64,000 bases of DNA from Argopecten irradians (taxonomy: Eukaryota; Mollusca; Bivalvia; Pectinida; Pectinidae), in assembly GCF_041381155.1 (NCBI RefSeq), contig NC_091143.1, positions 29,513,331 through 29,577,330 of the forward strand, in the 5' to 3' direction. The notes beneath the pieces were generated by a model. That model saw nothing but the letters and a program-made list of their open reading frames with translations. It searched no databases and had not been told where the DNA came from. Made by a program: the position numbers and the translations under genes. Shown in pieces: positions 1 to 64,000 of the stretch. How positions within the stretch are numbered: the first letter of the stretch is position 1; each line of letters starts with the position of its first letter.

Positions 1-3000
1 ATATCCTTGAATTTTATTTTTTGTCGTTTTGAATAATAAGTTATCTGTTCAAAAACGCATCGTGTGACATGTATATTTTTTTAATAAATCTATTAAAAAC
101 ATTAAAGAGAAATGTGTTATGCTAGTGTGACCATTCATTCGTTCTTCTTCTCATTTGGAAACAGATGTATCATTTTTGTAGAAATAAGCACCCTCCAAAT
201 TTGAAGATAATTATTATTATTTTTTTCCTTGAAAGCGGACTTGATGTAAGTAATACGCTGATAATTTATGCCATTGTGCTCGACGTGCTCGACACGACAT
301 ATCATTAATCTATATTAGTCAAGAATGTCTTAAACAGACTATGAGTATTCAGTTTTACAAAAAATCGTACAGTTATAATCTTAACACGACATGCTTGATG
401 CATGCAAAATAATTATATTGTAGTTGTACGTGAATATGTATGGATACTTTGTCGTTGATAAAAAAGGAAGAGCTGAGAAAAATATGTAAGCTGTCCCACT
501 GTGAGCTGACCTGGAACTACCATAGCATTTTCACTTGAAATTATATTGCTTATATTTCGCATTACAAAACATAATTTGCAATGAAAATATTTTGACATAT
601 GATTTTTAAAAATAAATCATTATCGTTATTTTGTTCAATTATTTGAAAAAGTGAGTTTTTGATGGTTAAATTGAAGATACTAATCAATATATGTTATGAC
701 TTAAGATTTTCTGATAATTAAAGCAAATTATATCGTTTTTCATTTTATTATTACTATGCGAGATAATAGTTATATTTTTCGACTGGACAACTAGAAATCG
801 AATTTTCTAATTTTCATTCATGAAAAAGATAGTAAACTGTTTCAGAAAAGTATTTCTTTTCCCAATTTTGTATTAAAATGAAATATTAACCCAAACATAA
901 TTACACACATGAGTATAATGCAAGCATAGAAAAAAAATCACTGGAAAGGATTTTATTTAATTCAAAAATTCTTTAATATATGATTGAACAAGTACAAAAT
1001 TTGAAAATGTAAAAGTAAGATTTAATCAACGCTGTGTACATTCGAGTTATAACCTGTTTGAAATAGGCCCTGTATGTATGTGTCATTATCTACACCCAGT
1101 ATATATGTGATCAATCAATTTGTCAAATGGAAACAGGGACATAAAACATAACTATCGACCGAGAACATAAAGTCAAAGTGGAAAGGAGATATATTACTTT
1201 TACAGTTTGTCATTGACGATTTCTGGTCACTACCTGTACTACCGAAGCGATACCTAATAATGTATACTCGATTATCCATGCCTTCTAAAATGAATATCAT
1301 TATTATTTTTCGCGAGAGGGGAAATCTATGCAAATATTTATTATATATGTTTTCTTTATACGGGATTTTTGTGTGAGAAATAAAGAAAATTTGACGTTAA
1401 TAAATTCCGCGGACATCTTTGATGTTAAGTTCAATTTTTGAGTAGATTGTTCGTTAGATAGTGTCAGACATGTATAAGAAACGACTGTATTTCTCGTTTT
1501 TGATCCCGCCTAATGTCGAATACTGAATTTTATGAAGTGCTTTCTTCACTGAACCGTGGAGAATATTTTAAGATAATTTGCTTGGATACACGCATGGTAG
1601 CACATTATTAATAGGCAAGCATGAGGAATTATCCCTTTCAGCTGAATTTGTGCTATTTGGTTTGAATGTATGATATGATTAACACATACGGTTTCAACAC
1701 CCTAAGTATTATTACTATCTAACTGAAATCTCTCGAATCAACGAAGCAAACGCATCATTGATTTTTTAATTTGCATACGAAAATACTAAAAATTCAGACG
1801 AATGTCTTTGTCTGTTGTATATAAATTTCTTTTTTTATTACAAAATAATTTAACTGTGTAAAGCAATTTTTGTGATGTGATATGTTTTATCATCAGTTTA
1901 TTATAAATTGAAAATTCAATGGAAAATTACAGCACAAACGTAAATCATTTTTTTAAATATATTGCATAAAAAGATATACGGAGTTGTAATAGCATTTGAA
2001 TATATAATGACCTATATCAAGTGAAAAAAATGTTCATGCCTTCACGACTATGTTTGAAGTCAGGCATAATGTATCGCATTATGGCGATAAAACATGATCT
2101 ATCATATTCGTGTAATTTTGACGTCCATTATGTATTAAAGAATGAGGATTATTACAATAATTGGTGTTCTAAAATATTAATCAACTCATCTATCATAAGA
2201 TTTTGCATTATTGAAGAAACCATCAAAAGTTCAAAGACTCATTTTGATATTCTTAAATCTTTTTTTTTCATTTTAAATAAATTAAGTCTCATTTTAGTTC
2301 AGGCTCACAGTTTGTACTTCAAGACTTTATAGTGTTAAGTAGTAATTAAATAGTTTACGTAAAATATTTTTTGTAATTTTTCGATATGAAAATCCTACTT
2401 GAAATTCCCATTATTGCTATATTGACCATAATCTATGCGCGCTATTCTTTATTTGATCATATTTTTTTTATTAATTTCAATATAGTGTACTAAATGTCTT
2501 TTTCTCTAAAAGAAACTCTAGAAATCTTATCCAATTTGAAGATGTAAATTTCACAGATAAAATACAAAAGAAATTTACATTCCACCTGTCATAGAAAGAA
2601 ATATCTTCTTTTTTTCTCCTCTGGGCTCAGAAACTTATCATAATCATGTAAATACATTCTTATATAATTTGTTCGAAATGTGTCCAGTTAATGACGTTGA
2701 CCTTGATGTCTTCTGACCATGGGATGTCCGGAGGCGGATATGTTCGGTCATTATCGGGTGATCCGAAATAGAAGTCGTCGTGTATTTAAACGCATATCTA
2801 GACTGATCATCATGCATTTTGACTAGCTAACCGGAGCTACATCAGATTTGATAGAGACACACCCACAAATATATCTACTGAAAAATATTCATTGGTAAAT
2901 GGAATGGAATATTTTCGGAAATTCTGGATCAGATTTATAATGATTAGAAATATTATAAGCATTAAATATATCGTAAGGATATTGTTCTTCCATAGAAAGT

Positions 3001-5938
3001 GGAGAACTAGTTAGATACAGCGTGGATTCAATGATGTTTGATAACTGAGGCATGTGAAGTAGTGGATAATGGAGCAGAGTACGATGTAGGTAAATACTGA
3101 CTAAAATTGTGCACGTTTATAAACTGCTCATATCAAATATATTTACATAACAAACGAATGGTACCAATTAGATTTTATGAACTGTTTCTAAAACTAAATG
3201 CATCATTAGAATTAGAAGTGTTGATATTGTCAGTGTGGTTATTATGTTCACATATTTACCTCATCTGTGGAGTCAGTTTCTGGAATCCACATCTGCTCTT
3301 TTGTAGGATATTTTCCATCTAAACTACACTCATATATCCCTCAATGACTTGAGAGAAATACCATGAGTACGCAGTAGACGACACCATTTTGGATTACACA
3401 GCAGCTGAGCATGCCTGGTTGAGTCTATCCGGCTATGTTACGTGCATAGGGAGGAAGGAAGAATCTCTGTTTGGCGGCACCCTCATATTGAAGAGTGTTG
3501 AACAATCCATGCGAGACTATCGCACTACATGGCCTTCCTCCGACACATAGCTTGAGTGTAAATACAGGCTTTAACCGGGTACTCCACTATCAAACCAGGG
3601 TACGTTCGCCATAGTGCGTACTCGGTTTATTTGGGATTAAATTAAGCATGTATGTAGTTGAAAACATATACAAAGTCCAATCCCTCCCAGTTCATCGATT
3701 TGCCAGTACAAGCTGATGTCATGTTGTGTTTTATAGACGGATAGCTATCTCGCGGCTTATGTCCTTCTTGCTTCAGACTCCTTTCTTCTTTTTTCCCTTC
3801 ACTTTTTTTTCTTAAACATATTTCCCATTAGAAAAATTCTCTTTGATTATGAAGTGAGACGGTGAACGCGATCAACCATCCACTGTGCGGGGCCAGCAGA
3901 CTAGAGGGAAATACTTTATACAGTGTAATAAAGCGGTGTCACCTCCCACCTACACACATGCCTTATGTCGCAGAAAACAACGCACTGTTCTTTTTCTAAT
4001 GCCACATTTTTTCGTACGTCACTCTCGCTTCTTTTGTTTTAAATGCCAATATCTCAAAATTACTTTTCGGTAAATGATGCCAAAACTGAAGAAAAAACAT
4101 TATTGAAGAAATTTCAGGAAATAATTATCCTGTGTTCTAAATTTTCTGTGTTCTAAACTTAATCATCAAGTTGTTGTGTCAATTAATCTGTTGATATATG
4201 ATCTTGAAAGTGAAATAATATACGATAAACGTTTTATATTAATTAACCATAAGGGAATAATTTCCAATCAGTGCGCCCAGATTTATGTACATCTATCGTT
4301 CCTCCTTCTATGGTTGTAAAAAGACATAATGATTTTCATACGAGAGTAAAATTTGATGTATGCATGTAACCTTCAAACAATTCTTTAATCTTAAACATAA
4401 CTGTTGAAATCATTGAAGCGTGACAGTGCGTTGGGCGATGCTGTCGTGCTCGCCTTTACATTAATAAGTGCTGTATAACTCTCATATGGCAAATGTTTCA
4501 ATCAAACTTTTAAACTTGTAAATAACTTACCTGGATCAGTTCCGAGCTCCTATCGGAAAGCATTGTCAGTTTAGTAAATAATTTATATCATTATTATCTC
4601 TATTTTATAACATAATTTTAATGAATAACAAATTCAATACAATTGTCTATAGGAGTAACAATTATTGCATATAAAACAAGCTGGGTGGATGAATTAAAGA
4701 GTTTTCATTCTATATATTCATATAAAACATGTGATTTCATTTTCTTGGATTTCACGGAGATTGTATAATGTGCATTCGATAAGTCAGAGACGATGGATGA
4801 CGATTTTTTTTAAGTCGTTAAGTTGACTAATAATTGTACTTTATATAGGAATGTTGAATTTTAGAAGAATCCTTTATGACTTGGTAACAATATTGAATAT
4901 AACCCATTTATCAGTGATTTACCTAGTAAGAATTTTAACTGCTTTTGTTATAAACATATTCGAGGCATTACACATCCAAAGCAGCATTTTCCTAAAATAT
5001 TTTATATTCTTTATGACTTTTCTCTCGGGTGCCATGCTTTATGTCTTAAAAGTACAAATCAATCTATATTTTCATTGCTTTCTAATGAATAAAATTATAT
5101 TCTTCATATTACTAGTTTGAACTAGTTGAATAATGTTGATGTATATAATCTTTTCAAACTGTATAGCGCTTTGCATTTGCGGGTCTATATTCCGTTGTTT
5201 CCGGACATATTCGTGGGGTTAAGTTTCGCGGTACACCGATTTAGTTTTATTATTGGATAGTGATATGTGTACACGTGTTGCAAAACTAAAATGCAAAATT
5301 TATTTTGTACCGAGAAGAAAAAAACAAAAGGCACAATCCATAAGTATAGCATTACTAAAATAAGACATACTTTCATTATCAAACTTAAACTAAAAGTTCT
5401 ACCCTATTTACTTGAATTTCCAAGAATAATGACAGAAACATACGGTTATTTCACAAACTCAGTAGGCGTAATTTATCTAATAAGATTATGTACATAAAAT
5501 ATTTCACATTCTTAAATAAACATAAATGCACACTGGACAGATCAGAATTTTTTAAAATGTAATGATTTTTTTTTGTCAAATAGCCAATAGACTTAAAATA
5601 TGCATGATTCTGAATTGCATGATAGCATATTGTTCTTCTTACAAATGGTAAATGACATCCCTTTCAGTCGCACCAGATATATGGCTTTACTATTTTCTAT
5701 AATTTTTAAAATAGAGCATTGAAAAGACAATAAGCACCTCAAGCACATAAAACACAAAATATTTAGATGGCATGAGGCCCAATTTAAATAAGTGATATAA
5801 TATTAAAATGATATATTTCAAAACTCTTTACTATCTCATATTTCTAAATAAAGCACTGGTATCACTAAAACGTGCATACAGCATTTAATCTGGAACGAAC
5901 ATATGTAGATAATGTTATGAAAATAATGGAAGTAATGA

Positions 5939-6128
5939 ACGTACGACGTGATACCCGATAACGTTTATGTGGGACTATTGCTTCTCTTGGTGATGGAATG
6001 ACGTCAAAAGATGATACCCCGCGCTAACGTCATTTCAGTGGGAAGAATACAAAAAAATACGTTCCATCACCACTAAAGATACGACTCCCGCACAAACTTT
6101 AGCAGTATCGCGTGGTACGTGAATTATT
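5939..6128 (+). mobile_element. MITE-like element, 'ACCCGATAACGTTT' family, copy 1
   Basis: Imperfect terminal inverted repeats: the left end reads 'gtgatacccgataacgttt' and the right end reads, reversed, as a similar motif ('cgcgtggtacgtgaat'). Both inner flanks carry 'gtgatggaa' / 'ttccatcac' motifs. The same layout is seen at 43,918-44,123 and 53,560-53,757. About 190 bp, no coding capacity. It is a non-autonomous inverted-repeat element; the superfamily cannot be assigned without a target-site alignment. Confidence 0.6.
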
Positions 6129-7004
6129 CCCATTGTAAGCCACTTTTGAAAATATTGTAATGGTACTGAAATGTTCAGTAATCTAAAGGTGATGAATGAT
6201 ATAACATTTTAGTGGTGAGACACACGGCAACTGTGATCCTTATATATACTGAACAGATGAAAATGAAGATGAATAAATCCATTCATCGTATAAATTGATA
6301 ACCACTAAAACAGTACGTTATTCTGATATATTTGCCCAAATGTTAAAGCGACAATGTGGCTTCTCTCTGGCCTTCTTTTAAAAAAATACCACTTTTGATT
6401 CATTAGACTCATATTTTTTCTAGGATTTCAACATCGGCTACCCCTACTCCTTAACTTTGAGTTACAAAATGCATCATTTTCAGCCATTTTTGCCAAATTT
6501 AACCCGCTATAGAAAAAGTTCTGGTATTAAACTTTAAATTTGTTAAATTTTCTAAATCAGGCAGAAAAATGGGGGTCCGTGTGCTCACTGTTTGCCCCAT
6601 TTGAATATTTGTAATTTTTCAATATTTTGAAAGTGAAATATGAAATATATTACCAAGATCCTAGTAAAAATTTACAGCAAAAAATAGCTCGATACAGTTA
6701 AAAATGCTGGCGCAGTGATGATTTAAGTAAGATCAATTTCCGTAAAAAATGGTAAAACTGTGGCTGTACTCAAAGTGAAAAAAGCAACCATTTCAAATAG
6801 GCTATTTCTTAAAATCCCTGTATAAAAAATCTACTAAAAATAGAAAGGTAATTTTTAGACAAAACTTACAACTGTCAACTTTCTATAGATATTGATAGAT
6901 TGTATTTGAAAATCTCATAAATTCTTTGATCTTTGTCGTAACGAGACTTCAACGGGACTGAAACCTCAGAAGAATCAAGCCTAAGCAATGGTGCCACAAT
7001 TGTT

Positions 7005-7365
7005 TTTAACTTCATCGGGGTATGAAAGAAATTTGGTTTACAATTTGTGTGAATCCGCACTGCAAAAAAAAAAAATCATTATTCCATAAACGTACTATTC
7101 CATTGGTTTTACAGATTATTTTTTTATAAATCAATACGTAGTTGTCTTGTGACGTGACATTATGATAACGTCATGTTTTTGCGCCATTTCACGGATTTTT
7201 TTCTTCATTTAAGCATTGATGTTACTATTTTTAACTTCATAGGGGTATGAAAGAAATTTTGTTCGCAAACTGTGTGAATCCTACAAAAGTTTGCAAACAA
7301 AATTTATTTCATAACCCTATGAAGTTAAAAAATAGTTACATCAATGCTTATAATTAATTTTGCAG
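7005..7365. repeat. Dispersed inverted repeat around 'aacttcat.ggggtatgaaag'
   Basis: The motif 'aacttcataggggtatgaaa' at about 7,230 is followed by its near-complement at about 7,300-7,330 (ending 'accctatgaagttaaaa'), forming a foldback. A further copy of the arm lies at about 7,008-7,065, and a reverse copy lies at about 51,490-51,545 in another intron. This is a small dispersed inverted-repeat family; no protein is encoded. Confidence 0.5.
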
Positions 7366-8587
7366 ACTACTTGATCACATAAAGTACATTTAAACATACG
7401 ATTCTTTCGATTTTTCAATGATTTTTTTTCTAAATCAATATGCAACGTCGACGTTTATATTTTGACGTCATGATTACGTCGGATTTTCGCGCCATTCTCG
7501 GATTTTATCTTCATAGTAAATGAAGAAAAAGAATCTGCCAATCGGAGAGTTGGATTTACTATGACAACAAATAAAAAAATAATTATAGCAGTATGAAGAA
7601 AAAGTATCTAAACAATTCTAAATTTTAATCATATTTGAATGCATGATCATTTCGAAAGCACAAAGCATTGAAATTATTTATGAATGTGTATTACGTTACT
7701 TGTATTTCAATAACATAAAAGAGTTGCTTGATTTCCAGTATGGACATAGCACAAATCATGAACATGACTACGAAGGGGAATAACCGCTGCTAACGAGAAT
7801 ACACAGACTGGACATTTAGAGTTATACCGCTTCCATTGTCTTTGTTTGTTCAATGTATGCTGTTATGGTTTTGCTATTCCTTATCGACAATTGGTCGCGA
7901 CAATTGGTCGATTGCTTTTCACTAACACATCCAATCTATATGAGTCTATACTAACTACTCTTTGTTTGGCATTAGAGGGCGAGAACTTTTGTAATGTGTA
8001 ATTTTTTAATCACTTTGTCAATGACATATTGCTTAATAAAACATCTTTTCATACACATGACTATCCAAAAAACTTACTTTTGCCTAAATAAAAATGACTT
8101 TTTATGTGCCTGGCTTTTTGCCATTGTCGAACTGTCTCTGTCATTTTAATGTTAATGACATCTGTTTTGGAGACGTCTTTCGTAAAAAAAATAAACGAAA
8201 ATACATAAATTAAAAACGAATTCAAAATACATAAATAAAAAAACGTTACTTGATTGTAGCCATGGAATGCCCGAAAGGAACAGTAACTATCAACCTTTAT
8301 AAGCTTAGATAAATAAATAATGCCCAAATTAAAGTTACAGCTATAATCACCAGATATCAGAGACATTACATGTGTTCAGGGTCAAATATCACTAATCATC
8401 ACTATCACAAAATTGTACAAAAGATACACAAGTACATGTAATTGACAATATTACAGGAAATTATGACTTCATCATTAAGAAAGGAAATCAAGCCATATAT
8501 GTAATTGAGATAATGGAATGACAATATAGTTAGACATTTTATACCGCTACGATTTGTAATTTCCCTAGGAGGACGTAAAATAAACAA

Positions 8588-8818
8588 TTACTCGAGTAGA
8601 TTTTTGGCTTTTTCTTTAAAATTCTCAATTTCACCATTTTTCATTTCATCCTGTCTCTCTTTCGTTTTCTCTATCGGGCCCGTTAGACCTTTGACACTCA
8701 TTTTGAACCTTTTTGAGTTTTTCCAGTGCATCATCACGCTCCTTCTCCGCCTGAACACGACGTTCTCTCTCGGCGTCAACTTTTCCTTGGATGTCTTTCC
8801 TTACACAGGTATTTACAG
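8588..8818 (-). CDS. Hv1 paralog, C-terminal coiled-coil exon
   Basis: The acceptor 'tattgcag' precedes 8,818. Joined to the S3-S4 exon, the frame gives 'VNTCVRKDIQGKVDAERERR' and then a heptad-rich, highly charged stretch ('ALEKLKKVQNE'), the expected cytosolic dimerisation helix. That frame stops at 8,646-8,648 after a low-complexity tail. A second frame, ending at a stop at 8,588-8,590, also reads as helix ('EIENFKEKAKNLLE'). The reading frame therefore seems to change near 8,665-8,705. An indel or a missed splice could explain this; the only GT..AG pair I see there would make an 18-nt intron, which is too short. Confidence 0.75.
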
Positions 8819-11800
8819 CTGCAATACATACAAAAATAATATTAATAAATCTGTTTTCGTATGATAAAACACAGTCGATATCATAGGTACCTTCCTATCA
8901 TCATGTTGTCATACTCTATGGGAAATTCGGTCAAAAAGAAGCAAGCTATACCATTGGTTATTAATGGGATGTGCTAGGTATTGTGAAACAACAAAAAGTG
9001 ATATGTTGCGTGAATCTTGTTTTTCATGTTTTGTTAGTAGCTGATTCCGCCATATTTGATTCATGGGTTTGTTTGTGTGTTTGATTGACAGCAAGGACCA
9101 TTTAAGGACATCCTCACATAAGCAGTGAGCTGCGTGTGTGCCTTTTTTGGGAGGCTGTGATATATTAGTGTATCTTCCCAACTGACTTTTTTTATTAACG
9201 TCTCCCTTGGCACTAACTGCTGTTGACCTTCAGTTGAGTGCTTGCTCCTGTTGCGGAAGGCCCTGGGTTCTGTCCCCTAGCCGAAACACACCGCTGTTTT
9301 GCGAAGCATAACGAACGGCTATATATCAAACTAAATCTAGCGTAGTTTCCTTGGGTGCTAAGGGGGATAACTCCCACTTAACGTAAATACTCCCATATTG
9401 ACATTTTTTTCGCTATATTTCATATTATTGTTTGTTATGGAAGATCATCGTCGTCAATTTTTGTTTATATAGTGATCACTATATAGTACATTGATATATC
9501 GTTCGATAAAGTAATGCAAATCCATACTTTAAATTTTAAATTCAAAATGTATAATTATTATGTGACAAATTCAAAAACATGCATGTTGAGATAAAAACGT
9601 TTCATCTGTTTTCTGTCAAATAATTTGCAGATTCCTTTGTATATCAGACAAGACAACATTTCTATGGGAACTGGGGCTATCGTTTTGTATACCTACGGTT
9701 GGGATAGACGGCTGCAAAAGCTTTTACTTGTATTGTAAGCTTTAAGCTAACGTGTTCAGTACTCACAAACTATCAGTTTAAAGAATCGCCACAGACGGAG
9801 TAGTATCATCAATATAACAGCGTCCCTCACGATATCGTCCACGTGTGCTACAGACAGAGATATATCCAACACAAAAGATATCAACACAACGGCGCCGTCA
9901 AACACCTATAACGGAATAACATATAATCTTGGTCAAATTTTACTTCTGATTTTCTATGGAATTTACAACTGGCCTTAAAAATTTGTATGTAAAACAATTA
10001 AAACGTGGGAAAAGGAAGTAATTTCAACAATGTAGACAAAAACATTGTCAAATTTTCGAGGCGATCTGCCCCTTTATCAATACACACAAAACGAACACGA
10101 TTACATAATATGATACGAACAGTTATTTAACAGCTCAATGGGGCGTAATTAACCCTTCGGCAGGTGACAGCCGAAGGCCGGATCTACCAAAATGTAGCCA
10201 TGCTGTTCGGTAGAACGCTAGAATACGTGCGGTGACTAGAAAGCGTGCCACATGCGAGTCAAATGTGTGGCGAAATTTATATCAAGTGCATGTTCATATG
10301 TAAACAATTAAAACCAAATAGAATTTTGTAAGCATTTGTGTATACTTCTGTCACTTTTAACTTAAAATATTATGTTTCATTATGTTTAAAATCTGGTACA
10401 AAAAAATAATTTACAATTGACCTGAATATTTCGGATTTAAACCAATAAAACAAAAAAGCATTTTATAAGCATTGCTTGTATACTTCTTTCGGTTTCAACT
10501 TTAAATGTATTTTTTCAGTATGTCCAAAGTCTGTTACAACTATTCTGTATTTGCATATTACAGAGTTACCTGTCCTTGCAGGTAGGTATAGTTTATTACG
10601 TCATGTATTGGTGAGTTTTAACATCACATTTTTTCTGAGAAAACGACACATAGTGTACTCAATATCTCCCAGGGTTCATTGCGGCACTTGCATTCAAATA
10701 TGGTGACCGCAATGGACCCCGGGAGAGATAGATTTTGTACTCACAAAATAATGATGCTAACCGATATTTTTAATTCATAGACCACGGTCTTCGCATAGAA
10801 GAGATATGACAATAGTAACACAATATCATGATAAGAAAGGCAGTGAGAAGTTGTATAAGGTACCATATTTATTTGTTCTGAACTATCGGTTAAACTTACA
10901 ATCTTACAGCAAACAGAATGGCGTAGAATTGTACTTAAAATATTGTTTTTGCAAGGTTGATTAAGCCATTGAAATATATAATGAAATCATGAAAAAAAGA
11001 GGATATTCTTTAAAGTTTTGATAGTATAATCTAAATCCATATCAATATGTCGTAAATGTATTGAATTAAATTGATTTAAATAAGATTTATCACCTTGATA
11101 TCGATCGCTGACTTTCGGATCGTTTAATGCATTAATTTCATCATACAAACCTCCAATTTGTTCTTGAAAAATGCAGATCCATCAGCAATAATTTTAAGTG
11201 TTATCTGTAATGATAATAGAAAACGTTCCGTCATTTACATACATCACCTAACCTACGCATTTGACGTGATAGTTTAATTATTAGCAACTTTCATACCTCA
11301 ATTAAACGTCAGAAGAACATTACCTTTACATACTATTTTGTCAAGAAGATTAATTCATGAAATCATAGAAAAATGTAAAATTCAAGCAAATATTGTTTGA
11401 AAAAATTCTGAAAAATTCTTTTATTTTTTAAAATTTTTAATCATTGTCAACAGTAATTTCTTTTCATAAAAAAACTAGATTTCCAAGAGGATTTTTCTAC
11501 CAACAGTTAGGAAGAGACACCACTGCTGATTCACTAAGTCATCGAGAGAGACCCGAAACAGGTGTTTTTGGTGTTCCTATCGGACTAAGGAAGTCTTCGT
11601 TAACACAAAATACCGCGGATGTACGAAGGAACCACTCACCTCTATCACGAATATTGACAGTATGGCGAGACCGGTATAGTGAAGGCCATGTTCTACCTTT
11701 TCTTTCTTTGAGGGCACTGACACTGAAACAGACGTTTTGCACTTATGAACTGGCTAATTATATCTGTTATTTAAAAAAAAAACTTAGATGGCAGTAAAAT

Positions 11801-12599
11801 GATAGCTTTATTATTAAATTCTAAATATCGAAATACACAACCTTTGAAAAATGATTTCGTTGAAATGTCACGTTTGAGATTCTGGATGTGATTAAACTAA
11901 TAATAAGTCTAAATACCTCGTCTGAACATTATTCCTCGTATGTGACCCTCAACGAAGTTAAAATAAGGGTATACCTTAATTTCTTACATGCCTACCGGTG
12001 TAATACTGACTGGTCTCATGTTACACACTCATGTCGCCTGAGGTTGTGTTATATGGCTGCCCATGTAATAAAGCTTCGTGACGTCACGGCTTCAACAAAA
12101 TTACTATTTCCTCGGTAAAATTTGATTTTTTTTTCAGAACGTAGACTGGTTTTACCATAAAAGATGCAAACAACGGAATATGCGTAATTTTGCATGGTAT
12201 GGATAATTGATTTGCAGTCGAGGTTTTCTTCGAACTTATTTCAAAATAGCAGGATATTATAGTTGTAAAATAAAAAGGTCAAGATATGAACGCAAAATAC
12301 TCCTTCATTTGTTGATGTGAAAGATAGGGATATTCTACCCACGGGATCACAAAATGTTGTAAAACCCTCGGCAAGCTTTGGAATATCCATATCCTTCATA
12401 TCCACACATGAAAGAGTCTTGTAGTATTATATATATGGCGTTGCGTTCGCGGTAATTAATGTCATAGTGACTACCTGGTATAACGTCAAGGTCCACCAAC
12501 AGAAGAAACAAAACTAAGATGGCGTCGATCAGGAGCAGACACATCGAAACAGCATGGACCACCTTATGGTGCATAAAGGTTCCCAGCAGTTCTCTTGTA
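8588..12599 (-). CDS. Voltage-gated proton channel paralog (Hv1 family), five exons found
   Basis: Hv1 channels are four-helix voltage sensors that pass protons across the plasma or organelle membrane and pair through a C-terminal coiled coil. Five minus-strand exons are visible: S1 (12,475-12,599), end of the S1-S2 loop plus S2 (11,640-11,722), S2-S3 linker (11,151-11,204), S3-S4 (9,767-9,905) and coiled coil (from 8,818). Lengths of 125, 54 and 139 nt and the intron phases match the plus-strand Hv1 gene at 35,625-47,775. S1 keeps the selectivity-filter Asp ('LLLIDAIL'), S2 keeps the His ('LHY') and Glu. S4 reads 'LRLWRFFKLIV', so the third Arg is Lys and the usual Asn is Val. The S1-S2 loop is only about a dozen residues. 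The first coding exon, which should end in phase 2, was not found upstream of 12,599. Confidence 0.88.
9056..9300 (+). repeat. Degraded SINE pieces
   Basis: Two fragments lie together: a reverse 3'-tail remnant (about 9,060-9,130, 'aaggaccatttaaggacatcctc') and a forward head containing 'gccctgggttctgtcccc', which resembles a tRNA B box and matches the head of the longer SINE family here (compare 27,145-27,650 in reverse). The pieces are old or rearranged. Confidence 0.5.
9767..9905 (-). CDS. Hv1 paralog, S3-S4 exon
   Basis: 139 nt between acceptor 'gttatag' and donor 'gtgagt'. It encodes 'VFDGAVVLISFVLDISLSVA' followed by the S3-S4 loop and 'LLRLWRFFKLIV'. Both S3 acids are present (FD and LD). 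In S4 the first two gating Arg are kept with i+3 spacing, the third is Lys, and the position of human Asn214 is Val. The loop holds one His near the place of human His193. Confidence 0.88.
10541..10775 (+). mobile_element. 'TTTGCATATTACAGAGTTA' MITE, copy 1, interrupted by a foldback element
   Basis: The left end ('tttgcatattacagagttac', then 'ggtaggtat') matches the ends of copies at 20,612, 43,178, 53,190 and 60,302. The inner part 'gagaaaacgac' runs into an unrelated palindromic insert at about 10,663-10,730 and then resumes with 'ctcacaaaataatga', which also follows that point in the copy at 53,190. The right TIR is eroded. Confidence 0.6.
10663..10730. mobile_element. Small foldback element nested in a MITE, 8-bp flanking repeat
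   Basis: The ends 'tctcccagggttcattgcgg' and 'ccgcaatggacc..gggaga' are inverted copies of each other. The 8-mer 'tgtactca' occurs on both outer sides (about 10,655 and 10,738), consistent with an 8-bp target-site duplication inside the host MITE. A second copy with a longer centre lies at 27,825-27,901. Confidence 0.55.
11151..11204 (-). CDS. Hv1 paralog, S2-S3 linker exon
   Basis: 54 nt, acceptor 'tcattacag', donor 'gtttgt'. It encodes 'ITLKIIADGSAFFKNKLE', which aligns with '[18 protein letters not shown]' of the other Hv1 gene. The Lys in 'LKI' matches the conserved basic residue at the inner end of S2. Confidence 0.85.
11640..11722 (-). CDS. Hv1 paralog, S2 exon with very short extracellular loop
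   Basis: 83 nt, acceptor 'ctgtttcag', donor 'gtgagt'. It encodes a short basic-acidic stretch ('VSVPSKKEKVEHG') and then S2 'LHYTGLAILSIFVIE'. The equivalent exon in the other gene is 308 nt and carries about 80 extracellular residues. The His in 'LHY' sits 13 residues before the S2 Glu, as with human H140 and E153. Confidence 0.87.
11985..12425 (-). mobile_element. About 440-bp dispersed element (copy in reverse orientation)
   Basis: The sequence matches, in reverse, much of 54,870-55,415: shared segments include the 'gatatgaaggatatgg' end, the phrase 'gtgacgtcac', 'aaaccagtc'-like internal runs, and the 'actcatgtcgcctgagg' end. It lies in the Hv1 paralog intron, ending about 50 bp below the S1 exon donor. 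No protein is evident, so it is probably a non-autonomous DNA element. Confidence 0.6.
12475..12599 (-). CDS. Hv1 paralog, S1 exon
   Basis: 125 nt, acceptor 'tctgttgcag', donor 'gtagtc'. It encodes 'STRELLGTFMHHKVV' and then S1 'SMCLLLIDAILVLFLLLVDL'. The Asp in 'LLLID' is at the position of human Asp112, the proton-selectivity residue. The start phase fits a preceding exon ending in two bases of a Ser codon, as in the other gene. Confidence 0.87.
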
Positions 12600-15500
12600 C
12601 TGCAACAGAAATCATGTATATAAAACGCTGCTATGATACAGTAGAAATACTGACACATGTCTTAATTGGTTTTTCCAAAATAACAAAGGATGCAACCAAT
12701 GCCGAAAAAAGTATTCAACAATGACATATCATAAAAATGAAACATTGAATTATGTACGTAAAAAAACATTCGGAATTTAATTTATTGATTTTCACCATCA
12801 TTTTAAATCCAATTAAGTGACATGGTCATTTAATTTAAGGACATGTTTGATGATAGAGAAAGGTTAGAGTGTCCGATTTATAAACCTTTCTTTGTGAAGT
12901 TCGAAGTAGTAACCCAGATACGGATGGCCATGTTGAATGTCGAATGTTCAAATATTACCGAAAAATCCTTTCATGCGACACTATAACATCGGAGTTACTC
13001 TTATGGTTCTTTGGTTAATGTATGGTCATTTATGGACATGTTTAACGATGGAGCAAGGTCGGAGTGTGCGGTGAATTATCGCGGTGAGTAATTTACTTAT
13101 TTAACCTGTCTGTGTTTATTGATAACACAGAGATGTAGGAGGAGCATGGTTAGAATGTCAAACACCATGTATTTCCACATATAACTGAAAACATCATTTC
13201 ATGCTGTACTTTGATATATGATATCTAGACACATCAATCTATATAAGATGTCTTAATGTTTATTGATCTAGAATGTATTCAATTTATTCAAACTTCCGCG
13301 TTATAGCTCGACTCGTACTGAAGCTGTTGTTATGGAAACACAAACACAAAATAAAAGATTAAAGGGTCGGACGGGGAATATTAATGAATATGAAGTGCCA
13401 CTATCATTCCAAATTATGTAACGGCTACTTTCTGAAAAACGGCTTGAATATCAGTTGGTTCAATCATGATCGAAAAAACCTATTCGAGTACATCAAACTG
13501 GTAGGAAATGTACTCACCTTTTTGTCTTTTCATCTGGCAAATGGGGTTCCTCCATGTTTTAAAATGTTTTCTTGTCTATATGCATACATCAGTTTCCACA
13601 TATACACTCATTGGTTGTATTTTCCAACGTCATTTTAAAAGCACGTTTTCTGTTTGAAACCAACAACAAATCGTTTATAAACACCAGAATGATTCAATGA
13701 TATGTACACATTGGCGTTACAGTTAACTTAAATTTAGAATTATATCAGCTAGATGCCTATTGATTTTTTAATTTCGATGGGGGTACAAGGAGGGATTAAG
13801 TTTCTGATTTCTGAATATTTGTACTGTCTACAATGGTATATAGCATTAAAAAAACCTTAGTGTGCCCTTCTGACGTAGTCTTGATGATATACATGTTATA
13901 GATAACATAGTTGACCGTTGAATACTTCCGCACATTTTGTGCGTAAATCCCGCCTTTCATGCTCTCAATATCATATATTTGTAATGATAACGACTGACTT
14001 GTTCAGGCTATTTGTATCTTAGCTTTAATCTCACCTGCAATATATTTCAGGCACAAAGCTCACCTGCAATAAAACCGGACACATACACTTAAACCTATCA
14101 TCGTTATCATACGGCACCATAAACTATTCAATGTAAATACTTCTACGGGTGTTAGAAAAAAGTATATTTGCGGAGCCTTGACGTTAAATGTTAGATTCTT
14201 GCATTATATCAAAGGAAAAACGTATTAAACATTTATACTTACAAAACAGGATGATTTTGTGAAGCCTGCTCGTTTTGTTAAACAGAAGCAAATGAGCAAG
14301 GCACCGTCGGCCCTGTTTGCATTATTCACGAAACTTACAGAAAAAATAATCTTTACTAGGGGAGAAAACGACCAGGAAAAAAAGAAAGTTCATAACAATA
14401 GTCACTGGCGAATAGTGTAAACATGGACATATCTAATGTACGGTAAGTGCATTTGGTTTTTAACTTGCTTTAATTCAAAAGGCGCATATGTATGTACAAC
14501 GATATATGCTTTGCTTCATTAATTATCATTTTCCCTACAAATGTCGACAGCTGATGGAGATATTCAATTTCGTAGATGCTTGCTGTTGCTAAATAAGGGA
14601 AAACTTTCTTATTAAAGTTATAAATTAAACAGTTATGATTAAAATCATCATATGGAAAAATCATCGGATTTTCATTTGAGAATGAGAACTATGCTTTCTC
14701 TACCGAAACTTCTAGACCTAGTTTCATGAACATTAATTAACTTTAAGGAATTTCTGAACTTAAGAACTACAGATTTTAAGGTAGGCACTTTAAGTTTAGA
14801 TTCCACGTTTACTCTCAGACTCTGTTATGTTTTAAAGATAAAGGATTAATAAAAGTTTAGGAATGTTAGTGATATTGGACCCTTGTGCAATGTCCACTGT
14901 TTATCTCGTACAAGGCATTGTCTTTTATTAATGAACATTTTGCTAGGGATAGTGAACAAAACGTATGCTTCACGTCATTCCCTAATTATAGATTGTATAC
15001 CATATTATATTTGGCTGGTATTTTTAATATGACCTGACAAATTACAGGACATCAGACAAGCAAATACAACAGCTATTTTATGATTCATTCAATTTTTTTT
15101 CAACTTTCTAAAGCTGTTTTCGTTTGATTAGATAGGATCAGTTTGTGATGATCTCATTCATGTACTGTAAGATTAAATAAGGATAATAGGATACATATAA
15201 CACGATTTTTAAAGAATTATTTACTGGTTAAAATTGTTAAGTCATAGAGTGGAAGTTTAAATAGAGTTATTTTCTATTTCTAAAACATATTAAACCCAGC
15301 AAACAAATTGACTACTTCCGCTGTATGGTATTGTGAGCATCGATTCCATTACAACCTTTTGGTTACACGAACGTCACACTCAGTTTAGAATAATGCATAA
15401 CAATCGCTTCGCTACCATAGATCGTCCGTTTTCAGTCGAAAGTTTAGGCTTGGCTACAACACCAAGGATTTAATTTCTTATCTAAAGGATAAATGATTCG

Positions 15501-16929
15501 ATGCGTAAGTGGAATGACGTAACAAGTACATGAAATAGGTTATATATAGACACACGAGGTTCGGATATGGTGGTTAACAAAAACGCTGACTCAATGACGT
15601 CATCATTGATTTTATTAACGATCGAACAAGTCACTAACATGTCCTGCTTAAATCCGGAAATTCTTGATACAAACTAGAACGCAGCACGATACATCCGGAT
15701 TTAACAATGGCCGTCACATGCAAGTCTGATTAAAATTAAAAAAAAGTAAACGAAGAAAAATGTACAAAAATAACAAATAACGTCAAATAAAAGATTGCTG
15801 ATTCAAAAATTCGTTTTACAAATCGATCCTCAAACCTAATTTTTTGTTAAATGTAAAAACAATGAAAAATTCAGTCAACTTCAATTAGCTATTCTACCAT
15901 TGAACATTATATTCCTCGATAACATAAACATTTGTATTGGAAAAAAAAGATGATGGTTTAAAAATCGAATCCCAAAAAGCCTTACTAAACTACAATCTAC
16001 CAAAAAAGTTATATATTAAATTATCACCGGTAGTATTTATAAAATATTTTGCATGCTAAATGGCACTGTTGTCTGGAAATTAATTGGCAGAAAATAAAAT
16101 AAAAATAATCTAGAACTCGTAAATCTAACCATAGAATGATTTGTTGTGGGATGACGTAATACTGGTATGGATTGGTAAGACACCTTATCTGTTTCATGTG
16201 AAAATGTCCCACTAAATGCTGATTAATTTAGTAATAGCTGGCTGTAGTGTCAGATTTACAAGACGAATGTTTATACCTGGTCACGGTAAGATCTCACCGC
16301 CTGGGCTGATAAGGCAGGAGAAGCGTGTGTTTAAGAGCAACAACGAAATCACTCGTAAGCCCAACGATCGATATCGGACCACGAGTGTGAACACAACGTT
16401 CGAAGACTTGTACTATATCGTCTTTAAAACATTAACCTTTTTCTTGTGATTTTCACCCCCTGTTACAGAAAATTGTTAGTATAATACCAACTTCCCATAG
16501 GCACTGTTTACAACAGCATTGCAATCACAACCCAAAGTGCATGTTCAAGTGATATACTGTGCTTTAAGAAAATGAACTGAAAATAGAAATAAAATCTTTT
16601 TATTCGTTCTGCTTTGTTGTCAGAAGCAGATCAATTTTGATATTAATGATAAGATCGTACAAAAGCAGTATAAGCTTTGTTAGCATAAGCTAGTGCAATA
16701 TAATAATATTTTCTAGAAAAAGGTAACCAGAAATTGACCTCTAACACCCCAACACCCCCTTAACAATTTTTTCTTTATAAAAATATTACTAAAAATGTAA
16801 TTTGCATAACACTCACATATTTTCGTTCAACAATATAAGGATGACCGATGAGTTTGTTCAAAGGTTCAATTGAAACCCAGTTAATAGTTCGTTTCAATAA
16901 TTTCTTGAGATACCAAGAACTTGTTATTG

Positions 16930-17310
16930 GATATTTGGGTTTGGGAGACTGTGGTATGTTCGTGTTGTGTCTTCTTGTATAGCGGAAATGTTGTCCTTTT
17001 GTGCTATATCATTGAAACATGCCGCCAAAGACACTAAGCAACACATTCCTTCCAGTCACATTATCACATTATACTGACAACGGGCGAATTAGTCGCCCCA
17101 CTCCCGGTATCCTGAATGCTAAGCAGGAGCAGTAATATCACTTTAATATCATTTGATGGTCTCGGCCAGGGGAAAGAACTCAGAGTCTACCTCACAGAAG
17201 TAAGGCGGTGTTAAGAGAGACATTAGGAAGAACAAAATTAGGAAGAAGAGAAAAAATAATATCCTTAATTTAGTCGCCTTTTTCCCGATCATTATTTTTT
17301 CCAAATTTTC
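16930..17310 (-). mobile_element. Long SINE family, reverse copy lacking the tail
   Basis: The reverse strand carries the same order of blocks as the fuller copy at 27,145-27,650: the 'tgtcgttcg..' equivalent of the head, 'ctcggccagggga', 'gctaagcaggagcag', 'ctgacaacgggcgaa', 'catgccgcc.aagacac' and 'gtgttgtgtcttcttg'. Substitutions and small gaps suggest middle age. Confidence 0.7.
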
Positions 17311-18923
17311 AATTAAAACCCTTATTTTGTTTCCTGTGGGTTTTAATGGGTTATTACAATGCTTTAATATGATAACGATCACTTAATTAACTTATGTTGA
17401 TTATAGATTAATGACTATACAACATATTATCAGATTGTTTATCAATCAGTACTAGGACAAGATGAAATCAGAAACCTACAAACCCTCAAATCTAAAAACC
17501 TTTCATACGCCATTTTTCGTATAGCACACAATAAAATACCAATTTATCAAAAAGTCCGGGACATCACTTGTTTTCCTTGTGTAGAGAAAATGAGGGAAAG
17601 GAACACGTCGTTTTTTTCCTATCATGAATATTAACTCTTATTCATAAAATCTCTTTTTCAAAGCTATTAGTCGCAGTTTATTCCGAATCGAGAACATTGT
17701 AAATAACGCGGTAGTGACGTCACGTATAGAGCACTGAAATTATGTATTAATTATTTGTGAAACAAGGACCCTGATCAAATCTGTAAAATTATGCATTAAA
17801 CTATATATTTATTACTATAAAAATCTCAAAAATAAGTAACTGTTTAACCATTTGTAAATGTAGTTTTATTGGGGAAGAATAACAAAACGTTTATTAGCAA
17901 ATCACCTCGATTCCTGATTTTAATTGAAGGTATCGATTGAAATCCAACTGATATTTTCTATTATCGTGAAGTACTTATTACCGCGGACATGGCTACTGGG
18001 TCAGCTGGTGTCCTTGTAAATAGGGGCTCTGTGAATTGAGTGAAATGACGGAACAAAGACCTCAAGGGATACTTTCTGTCCTGAATATGACATTACTTAT
18101 CTCCACGTGACCCTAAACATAGATAGTGCACGACATGATGCATGTCACGTGTCATCTCGTCTTCATTCCTTGTAGTTTGGTGCTAATTTTCTTTGTAGTA
18201 GGTAAGTCTTCGAATTGAGATAGAGGGTACGGAATGTTTAAAGTTACTGGGCGAAAATTTTGGTATGTTAATTTTTCTTCATTAATCTATTGAAAACCAT
18301 AAAGTTTGATGAATTAAGTCGTGACAATCACTTAAATGGCTTCAGGTGCCTTAGAAACGTTAGTTACAACACAGAAATTATGTAATGTAAAATTGTTATT
18401 TTTATGCCATATATTTGTTTAGATTGAAACTTTCATGCAGGAATCACTTTACAATTACTGATGAAACTGTAAAATTGTGACATGAAATTTTAGAGCACAA
18501 TTTTTCTTCATTGTCTGACCGTAGGTACGCATTTCGCTTCACTATAGATGAGCATTTGGCAATACTGCTAAAAATAATTTTTGGCTTTTATTTGTATATG
18601 CTAAATTAAAACAAACACATTGAAAGTACTATATTTACAGTTTGCACTGACATGGACTCAATTACCATGCTTTCTAGTATTATCATTATCAGTGTATAAC
18701 GTTAGCACAACACGCGCGGTGATTCGTGGATAGTTGATGGCGTAGCAACGAAAGGTCATGACCCTACTTTTGGCGGGAACATATGAATGACTCGATTCCA
18801 ATCAGCTGATCAATCGAATTCGTTGACGATAACGGGAGAGAAAAAATATGGGTATTTTAATAGAAAAAAAATATGCAACTGCCGCGGGAAAAATAATATT
18901 CATTTACTTGGAAAACTGTAAAT

Positions 18924-19083
18924 ATAAGGGATAGATGTTTATTTTGTTGAGGTTATGAGGGTATAATGATAATGGAGCCCGTGTAAATTTTATGTAACCC
19001 GGCTTCGCCGGGGTTACATAATTTATACGTGCTCCATTATCATTATACCCTCATAACCTCAACAAAAAAGCATCTATTCCTTA
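18924..19083. mobile_element. Near-perfect 160-bp palindrome (foldback MITE)
   Basis: Arms of roughly 75 bp: 'gttgaggttatgagggtata' at left is answered by its complement at right, with ends 'taagg.atagatg' / 'catctattcctta'. The loop is a GC-rich core 'acccggcttcgccggggt'. A degraded relative lies at about 32,395-32,525 ('aaggttatgaggga', 'ttatcccggc'). It has no coding potential and would form a long hairpin as DNA or RNA. Confidence 0.75.
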
Positions 19084-19718
19084 AGTAATTTCCAAAATGT
19101 GTGTAACTTTTGATGATGAATGACATATTAAAATCTTATCTTGATTCGTGAGTATGAAAAATACGGCACATATAACTTTAAGCGTTATGCAATGCTAAAT
19201 GTCAAAGAATGATTATTCAATAGTCTATCTTAAAATTGTATGTGCCGATTTTTTCATATTTACGAACCAAGAAGATTTTGATATGTTGTTCACCGCAATT
19301 TACCAACGGATGTGGTTGTCTAACAATTTAAACGATTTTCAGAGTTTGTTTCATCAAACCTTATAGCTTTTAACTATTTAGATTACTGAAGAAAAAATGT
19401 CAAGATTTTCGCCCCAGTTACGACACATAAAACTTTTAAAAAGGGACTTTGAAATTAGCCCTACTATTTACTTATTGAACATATACTTACCATCATTATA
19501 TATATATATAATTAGTTGCATGTTATTTCGTTTTATTTATTCAAGTAGTCACCGACTCAATCAAAGCTTTGTATTTTGTGACAATTGAATATCACAGTTA
19601 AAAACCTGCACATATCATATGAGCAAGGGATGAATTATTTAGTTTATAATTTCCCTCAGGTCGACACAAATTTCAATCTTTAAACAGTATTTTGCAAAGA
19701 ACCTTTTTTTTGTAATAG

Positions 19719-19856
19719 GTTTGCAAGGCCTGACCTGTGACTTCGACAGCGGGCTTTGTGGCTGGCTGCAGATTAACAGAGACCAATTTTCTTGGAGTGA
19801 AAGGTCCGGTCGGTCTCCAGAGAGGACTTCCGGTCCACTGTCTGATCACACCGGAA
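19719..19856 (+). CDS. MAM domain 1, exon a
   Basis: 138 nt between 'tgtaatag' and 'gtgaga'. Encodes 'LTCDFDSGLCGWLQINRDQF' and the following 'W' plus 'TSGPLSDHTG', the canonical MAM opening with its two Cys and the DHT motif. Phase 1 at both ends. Confidence 0.88.
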
Positions 19857-22800
19857 GTGAGATATAACTCTGATGATTTTTTTTCTTTATCAAAATATAT
19901 CACTGATATATGCTCATAGATGTATTTTTTCAATCTTAACAAAAAGGTAAAATATTGGACAAAACCTTAAAATAATCAACCGCTCTGAAATTTGTATTTC
20001 AAGAGAAGTATAGTTTTGGGGAAGCATTTACGGTTTTTATGGTGTTAATCATATAATTTCATTTACCCGATGGTGATGTCATAATGATAATATTGACTCC
20101 ATTTGATCATGTATTAGGCAACGAGAACACGGAAAGATTCAGATCATGTATAAAATTCGTTTATTCGTTTTTGTTTTTGATGAATCTGAAACGGAATTTC
20201 ATAACAGGATTATAAAAACCGCTATTGACCCTTTCAGTTTTTACCATTGATTTGTATTGAAAACTTTGTATCAAATACTTGCCTCTATATAACTCTAAAG
20301 AAGTTATTTTTATAACAGATGGCAGTTATGTTTACATTTCGGGAGAGGAGAGTAGGGGCCCTCAGTCCGTCGCCATTTTGTCAAGCCCATCTTTCTACCT
20401 AACGAATCCAGTCGTACTCTCGTTCTGGTACCATATGAATGGTGTGGGTATAGGGAACCTTTCGGTGTTAGTCATCAACAAATATGGCGACCGAAGAACC
20501 ATATGGAGTAAACATGGCCGCCAGGGACCGGATTGGATTCAGGCTGTACTCAATTTAGACATGTCTGTTGAAAAAGTAAGTTAAATGATAAAAATAAGGG
20601 AAAATCCTTTATATATTCCGAATTTGCATATCACAGAGTTATCTGCCCTCGGTGGAAGGTATTGATTATGACGTCATTTCTTAATTGCATAACTTCATGA
20701 TTTTAAGAGAAAATGAAGTAAAAAATTGATGTTTCACAGCGGTATTGCGACCATGAAGCTTTAAATTTATTATTTTCAATCTAGACATTGTACCATGCAT
20801 GCCTTGCAGTAATCCATGGCAAAATAAAACATGTGTTGTTTTAATAATTCATTTGTAGGTCAATGCTGTTTGAACGAAAACGCAAGACAAAATCAAATAA
20901 AGTAATTAAACGATAAAAATTGATACACACTGAGTTTTCAAAGAAAAGCCAGTGAAATTGCCAGTTTAACCTGATTATTTGTTAAAGAGATACATTCTTA
21001 ATTGATCCGTAAATGGTATCACTTCCTTCCTCATACTTTACACCAACATCCATAAAGCGGTTCCCTTTTCTATGACAAAATATGTGGTCCTGATACCTTT
21101 ATTCGTTCAAATGCAATAACCAAATTTGTCAATAATTGGTATTCAAACGATTTTAGGAGGAATTTCATAAGAGTTTACCAAGTTTTCTGTTATGTTTGTT
21201 TGTTTTCCTGATATCTACTAGGTCATAAAGTACGAAACTCTGCATTTAGGTCAAAGTTGTTTCTGTATGTGTTTATCAGTTTACTTTGACATTTAACCTT
21301 AACCTTGCCATTGTGAAGACAGAAATATACTTCCTGGTCACATTGCACGGTTCTTATCTTTTTAATCTCATGTTGTCTTTGTTCCCACGTCACCATTTGT
21401 TTTCGTCTAAATAAAAAAATCTAAGGAAAATTGTCACCTGGTGAAATCCATCTCAATTGTGGCGGTACAATAATAACAGTCTTCATAGATTACAATTCTA
21501 CAACATTAATGATAATGCAGAATGAATTTCTATAGACGACAATGTTTATGTTTGCCACTGTCCAATTAAAATTTTGTTTTCATGTCTAATATTTGAACGC
21601 GGGAATTGAACATTTGAAAGTTTGACCATATTGATCAACTTTTACATAAGATTAAATAGAACTTGTTGAATTTCCCACCAACAATTAGTAAAAGGTTTCA
21701 AAACATTACATTCTCGATTACCTTTCCCTTACTAGACATTTCCAGAAATTCATTTTAAGTTTGGTTACGTAAACTGCATAACCAAACTTAAAATAAGAAT
21801 TAATGTCAAATGTGAGTACAATTTATTTAAATAGTTCGAAGTTTCCATATATCAGAGAAACACAATGACCTATGATATATTTAGGCTGTGTCTCACGATT
21901 GCGTTGTTGTAGTATCACGTGTGGGTGGACAGTCACGTGAACTATGATATATACACACACAGGTGGTAGGTCCCTCGTCACTAAACATAAATGGTCTTCT
22001 CTGTATTTTTGCCTTCTTTACTCTTCTTTTTATATGAATGTGTTCTGATGCTATGAACTGTATGACTTCAATTTTCGGGAATGACATGATGATGTGAATT
22101 TTATCGCAGGATCTTAGAAATAGTTACAGTATACATATATTTGGACCTATCCTTGTGTTCTATATGACAATTGTAGACGTTTTAGAAGACTTTTTTCAAA
22201 ACTCGATAAGAACAATTCTCTATATATGGCTAAAAATTCATGGATAAAATCATCACAATATTGTAAATGTACAGCCCTACGTTTAAGACAGGTTGGTAAA
22301 AACTACAGTAATAAGATGCATCATCAAAATGACGCTATTAGATTAGTTCACATGTTGAGCATGTCTCTATGAATATATGTATCTAAAAAAACAATTGAGA
22401 TTAGCTAAACTTGGACCACTTAACGAAAGGGCAAAATTTAAACACTTCAAAATTAAATATATTCAGCATACGACATTCTTCAGCTATCTAAAAGAGCGTT
22501 GATATTGTTTGAAATTATAAATTATGAATTTTCATTGACAGATTACAGTGCAATAGAAAAAAAATATATTTTTTTCATGTCATTAAAAATATTGAAATTT
22601 AATGGAATTTAAAATGTGGAATATTTTTGAAAGTTTAAACACCCTTAATCAAATAAATGTGTTTTACAGACCAAAGATCTTTTAAGTCGGATTTAAATTT
22701 CAAATTTCTGGCTTCTCCGACTCCTACGGAACGTCGCATATAAACCGATTTAAATTTGAAGAGCAGTCAAAGCTCATTTTACATTAAGACGATCGCATTA

Positions 22801-25800
22801 GGACAGAAAAATGTCAATCTGTCATATTTGCGTAAATTTAATCATTTCTTCTGTAGCATTTCAGTTTGTTTTATTTACAGATTGAATTTGTCGCCAGTGC
22901 GAAGTACCATTATAGTGCAATAATTGCAGTGGATGATATCAAAGTTAATATTGAACCTATGGGTATGTATATATTGTTTCCATGGTATGAGTTATAATTC
23001 AATTAAAGCAATATCATTTCGTAAAAGAAAAACGTCAAACTTTTGGACATTAACCATTCTTATTACATATGACATATAAATAACATAACATTTTTGTGAG
23101 TTTTAGATTCATATTTACTGTAATTGTTTGTAAATAATTCGCCAACGGAATATGCGAAATCATATCGCAGGCGTAAACAATTTGTTGATAGTAAGCAAAT
23201 AGGGAATATCTGAGTGGGATGTTTTAAATCTAATTCCCATCAAAAGTTGCAGGGTTGACAGCGGTGTCCATTGCTCACACGACCAGAGGACCAGTACATG
23301 GCGGTATGATATATTGATACACATTTTGTTTTTATATCAAGGGCCATTTTTTTTCAAGGAAACTTCTTTGTTATAACGGTATTCAATTACACCCTACGTC
23401 CGAATGCATTATTATTTCCTTAGTTCTATCAATTCTATATTTGTATATCAAAGTGTCCCCTTTTTGTGGGTACATATTGATGTGTACGTTTGTTTAAGTT
23501 TTTTTTTGTTAATGTAACGGCATACTGTTTGGAGAAAACATGGTAATGTTTGCCCATAAAATAATGGCATCATATTTAACACCTACTTAAACAAAGACAG
23601 GCATTATCAAACAATAGCAGTTATAAGATTATTGCAAATGGGAATCTCTGATTGATGAAAACATTTACATCGAATTGTCCAATATTTGAGAAACTGTTAG
23701 ACATGGATGTACAACATACTGACATAGTATCTAAAGAGTGTTGAAATGATCCTGAAACAGATTTGTATTTCTAATGAAAATTGGTTTTAGAGATTCTGTC
23801 TCCAGGATCATTAAAAATCTTATACTGAAATTTTGACTTAGCCGATCATAAATGATGAAACTTTTTGTTACGTCATCTTTCATTGGCTAAGTCTTATTTC
23901 TTTTCTTCGTTTTGAAATTAAGTCTGTTTCCTTATTCTTGGTTTGATAAGATAGGCTTGATAACAATTTTGTAACTTTGTATTCGTTAGAGAACTAATTG
24001 TCCCCAATACAATAAACACTTCAGTTTTACAAATTTTACAATTTTTTTTATCTAGGACGATTTCCCGACTGCAATTTTGACCAGTCGATGTGCATGTGGC
24101 AACAATCAACCTCAGACGAGCTGGACTGGCATAGAGTTCAAGGGTCATCTCCTGATCACACTTCCGGTCCTAGTGTAGACCATACTTCCGGAAGTACGTT
24201 AATGTTATAGCTACTTTAAAATGTTCGATCTATCATGCCTTCCATATTGACCTCTTTTAAAAAATATGTTGAAACATTTGGACTGTCTTCCTGCTTTAAG
24301 AAATCTAACCCATTTTGTGGTGAAGTCTGATATACTGATCTATATATTGGGCACTCATACAAATATTCGCCATAAATGATCCAATCACATAGCAACGCAG
24401 TGTGCTTCGAACTGATTCCATTCCAATATAATTTGTTATCATCAACAATGTCCACAAGTTTGGGCCAATATGTTCCGAACTGATACCTTTCCTATATGAT
24501 TTGTTATCTTCAACATTGTCCACAAGATTGGACCAATGTGTTCCGAACTGATGCCTTTCCTATATGATTTGTTATCATCAACATTGTCCATAAGATTGGA
24601 CCAATGTGTTCCGAACTGTTACCTTTCTTATATGATTTGTTATCATCAACATAGTCCACTAGTTTGGACCAATGTGTTCCGAACGTTGTTACGTTGCCCT
24701 TCTACAGTTAACGCTTTATCTATTTTCAATGATGCTTTCATACTCTGTTAATTTCCTACAAGCACAGTCTGCCATTTTAAAACACATTTGAGATGTGTTC
24801 CACGTAATTGATCTTTTAGGTGGTCATTATCTTCTCCTTATGGGTCACGAGGTCAAAACACCAGCATGGTCAGCACATCTTTACAGCCCGCTCATCTCCG
24901 TGTTCACATCAACAAAGATGACGTTTTGGTACCATATGAATGGGGTGGGAATTGGACATATTCGGTTGATGAAAAGAGATATTGGCACGACGGAAACTGT
25001 GATATGGTCAAAGGATGGAAGACAGAGTTCTGATTGGCTAAAGGCAGAAGTTACCCTCCACCCAGGTAGATATCAGGTATAAAGATTTTGGTCTGCTCTT
25101 TTTTTTAAATTGCTGTCAACGTTGACATTTTTTACTAATTCAGCTGCCAAATTGTTTGCGCTGTCTCTAAAGTGAATTTTTTGTAACTATCAATTTTTCC
25201 GTTTTCGCGGGCGTATACATTCGCGAGAATTTAATGAAAGTGAAATAAACTAAAATATATCACGTCACAAAATCCATGTTTGTAGTTACACAGTGCTTAC
25301 TATGTAAGATTACACAAATCTGTGAATTTTCGGAATCGCATAGATTACCACTGGCTGCTAAAATGACGAATCACTTACAGCAGTATATTCCTAATTCAAA
25401 TACTGAACCCGAAGTTGACACATTTCAAATACTGAACCCGAAGTTAACACATTTCAAATACTGAACCCGAAGTTAACACATTACGTTTAATGGCAAGTTT
25501 TCTTAAGTAAACGAGCTTTTTGAAAAACGAGTGTGATTTGAAAAAAACGCATTATCCAAAGAAATCAGTGTTTTAATTTCTAGCACTAGTTTGTAAATCA
25601 ATCATTCTCTAAGCCTCTTAACGCTGGTAGAGATCACCTGTTGACATTTCGAAATATCAGGGAGCTCTAGAGAAAATCAATAAACACAAGCGTATATTGG
25701 TTTGTCAAAACATTAAAAGGGGGCGAATGTTGGTTTCCATATGATGTGTTGATTACCTATAATCTAACGTTTACTGTGCGATGTCTTTTGGAGTAGATTC

Positions 25801-28265
25801 TAGTGATCGAACACTAAACAGTAGAGTCATTAGTTCAACGTTAACACAAGGAAACAGATAATACTATAAAAAGAGGAAAAAGTTCCAGTGTTCCAAGGAG
25901 ACACAGAAAGCAGATACTACAGTCTCTCAAAACATATAGCCATATACACAGCAACACATGGCATATATGTGAGGCCGTCCTTAAATGACCCTGGCTGTTA
26001 ATAGGTCGTTAGGTAAACCTTAAAAAACCGCAAAAATCAAACAAACAAAACAAACAAAAAACAAAGAAAAAAACCAAAAAAAACCGCGAAATTAAGTTGC
26101 CGCGAAATTAAGTTTGTTTATAGTATGTATTGCAATAGTAGTTTGATCATATCGTTGTATAGTGTTGTATTGTACTGTTCTATCGGCGCCCATATTAGTC
26201 TCGAACTTAATTATCGCCATCTCTCCCTTTGTACCATTTTCGATCTTTGCTATTAATTTTGTTATTTTCTCAACAAGTATGAATCCTTATACATAGTTGG
26301 GATTCTGGAAAGGAAATACGAGCGATGGAGAAGGAGGTTTCGTACCACTCGAAAGAATCTTAATGATAAAAGCCAGAAAGATAATTATTCATAAGCTTTA
26401 ATTTCTGTCTGGATTCACGCGGTTTGCGATAGTCGAAGCCTTCAGACACTCTAATAATAAAGAACCTACTGGACGTGAGGACCAGTCAGAAATAGATTGG
26501 TCAAGATGTTCAGAATACGGAACCCATATTTCACTCATCGCTAGTCTCGTGATTGTTCTGACCAGTATCGTCAAATCTGTCGATCATTTTCACCAGCTGT
26601 ACTGCAGCCCTTAACGACAGTATTAAGGTTTCACTCTTACTCCTGACCTACTAAAACAGTCTGATAGAATATACTTAGATACCGCAGATGAAAAAAGAAA
26701 CTGAAGAAAAGTGGTAATTCAGACACAGTTTTTAACAGAGATACAATTCTTTCGTTAATGAACATAGACGACATCACTTTAACGTCATGTGGCCTTTGCA
26801 TATAAACACATTATTTCGTCTGCAAGTTAAAGAAATTTTGAGAATTTGTTACCAAAGATTGCATTGAAAGATATATTTCTTAATTCGTTTTTCATTCTAA
26901 GATGTTTTCAAAAACTATTTTTTTTCGCTAATTTCAGCAGTAAATACCCTCACCATGCATGCAATGAACAATAAAAAGTAGTGTTTTGTGACGTTAATGC
27001 TATACCTTAAAAAATGGACAAACTAAAAAAGGAATGGTAATGCGTTTACATTCCTAAGGTAAACACAAACCACGATTACGATACTATTAAGGAGTAGCTG
27101 TGATGTATAAGAGACATCATTCGATTTGGCACAAGCAATGTATTCCGTTTGTTTGTTTGTTTGATTTATTAACGTCCTATTAACAGCTATGGTCATGTAA
27201 GGACGGCCTCCCATGCATGCGGTGTGCCGCGTGTATGTTGTGCGAGGTGAGTGTACTGGGAGACTGCGGCACGTTCGTGTTGTGTCTTCTTGTATAGTGG
27301 AACTGTTGCCCTTTTTATAGTGCTATATCACTGAAGCATGCCGCCGAAGACACCAAGCAACACACCCCACCCGGTCACATTATACTGACAACGGGCGAAC
27401 CAGTCGTCCCACTCCCTGTATGCTGAACGCTAAGCAGGAGCAGAAACTACCACTTTTATAGACTTTGGTGTGTCTCGGCCAGGGGACAGAACCCAGAGCC
27501 TTCCTCACAGGGGCGAACGCTCAACTCAAGGCCAAAAGTGAGGCGGTGCCAAGGGAGGCATTAGGAAAGATAAAGTCAGTTAGGAAGAAGAGAAAAGATA
27601 AGATCCTAAATTTAGTCGCCTTTTACGATCATGCAATAGGGGCAGCAGGTAAAAAAAAGATTTTATCATTATTTTGCATTTATTTTGTTTCTGCAATTAC
27701 TCAGAGAAAGTGATAAATTTGTTAATTACTTATAAATAACAGCACTTAATTAATGAATTAATATTGAGTTATTCGAAAAACATACTTTGAGTACTTAAGG
27801 AATCAACACAATGTTCATGACCATTTTCTCCCAGAGTTCATTGCGATTCGCTGATTTCACATTCGTGAATGTGGTGACCGCAATGACCCCTGGGAGAGAT
27901 TGTGCGCATATGACTTATACAATCCAGGAATAAAAAAGAATGAAAAATTGCGAGAAAAGACAAATTAATACGCGAGATTCCATCGTTTGGGAAAATTTTG
28001 AAAGGATAGGGGCTTCCGTCTTTTTGTGAAATATAAGTCAACCTAATAACATATTAGCGTATGCATTACGGCCTAAAGGTCCCCTGTTTTTTATAAATGA
28101 ATGCCATGGATCGATCGGGGGCAAGGCCTTTGACGCGAACAACCTGTCAGTGTCAATCTAACCCCAATCTTTGTCTTTCAGCTGATATTTGAAGCTTCTG
28201 CATTGCTCCATTATGGAAGTGACGTAGCGATAGATGACATTATCATCGATCCCCGCCCTGAACTT
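19719..28265 (+). CDS. Protein with two MAM domains (partial gene, six exons)
   Basis: MAM domains are extracellular adhesion modules of about 160 residues, found in meprins, receptor phosphatases and many mollusc secreted or membrane proteins. Six plus-strand exons with matching phases give two complete domains. Domain 1 is 19,719-19,856, 20,319-20,575 and 22,881-22,962; domain 2 is 24,056-24,193, 24,820-25,076 and 28,182-28,265. Each starts with 'CDFD.G.CGW' or 'CNFDQSMCMW', has the 'FWYHMNGVGIG' core, a 'W...DW' segment, and ends with 'A.DDI'. The first two exons of each triplet are identical in length (138 and 257 nt), so the triplet was duplicated. No signal peptide, transmembrane segment, start or stop was located, so the gene probably extends in one or both directions. 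A function beyond adhesion or matrix binding cannot be inferred. Confidence 0.85.
20319..20575 (+). CDS. MAM domain 1, exon b
   Basis: 257 nt after 'tttataacag', donor 'gtaagt'. Encodes 'GSYVYISGEE', a segment ending 'LSSPSFYL', 'LSFWYHMNGVGIGNLSVLV' and 'IWSKHGRQGPDWIQAVLNL', the central beta-sandwich strands of a MAM domain. Confidence 0.9.
20612..20712. mobile_element. 'TTTGCATATTACAGAGTTA' MITE, copy 2 (truncated)
   Basis: 'attccgaatttgcatatcac' 'agagttatctgccct' then 'ggtattgattatgacgtcat'. Left part only, 40 bp after a MAM exon donor. Confidence 0.6.
22881..22962 (+). CDS. MAM domain 1, exon c
   Basis: About 82 nt after 'ttatttacag', donor 'gtatgt'. Encodes 'IEFVASAKYHYSAIIAVDDI', the last two MAM strands. 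The usual final Cys shortly after the DDI motif is not visible in this exon. Confidence 0.8.
24056..24193 (+). CDS. MAM domain 2, exon a
   Basis: 138 nt after 'ttttatctag', donor 'gtacgt'. Encodes 'CNFDQSMCMWQQSTSDELDW' and then 'SSPDHTSGPSVDHTSG', equivalent to exon a of domain 1. The 'DHTSG' motif occurs twice. Confidence 0.87.
24401..24690. repeat. 68-bp tandem repeat, about four copies, in a MAM-gene intron
   Basis: The phrase 'gttccgaactgat' recurs at about 24,403 (degenerate), 24,471, 24,539 and 24,607, with a partial start at 24,675, a period of 68 bp. Unit bodies share 'atgatttgttatcatcaaca' and 'tccac.ag.ttggaccaat'. The copies differ at a few sites each. Confidence 0.85.
24820..25076 (+). 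CDS. MAM domain 2, exon b
   Basis: 257 nt after 'atcttttag', donor 'gtataa'. Encodes 'GHYLLLMGHEV', 'FTSTKMTFWYHMNGVGIGHI' and 'VIWSKDGRQSSDWLKAEVTL'. It has the same length and layout as exon b of domain 1. Confidence 0.9.
25397..25485. repeat. 31-bp tandem repeat, three copies
   Basis: Three near-identical units of 'caaatactgaacccgaagtt' plus a 'gacacattt' or 'aacacattt' segment. The array is short and lies in the large intron before the last MAM exon. Confidence 0.85.
25855..26060 (+). mobile_element. Long SINE family, 3' part only
   Basis: Forward remnant: 'actataaaaaga', 'gttccagtgttccaaggaga' and then 'aggccgtccttaaatgaccc', 'tggctgttaataggtcg' and an A-rich end with 'caaacaaacaaaac' runs. 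The head is missing or unrecognisable. Confidence 0.65.
27145..27650 (-). mobile_element. Long SINE family, most complete copy (reverse)
   Basis: Read on the minus strand it begins near 27,650, has a tRNA-like head with a B-box-like 'gggttctgtcccctggccga', a body with 'gctcctgcttagcgttcagc' and 'gccgttgtcagt'-type blocks, and the tail 'ccttacatgacc..agctgttaataggacg' ending in an A-rich 'aataaatcaaacaaac'. About 500 bp. It has no open reading frame of substance and is the best reference for the family in this window. Confidence 0.75.
27825..27901. mobile_element. Foldback element, second copy
   Basis: 'tctcccagagttcattgcg' at left is answered by 'cgcaatgacccctgggaga' at right, the same termini as the nested element at 10,663-10,730. 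The centre also contains a shorter inverted pair ('cacattcgtgaatgtg'). Confidence 0.6.
28182..28265 (+). CDS. MAM domain 2, exon c
   Basis: 84 nt after 'ttgtctttcag', donor 'gtaagt'. Encodes 'LIFEASALLHYGSDVAIDDI' and 'IIDPRPEL', the end of the second MAM domain. No terminal Cys is visible before the donor. Any later exon was not found. Confidence 0.82.
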
Positions 28266-28310
28266 GTAAGTCAAATGTTTTGCAGCTTGAAAAAGAAATA
28301 TTCTATCCAT

Positions 28311-28472
28311 TCAACATGTCATTGCATAATTCAGAGGAATTTGAATTTTACTTTTAATGACGTACGCTTAACCAACATATACCAATTGAATTCAACATGT
28401 CATTGCATAATTCAGAGGAATTTGAATTTTACTTTTAATGACGTACGCTTAACCAACATATACCAATTGAAT
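28311..28472. repeat. 81-bp perfect tandem duplication
   Basis: Two adjacent copies beginning 'tcaacatgtcattgcataat' and ending 'acatataccaattgaat' show no difference by eye, so the event is recent. It sits just after the last MAM exon and by chance lengthens an open frame there. Confidence 0.9.
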
Positions 28473-28690
28473 GTGCTACACCGCCGACAAATGACAATTT
28501 TATCTATTAAAACAGGCATAGTTGAAAATAGGCCTTCTTCAGAAGCAAAAGTTACATACTTTACACGTACACCACCATTAAAAATATTTAGCTTCTTATT
28601 TTACTTCAAAATGAAAAGTTAAAATCGATCAATTGCATCCCGACAAAACCGTGGCGGTGTGCTTCAAATGGAATAAAGCATCGGTTGCGC
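28473..28690 (-). mobile_element. 'GATGCTCCACCGC' MITE, degraded reverse copy
   Basis: The reverse strand carries 'gggatgcaattgatc', 'gaagtaaaat', 'taatggtggtgtacgtgtaa' and an end 'tcggcggtgtagca', the same order as the right part of 34,431-34,782. Confidence 0.6.
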
Positions 28691-28769
28691 ATGTCTCAAA
28701 AGCAAAACACTAAAAGTAAACGTATATATATGTCTTGATTACTTTAGTAGCCAAGTATATATTTAGAGC

Positions 28770-28849
28770 CTTTGAGACCGAGTAGTTAAGATGTTCCGAC
28801 ATATTACCAGAAAACATCCATATCTCGGTAGGAGCTTAAATACCATATG
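28770..28849 (+). mobile_element. Short SINE, head half, split by a DNA element
   Basis: 'accgagtagttaagatgttc' followed by 'cgacatattacc' matches the tRNA-like head of the short SINE at 50,892-51,097. It is cut at 'catatg', where a TIR element begins. The tail half continues at 29,896. Confidence 0.7.
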
Positions 28850-29895
28850 TACGATGGCCCATACCAGCCGACATGGCAACTGCTTTACTCAACTGTAGTT
28901 GTACACATATTTGTGGTGACTTATGACAACTGCTTAAGAAAAAATCAATTGCCAACATGATTTGTCATTTTACTCGTTTGGCTACTGCTTTACTAAAGTA
29001 ACTGTTTTGTCATTCTTACGCCGATATCTATCTGAGTTTGACGCTGTACACGTGTGCTGATTAAATGACCTTTGAAACCAAAACGATATTTTACGACAGT
29101 TTTCTTGGTAGAATCATTGGTAGGTGACACAATCTGTGTCTACTGTTGACGTTTGAATGAAAATAGGCTTTCTGTGAAGTAACTATATATGCGTTAAATA
29201 AAATTTAATACTCCTGTTTATTCATCTTTAATAATATCAGGTATTATGTGAAAATTTGGTTTTTCCCTAGGTAGGGGCATATAATGAGAAATTTATGTTG
29301 GGTGATGTCTGCATTGAAATTGCTTCCCTCCTAGACTGGCTACCAGTCCCTAGTATATTGGAAAAAAATCACAGAAATTTGGCTCGATTTTTTGTGTCTC
29401 TACTACATGTCTGAATTAGTTTGAAACTAAGGGGAGATAATCTAGCTATCATTTGGTTGTCCCCCTTCCTAGGGATGTAACCTCTCCCCATCCGGCTCCA
29501 AAATTATTTAGCGTTACTTACCGTACAATAACTTTTTACCACCTATGGCTATGTTATTTGTATATAACTGTAATCGCCTTTGTTTGGTAAAGTGTCGTAA
29601 AACATAATTTTGATTTCAAAGGTCACACCTGTACGGCGTCAAACTCGGCTTGATATCGGTGTGGAATGTTAATTGTCTCAAAAGTTAGACACTCGCCAAA
29701 ACGGCTGATATGGACCTCACGTAAGGATGACAAGACAGTTTCTTTAGTAAAGCAGTTGCCAAACGAGTAAAATGACAAAACATGTTGGCAATTGTTTTTT
29801 TTTACTAAAGCAGTTGACAATCACCACCAATGTGTGCTCAACTGCAGTTTTATTTAGTAAAGCAGTTGCCATGTCGGCTGATATGGGCCATCGTA
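28850..29895. mobile_element. About 1.05-kb TIR element inserted in a SINE, 6-bp flanking repeat
   Basis: The ends are inverted copies: left 'tacgatggcccatac', then 'cagccgacatggcaactgct'; right, in reverse, 'tacgatggcccatat' and the same continuation. The similarity extends in blocks to about 300 bp on each side (28,850-29,105 against 29,588-29,895). 'catatg' flanks both ends (28,844-28,849 and 29,896-29,901). I see no transposase frame, so it is non-autonomous. The termini contain tandem variants of 'ttactaaagcagttg'. Confidence 0.75.
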
Positions 29896-31104
29896 CATAT
29901 GGGACAGTTGTCAGTTTCTAACTGTTCGTACTTTTTCTCGGGATATTCTGACTTTCCTTCAACTCATAAACCTGATCCGTCCTTAATGACTCTGAACATG
30001 GACGGTGCGCCAATCAAACAAAAGCAAACATATGCATACGTAATTAACTAGTATTATGCAGTGTCAGCGGTGTAATGTCTTTAAACATATGTATTGCTAC
30101 ATAGTTATTGGTAAAGAGTTCGACATATGTGCTACTTTCAATACTTTCTGTTTATCTTCCAGTAAGGAGAGCCAGCAGAGAACAGTCACTTAATCCACTC
30201 GTATAAAGAGTGCTTTAACACCATGTGTTCCAGGCAATTTGTGTTTTGCTTTTATATTAAAATTAATTAAAAAAACAATATTTCACATGTTTGCTTACAA
30301 TTCGAATTGATAGTTATCATTGACGAAAATGGGTTGTGAACGATTCGAGTATTATATTCTTTAAGATAATGTTAATGTATTGAAGTAAACTTAATATCAA
30401 ATACAGGGGTTTCGAGATACCAAAGTGATGTGGCTAAAGTACGATTTGACGTCGATTAGACCCACCTTCCGGTAATTGACAGATCGCCAGCTGTCAATCA
30501 AACAGCGCGGGTACCGCAAGTGACTTTACATTTTGTATTGTGTATACTACGATATTTGCTCTGACATTGAAGGGGTACACATCCGTGTAATTTCTTCACA
30601 TGTTATACCCGATATTGAATTCCTATAGTAATAGTCTGCATTTACCATCATTTTACAATGATATGGACATATATTGTGACATCATGATAAAGACAGAGAT
30701 ATACCATCAGGACTCGAAGACGGTACACAAAAAATGTCGGGATATTTTATGACAAAAAAGGCTTTATGGATCACCACTGTAATGGAAAGTCTCTTCATTT
30801 CGCTGTCTAGACTGATATTGTTCTATATTAACACTGATATTATTCTCAACAACTAAATATATCGTTATCATTGTATGATAATACCGAAAAAGGCGGAAAT
30901 ATTCTGTTATGGGGCGATCACTTGGAACCAATATTGGCAGCAAAAAATCGCGTCTTCCCGCATAACCTCGGATCACCTCAGTCTCGATAACAGGCGATGC
31001 GTTCCGTTTGAACCAGTTGTTGAATCTAAGAGCTGACAAAGACGGTATGCTAAGAAAACAATTACAGTATTTTACTGAAAAAATAAAGGTTGTGACAAAA
31101 GGAA
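29841..31104. repeat. Tandem duplication, copy 1 (1,264 bp)
   Basis: Starts inside the right TIR of the DNA element ('actgcagttttatttagtaa') and holds the SINE tail ('gatccgtccttaatgactct') and about 1 kb of unannotated sequence. Copy 2 follows directly. About ten substitutions and two small gaps separate the copies, so identity is near 99% by eye. A minus-strand open frame in each copy (30,764-31,039; 32,024-32,389) shows no family I recognise. Confidence 0.9.
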
Positions 31105-32364
31105 ACTGCAGTTTTATTTAGTAAAGCAGTTGCCATGTCGGCTGATATGGGCCATCGTACATATGGGACAGTTGTCAGTTTCTAACTGTTCGTACTTTTT
31201 CTCGGGATATTCTGACTTTCCTTCAACTCATAAACCTGATCCGTCCTTAATGACTCTGAACATGGACGGTGCGCCAATCAAACAAAAGCAAACATATGCA
31301 TACGTAATTAACTAGTATGCAGTGTCAGCGGTGTAATGTCTTTAAACATATGTATTGCTACATAGTTATTGGTAAAGAGTTCGACATATGTGCTACTTTC
31401 AATACTTTCTGTTTATCTTCCAGTAAGGAGAGCCAGCAGAGAACAGTCACTTAATCCACTCGTACAAAGAGTGCTTCAACACCATGTGTTCCAGGCAATT
31501 TGTGTTTTGCTTTTATATTAAAATTAATTAAAAAAACAATATTTCACATGTTTGCTTACAATTCGAATTGATAGTTATCATTGACGAAAATGGGCTGTGA
31601 ACGATTCGAGTATTATATTCTTTAAGATAATGTTAATGTATTGAAGTAAACTTAATATCAAATACAGGGGTTTCGAGATACCAAAGTGATGTGGCTAAAG
31701 TACGATTTGACGTCGATTAGACCCACCTTCCGGTAATTGACAGATCGCCAGCTGTCAATCAAACAGCGCGGGTACCGCAAGTGACTTTACATTTTGTATT
31801 GTGTATACTACGATATTTGCTCTGACATTGAAGGGGTACACATCCGTGTAATTTCTTCACATGTTATACCCGATATTGAATTCCTATAGTAATAGTCTGC
31901 ATTTACCATCATTTTACAATGATATGGACATATATTGTGACATCATGATAAAGACAGAGATATACCATCAGGACTCGAAGACGGTACACAAAAATGTCGG
32001 GATATTTTATGACAAAAAAGGCTTTATGGATCACCACTGTAATGGAAAGTCTCTTCATTTCGCTGTCTAGACTGATATTGTTCTATATTAACACTGATAT
32101 TATTCTCAACAACTAAATATATCGTTATCATTGTATGATAATACCGAAAAAGGCGGAAATATTCTGTTATGGGGCGATCACTTGGAACCAATATTGGCAG
32201 CAAAAAATCGCGACTTCCCGCATAACCTCGGAACACCTCAGTCTCGATAACAGGCGATACGTTCCGTTTGAACCAGCTGTTGAATCTAAGAGCTGACAAA
32301 GACGGTATGCTAAGAAAACAATTACAGTATTTTTCTGAAAAAATGAAGGTTGTGACAAAAGGAA
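31105..32364. repeat. Tandem duplication, copy 2 (1,260 bp)
   Basis: Begins with the same 'actgcagttttatttagtaa' and ends at 'ggttgtgacaaaaggaaa', where unique sequence resumes. It is 4 bp shorter than copy 1 through a 3-bp and a 1-bp gap. Confidence 0.9.
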
Positions 32365-35300
32365 AAGTCTTCATTTCCACAGAAAACAATAAGGGAAATA
32401 ACTTTGAATATGTAAAGGTTATGAGGGAATAATGCTAATTGTGCGTGGTCAAATTATGTTATCCCGGCGTATTACATAATTTACACATGCTTAATTACCA
32501 TTACATTACCATAACATTATCAAAATGAAAACATATTCCTTTAATATACTTAATCTGCGTTTTAAAAAACTTTTCCAACGATTTATTTTCTCGATTTTCT
32601 CCTCCACAACGAAACATGCAAAATGTAATCTCACACGAAAATTGATCAACAATATTAAGGTATATTATATCATTTATTTAGATCGATATTAATCAAAAGT
32701 ATTCTTATCAAGTACTTTCGTTTGGAAAAAAAGACAATGCGCCATATACAAGCCTAGCTTAAACACACAAACTACGGTATACTAAAGGGCACTAAACAAC
32801 ATCATGCAAATGTTGGTAAGGGAAATGATTAAGTCCAAGTTGTTTAAAACAGAAACAGGCTGTGGTAAGGTTTATTGTAGTTTGATTATTATTCCCCAAT
32901 CGATGACTATTATTATGGTTTTCTGTTAATTCTTTCTCGGGGAAGTGGTTTATTACAATCGACAGTGTGCACCATGTCTAAAACCCGAGGATCGACGTGG
33001 GATAATTGTCTTTTATTAAGTAAATGTGTTAACTTTAAGGTAATTCAATTCTTAAAACGTTTGATACTAATTTTGTGCAGAAACATTTTCTGTATTTGTC
33101 ACCGCCTTATTATTCGTCTATATACTTTTTTCATATTAGGTGTCGCTTGATGAGGGCGATATTCTTATTGTTATATATGATCATCCTTTAGGCTATATCT
33201 GATACAGAATTTGTTATTTACTACGTGTATGTTCTCGTCATGAGATAAGGCAGGTTGGGTTTAACCAATAAGGGGTTGCCATGTCCGCCGTGTCTCGTAG
33301 CATCATTACACGCCCAGTCATGCTGCATCCTAAGTAAGCGAAGATGGATGTCCAGCAGGGCATTTATATCCCATACAACTAAATACGTTCGGAATACTCG
33401 ATTGGTGTCTATAGAGTGCATATCATCTTAAAATATATCGAAAACTCGGTGAACTGAGTATTATATATCGTATGCTACTGTATGGTTTTATCTATGCTTG
33501 CAACCCGACAGCTTAAACTTGGTTATGTTTTAATCATTGGTTATCCTTATTCAAAAAGAAATTGGAATATAACAAATATATTGTAATTATTTACGTCATT
33601 TAATGTATGGATCTATGAACGTAAGAAATCAAGAAATACAAAAATGTGTAAATTCTCATTCCCTTGAGATCCCCTAGACTACTAGCTTAAGTTGCGTCAT
33701 TCCTGCTCGTTCATATAAAGAGATTGACCTACCAGACACTGGTGGCACCGTACAACACGACATATTCCACGTCTGATCACTCATCGATCTCAACGACAAC
33801 GTTAGTCTCAAGATGCCTATACGTACACGATTTATATTGACGGATGCTTAAGTGGGCTTTGTCAACAGAAGATTCGCCTATTTTAAGGAATTATTTCAGT
33901 GTAAAATCAGAAATAATCGATGTGCAAGCTGTGGAGTAATAGTGAAACATACGTTCATGTAAAGATAAACACATACGGAATCTGTGTCATCCAAGACCTT
34001 ATAGATGTGAACATTACGTAACTGATGTCTTATCGATTTTCCGATTTTGGATTTTTAGCAATAATTGTTGGTTACATCAACCGCCAGACAGAACTAGAAC
34101 AGAATGGTGCTGATATGTAGCCTGTCTATTAAATCAACAAAGATGTTAAGAAATATTTCACGGGCGATATAGTTCCTTATTTATCATGAACGCTGAATTG
34201 GCGGCTGGTGTGAATGTAAATGGCCAATGAGCAATAGCAGCAAACAGAACTGTGTAATTTCATACCCTGAGATGGATCTAGTTGAAAAATTTAACAGCTA
34301 CTTATGGCCGAAAAAGTCGTGGAATTTTAATAGATGTTTCTTCAACATTCATTAATTCAGGGCAATATAGACAGCATATATTTACATTATCTACGAAGAG
34401 GAACTATATTTAGTGTATTAAGTATCCTTTAAAGATGCTCCACCGCCGACAGAGCATAAATGATATTAATCATTGGAACAATAATTGGTGTTTAATCATG
34501 TATATATATGCCTAATTAACACAAAAAATAATATAATGCCTTTGGTGCATGCGCAATCAGTACTTCATTCCATATAGGATATAGTGTCACTGATTTCTTT
34601 CGGGATGCAATTAATTAGTTTTCATATTTTAAACTTGAAGTAAAATTAGAATCTCAAACTTTTCAATGTTGGTAATGGTGTAAAGTAAGTAACTTTTGTA
34701 AATGAAGAAAAATACTAAATCGTTTGCTCCTGTTTTTTAAAGTGAAAAAATACCATTTGCCAGCGGTGGAGCATCTTTAATATTACCATCACTAAAATCA
34801 GAAATAGATTGGGTGTATCGATTGGCTTCAATTTTGGACATAAACCGCATCTTTAAAAGATAATTGTTAAATAGTTTCTTGAATAAAAAGTTATAGAATT
34901 TGGGGAAAATATAAAATAATTACATTTTTGCGTGAATTATTACATGCAATACTGATTTTGATCATTTTGAATATCTTTATTCAAGAAACTTTTTTTTTTT
35001 AAATTCAAGAATTTCAACATCTCTATATACATTATGTCATGCATTGCAAAGAAAAAATGTGTTGCTTTAATCAACCCGAATTGATTTGTAACCAGACGCT
35101 ACCTCTATGCTGAAATGCAACATCAGTTAACTTGAAAACAGGAAAGGATTTGCTGCGAACGAGGAGAATTGGCAGTCACAGCGAGCACGCTATATTTGAT
35201 ATCTAAGGGGACTTCGTCTCTCTATTTCTTGCATACTGGCGACAAGCGTTGACGAGGATACCAGCTCAGACGCGTTTACTTCAAGAAATCAAGCTTGTTT

Positions 35301-35624
35301 TCAGCTGATAGACATTGTAACGTTATGCATGGAAACCAAATCTATATGTAATTGGATGTTTGTTTGTGTAAGTCAGTGTTGTGTATCTGACCACCAAGCT
35401 TTCATGAGAAGGAGTAAATAAAACTATTGTCATTAAATTATTAGATTTCAATCAACCACTGATTCTTACGAGAACACAAAGCTCAATATTTTCTTATGTG
35501 AAACAAAATCAACGGTGATTATCAGTATTATTATCTAAAGAATTCTGTGAATTCCGAGTCTTGGTTTCTAGGTATTGTTTACCTTACCTTGTGATAACAT
35601 ATAAATAAGAACAAGAAGATCAAA
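32365..35624. other. Intergenic stretch upstream of Hv1
   Basis: Contains a degraded palindrome relative (about 32,395-32,525) and one full MITE (34,431-34,782). No exon is recognisable. The 5' untranslated exon(s) and promoter of the plus-strand Hv1 gene probably lie in the last kilobase. A possible acceptor 'tggtttctag' at about 35,571 would place the start codon about 54 nt into an exon. I cannot name a core promoter. Confidence 0.4.
34431..34782 (+). mobile_element. 'GATGCTCCACCGC' MITE, fullest copy
   Basis: About 350 bp with terminal inverted repeats 'aagatgctccaccgc' and 'gcggtggagcatctt'. Internal blocks 'ttcattccatatagga', 'atgcaattaattag' and 'ttggtaatggtgtaaagtaa' recur in partial copies at 28,473, 41,450, 48,054 and 56,433. 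No coding capacity. Confidence 0.75.
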
Positions 35625-35710
35625 ATGGCCCTAGTCATGGAAGACAAGGAGTCGCTGGAAAAACTGTCCTTGGCAGCTGAACACGGAAGTACAGAACCAG
35701 AAATCAAAAG
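35625..35710 (+). CDS. HVCN1: Hv1 exon 1 (start codon, cytosolic N-terminus)
   Basis: 86 nt from the ATG to donor 'gtatga'. Encodes '[20 protein letters not shown]' and eight more residues, an acidic cytosolic tail. The context 'atcaaaatgg' has A at -3 and G at +4. A second in-frame Met lies four codons on. Intron 1 is about 7 kb. Confidence 0.85.
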
Positions 35711-38700
35711 GTATGATTTTATATATACACTTTGTATGGAACACGCGACATCGCTACTTTTGCAAATCATTTGTTTTTTAAAAAATATTTTGTTGTTTAT
35801 CATGTGTATTTTTTAAAGAAATAATCGCAATATTATAAAACAATAATATTGTTGATTTTTCTAAAGTCAGGTACCATTGTTTTTTATGTTAACTATAATA
35901 TCCATCATTTTGTATATGCTTTGTAGTACTGATTATGGTCTAGTGTCATATCAATCTTTACCTATTATTGCTAGAGAGTCGTGTTGACAAGTCCGGCCAC
36001 AAAAGGCTCATTCATGGAGAAATATGTTATACTGTATGAAATGTTTATTGTGTATATTTGCCCATTGATTTCATGGTAACAATGAAACCATGATTGTATA
36101 TATTATAAAATATAAAAATTTAGTAAATAATATTGATTTCATTGGGGAACTCGTATCATTTGTTTCATAATTGTTCTGAAATATCTCAAATTTCAATTAG
36201 TCCAAGAGTATACATTCATTTTTAAAGACATTCGTATTGAAGGGTGTATAAAGCATAGCAAAGCTCACCTTTTCTGTAGCAGAGAAAGAAATTGTATTAT
36301 AAAATCATCAATCGTTTTGGAATCGAAATAATATGGGCTATCCAATATGCACTGTTCGGCATTACTTAATATAAATATATATTAGGCCGCGGTGGCCGAG
36401 TGGTTAAGATGTCTCGACATATTACCACAAGCCCTCCACCTCTGGGATGCGGGATCGAATCCCATGTGGGGCAGTTGCCAGGTACTGACCGCTGGTCGGT
36501 GGTTTTTCTCCGGGTACTCCGGCTTTCCTCCACCAACAAACCTGGCACGTCCTTACATGACCCTGGCTGTTAATAGGACTTAAAATAAACAAAAAAATAA
36601 ACAAATAGATATGTCATACAAATTTATATCATATATGCCATATACCAAGCACGAACATGTAACAACATGGGATACTTTGACTTTGTATGTTCTAAACCAT
36701 AAAAATAAATAAGCGCGGACATTTCCTGACACGTGCAGTACACGCTTCAAATAAGCGCGGACATTTCCTGACACGTGCAGCTTCAATACACGCTTCAAAT
36801 AAGCACGGACATTTCCGGACACGTGCAGTACACACTTCAACGTGGTTAATTGAGCAATACTAGTTTAGCAATACCGCTGGTCGCTTGATGTGTTGGTCAT
36901 ACTTGAACCTGTTTCAATGTTAATGATTTGTACTGTTTTATTAGTTATATGCTTGATTAAATGTTAGCGATGATATACCATGACTATTTTATCTTTACGG
37001 CATGCTTCAGTGAGATTGCACTTTAGAAAAACACGAGACCTACTATTACAAGGTGACACAACCCAAACATACTAATAAATAAATAAACTTTATTTTACAT
37101 CGATATACAACTTATACAAATCACCCAATTGCCCGGATGTAGACCCCTCCTCCTCAAAACGCAGAAAAAAACAGGTAACATATTACATACAAGGGAGACA
37201 ATTCTTAATTACCTGAGCTGTTAATAGGGTGTTATGTCTGTCCACTAAGCAACCATTCCAATGTAAATGTATGTGCTTGTATGTCCGAAAAATCTAAGAA
37301 CGAAACCAAATCATTTTGTTGTTTTATACCCATTTTTCTAACTTTTTGCAATTGGTATTATGCTAGCATATTGACTTTTTCTTCTTTTGTTATGAGATCA
37401 TAATCTTAGATTTTGGCATAGTGTCGTCAAATGTACACAACCACTTCTCGTGTCATGTTACTTCAACATTTATCATAATAATAACAACAAGTCACGTACT
37501 TAAATTTGAACATACTAATCATTTAATTGTGTGTAATGCATCCTTGTTGCTAACCAATTATGCTTAATTGTTCGAAAGGATCATTCTGTTATACAGTGCA
37601 AGTATTGCATGAATGAGATCAGACCTGTTCCTTCTCTGATTTATCGGAGAAAAAAATCTAAATGTTTTTGACATAAATGAATTCCTCTCTCTCGATATCG
37701 ATCAGCTTAGCAACTCTGCGATGGCTGTTCGGTAGGGCTTCTTTGTTTTATAGCTATTACGCCATGTTCCTACGGTGCAATCACCGTGTAATATGTTTGT
37801 CTAGGATTCTTAAAGGTCAGAGATTTAGGAGGGGTATAAAAGCCTAGTATTATAATGAATAGGAAATACAGTTATTACTCGATGTATTATTTGAATATTT
37901 GCGTTTATTAAAAGTTACAAAATGTTCATCGATCAATAATTCCAGTTAAATATATAGGTGGATACGAATGATAGGGATATTCTACCTGGTAGTCACAACA
38001 TTTTGTGATCCTGAGGGTAGAATATCCCTATCCTTCAAATCCACTTACAAAAGAGTATTTCTCTCTCATTACATCGACGTTTTGATGGCCGAGACACACC
38101 AACGTATTTAGTTTCTGTTACAGCTTAGCGCTCAGTATACAGGGAGTGGACATCTGTTTCGCCAGTTGTCATAATTCTACTGGGTAGAGTGTGTTTTCTG
38201 GTGTCTTTGACAGCATGCTTCGATGATATAGCACTATAAAAAGGGCAAGAGTTCCACTATACAAAAAGACACAACAAGAATATACCATAGTCATCCACAA
38301 AACGCACTTCTTTCTTCGCACAGGCAAGACACCACACACACAAGAGGCCGTCCTTAAGTGGTCCTGGCCGTTAATAAGACATTAATATAACCAAACCAAA
38401 CAAAGCCATATTAGGATTTCCATACCATGTTTCTCTCTTGCTTTTGTTTGTAACCGTTTATTGTAGTAAAGTTTCCAAAAATTCGTTCCTGTGCCACTTT
38501 AAAAACATAAGCAGGGAAAGGTTTAATATGCATGACCAGATCAGTTGACAGGCTGCGTGCCTCGTCCCAACTAAAACAATTTGAATAACTGTATTTGCAA
38601 ACAACAAAAAGCGATGAATAGCATTACATAAAAGTTAGTCATTAATGAATAAAATTAATACTGATAACGCTTAATCAGCAGAATAAAGTATTGGCATGAT

Positions 38701-41700
38701 TAATGGTGCAAAATTTACGAGACAAGACAATAAGGACATCAATAATCAGAAACAGGATCTGAAGAGGTGGTAAATGGCAGCACAAGCTATGTCAGGCATT
38801 TGTAGATGATATTGGCACATTTCTACGAAAAATATTGTTGTTGCATATGAATTTAATGATTTGTTGAAAGTCTATTTGGGTGAGACTGTGTTCCCACTGG
38901 TCACCGTAAGTCAATATATCATCATACGATTTATATATACCACCATATATTATGTCAGAACTATTTCTTTTAAATTTAAATTATCACAACTTCCTTTTTT
39001 TTGCTTTTGTTTTATTTTATGACTTGTGATACTAATAAAAAAGCAGTTACAAGGTTGAAAAGTTCGATAAAATGTAAGACATATATTAATATACTATATC
39101 AAGTCGGAAGCAAAATGAGTAACATACGAAATAAGCATTTAGTATTATTACTACATGATATTGTTTCCCTATAGCGTTAAATGTAGCTTCACCATCAATG
39201 TATATGTGCAACTCGAAATTCATAATTTCGAACCCGCTTATTTCCCGTATTTCACACGGGGTTTAGAAAGTTAGAAAGTAAAACGTCGAGAAATAACTTC
39301 AGCTACAAGTTCAATAGGGCGTTTTCCAAACCGTGCGAACCTAAATTATCGTGGAAAACACGAAAATTAGTCACCGCGATAATTAGTTGCTTGACAGTAT
39401 TTAACTATATTTACAAAAGTACGGGTTAATCTTGCTTGACGACATTAATCACTGTTGTAAACCTACCATAATGATGTCACTGACATTATTTTTGTAGCTT
39501 ATAACAACGCAATAATATAACTTTTTGTAAAATTGGATCTCGCGTTATTTTCTAGATTAAAACCGCCATTCATGCATTTTACTGTGTTTTTTTCTGATAT
39601 TCATTTATCCATTAAAAGCAAATCAGTATATTAAGTATTAATATAATTGAATTTCCAGTAGTTTAAACTAACTGTTTTTCGCATGCGATTTATCTATGTA
39701 AACTCGAGAATATTTATCTTTACTCATTGATATAAACATCAATTAAAATAATACGGATTTTAAATCAGCGAACGTTAATCTTTGCGAACTTGTTTTGAAA
39801 TGGAAATTGCGAAATATAGTAGCCGCGAAAGAAATTAGATTACAGTAAGAATGTACAATTACCAACCACAGGTTTAAGACCCGCAAAAAAAAAAAAACTA
39901 TCGGAAACCTGTGTAACTTATCATCATTCCAGTTATATCATGCGCTAAGCTGAACTGTCATTTTATAGTCTACGGTGTATAGTCTAAATCAGGGTTAAGT
40001 ACTCTACGTATTTCTAAAAGTTCTCAACGAAAGACCAAAAGTGCGGCTATGCCATGAGAATGTAGGCAGAAATTTATCTAGGATAGAAACAGAAAAGATT
40101 AAAAAATAATAATAGATAAATGAGGTCATCATATAACGCCTGTAAAAAGTCTATTCTGAAGGGCAGACATATATACGTAGCCATAAAAGAATCCAGTTGA
40201 AGTAAACATATCTTTGTAAAGGAATATTTAATAGCTTCTCTAATTAAAAGCCTCCTTCATTATGCTTTAAAATAGAAATGCAACTTGAGCTGATTTAAAC
40301 ATGTCCTTGACTGATCAGTTATGACACACAAAAAGGTGAAGAAAGATTGAGCTTGCCTTTAACGTTATGCCGTTATGGGCTGCCTTTGGAGGAAGTGGCA
40401 GGTGACTTATGTCTTTGTTGGTAGCATGAATCTGTGGGTATCAATCACGCACATGTATCAGTATTGATGCGATGAGGTTCGCAGATATCACTGACCCACG
40501 GCATCCAGTCATCTATTACACATTACACAAGATTACAAAACCGTGTAGAGTTCTTTAATTAGGCTACAAAACCTAGACTTTCCCGGCTTTATTGCTTCTA
40601 CAAATTAAAGACAAATACCGAAGAGCTTCAGACGAGACCTTAAGTAGCGGACTTATCGCTTGGTACATCCGAAGAAAAACTGTCATTAACAAGGCAGCGT
40701 ATTTAGTAACCTATAGTTTATAAATAGCTATATATAAAAGCAAGCAGGCGAAAATAGAAGATCTTACATTAGTGGCTATGTGATATGAAATTTATCAAAG
40801 AGTTCAATAATTTGATATGTCACGACCTTTCGGCGAGTGGCATATTAAATTATCTAACGAGTTTGATAAATTCCATATCACGAGTGTAAGATTCTATTTA
40901 TCACACAACTTTTATTAATAGAAATATAAGTAAAACTTTAAATTACATCTTTATATAAAACAGTAGAAATCTGGCTCGAATGTGGCATTGCCGTCTAATG
41001 AGACAATCATGCGACGCCATATTTAGATTATGTGTCTTACGATTTTAATGAGATGGCCGTATAACATAGCTGGACGGGCCAGTAATGTGATAAACTATTT
41101 TGTACAATTATATATCAGTGCAATTATTTGTATTTAGTTATTTACATGTTCCTAACTTTCAATATAGTAAATCTCAGAATGTACATTTGTACTATTGATA
41201 CTTAAAGAAATCCTAATATGTTTTGATTTTCCATTGATTTTTCACTGCACTCATTCGTATTTTAGATAAGGAATACAATATCGAGATATGCTCTGAATTG
41301 ATTTCCATGTTTATGTCAACGTTTAAATATCGACTCAGTAGGTGCGTTTTTGTGACGTAACAATTATGATAGTGGACCTTTGATACAATATCGTGTATAT
41401 CCAACAACGTAGAAAACATAACATCGTGCTAAATCCTCTGTCATTACTAGAATTTAATACTATCAATCGGTACATCCTTCCATATAGAGCATAGTGTCAT
41501 AGATTCTTTTCATTGATGGTAATGGTGTACGTAATTTTACTTGCTGACGAAAAAAAATTTGTCTGCTCCTAATTTTGACAAAGAAAAGTACATTCATCAG
41601 CGCTGGAGCATTATCAGACCTCACATATTAATACAAAAACACCAGAATAAAAACAATCTATAAAAACGTCTTATTTTGAACCTACATAATATTTAGGGTG

Positions 41701-44700
41701 TAAGATATAAATATGTACCTTTATTTTAATTTAATTTTATTTTCATTGAATATAATATTTATTTCATTCCTGATGCTCTAACCATACTATTACCAAGAAA
41801 TAAATGTAGCAAACCATTTCCGCAAACTGCTAGTTGCTTTCACTTTAAAAGTACATAGATTATTAATTACTTTCCGTTATATCTAATCAGCGATCACTGC
41901 TGGATAAATATAGCACAAATGGAAAATCATATTTCCTAAATAATGCAATTACACAACTGGGAATGCTGCAATATGTTACATATATGAGTACAAATTATAT
42001 ATTCATTCTTTGCTCAACAATCGGTGTATTACCTCTGTATTTGCTTTAAGCCATATATCATCTTAAAAATGATTACATGTAAGCATTAAAAGTTGCTAAT
42101 TTTTTCAATAATTCATGAATAAAATGGCGGGGAACACAATAAAAACTGAAAAAAATTGTACCTTCCGCAGGTAGGTGTTTGACTTTTGTCCCCATTGCTG
42201 CTCTTAAATGCGACAAAATTGTGCATTTTCCTTTGTTCCCCTTATTTTTTGTCAGTCTAATATCTCTCTTGACACTGCCTCCTTTTTGGCAGTATTTTGT
42301 TTGTCCTCATAAGGAAAGCTCTTGGTCCTATCCCCTTAACGAAACACAATATAGTCTGTAAAAGTTGGAGTATCTGCTGCTGATTATCTCTATGTATGAA
42401 GAGAGTGGATCCAATTATTTACCCATTGTCAGTATAATATGACAGGGTTGAGTGTACTGTTCGCTGTTTTTTGCAGCATTCGTCAGTGAGTAATGAGCAC
42501 TATATGATGGACAAGAGTTCCACTAGTTTACGGTGTCACAGTTTGAATACATAAATGTATAAAACATCAAAACACATACACCTTTAATACACACAATTCC
42601 TCACGTAGACGGAAAACTGGAATTGATTTACGCTAACGAGTTAACATAAGATTTTCGAAGAATGACCATCGCCTGAGGTCATAGGCTAATAACGAGGTAG
42701 GGATTTTGCAACTGTAACCTTTTGTTTCAAAATTACTATATTGATGTAACAAATATTTTTCTGCTTTCTTTCAGTACTCGGGAGCGACTAGCCGAGTTTA
42801 TGAAGAGTAATCTTATTCAGTACGGTATCATTTCGTTAGTTGTCCTCGATAGTATCATCGTCATCCTCGAATTCCTTATTGACCTGGAAATGATACATAG
42901 TAAGTGTAATGTGGGATTCTGTGTCAGATTGTAATTTTGATTAATACAAAATTACTTATTTTTGGTAATTAATTTTGAACAGATAAAAACATGTCATATT
43001 CGTGCAAATGTAATATCGCATTACTACCGACATATCAAAAAGAAATATTTTTATAATTAATATAATGTTTTAATTTTTGGTGCCAAATCCATAAAATGTT
43101 TTGTAATACGTTTACAGTGTACCCTGTATATTGTAAATAGAAACTTGCTTGCGCTTCTATATATTAATCTGTGTAAGAATATGCGTATTGAAGAGTTACC
43201 TCCCTTACGAGAAGCTATTCATTGTTTTGTGTGCGAAAACTCATGTTGATGTACTGAAAAAATCTGACGTTACGCTCGCAAACATATGACGTAACAATAA
43301 ATAACTACATCTACATTCAAGGACAGATAACTGATAATAATATGCAAATTCAGGATAAGAGAAAGCAAAAACACTCATTTAAGACGTATATGGCATTATA
43401 GATCCACAGTTTTATGTTGGCTGTTACACGTTGTGATAACAAGTTGCGAATTGACGCAGACGATATGACCATGCGGTAAAATTCTGTTTAATTGATTTCT
43501 GTATAATCATGCAGAATATTTACGAGCTTTGAGGCAGTTTTTTTAAGAAACGAGATTTAAATCTGTTTTTGTTACGGCTTTCTTGTTTGTGTAATGCCTG
43601 GTAAAATCAATGAAATTTGAGCATTTCATTATGGACAGCATGTTAAATGTCTCTGTCAGCTTTATCTCTGTCTGTGTTTCAAATATCTCTGTTTTGTCAC
43701 CACATTGTCGCTCTTCCACCGGTATATGTCATAATATTTGCCATTATATGTTTTCTTTGAGACAATTATATAATAATATGGAGATATGAAAGATATTAAT
43801 CCGACATATTGGGCTAAATTTGAGCTTTATACTGATGTCTTGGTATGATTAGGAGCAGGTGGTGAAACGGATATTTTGAATCTACAACAACAAAATCGAC
43901 AGGATATCATCTTCTTGAAGCAATATGACTAATTCGTGCCCAATAACTTTTGCGCGGTACTGGTATCTCTAGTAGTAATGGAACGTAATTATTTGTTAAC
44001 TTCCCGTTGACATGACGTTGGCGCGGAATATCCTCTTTTAATATCATTCCATCACCCATGGAAATGATTTCACGTACCAAACACATGTTATCAGTTATCA
44101 CGAGGTACGTGAATGAGTTCCGTTTGAATTCTCGCTACAAATCATATGAAATTATTTACCAAATAAAGCATTATATTTGTGTAGATAATTCTGAATGAAA
44201 ATATCATTGACTTTTGTGCTTCTACCTGTTTTTTTTTTATTTCACTTAGATATCCTCAACATTTGCGCAAAACAATTATGTATGTAATATCCTCTATTCA
44301 GTCGTTATTAGTCTAATTAGCAAAATATTATTCTGTTTTTATCTTGTCATTTGCAGTACCTGAAAATGACATTGGCGGGTCTCATTCGCCTATGCTTAAT
44401 AGCAGCATGAACTACACCATGGATCATTATACAGATATTATTTCCACGTCCTATCCAATCGAGGAACATCCTGATGCTCATCTTGATTCGGAACACAGCT
44501 CCCATAGCATGGTAGCCAGTCATGCCGACCATTTAGATTATAACAGCAGTCATACCGGTCACAACCATACGTCAGGGCACGCGCATCACCACACCAACAA
44601 AGAATTTGCTGAACACATACTCCATTATGCAAGTCTTACGATACTTTCAATATTTGTCGTTGAGGTATGTGTCTTGTGAATAGTTGTTTTTTAACTAAGT

Positions 44701-47700
44701 AAGTAAATCCTTATGAATTATGCGTTATACAAATAATAAGTATCGCTCTGAAAAGTTACCTACTTGAAAATGCGAACAGAGCCTATCTCTTCATATTGTG
44801 AGAATGGCTGACAATAAACTGTATTCTTCGTCTGCTGAAATGTTTGCCAATGTATGGGCTTCAATTTATCAAGTCTTATATTCAACTATCTATATTAAGT
44901 TTGATTTCAATTTCAAATGCTAGAATGTTCCTGGAAAAGAGAATACTATCTGACATGAAATGAATATGCTCAATAACTCTATATATTTTTCCTTTTTGTT
45001 ATTATGCCCAATGTTCAATACATTTCCCTTGTCTTCGTTTATTCCTTTCGTCTACTACAGGTTATGGCCAAGATATATGCCGAGGGTACACATCTACTTA
45101 AACATAAAGCAGAGGTGAGGTGATTTTAATATATAGCAATTATTTGGTTTGTTAAATTAATGTCCTATTAACAGCCGTGGTCATTAAAGGACATCCTCCT
45201 ATGTGTGCGGTGTCTTACGAGAGTGGAGTGCTTAGTGCGTGTTTTGGGAGACAGTTGTATCTTCTTGTTGTGTGTTTTGTATAGTTGAACTGCTGCCCTT
45301 TTTATAGTGCCATATCACTGAAGCATGCCGCTGAAGATATCAAGCAACACACTCCACCCGGTCACATTATACTGACAACGGGCGTACCAGTCGTCTGACT
45401 TCTTCCTCTTATGCTGGGCGCTAAGTAGGAGAAGACAATATACTAATTATCATGTCAAACATTGCTGGACTTCATTCCATGTGTTGTTTTTTATTAATGT
45501 GTTTGAGGCTATAGTTGTGTGGTGTTTTTATTTCAGATGTTTGAGGTTATAGTTGTGTTGTGTTTGATTACGGGTGTTTGACGCTATAGTTGTGTTGTGT
45601 TTTTATTCCAGATGTTTGACGCTATAGTTGTGTTGTGTTTTTATTCCAGATGTTTGACGCTATAGTTGTGTTGTGTTTTTATTCCAGATGTTTGACGCTA
45701 TAGTTGTGTTGTGTTTTTATTCCAGATGTTTGACGCTATAGTTGTGTTTTGTTTTTATTCCAGATGTGTGACGCTATAGTTGTGTTGTGTTTTTATTCCA
45801 GATGTTTGACGCTATAGTTGTGTTGTGTTTTTATTCAAGGTGTTTGACAATATAGTTGTGTTGTGTTTTTATTCCAGGTGTTTGACACTATAGTTGTGTT
45901 GTGTTTTTATTACAGACGCTTGACGCATTAGTTGTGTTGTGTTTTTATCACGGTTGTTAGACGCTTTCGTTGTTTTATTTTTTATTACGGATGTTTGACG
46001 CTTATAGCGTTGTCTTTTTATTCAGTAAACATATTTTTCATTACATTTGACTTAGTTGTGTTGTTTTTATTAAGTGTTTGAGCTATAGTTGTGTTGTGTT
46101 TTTATTTCAGAGTTGAGGTAGTTGTGTTGTTTTGTTTTTATTACGTGTTTGACGCTATATTGTGTTGTGTTTTTATTACGTGTTTGACGCTTTGTTGTTT
46201 TTTTTTTATTACGGATGTTTGACGCTATAGTTGTGTTGTGTTTTTATTCCAGATGTTTGATGCTATAGTTGTGTTGGGATTTTATTACAGATGTTTAACA
46301 CTATAGTTGTGTTGTGTTTTATTGTGTTGACCTATAGTTGTGTTGTTTTTTATAGTGTTTGACGCTATAGTTGTGTGTGTTTTTTTAGTGTTTGACGCTT
46401 TGTTGTTTTTATTAGGATGTTTGACGCTATAGTTGTGTTGTGTTTTTATTATAGGTGTTTGACACTATAGTTGTGTTGGATTTAATTCCAGGTGTTTGAC
46501 GCTATAGTTGTGTTGTGTTTTTATTATAGGTGTTTGACACTATAGTTGTGTTGGATTTAATTTCAGGTGTTTGACGCTATAGTTGTGTTGGTTTCCTTCA
46601 CCTTAGATATAATATTCTCCTTCGTAAATGTTACGGAAGCGGCCAGAGACGCAGCCGGTCTCATGGTTATACTTCGGCTATGGAGAATCACAAGGATCAT
46701 AAACGGTAAGTCTATATATGGAGGATAAGTAATATGTTCTTATATTCGTGGCTATAAACTTTATTAAAAGAGTTTAATAATTTGATATACCAGAAGCCTT
46801 TACCCAGCGGCTTTTCAAATAATTAATTCCATGCTATCTAGCCACGAGTATAAGATTATGCTTATCAGATAATTAGTAATCTGAAAATATCGACAAAACT
46901 TCCAATCGGGGACTAGTTAGTTTGAAAAAGCTGCCAGAATTATTTTACCGTATGTAGTCATCTCGCCCAAAGTGCACAACAAAGCTAGATAAATACGTAT
47001 ACTTGGACGAAGTGGCGTTTTCAATTGATAAGTAAAGTATAGAAAATTATTGTGATCTGAAGTACACGTGGTATAAAGGTCATCCGAACATGACCCCTTA
47101 TGGGATGATGTCAGATCCTCTATTGAACGGAGTTTTTAACAGAATAAGATTGCTATTTTTTACAGGTGTTAAGTAATTGTCCTCGTCATGAATATTTTTG
47201 CCTTGTTACAGGTGTAATCATCTCAGTAAAGATGGACGCAGATAAGAAAATCGAGGAACAGAAGGCGGCACGTAGCAGGGCAGAGGAAGAAGTAGAAAAA
47301 TTGAAAACTCAAGTCTCTTCATTAGAAGTAAGATACTTCATAGCTAGAAATCGACATTGTTCAAACAATATTTAAAATCGTGTATTCTGGCTGATATCAG
47401 ATCCAGTAACTTCACCCTTATATTTTTGCATATTCATAAATTTTGCCCACAGAAAATCAATTGTGACATCATTAAATGTACAATAATTTGTCTTTAGGAC
47501 TCGGTCGAGTTTTATTCTATATATTTAAACAAATTAAATATGTTAAGTGGATGTTCATAATGCTGTGCATAATACATTTTAATCCATGCATTAAACATTT
47601 CATTAAACATGTCATAACCCATTCATAAAACATTCCATAAAAATGTGTAATATTATTTGCTTATATATGTTATCTCTATTACCTCTAGGCTGAACTGGAA

Positions 47701-47775
47701 CGTCTGCAGGTACATCTACGATTGTTGGAGGAGGGCAAAGCTGGTCAGAATTTAGATGAAAACATTAATAAGTAA
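35625..47775 (+). CDS. HVCN1: Voltage-gated proton channel Hv1, seven exons, complete
   Basis: Encodes a 304-residue Hv1 channel, which extrudes protons through its voltage-sensor domain and dimerises by a C-terminal coiled coil. Exons: 35,625-35,710, 42,775-42,899, 44,357-44,664, 45,061-45,114, 46,567-46,705, 47,212-47,327 and 47,689-47,775, all in frame with GT-AG borders. S1 (about 43-66) has Asp54 at the human D112 position. S2 (about 157-178) has His160 and Glu173 (human H140, E153). S3 has Asp194 and Asp205. S4 '[11 protein letters not shown]' holds Arg228, 231, 234 and Asn237, the full Hv1 signature. Residues 239-300 form a charged coiled coil. The S1-S2 loop (72-152) is long and His-rich, with about 15 His, against roughly a dozen loop residues in human. 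Human His193 has no counterpart. The N-terminus is short (about 40 residues). The gene is intact, unlike its neighbours downstream. Confidence 0.95.
36385..36590 (+). mobile_element. Short SINE (tRNA-derived head), intact copy in Hv1 intron 1
   Basis: The head has A-box-like 'ggtggccgagtggttaagat' and B-box-like 'ggatcgaatccc'; the body has 'gtggtttttctccgggtact' and 'ccggctttcctccacc'; the tail is 'ccttacatgaccctggctgt' plus 'taataggac' and an A-rich end. About 205 bp and closely similar to 50,892-51,097. The head looks like a Leu/Ser-type tRNA with a variable arm, but it is not a functional tRNA gene. Confidence 0.85.
36711..36842. repeat. Minisatellite, three units of about 42-48 bp
   Basis: Three units of 'aataagcgcggacatttcct' plus 'gacacgtgcagtacacgctt', the second with a short extra 'cttcaata'. 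In Hv1 intron 1. Confidence 0.85.
37965..38065. repeat. Terminal palindrome of the 440-bp dispersed element
   Basis: 'gatagggatattctacc' and 'gggtagaatatccctatcct' form an inverted pair around 'cacaacattttgtgatcc'. The same termini border the elements at 11,985-12,425 and 54,870-55,415. Probably a solo terminal fragment or a derivative. Confidence 0.55.
38085..38400 (+). mobile_element. Long SINE family, forward copy lacking the head
   Basis: 'gccgagacacaccaacg', 'agcttagcgctcagtataca', 'gatatagcactataaaaagg', 'ccactatacaaaaagacaca' and the tail 'ggccgtccttaagtggtcct' 'ggccgttaataagac', with an A-rich 'ccaaaccaaacaaa' end. Moderately diverged. Confidence 0.7.
40783..40910. repeat. Foldback repeat, 'AATTTATCAAAGAGTTCAATAA' type
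   Basis: 'tgatatgaaatttatcaaag' and its inverted answer 'gataaattccatatca' enclose 'cgacctttcggcgagtgg'. Related pieces lie at 46,752-46,855 and 56,150-56,225. A small inverted-repeat family. Confidence 0.55.
41450..41612 (+). mobile_element. 'GATGCTCCACCGC' MITE, partial copy
   Basis: Shares 'cttccatatagagcatagtg', 'gatggtaatggtgtacgtaa' and the end 'cagcgctggagcatta' with 34,431-34,782. The left part is missing. Confidence 0.6.
42262..42575 (+). mobile_element. Old copy of the long SINE family
   Basis: Head-like 'aaggaaagctcttggtccta' 'tcccctt', then 'attgtcagtataatatgaca' 'gggttgagtgt', 'gagttccacta'. Heavily diverged. Ends about 200 bp before Hv1 exon 2. Confidence 0.5.
42775..42899 (+). 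CDS. HVCN1: Hv1 exon 2 (S1)
   Basis: 125 nt after 'ctttctttcag', donor 'gtaagt'. Encodes '[18 protein letters not shown]' and S1 '[20 protein letters not shown]'. Asp54 is the selectivity residue. Phase 2 in, phase 1 out. Confidence 0.93.
43178..43358. mobile_element. 'TTTGCATATTACAGAGTTA' MITE, copy 3
   Basis: Left end 'tattgaagagttacctccct', inner 'gacgttacgctcgcaaac' 'atatgacgtaacaata', right end 'gataatatgcaaattcagga' type. Diverged from the copies at 53,190 and 60,302 but in the same order. Confidence 0.6.
43918..44123 (-). mobile_element. 'ACCCGATAACGTTT' MITE, copy 2
   Basis: Shares 'gtactggtatctctagtagt' 'aatggaacgtaatta', 'cttcccgttgacatgacgtt' and the end 'ttatcagttatcacgaggta' with 53,560-53,757; reverse of 5,939-6,128. 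Lies about 230 bp before Hv1 exon 3. Confidence 0.6.
44357..44664 (+). CDS. HVCN1: Hv1 exon 3 (His-rich extracellular loop and S2)
   Basis: 308 nt after 'cttgtcatttgcag', donor 'gtatgt'. The first 80 or so residues are extracellular and low in hydrophobic residues, with about 15 His, including '[16 protein letters not shown]', several Asp/Glu, and sequons at 'NSS', 'NYT', 'NSS' and 'NHT'. S2 follows as '[18 protein letters not shown]'. The equivalent exon of the paralog is 83 nt. Confidence 0.93.
45061..45114 (+). CDS. HVCN1: Hv1 exon 4 (S2-S3 linker)
   Basis: 54 nt after 'cgtctactacag', donor 'gtgagg'. Encodes '[18 protein letters not shown]', the inner end of S2 and the cytosolic linker. 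Phase 0 at both ends. Confidence 0.93.
45140..45440 (-). mobile_element. Long SINE family, reverse copy in Hv1 intron 4
   Basis: Contains, in reverse of the family, 'cctattaacagccgtggtca' 'ttaaaggacat', 'gtgccatatcactgaagcat', 'cactccacccggtcacatta' and 'tactgacaacgggcg'. It ends where the minisatellite flank begins. Confidence 0.7.
45490..46566 (+). repeat. 38-bp minisatellite made of Hv1 exon 5's own acceptor and first codons
   Basis: About 28 tandem units, period 38 bp, running directly into exon 5. A typical unit is 'tttttattccag' followed by 'atgtttgacgctatagttgt' 'gttgtg'. The real exon border reads 'tttaatttcag' then 'gtgtttgacgctatagttgt' 'gttg'. Each unit therefore carries a polypyrimidine tract, an AG acceptor and a copy of the codons for FDAIVVL. 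Units differ by small changes; those at about 46,020-46,200 and 46,320-46,420 are the most eroded, with many single-base gaps. As 38 is not a multiple of three and the next unit reads into 'ctatag', use of an upstream acceptor should end in a stop. No such array is seen at the paralog's exon (9,905). Confidence 0.93.
46567..46705 (+). CDS. HVCN1: Hv1 exon 5 (S3-S4 voltage sensor)
   Basis: 139 nt after 'tttaatttcag', donor 'gtaagt'. Encodes '[19 protein letters not shown]', the loop '[12 protein letters not shown]' and S4 '[13 protein letters not shown]'. The three Arg and the Asn of the Hv1 signature are all present. Acceptor choice is ambiguous because of the array before it; this one keeps the frame and the family alignment. 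Confidence 0.94.
46752..46855. repeat. Foldback repeat related to 40,783
   Basis: 'gagtttaataatttgatata' and 'gaagcctttacccagcggct' share order with 40,783-40,910. The right arm is weak. Confidence 0.45.
47212..47327 (+). CDS. HVCN1: Hv1 exon 6 (end of S4, coiled coil)
   Basis: 116 nt after 'ccttgttacag', donor 'gtaaga'. Encodes '[20 protein letters not shown]' and then '[16 protein letters not shown]', the start of the dimerisation helix with heptad spacing. Confidence 0.92.
47689..47775 (+). CDS. HVCN1: Hv1 exon 7 (C-terminus and stop)
   Basis: 87 nt after 'attacctctag'. Encodes '[19 protein letters not shown]' and a polar end, then TAA at 47,773-47,775. Continues the coiled coil. Confidence 0.9.
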   Translation, partial: AELERLQVHLRLLEEGKAGQNLDENINK

Positions 47776-47894
47776 TAGGTAGATGATTCGTAATTTATCG
47801 CTTTCATGCATACCGTATAGTCGGTTATTTTTGCGGGAAAAGTATTTTCGTCATTTCGTTGGACCCTGATGTGATGGCCAAATATTATTTAATG

Positions 47895-47900
47895 AATAAA
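47895..47900 (+). promoter_or_regulatory. Candidate Hv1 poly(A) signal
   Basis: An 'aataaa' hexamer about 120 bp after the stop codon. The position suits a short 3' untranslated region; AT-rich surroundings make a chance match possible. Confidence 0.4.
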
Positions 47901-48053
47901 ACATATGATGGAGAAAAGTTGTAACCCGCTTATTGAAAACAAATCTTCTATTTTCCTTCTAAAATGCAAAATATTTATCCTGCGTAGATACTCGGCCAAA
48001 CGGTAACTATATTTTGCATTGTTGAATATGTATAAAAAGCGCGCATAGAAAAT

Positions 48054-48400
48054 AAAGATGCTCCACCACTGACTGAGCATAAAAGAAAATCATCATTTGA
48101 ACAATTACTGACGTTTAATTGTGTATTTGTGTGTCTAATTAACATAAAGATAAATATAAAATCATTTATTTCGATTTTGGTACATGCTCAATAAATACTT
48201 CATTCCATATAGGGCAAAGTGTAATGGATTTTTTTTTTCTGGACGCAATTAGTTATCTTTGATATTTTTGTTAAATAAGAAGTTGAAACTTTTCAATGGT
48301 GGTAATAGTTAAAAGTAAGTAGATTTTGTAACTGAAGAACATGACTAATTCGTCTATTATCTACTGTTTTAATAGATAAAAATAAGCATTTAGAAAGGAA
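48054..48400 (+). mobile_element. 'GATGCTCCACCGC' MITE, copy with good left end
   Basis: 'aaagatgctccaccactgac' 'tgagcataaa', then 'tcattccatatagggcaaag', 'gacgcaattagtta' and 'tcaatggtggtaatagtt' match 34,431-34,782 in order. The right TIR is lost. Confidence 0.65.
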
Positions 48401-48894
48401 ATAATAAAACATACATACTATTCATGAATAGAAACATGTGAATCTAACATTTGTTCGAAACATGTGAATGAAATAATTTGTTCAAAACCTGATTGTATTC
48501 AAACTCGAGATTATGGAAAATTAGCTTTCACAAATAAAAATGATCTAATCTATGAAATCAACAAATGCAAACTTACATACAATACACATAGTAGAAATAG
48601 AACCTAATAAATATTGTAACCAGGATCGAGAAAACATTGTTTGTTTATTTTAACAACAATTACTGCAAATAGAATTATTTTGGTGCCGATTAAATTTCGT
48701 TTTATCAATTATTTTCGGGGCAATATTCTGTCGCATTTTCGAATTCTTCGCAAAATACTCGAAATTTAGTCGCAAGTGAAAATATTTTGGTTTACAGTAT
48801 ATTGTAATTCCAAACAAATCGTATAAAGTACATTGGGATGACTAACTGAACAGACCGACTGCTACTACTGTAGGTAAATACATACAAACATGGG

Positions 48895-49072
48895 ATGAAT
48901 AGTGGTTACACAAAGATGGATGTTGGATATAGAATTTATACAGATGAGTGAGTTATTTTTCAAAAGACACAAACTTAAGCGAGAGAATTTAAAAAAGACA
49001 ACTAACGAGTGTGAAACAAATTCCATATCCAACAACCGGTAGTTGTGTGACCTGTTTCTACCACAAATAAAT
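48895..49072 (-). mobile_element. 'GTTGTTGGATATG' foldback element, copy 1
   Basis: 'ggatgttggatatagaattt' at left answers 'aaattccatatccaacaacc' at right. The outer right end 'gtgacctgtttctaccacaa' matches the start of 63,848-64,000 in reverse. About 175 bp. Confidence 0.65.
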
Positions 49073-49204
49073 AATATTCAAGAAGGCTAGATTAAGGTAA
49101 ACTTTCTGACATATGCAAATAATGTGTTACAGTAGTAATGTTCGTTGAATAAGTACGCTGTAATCAATCAACGGTATGCTAGGCTAATATGGATGGACGG
49201 ACAA

Positions 49205-49394
49205 TCAGGAGGACGTTGGAAATTCCTGACATTCCTTTGGAATCCCTAACCATGTTCCATATCCCTGGTTGTGTAGGGGTGTTTACAGAATTTCCTTGCA
49301 GCTCTGATATTGTGTAGAGGCCTTCTTTGTAGCCAGATAGTCGTCCTTGACAAGAATTCCGATACCTACCTCAGTGCATATTTCCTTGTATGAC
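49205..49394 (-). pseudogene. ADAR/ADAD-like, C-terminal exon with internal stop
   Basis: After 'acatgttcag' it reads 'SYKEICTEVGIGILVKDDYL' 'ATKKASTQYQSCKEIL', then TAA (49,283-49,285), then in the same frame 'TPLHNQGYGTWLGIPKECQE' and a TGA at 49,205-49,207. The 'Y..AKKA..YQ' and 'GYGTW..P.E' pieces are the ADAR-family C-terminus on both sides of the stop, so the TAA looks like a nonsense change in a once longer frame. Confidence 0.8.
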
Positions 49395-50867
49395 CTGAAC
49401 ATGTAGTTTTAACACAGTTGTGAACTTCTTCTGGAATTTTAAGATAAATGAATAGAGTCAATAAACATTGGTAGCGCTGAATAAATCATCGTATATAAAC
49501 TGTAATCACGCTATACACAACCGACAAAATAAGTTTATCCGAATTCGTTTCTTTTGCTTAATAATTACAAAATGAATGAAAACGCAATTAAAACATATAT
49601 TAATTCATATTCGATTTGATTCATGTAAAATATCATACTGCTATATCTCTCTATCTATTTTAATGTTCCTAACAATAATATTCATAATATCACTTTACTG
49701 TCTTCCACCATACAAATTCATGTCTACATTTATCATATAGTCCTTATCCGCCTTATAGTTTCGACCATATGATTTTTTTGTATATGACTTGACGTCAGTA
49801 AGCGATGACGTGACGTCAGGATTTCGAGGACGCGGGACAAAATGGCAGCCTCTGCCGAATTTTTGCAACACATGTTGACGTTGAGATAATTTGAAATGTA
49901 TGTTGTTGTAGTAATATAAGATTTGTGTGCATTTCATTTTTTTTACATTGAACACTTATTTAAGTATTTATGTATTTTATAATCTATTTACGGCTCATTA
50001 TTGTGATTGTATATGTATCATTTCAATTCAAATAGATGTATTTAGAAAAGTGGTTGACATTTAAAATACATGTACGTTTAGCCTGAACAGAATAATAGTG
50101 CAATATTGAACGATCATGAAACCAATAAATAAATGAATCATTGTGACCAAACCATATTTTCATTATTATATCATTCAATACACTAATTATGAAAATAGAG
50201 ACATTACTGTCGTTCAAAAACTTTAAAACGAAAAAACTAAAAGACAATACAAATGAAAGTTATTCATAATTTTCAATCTTCCTTAAAGGATACCAAGTCA
50301 ACACTTTACAATCAAGGCTAGTCAACATGAAGTGTGCTCGATAATCACGTGAAACCGTTTAAGGCAATAAGAAAGCAATTATTTAATTAGTATCACAGTT
50401 TGTTAGTGACCTAATATGGAATAATATTGGGTATAAACAGGAGCCTAGCTTGTTTCTGTTACACTCGTGTTTTCCGTATTAGGTCACTTACAAAATCTAA
50501 TAAAAAATCTCCAGAATGGGGCCCTTGAAAATAGTTAATTGTAAAATGAATTAGAACTTAGAAAAAATAAACAATTTTACCACATCAAATCACTCGAAGA
50601 CGTTGTCGCGGTCCATTTCGTTATATATATATATGAGTGTTGCCATTTTCTCATTGCTTTTGAAAGTTTCATCAGTGTTAACATTCGTGTTTTTGTTTCA
50701 ATAATGACGTGTTGGGGCAATGAATGCTAACTCTATCGTACGAACGTAATAAAAGATTCTAGTAGCGTGGCTTCATTTTAACCAATATGAATACAAGCGT
50801 CTAGACTGAGCGATATAATATTAAACACATATTACGATATAACAATTTTTTAAAATTGAATTCATAT

Positions 50868-51121
50868 CTTATATCATTAGTACTGACGCCCCGGTGGCCG
50901 AGTGGTTAAGATGTCCCGACATATTATCACAAGCCCTCCACCTCTGGGATGCGGGTTCGAATCCCATGTGGGGCAGTTGCCAGGTACTGACCGCTGGCCG
51001 GTGGTTTTTCTCCGGGTACTCCGGCTTTCCTCCACCAACAAACCTGGCACGTCCTTACATGACCCTGGCTGTTAATAGGACGTAAAACGTAACAAACCTT
51101 ATATCATTAGTACTGACGCCC
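50868..51121 (+). mobile_element. Short SINE with 24-bp target-site duplication
   Basis: The SINE body is 50,892-51,097, almost identical to 36,385-36,590 and with a better B box ('gggttcgaatccc'). It is flanked by perfect 24-bp direct repeats at 50,868-50,891 and 51,098-51,121 (beginning 'cttatatcattagtactgac'). This marks a recent LINE-type insertion, 28 bp below the inferred donor of the ADAD-like exon at 51,149. Confidence 0.93.
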
Positions 51122-51148
51122 AGATCAACCAGCTGTCATGGAGACCAC

Positions 51149-51370
51149 CCGTCGTTCCGTCCGTCATCTCGCGGCAGTCGTCTGCTCTGTTCCAGTTTAT
51201 GCTGTAAGCCGTCGACTTTCCAACACTTCTTTGTGGAGTCGTCTTGTAGGACACACCACCAAGTAAAGGATGGTTAAGTTTATAGCCAAATGGTAGATTT
51301 TCTACCATTTGGGTCTTTTCCAGCCGACAACACATTGCTCTAGCCATGTGTCTATTGTTGTAGAGGTTTC
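51149..51370 (-). pseudogene. ADAR/ADAD-like, deaminase exon 'NHPLLGGVS'
   Basis: 222 nt after 'actttgaaag', donor 'gtggtc'. Encodes 'GNLYNNRHMARAMCCRLE', 'LNHPLLGGVSYKTTPQRSVG' 'KSTAYSINWNRAD' and 'MTDGTTG'. This matches the ADAR block with the 'R.CCR', 'NHP' and 'NW..AD....DGT.G' motifs. The frame is open throughout. Confidence 0.9.
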
Positions 51371-51479
51371 CTTTCAAAGTAGATAATAGATTTTTTATTT
51401 GTTTTCATACCAAAAAAACGTTCTATTTGGCACATCCGTTTTCTTCTTACTTCTATGATTATTTTTTTTATCAAATCGC

Positions 51480-51560
51480 GAATTTACTCAGTTTATAAAC
51501 AAAATTTCTTTCATACCCCAATGAAGTTAAAAGAGTGGCATCATTGTATAAATGATCCGA
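51480..51560 (-). repeat. Copy of the 7-kb inverted-repeat motif
   Basis: 'caaaatttctttcatacccc' 'aatgaagttaaaa' is the reverse of the motif at about 7,008-7,060 and 7,230. A single arm only. Confidence 0.5.
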
Positions 51561-53189
51561 TTTGTTGTAAATGTGGTGTTCAAGCCAATTTTAAAAATCT
51601 CAAAGAAACTGCACTCAGCCCAATTTTCTTGAAACTTAGTATATCGATAGCACTACTAGTTGTTCCTTTAAAATGACAATACGTTTTCCTTTTGCAATTT
51701 CAAAAGGCCCAAAGGGCCTAAATTCTTCGTTAAAACTACTTGCACAAACATGCAAAAAATGGGTTAGCCTTTAGTAAATATTCTACATTTTTCATTCATA
51801 AATGATTTACGTAAATCGTATACTTAATATTTGAATTATTTCTTTTAGATATTCGACGGAAAATTGTTTGAAATAATAATGTTTAAGAAAAATTAATCTT
51901 TTGGAAAAAAAAACGAAAACGAAACATTGCTCTTTGTCATCTCATTTCACCCTGGTACATAACGGTATTTGTCCACAATTTTACCCCGCATTAAAAATAC
52001 TCTCAGGACATTTTCTGTCTATGTGTAAATGAGTTTCGAAATTAAAATCCGGCTTGAAAATACAGAGCGCAGGTAGCGACGTACCACTTCTGTGTTACTA
52101 TACATTCCCAATTTATGTTTCCAGCGTCTAATGTAAGTGAAAATTAGTGTACAGTAATGATTTTAGATGCTAAATATCATGGTAACACATTTGAAAATAT
52201 TGGTAGCCATGGTAGCAAAACGGGGCTTCTGATTGGCTGAAATTCTAATAATGTCAGAATGTGGAAATTGGTACACAGAGGTTACGAGGTATGCTGAGTA
52301 ACATGGTATTACTTTCAAAAAGTTTGGTTGCCATTGGAACAAAATTGAGGCCACTGATTGGTTAAAATTTAGATATTTATATATATATGTGGTGCTGGTA
52401 TTCTTTTCAGATTAAACATATTTTATTTGAAAATCAAATGTAACTCTGATTCCATCTTTAATAAAAGATACTTCATTCTTTATTTCATATCCATTTATAA
52501 TGATATCTGCTAAACAGTTTTACTACAAATTGATTTTTCAAGCAAAACAATTAATATATTTGGCAGAATAAGAATTAAGGATATTGGGTTTGCTCGAAAT
52601 ATTGGGCATATTATCGATTTATCCACACTTTTAAACCATTTTAAAAACATGCTTTAAAACCAGTTATAATCTTATAACAGATACTTTCGGAAACACCTGA
52701 AATCCGGGAAAATAGCATTTCAAAGGCTGAAATGTAGCCAGGAGAATTTTCTAAAACAAACAATATTTGCCCTAGATAACTAAATTCAAAATTGATTAAA
52801 GATACCATAATAAAACAACAATTAGTGATAGAATTTTGTAAACTAATATATATACTATAAAATTAGTGCATTTTTATTCTTGCATTTCCCCTAACACTGC
52901 AATAAAGCCTAACAACTAGAAAATATTTTATATTGAATTAAAATTGATTAAGAAAAATAATTCCAAAAAAAAATTTCAAAAGCTGGACACAAGGGGCCCC
53001 CTTGCCACAAACCTAAAGTATTGTTGGAAAGCATCATTTTTAGACCCTTTGTGCTTTTAAAAAAATACAAAACAGATAAAAAGCACATATGAAGTAGCTA
53101 TGTACCTGCAATGCAAAATGTGAAAAAAATCGGTGGGCGGATTTTGCAACTCCATCCTTATATTATTATCACAATTGCATTTCTCAAGT

Positions 53190-53348
53190 CGTTATTCCGA
53201 ATTGGTATTGATTGTGACGTCATGTGTTTGCGAGCGTAACGTCATACATTTCGGAGAAAACGACGTGAATTGCGCTCACAAAATAATGACGTAACAATCG
53301 ATACCTACCCGCAAGGGAGCTAACTCTGTAATATGCAAAGACGGAATA
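53190..53348. mobile_element. 'TTTGCATATTACAGAGTTA' MITE, copy 4
   Basis: Left 'ttccgaattggtattgattg', inner 'gtttgcgagcgtaacgtcat' and 'cacaaaataatgacgtaac', right 'ctacccgcaagggagctaac' 'tctgtaatatgcaaagacgg'. The right TIR is complete; the left is internally deleted. Confidence 0.7.
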
Positions 53349-53559
53349 TGTAGATAGGATTAATAGTAATGTTGCGAACTAGGTCGTTTTGGTGTTACAA
53401 CAGTATTATCAAATATGATATTAAAATGAAGATAAAAAACAGATTTACATAAAACAAACGGATAGTTATTAAGGAACATACTGTTAACCAACTTATTTTC
53501 GCGGCAACTTTATCTCGCGTTTTCATGAACAACGACATTTTCCTGGTGATTTCAGTGGG

Positions 53560-53757
53560 AATAATTCATGTACCACTTGATACCCGATAATGTTTGTGCG
53601 GGAATAGTATCTCCAGAAGTGATGGAACGTAACTATTTGTAAGCTTCCCGCTGAAATGACGTTACCACTGGATATCATCTTTTGACGTCATTCCACCACC
53701 ATATAGAAACAATAGTCCCACAGAAACGTTATCGGGTGTCACGTAGTACGATCATAT
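53560..53757 (-). mobile_element. 'ACCCGATAACGTTT' MITE, copy 3
   Basis: Ends 'gtaccacttgatacccgata' 'atgtttgtgcggga' and 'tcccacagaaacgttatcgg' 'gtgtcacgtagtac' are inverted copies of each other. The body shares 'agtgatggaacgtaac' and 'ttttgacgtcattccaccac' with the other two copies. About 200 bp. Confidence 0.72.
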
Positions 53758-53864
53758 GGTTGATTGTTTTTTCGTGTCGACTTATTTTGAGAATTTAAAT
53801 ATTTCGCGAAAATAAATCACACATTGAAATACGTTGGTTTATAGAAAATTACAATCGTCGCTAC

Positions 53865-54057
53865 CTAATGTGATGGAGGTGAGGTACACCGGTTCCAAAA
53901 GATTGGCCAGCAGTGCTCCCTGTACTCCCAGTAGATTCCATTTACAGATTTTGTCACTACAGGACATGACATGTAGTCGTTCTCCATTCCCTTATAGCGT
54001 CCATACCCTGATACCTAAAGCTCGATTGTCTATCGTTGGTCGGAATATGTCCTTCGC
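53865..54057 (-). pseudogene. ADAR/ADAD-like, 'GERL..MSCSDK' exon with a 1-nt shift
   Basis: After 'caaacggcag' one frame reads 'GEGHIPTNDRQSSFRYQGMD' 'AIRE', and the next frame reads '[20 protein letters not shown]' '[15 protein letters not shown]'. The ADAR family has these two parts joined directly, so one extra base near 'gaatgg' (about 53,984) has split the frame. 'MSCSDK' includes the Cys that is the third zinc ligand in active ADARs. Donor 'gtagcg' follows 'SITLG'. Confidence 0.85.
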
Positions 54058-54869
54058 CTGCCGTTTGAATAGAATAAAACACTAATATGACAAATTCAAC
54101 GCTATTGATAACCCTGACGATTTTTATCAAAGATCTGTATAGATACTTTTTAATTATACAATGATGTTTTCAATCTATTTATAAGAAAGAAAATACCGTA
54201 CATGATGTTATTTTTGTAGGGAACACGTTATGTTGTTTCAGGCATAATTATAGAAAACGTTGCAACTTTAAAATCAAAAATTAAAAACTCAGTGCCAAAT
54301 GATTTAGTTTATATTAACATTTACTAATTTGCCAGCCGTGATATATTTCTCTGTCAAACTATTGGAAACGAATGATAGCAGACCGGAATAACGTACAAAA
54401 AATAATAACGTGACGTCATGAATACACTACGTCATTAGTTTGATGCGCAGTCGAAAGATCCGTGATTATTTCGCGATGGAAATGATTTTTCTTTGATTGA
54501 TATTCGTTTTTTTCTTTTGTTGTGGGAAAAAACAGTCATCCCCCACCTCGAGGTTTGACATTGAAATATCAGCCCTCATTGAAAATGGGAGGAATAGCCA
54601 TGTCCTGGATTGGACATCCACGAATTACACACCATATTGTGATTTCGTTGTCACACCCTAATCCATGGCAAGGTTCCATTATTATATGTACTAGAAATGT
54701 TATGCATGAGAAACATAAGTGCATGAATGAACATAGTTTCTCTGATATTTATATCAGTGTCACTGATTTTTATCAAGATGTGCTGTCATTGAGCCTTTAT
54801 TCAAATCAAAATCACTATACAGACAAACCCCAGTAGAAGAAGGTGGAGGAGGAGGGAGTAAGACCTGTG

Positions 54870-55415
54870 AAGACTCTTTCATATATGGATATGAAGGATA
54901 TGGGATATTCTAACCGCTTATCATTTGAAGCGAGTGACGTCACGGTGATCGCGACGGTCATATTTAGTTAACACTTAATGTACAAAATGTAGTTAAAACC
55001 CTAGGCAATAGTAACAGTTGCCGAGGATTTTGCAACAGTTTGTGATCCCGAGGACAGAATATCCCTATCCTTCATATCCACTTATGAAAGAGTATTTTTC
55101 TTTCATACCTAGACGTTTTATTGCAATTTTACATCTATAATATCCCGCTATTTTGAAATAAACTCGAAGAAATCCACGACTGGAAGTCAATTTTCCATAC
55201 AAGAAAAATTGCGTGATACTTTCAACACAAAGTCCGTTGTTTGCATTTTAATAGTAAAACCAGTCATATTTGAGAAAAAAATGTTAAAATTTTACCGAGG
55301 AAACAGAAATTTTGTTGACGCCGTGACGTCACGAGGTTTTATTGCATGAGTAGTCATTCAATACAGCCTCAGGCGACATGAGTGTATTGCCCTGGACCAG
55401 CCAGTATTACACCCG
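54870..55415 (+). mobile_element. Dispersed element of 440-550 bp, forward copy
   Basis: Starts 'gactctttcatatatggata' 'tgaaggatatggg' and runs to 'cctcaggcgacatgagtgt'. It carries 'gaggacagaatatccctatc' in the middle and two 'gtgacgtcac' motifs. Same blocks as 11,985-12,425 in reverse. Contains an extra inner foldback relative to that copy. Confidence 0.6.
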
Positions 55416-56149
55416 CAGCAGGTATGAAAGAAACATGCTTATATAAACTATCAGAAACATGTTAAAAAGTCTCCTATGTCTAAACTACACCGCTCTATCT
55501 CTATGTTATGACAATTACGAGGAAATTGAACAGATTTAAAAACAAATTAGTCAAATATAAACCTACTACAAAGTAGCTAAATTGAATACATATGCGGCAA
55601 CAGCTTATAATAAACCATGCTTTAAAACCCTGACACACCAGTCGCAATCACAGAAATATAAAACAGATAGAGTCTACAAGGTCTAAACGAATTTAAACAG
55701 AAATGCTATTGTTAAATTGTTATGTATACTATAATAAAGGGTTTTAACCTATTTGGATTGATCAAAATACACTTACACCTTGGAATTTTACATTTTCTAC
55801 GATGCCTTGTTGGAATGCGGTCATGCGTGTTTTTAACAAGAGTATTAGAAGAGTAATTCACGCACTTACATGTAGCTCACAAAGCGCAAGTAGCGCACGG
55901 GAGATAACTCCTAAACAATATGTGGTAACATTACACAAAAAAATAAATAAATATGATCATTTCAATAATCCCATTTACACTTATTAGGCCATGTAATACA
56001 TGATTGTCAGGTTTCGCCAATAGTGTTTCAACTCCAGAAATAACTAGCGAGCAGAATTACAAAAAAATGACGCTTTATTCCTAGTGATAACGGATATAAT
56101 ATGAGAGAATATTTCACACTTAGGACATATAGAGAAAATTTTACATGTA

Positions 56150-56225
56150 ACATGGAATTTAACAAAGGAGTTCAATAATGTAATATACCATAAGCCCTTA
56201 GGCGAAATCACGTTCGGATGGGATG
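56150..56225 (-). repeat. Foldback repeat related to 40,783, partial
   Basis: 'catggaatttaacaaaggag' 'ttcaataatgtaatatacca' and 'agcccttaggcgaa' resemble the left half of 40,783-40,910. Confidence 0.4.
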
Positions 56226-56432
56226 TTTCAGTAATTGTCATCTTTAAATACCACTCAAAAATACAATATTAAAACACATGTTACCTTGTTCGATTTTTGT
56301 CCGTAGAAGCCCGTGCTTTTTTATGTCAAATATCGGTCTATGATTAACGTCTGCATCCGATGATATGCCAGAGCTGCAAACAAATACAAATGTCGAAACC
56401 AAAACCAAAACTACAGGACTATTAAATATTAA

Positions 56433-56500
56433 AAATGCTCCACCTGTGACGAATTATATTTTTTTCTCTATCAACAACAGGAGTAGACGATTTTTTTTCT
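56433..56500 (+). mobile_element. 'GATGCTCCACCGC' MITE, terminal remnant
   Basis: 'aaaaatgctccacctgtgac' then 'acaacaggagtagacgat', resembling the two ends of the family brought together. A deletion derivative of 34,431-34,782. Confidence 0.4.
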
Positions 56501-56881
56501 TCAGATTGTATTTTCATATATTTTCATATTTTGTGAGCGCGCCTTCATATTTCCTATTTATATTCAAATTCGACGTATGTAACGATCAGCATTGTTGTAA
56601 AAGAAAAGATGTTTTTTTATGAAATTATTCACTCAATAATACAAAGTAATACTTGGTGAGAATTATCGACAAGTACCAGCAATTTTCGCACCCACGTGTT
56701 CGTAAATTCGCGCGTAATCGTACAAATCAAGACAACATACATTGGCGAGGATTGATATATTGGGAAAACTGGTTACCTCAAAAGAACCTTCAGACTTTCC
56801 GTGAACGAATATTTTCTCATTTACGGAAAGTGCCGAATTCTGATTGCTGGTTACTTACAAAAAACTATTTTATGTAATAAC

Positions 56882-57037
56882 CTCCATGTAAATACTGCTC
56901 CGTCTCCACATGGGGCGGTGGATATGTACAAATGGAATTTGATCCCGGATACTAACTCAACCTTCCCCTTGTCATGACATTGAAGGACGGTTGATAGCTG
57001 ACCTTTGGTGAGTTGTTTTATATGGTGATACAGATAT
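56882..57037 (-). pseudogene. ADAR/ADAD-like, 'PCGD' exon
   Basis: 156 nt after 'cttgttttcag', donor 'gttatt'. Encodes 'YLYHHIKQLTKGQLSTVL', then 'GIKFHLYISTAPCGDGAVFT'. The 'FHLYIS..PCGD' block is the ADAR-family motif whose Cys is the second zinc ligand. The frame is open. Confidence 0.9.
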
Positions 57038-57414
57038 CTGAAAACAAGTTTAGTTTATTTATAAAATTGCTATTATTTATAATTCAATAACATATAAGAA
57101 ATCTGGGATAATTGGTTAATACTGATCTAAGTGATTTTTTAATCTAAAAAAAATAGCCTATGATATGGATCTTTGCAATCAGTGATAAATACGAACATAA
57201 CGTCATTGGTTTGTTTTCTTTTTAATTTAAGTTTTTGCGCATATAATACATTCATTCAGAACTTATCTTAATAAAAGTGAAGATTTGGTGAGAAACGTAC
57301 ACTGTCTATGGTAAACAGGGCAGCATAACACAATGTATGGAGCGTAACATTAAGTAAGGTAGACTAGGAGTAAATAAATGTGTATGTAACTGAATAAACT
57401 ATTGCTTTCTTTAT

Positions 57415-57504
57415 TTCCATGCGAGTCCACCAGGACCTTGCCGTTTGTCGTCAGCGATTTCCCAGTGATAAAGCGGGTTACTTTGTAACGACAACGCAGA
57501 GGGC
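57415..57504 (-). pseudogene. ADAR/ADAD-like, 'DSH' exon, catalytic motif lost
   Basis: After 'gagcaatacag' the frame, joined in phase to the exon above, reads 'RFITGKSLTTNGKVLVDSHG' and then unrelated 'NKES'. In ADARs the same place reads 'DCHAE', with zinc-binding His and catalytic Glu. Here Ala-Glu and the following 'IIARR'-type helix are absent and no good donor follows. The exon's end may have been removed or replaced by the AT-rich sequence below 57,415. The upstream side abuts a GACG-rich microsatellite. Confidence 0.72.
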
Positions 57505-57539
57505 CTGTATTGCTCAGTTGTTAGAAAATGAAATGTTTC

Positions 57540-57602
57540 CGGATGGACGGACGATGGACGACGGACGGACGGACGGACGACGGACGGACGATGGACGACA
57601 GA
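57540..57602. repeat. GACG/GATG microsatellite
   Basis: Irregular 'gacggacggacggacgac' run of about 60 bp with 'gatggacg' variants, in the short intron between two ADAD-like exons. Confidence 0.85.
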
Positions 57603-57713
57603 CATTGCGCCATGACAAACGTTCACCGGTTTTAAAAGCGACGTATTAATGAAATCGTAATTACACCTCTGAAAAAATGTATAAATCATGTCGTTTTATG
57701 ACACAAAACATAC

Positions 57714-57870
57714 CAGAGGCTAAGCTGATGACTTCAAAAGTGCTGTTGATTTTGGATTCCATGACAACACCCGCTATGACCTTCCAGCCGGCGAGTTTTT
57801 CAGGTATGGATGCTACAACTGCGTCAAATTTCTCATGGCAAAGTTTTGCGATTTTGTCATGGAAAGCCAG
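57714..57870 (-). pseudogene. ADAR/ADAD-like, first deaminase exon
   Basis: Encodes 'AFHDKIAKLCHEKFDAVV', 'KLAGWKVIAGVVMES' and 'EVISLASG', the start of the ADAR-family deaminase ('K...AGVVM...VVSLGTG'). Donor 'gtatgt' is good. Just upstream the sequence reads 'aaaaaaaacacactgg' with no AG where an acceptor is expected. Confidence 0.83.
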
Positions 57871-58373
57871 TGTGTTTTTTTTATTATAAACCGAAATCAT
57901 AATAATGCATTTAAATCATAAAGAATGAACTTAATGACTTCTTAAAATAAGTTACATCTATTAAATCATAATTCTCAATCAACGAATTTCTTTCAAATTT
58001 TACAAAAGACAAGACTAGCCTCAATTCAGTTACAAAATATTAGAAAAGTGATTAGTTTATTAGTAAATTTTTTAAATTAACTTTTGGCTCGCCAGTGTTT
58101 ACAAAAAAAAACCTTTTAAATTTTTATTTTTGGTTTGGGTGGAAAATGGTTTGATATTAATATTTCAAGTACTAGGGATATCTTAAACGTCGTGAAAGGT
58201 TTTGACTTTGCCAGCATTTGACAAGCTTCTTACTGACAAGCCATTTTATCACCCGGTTAGAAATATCGCTATCTGCTTGACAGATCCATGTGGAATTATT
58301 TTTATATTTTGCAATTTAGCGTAAAATTTCAAACTTTATAAATCATTGCAATAGCAATATTCGAAAATCTTAC

Positions 58374-58512
58374 CGGGAAATCTAGCTCCTTTCGGCGTTT
58401 TGGTTGACAAAAGTTGAGAGACGCTTCAGCAGCCTTTCGTTTAGCAGCCTTTTTACTGTTTCCTATCCCTTTAGCTAACTTTGTGTTGCCAATATAAGCT
58501 CTCATCTCGAAT
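58374..58512 (-). pseudogene. ADAR/ADAD-like, second half of dsRBD
   Basis: 139 nt after 'ttttaccaaag', donor 'gtaaga'. Encodes 'FEMRAYIGNTKLAKGIGNSK' 'KAAKRKAAEASLNF', the classic beta3-helix2 half of a dsRNA-binding domain with the KKxAK motif. The entry phase (2) does not fit the donor of the previous exon (phase 1) as I read it. Confidence 0.88.
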
Positions 58513-59465
58513 CTTTGGTAAAATTGAAATCAAGAAAGTATGTTGATTAATGCAACAACTTGTTCTTGAATAGAAACATTTTTTCTTTATTGCCAGATTT
58601 GACAACCTAAATGAAAAACTTCAATTCCCTACAAAATCGAAAGGTGATATCAAACAGCAACAGAAGAACTAGAAATAACATTCGGAAGCACTTGGATTAT
58701 CGAGCAAGACATTTTTCTTATGTTTTTGTTTGTATTGTCTTGTTTTTGCTTTATATCACAAAGGGAACTGTGGTATTTCTAGATAAAAATTACTGACAAA
58801 TAAAAGTAAATGTTTAGTAGTCTCTATTGTCTGCATAAATAAACGAACTGCGTTGGCAATACCAGCAAACTTGTAAAATATGTATTCAAAATGTAAGTTG
58901 ATTCAAAATATGACAACTCCTTGAAGTTTCTACCTGGGTTTAATGCGTAAAATGACAATATTTACCAGGTTGTGACCAAGACACCATCTAACATTTCCTA
59001 TTGATGGATGGATTAGCCAAATCATTTATTGTGATCTAATTTATTTTCGTTGGTGTCAATTTTTGTGAAAGACAAAATTTTACGATTTTGTTTAGAGTCA
59101 AATTCGTACGAAGGTACGGATATAGTAGAAAAATAAAAAAAGAGATAGTAATTATGCCAAGTTTGGCTTCGATTAAAATAGATGTAAGTGTCTTGTCACT
59201 GTAGTTTAAGTTTAATATATAGCAATGGACAATATAGTAATTATGCCAAGTTTGGCTTCAATTGAAATACAAGGGGATACTTGTTTTGAAAAGAAATGTC
59301 TGTTCTTATTTTTTAACTGACCTAATACTGTTTTGCAGTTTGCGTTCATGCATGTCTAAAATTTTGTGGGGACGTATTATCGTTGCTTCATATAAAAACG
59401 AGAGCCATGGAAGCTAAAACTCCACGAAAATTAACAATATCACAGTAATCAGTATCAAATCTTAC

Positions 59466-59820
59466 TCTTATCAAATACATACGTTGGACAGTGGGGAGGA
59501 CCTGATTCTGTCTCCTCTTCAAATCTTCCTATATTCCCTCCAGCTTGTGCCAATTCCATGAACGCACTGACTTGGTTTTTCCCATCCAATAGGACAGATG
59601 AATACGTGCTCCCGCTCATATCTGGCTGTCCATCCCAGCCTAGTGACACTGGGCAGAGCGAACCTGAAAGTTGTGGGACATTTTTCTCTAGCTCAAAAGT
59701 GTTGGTACCTGTCGAGCTATCTGAATCAGTTCCATCCTCCTCTGGTTGACTTGACGAATCATATGTATTTTCTGTTCCGATGTCTGGTTGAGGACCATTC
59801 ACCGATTGATATCGGGGTTC
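59466..59820 (-). pseudogene. ADAR/ADAD-like, acidic linker and first half of dsRBD
   Basis: 355 nt after 'ataaactgcag', donor 'gtaaga'. Encodes a Ser/Asp/Glu-rich stretch ('DSSSQPEEDGTDSDSSTG') and then 'NQVSAFMELAQAGGNIGRFE' and 'SGPPHCPTYVFDK', the helix1-beta1-beta2 half of a dsRBD ('NPVS.L.E.AQ', 'SGPPH.P.F.F'). Confidence 0.88.
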
Positions 59821-60301
59821 CTGCAGTTTATATTGATATTGTCATTAGAATAAAAGATTACAATTTTAGACATAGTTTACATTTAGTTGGTAATGGTAAA
59901 TGTTTCAAATACTTTGACACGATCAGTACCGTCTAAAAGATATCCATTGCGCCTACCACAAGAACTTATATGGAATACTAAACTTAAACTTGTATGAATT
60001 CATACGCTACTTGGAAAGTATATTCATTCGAAATCGAATTTAGTTTTTTTCCAAACCATGCCTTCATGGTCGACAAAACACAGAATCAGAATAATTTATA
60101 TTCAAGTTGGCCCCATTTGGAAAGTGACTATTCGTACAAATATTCACACTGTGATTATTACATGTTTTCATCCCGAGGATTTTTTTTTAAATCATGATTT
60201 ACTTTAAATATTAAGAAGCAATACGACACTAATAAAAGCGAAACCCTACTCACAATTATGTACCTGGTTAACAGTGAAAAGTGAGTAGTTCAATAACTTG
60301 T

Positions 60302-60484
60302 ATTCCGTTTTGCGTATTATCTACCTTGCGGGTAGATATCCATTCTAACGTCATTTTTTTGCGATAGCAATATTCTTGTTGTTTCCGTCGACAAGTATGA
60401 CGTTACGCTCGCAAACACACTTGACGTCACTATCAATACCTACCCACGAGGGCAAATAACTCTGTAATATGTAAATTTAGAATA
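60302..60484. mobile_element. 'TTTGCATATTACAGAGTTA' MITE, copy 5
   Basis: Both ends are present: left 'attccgttttgcgtattatc' then 'ccttgcgggtaga', right 'ctacccacgagggcaaataa' 'ctctgtaatatgtaaat'. Inner 'gacgttacgctcgcaaac'. About 180 bp, the most complete copy here. Copy 2 is at 20,612-20,712. Confidence 0.72.
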
Positions 60485-61136
60485 GCAAAATACCAAATAT
60501 GGTTTCAGTGTACGTATGTACAGATTTTACGGGGCAAAGAAGACGTTCTTCCAGCAGTGTGGACAAAAGGTTGTCAAGTTTCCAAGGCGATATGCCACTT
60601 TCTCATGTGAGCTTTTTGTGACCGTCCCTACCATATAAGTATGGTTGTTCTGGTTGTGTCTTGCAACAAATACAATATGTTTTGTTCGCACTGATAAAAT
60701 TATGTCTTTGGTGTCCCAGGCTTAATTTATATACATTTTGAAAAAATATCCGTTTGTAAATCATGCAATGATAGGATTTAACCGAAGTAAAGATCGACGA
60801 TAATGATTCGGAAACGTTTGATAAAAAATCAAATATATAGCTAAGTGGGTCTTCTATGGCGACCAGTTTAAAATAAAGGCATGTTTACAAGCATCAACTT
60901 TCAACAACAGCTGTACAAAAATTATTACAAAATCATTATAAAAATTCTTTGATATGGCTTAATTTTAACTACATCTAGGTATTGCATAGTAAAATGTAAA
61001 ATATAAATAAACAATATTGATTTTCCTTATTCAATCCTATTTTTCTTTTAATTGTCATATTTTGTCCTTTCAATTTGAGGAGACCCCCTATAAGATGAAT
61101 AGATACATATAACAAATAAATTTAACCAGATTTTAC

Positions 61137-61256
61137 CCGACTTGTTCCGTTGTCCTTATAAAGTAACCGAAGAGCCTGATCCGCTGCCGCCTCCTTCGCT
61201 TCTTACTTCCGGTTCCGCTTGCAATGAACGTCTCAAAATACACATCGATCTTAAAC
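61137..61256 (-). pseudogene. Additional dsRBD half upstream of the ADAD-like gene, frame-shifted
   Basis: One frame reads 'FKIDVYFETFIASGTGS'; the next reads 'EAKEAAADQALRLLYKDNG'. Together they form the second half of a dsRBD, but a base is missing within the 'GSKK' turn near 61,205. Donor 'gtaaaa' follows. It has the same strand and spacing as the gene below, so it is probably a first dsRBD of that gene; its partner exon was not found. Confidence 0.75.
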
Positions 61257-63271
61257 CTTTTATAACAAACAATTTTAATGCGCCTGATAGAAATTCAGCG
61301 AAACTATAAATCAACGTGCTCGATTATAACGAATTTACATGCATAAAGATGATGAACCAAATCAAATTGTTTGCTAATTAATATCTAAACCATGAACTAA
61401 TTGTTTCGTAAATTGAATTACCAGGCTCCAGGTTCATGAAAGGATCTTAGATTTAAATCTGATCTAGCCAATCAAATATGACGTTGCCATTATGTCATTT
61501 ATGACGTATACAATTGAGACAGTTTTGGACTTAAATTTGTTTCATGATCCTGAGGCCTGGTCTATTGTTTTTCGTTATAAACCAGTTTGACTAAAAAAAC
61601 ACACATTGATTGTATATTTATCCAGTGCCGGAAAGTGACTCCTTGTAACTTACACATTCTCCAGACTTTCACGTCATCTCTCAGCCTTGACTTTTTAAAG
61701 TAGAGCTATATAGTTTCTAGAATACAAAAAACATCAAAAACTTTAAAAAAAAATAATTAAAAAAAGTGAAATCAAGTATCCAAAGTTATTGATTAAAATT
61801 GCGTAAGCACTGATTTAGCTGTTGAAGAGCTATGTTAACGGAAAGGTCGTTTTAAAGACGTGGCAGGATTCGAGATGGAATAAAATTGTAGCAACCGAAG
61901 AAAATCACTCTGTAGTCAAAACCAGGCAGCTGACCCAAGAAAGAGAACCTTGGTTACATGTTGTGAAGATGATGTCTTTAGTGTTAAATCAATGATCGTC
62001 ATTATCCTTTTGTTACAAGTTTTTTTATCATTAAAACAATATTTCCAGTTGTCATGTTGTTTTGTGGCTACGGTCATTATTGAAATCATTCTCCATTCAC
62101 TTCCTTTTAGTTTGATCTATAAATAGCTGAATCTAGCTTCCTCGAATAATGATGAAAAATGAAACGTTTTGGTTGATTGTTTTTTGCGATTCATCATGTA
62201 CTTTTGACAGCCCAAATTTAATAAAGCAATTTGACTTCCACGGTTTTATTGTGCATGTGAGTAAATAGCTGAGCTGGAAATTTTACAAATAAAAATTACC
62301 TATTCAAACGGACATGTGTTGTTACAACCAGATTAATACACACAATCACACGTTTTGTTACATGTGTGTGGGGTTTCTCCGGTCACCGGTAATATGTGCA
62401 ACGGAGCTCATTGCTTACGGAAACGACACCTGTCTGACTAGGTAACCTGTGGGTTATATTACAGTAACTTCCCTTTATGATAAAGTAATTGTACCTGTGA
62501 TAAACAGTATCATTGTGTATAGGTACTATGAGTTATATAGATATTATATTTACCTACACAGCAACCTACTTACGCTAAGGGTACTATTAATATCCACGTA
62601 CACGCCTCTAAATATGATTGTCTGTATTCAATCTCTCGGCATTTTATGTTCATATACATCAAAATCTAACATACTTCCTATCTGTGTATTTTGACAAAGG
62701 ATCTATCTAGAGTATGTATATTACTATCTACCATACTTCCTTTGTCCTATATCTGTATTCTGATAAAGGAACTATTAATAGTGTACATTACTTTCGAGAA
62801 ACACACTACACAGTTTTACGAATGAAAACTGGTTTTAGTTTCGTTTTGGACTGATTTTATCTAAATCATAAGTCTGTAAAAACTTCCCTGTATTGTTGAT
62901 AAACACGAAACTGTGGGTAGGACGAATCGATCAGTTTACATCTGTGTAAATCCCCGATTGAGAATTTTATGTTTTAAGCCGGGGAGGCTTCTTTCAGCTA
63001 CTATCTATCTAACAGCTATTATATATATATCGGTAGTATAATTATCGTCTGCAATAAATCATCTGTTTTATATTTATTCACTGTACGCAAATATTGGTAA
63101 AGCGCGTGGCGAATTACGTATCATATGTTTACACTTCTCCATAATATATGCCCAAACAGACGACATGATGAAGCTCTTTTAACTGTCTCCATATAAACTA
63201 ATTATTCTATGGGACACATTTTACATTTATAAAAAATATATAAAATGAGTTGTGAGCAACATCGATGTCAC

Positions 63272-63325
63272 CTTTCGGTGGCCAAGTAGTTAATATGTCC
63301 CAATATATTATTCAAAGCATTTTTA
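63272..63325 (+). mobile_element. Short SINE, degraded head
   Basis: 'tttcggtggccaagtagtta' 'atatgtcccaatatatta' matches the first 50 bp of the SINE at 50,892. No tail found. Confidence 0.55.
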
Positions 63326-63847
63326 CAACTAAATCCATTATATGTACCATACCTGGACGACAATGATGACAATTACAATTACGTGCATTGTACATTGGTC
63401 CATGTGAATGTGTATAATTATAAAGCTACTATAGTATTTATTCCATCTGTTAGAAAGATTCGGAGATAAAACTGCTATGTCTCTAGCACTATTATGATGT
63501 TTTATTCAGCTTTGTACAATATATATATATATATATATTTCTACCACAATAGTCAGTGTTATTCAACTCTCAGGGTATCAAATAAACGGTGCATCTGTTG
63601 ATTAACAATTTGTTTATACCACGTTTGTTTATACCACACGTGGTATAAACTCTGTACGCATTCTGATTGGCTGACACGGTGAATTTTGACCGAACTACGT
63701 CTTTCTGAGTGTCGTGTCATCATTTGTCAACGTCATCAATAATCGAGTGACGTCATGCTATGCTGTGATCGCCGCTTGACGCCAAAACTGCTGTTGGAAA
63801 GCGTACTTATCCTCGTCGTATTTCTATCCGCTAAAAGCGGATATAAT

Positions 63848-64000
63848 TGTGGTAGAAACAGGTCACACGACTCGTGGTTGTTGGATATGAAATTTATTCC
63901 ACACTCGTAAGGTTTTTTTTAAAGTTACAAAAGACACTCGCTAAAGCTCGTTTCTTTTGTAACTTTTAAAAAATAACTCACTCGTGTGGAATAAATTCCA
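63848..64000 (+). mobile_element. 'GTTGTTGGATATG' foldback element, cut by window end
   Basis: 'tggtagaaacaggtcacacg' and 'tggttgttggatatgaaatt' 'tattccacactcgt' are answered by 'cactcgtgtggaataaattc'. The arms are very similar, so the copy is young, with an inner inverted pair 'gttacaaaagacactcgcta'. It continues past 64,000. Confidence 0.65.

Follow-up and report, generated by a model that had tools for sequence, protein, structure and literature searches.

How does a gene keep splicing correctly when the end of one of its introns, together with the start of the next exon, has been copied over and over in tandem, and how might such an array arise? We addressed these questions in a window of 64,000 nucleotides, the whole stretch of Argopecten irradians DNA analysed, which harbors an array of this kind at the end of an intron. 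The host gene had initially been annotated as the proton channel Hv1, and its joined exons confirm this identity by matching the PDB chains 5oqk (voltage-gated hydrogen channel 1, 1.2e-20) and 3wkv (ion channel, 1.7e-18), which we take to be human Hv1 and a chimeric Hv1 of mouse and Ciona, respectively. Pfam returns Ion_trans (1.3e-06), the S1 aspartate (VVLDS) and the S4 signature RxWRxxR (RLWRITR) are both present, and all five exons examined are open. The array-bearing intron (45115-46566) is 1452 nt long and of phase 0. Upstream of the array it contains a stretch (45180-45425) that presumably resembles a dispersed molluscan repeat; its 21-base core occurs once in the 64-kb window. The predicted extracellular S1-S2 loop of the channel comprises 17 histidines in 102 residues (translated from 44362-44667) and is possibly a metal- or pH-sensing loop. 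When aligned with the 5oqk chain, the S3-S4 loop lacks the histidine present there.

Features of the array, its host gene and the second Hv1 gene. Positions are those of the window.
Feature	Position	Strand	Remarks
Hv1 exon with S1	42775..42899	+	Asp in VVLDS; boundaries by eye
Hv1 exon with His-rich S1-S2 loop and start of S2	44357..44664	+	boundaries by eye
Preceding Hv1 exon	45061..45114	+	donor GAG|gtgagg
Partial left unit	45480..45498	+	begins TGTGTTG, ends AAT without AG
29 full units of ~38 bp	45499..46566	+	exon-start copy (24 bases), then T-rich tract
Interior units 13-26	45916..46416	+	53/56 array indels; letters less trustworthy or truly degenerate
Two-unit block, present twice	46417..46566 (46417-46491, 46492-46566)	+	73/75 identical; ends at true acceptor
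S3-S4 exon of Hv1	46567..46705	+	139 nt, phase-0 start, donor G|GTAAGT
TGTGTTG in exon	46584..46590 (+18 to +24)	+	right periodicity edge; proposed exon half of seed repeat
Hv1 exon with end of S4 and start of coiled coil	47212..47327	+	boundaries by eye
Second Hv1 gene	8712-12601	-	~30 kb from array-bearing Hv1, opposite orientation
S1 of second Hv1 gene	12601-12518	-	
S2 of second Hv1 gene	11711-11637	-	
54-nt exon of second Hv1 gene	11204-11151	-	
Homologous intron of second Hv1 gene	9906..11150	-	1245 nt
S3-S4 stretch of second Hv1 gene	9905-9771	-	same exon start and acceptor position; no array
Coiled-coil-like stretch of second Hv1 gene	near 8816-8712	-	E 6.0; accepted for order and strand only

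TRF delimits the array at 45480-46594, with a period of 38, 30.3 copies and a score of 1067, the score rising to 1205 at period 76. Aligned cyclically to a 38-base unit that starts with the first base of the exon, it divides into 31 segments: the partial left unit, 29 full units, and the exon copy itself, which starts at 46567. The array had been described as about 28 tandem 38-bp units preceding the S3-S4 exon, and both methods bear this out, the exact number being approximate and the interior letters uncertain. A 23-base unit probe, allowed up to 3 mismatches, finds 17 matches in the 64-kb window, all 17 inside the array; the mean over 100 shuffles is 0.00. Mean pairwise identity among the 29 units is ~80% by edit distance. 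Set against the concerted evolution of internal units, with the cluster boundaries excluded, that would mark a mirage, units 5 to 7 are identical and units 2 and 3 diverged, but units 13 to 26 are the most degenerate. Indels are nearly absent from both array ends and crowd into the interior (p ~0.0005 by permutation over any 14-unit block, a block size chosen after viewing). Units 14 and 20, picked as the closest pair among the degenerate units, share variants to the point that their edit distance is 4, as against a mean of 10.9 (P 0.00015) in a simulation that assumes independent changes. Part of the interior degeneracy thus appears to be inherited.

Each unit begins with a copy of the exon start, followed by a T-rich tract that measures 13-14 bases in regular units. 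Against the exon's first 24 bases, the 29 units match at 15 to 24 positions, two of them perfectly. Twenty of the 29 carry a terminal AG; the one in unit 30 is the true acceptor. In one further unit, unit 26, the AG is displaced by one base. The initial annotation had every unit consist of a polypyrimidine tract, an AG and about 24 exon bases; this composition stands, except that 9 of 29 units lack the terminal AG. A branch-site-like YTNAY motif lies in the first 14 bases of 23/29 units (as TTGAC in regular units), some 30 bases ahead of the end of its own unit. In 14/29 units YTNAY is combined with a terminal AG and a unit length of 36-39, and by this simple test these would qualify as complete three-prime splice modules. 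Selection against decoy AGs was also considered: the A of the terminal AG is altered in 8/29 units, compared with 12/116 cells in a set of four further A columns (Fisher p 0.03, to be read with the fact that units are not independent). The first A column, altered in 14/29, was left out of this test since its A/G polymorphism also occurs in the exon. In base composition, 51.1% of the transcribed strand of the array is T and 24.0% is G.

To follow the consequences of acceptor choice, every AG in the array was taken as an acceptor and translated past the donor and on into the exon that follows. Among the 53, only the last, which starts the exon at 46567, gives an open frame; the other 52, of which 16 are likewise in frame 0, each yield no more than 49 codons before a stop. 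The claims that the last acceptor is required and that an earlier one truncates the channel before S4 are thereby upheld by the reading frame, the latter for 52 of 52. The predicted product of a regular decoy starts with VFDAIVVL or MFDAIVVL and stops before S4. It was also proposed that a decoy meets an in-frame 'tag' in the next unit. This is correct for regular 38-nt units, where 17 codons precede the stop, and does not extend to other lengths: a decoy before a 37-nt unit gives 14 codons and then a different stop.

The true acceptor is not distinguished by its pyrimidine tract. Between positions -20 and -4 it has 10 pyrimidines of 17, fewer than 17 of the 19 unit-end decoys; it ties with one and exceeds one. 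Since 17 of the 19 decoys are richer in pyrimidines, the last acceptor is unlikely to be chosen by local tract strength, and from its sequence the weak true acceptor might allow some mis-splicing, or real leakage. What sets it apart is that it alone is followed by the whole 139-nt exon with the GTAAGT donor, the decoys carrying about 24 exon bases. For this reason the spliceosome probably picks the last acceptor by exon definition. Duplicated acceptors were reportedly studied in experiments by Reed and Maniatis. Mis-spliced products would carry early stops, all of them with further junctions downstream, a situation in which decay is to be expected; they would probably be removed by nonsense-mediated decay, and the net effect of the array on the Hv1 gene is probably small. 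It is from the reading frame that use of the last acceptor is predicted.

We also looked at RNA structure and pairing. Just left of the array (45445-45462) there are inverted matches of 18 nt to several units, in the portion copied from the exon start. In the 100-nt left flank, the longest exact complement to the units is 9 nt, a length reached by 1.9% of 3125 windows; of these windows, 6.1% attain the duplex energy of the flank. An overlapping left-flank piece from 45365 has a duplex energy of -40.8, below the 1st percentile (-39.8). For the whole 365 nt to the left of the array, the best duplex piece is equalled in 6.1% of 411 stretches of equal length and in 14% of 200 shuffles, and a docking site in this region was set aside as weak on these controls. 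Stable RNA structure was rejected for the array itself, whose mean of -32.7 per 200 nt (9 pieces) is nothing special against a background of -35.5. Searches of the 64-kb window for known RNA families and tRNAs at default thresholds gave no hit, as did those for relatives of the window sequence in prokaryote and viral collections and for an exact probe in viral contigs.

The window contains a second Hv1 gene, which offers a comparison without the array. It shares the short exon and the intron, and its exon start matches that of the array-bearing gene at 19/24 bases. Neither an array nor TGTGTTG was found in its 1245-nt homologous intron. Its S4 reads RLWRFFK, which fits RxWRxxK, described as the molluscan HV4 pattern and given also for fungal channels in the available text of PMC10377628; by sequence the gene may be termed HV4-like. 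Because this gene has the same intron and exon start without the array, and because the exon segment is conserved in solved Hv1 chains as well as in the second gene, the array is most simply seen as derived and copied from the exon, not the reverse. Between the two Hv1 genes lie MAM-domain exons on the plus strand (19643-28308). Three of the ten stretches tested there pass Pfam MAM (19643, 20261, 24792), and a fourth (28134) falls below the cut-off with an E of 0.052. The S4 motif of the second gene would by itself suggest a bivalve as the probable source, and MAM-domain exons flanked by two Hv1 genes argue for an animal over a fungus.

The periodicity of the array runs from the TGTGTTG at 45480 to the TGTGTTG in the exon, which suggests how the copying could have begun. 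The ancestral acceptor would have been located between two copies of this heptamer, one intronic, before the pyrimidine tract, and one exonic. Slippage or unequal exchange between them would have duplicated the intervening 38 bp, and further rounds of either process would have enlarged the array into the unit pattern observed. TGTGTTG may thus be the direct repeat that seeded the array. It is weak evidence, because 7-bp direct repeats with a period of 25-60 span 1378 of 8815 sampled window positions (15.6%). Growth looks at least partly recent, as units 5 to 7 are identical and a 75-bp block has been doubled with 73 of 75 bases unchanged. Taken as a whole, we consider it quite probable that the array is a minisatellite of the type called mirage, which arose by tandem duplication of the boundary and was then expanded, with the last acceptor in use and little net effect on the gene.

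Tandem repeats at splice boundaries are known from other genomes. The mirages of amphioxus Adh3 were reportedly described by Canestro et al. in 2002. According to the available text of PMC3087553, which uses the name for the boundary repeats at this gene, they show length and somatic instability, and Adh3 data together with RT-PCR in amphioxus suggest no interference with regular splicing. As quoted there and in PMC3902484, their units of 10-72 bp lie across the exon-intron boundary and are short like those of the Hv1 array, and they are said to give no aberrant mRNA. The mirage of the amphioxus globin gene BflGb6 (PMC3087553, as excerpted) likewise duplicates the 3' end of an intron and the 5' part of the next exon, and many, not all, of its units retain AG/GT signals. 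It differs in having 150-160 bp units in 3-6 copies, compared with 29 copies of ~38 bp, and in belonging to a lancelet and not a bivalve. Further lancelet repeats, in PGBD5 and troponin C, coincide or overlap with splice sites as the Hv1 array does; those of PGBD5 measure 60 and 108 bp, and the 108-bp triplication has far fewer copies than the Hv1 array and, like the troponin C repeat, lies in another gene and another phylum (PMC3902484, as excerpted). Human paralogs from segmental duplications have variable tandem repeats of ~30-bp units, with ~4 copies on average, in exons or at exon-intron boundaries, which may lead to novel introns according to the portion of PMC2812944 available. Boundary repeats as such are thus not restricted to lancelets. 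What that portion describes are repeats inside exons that turn into novel introns, and no intronic array of acceptor copies such as that of Hv1 was found in it.

NAGNAG and other tandem acceptors also compete with each other, as would those of the Hv1 array, and they usually add or remove a few bases to give usable isoforms. The Hv1 array differs in that 1 of its 53 AGs keeps the frame. Its units span the intron-exon boundary, the authentic boundary adjoins them, and many units keep the AG. By its sequence, the array appears to belong to the known mirage kind and to carry it from lancelets to another phylum; its short unit, copy number, phylum and the cost of a splicing error would be its unusual traits. 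Our literature searches, which covered open-licence papers, found no mollusc case of a splice-boundary minisatellite. Other minisatellites occur in the window at 24401-24684 (68 bp x 4.2), 25395-25482 (29 bp x 3.0) and 28309-28472 (81 bp x 2.0), and none was noticed to span a splice site, the sequence itself being inspected for 28309-28472 only. The window also contains similar ORFs twice, ~1.26 kb apart (29818-32434), with LQFYLVKQLPCRLIWAIVHMGQLS at 29818 and 31079 on the plus strand and ENNISVNIEQYQSRQRNEETFHYSGDP at 30767 and 32027 on the minus strand. This region might be a segmental copy or a mobile element.

Several other readings of the array were weighed. Array length might conceivably tune Hv1 output, a proposal that none of the results supports. 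A neutral expansion tolerated by splicing fits better, both because amphioxus mirages are reported, in the texts available, not to disturb splicing and because units 5 to 7, which look freshly copied, keep full acceptors. Tuning could operate as a rheostat with poison acceptors, in which some of the transcripts would always splice to an upstream acceptor, run into a stop and be degraded, and array length would set the output. The array does offer 19 unit-end decoys with an AG, 17 of them pyrimidine-richer than the true acceptor, and early stops from all 52 other AGs, but published AG-carrying mirages are reported to be correctly spliced (PMC3087553 and PMC3902484, as excerpted), and we think a rheostat improbable. 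We give a little less credence still to a length-variable form, in which the pyrimidine-better decoys divert Hv1 transcripts to decay and unequal exchange, even somatic, varies output between individuals. The UUGUGUUGUGUUUUU tracts could also form a UG/U-rich repressor platform that binds CELF- or TDP-43-type proteins and causes skipping of the S3-S4 exon. The (TG)mTn tract before CFTR exon 9 is a parallel for skipping through UG-binding proteins, the transcribed strand of the array is rich in T and G as such a platform would be, and loss of the 139-nt exon would shift the frame. This composition, however, is simply what copies of the exon start and the pyrimidine tract would give, and we regard the platform as very improbable.

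The state of the interior bears on another alternative, namely that the array is real and that its length or interior letters are wrong, the long reads having been left unpolished in the middle. An array would be expected to decay first at its edges, and the crowding of 53 of the 56 indels in units 13 to 26 is unlike this expectation; it would count against the mirage reading and fits a partial consensus artefact. The BflGb6 mirage was itself aberrant in the amphioxus draft assembly, as its authors state in the available text of PMC3087553. Random errors, on the other hand, would not give the variants common to units 14 and 20, and we judge such an artefact unlikely, though well short of negligible. 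The copies might finally be raw material for a new exon or intron, as in the models proposed for amphioxus globins (PMC3087553) and human boundary repeats (PMC2812944) in the portions of those papers available. Against such an intermediate, the donors within the array look weak by eye (AG|GTGTTT) and every upstream acceptor meets a stop, leaving no usable exon at present; we rate it the least probable of these readings. An expanded boundary duplication of the mirage type thus remains the reading that we favor.

The Hv1 array has more copies than the known mirages compared here, as far as these are described in the portions of the papers available, and every wrong choice of acceptor within it destroys the channel. 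With its 19 unit-end decoys, 17 of them richer in pyrimidines than the true site, it is a natural test of whether the last acceptor is chosen through exon definition or through a scan that starts at the branch site, and also of how splice-site minisatellites arise. If array length did act as a rheostat, proton-channel output would vary between individuals by unequal exchange.
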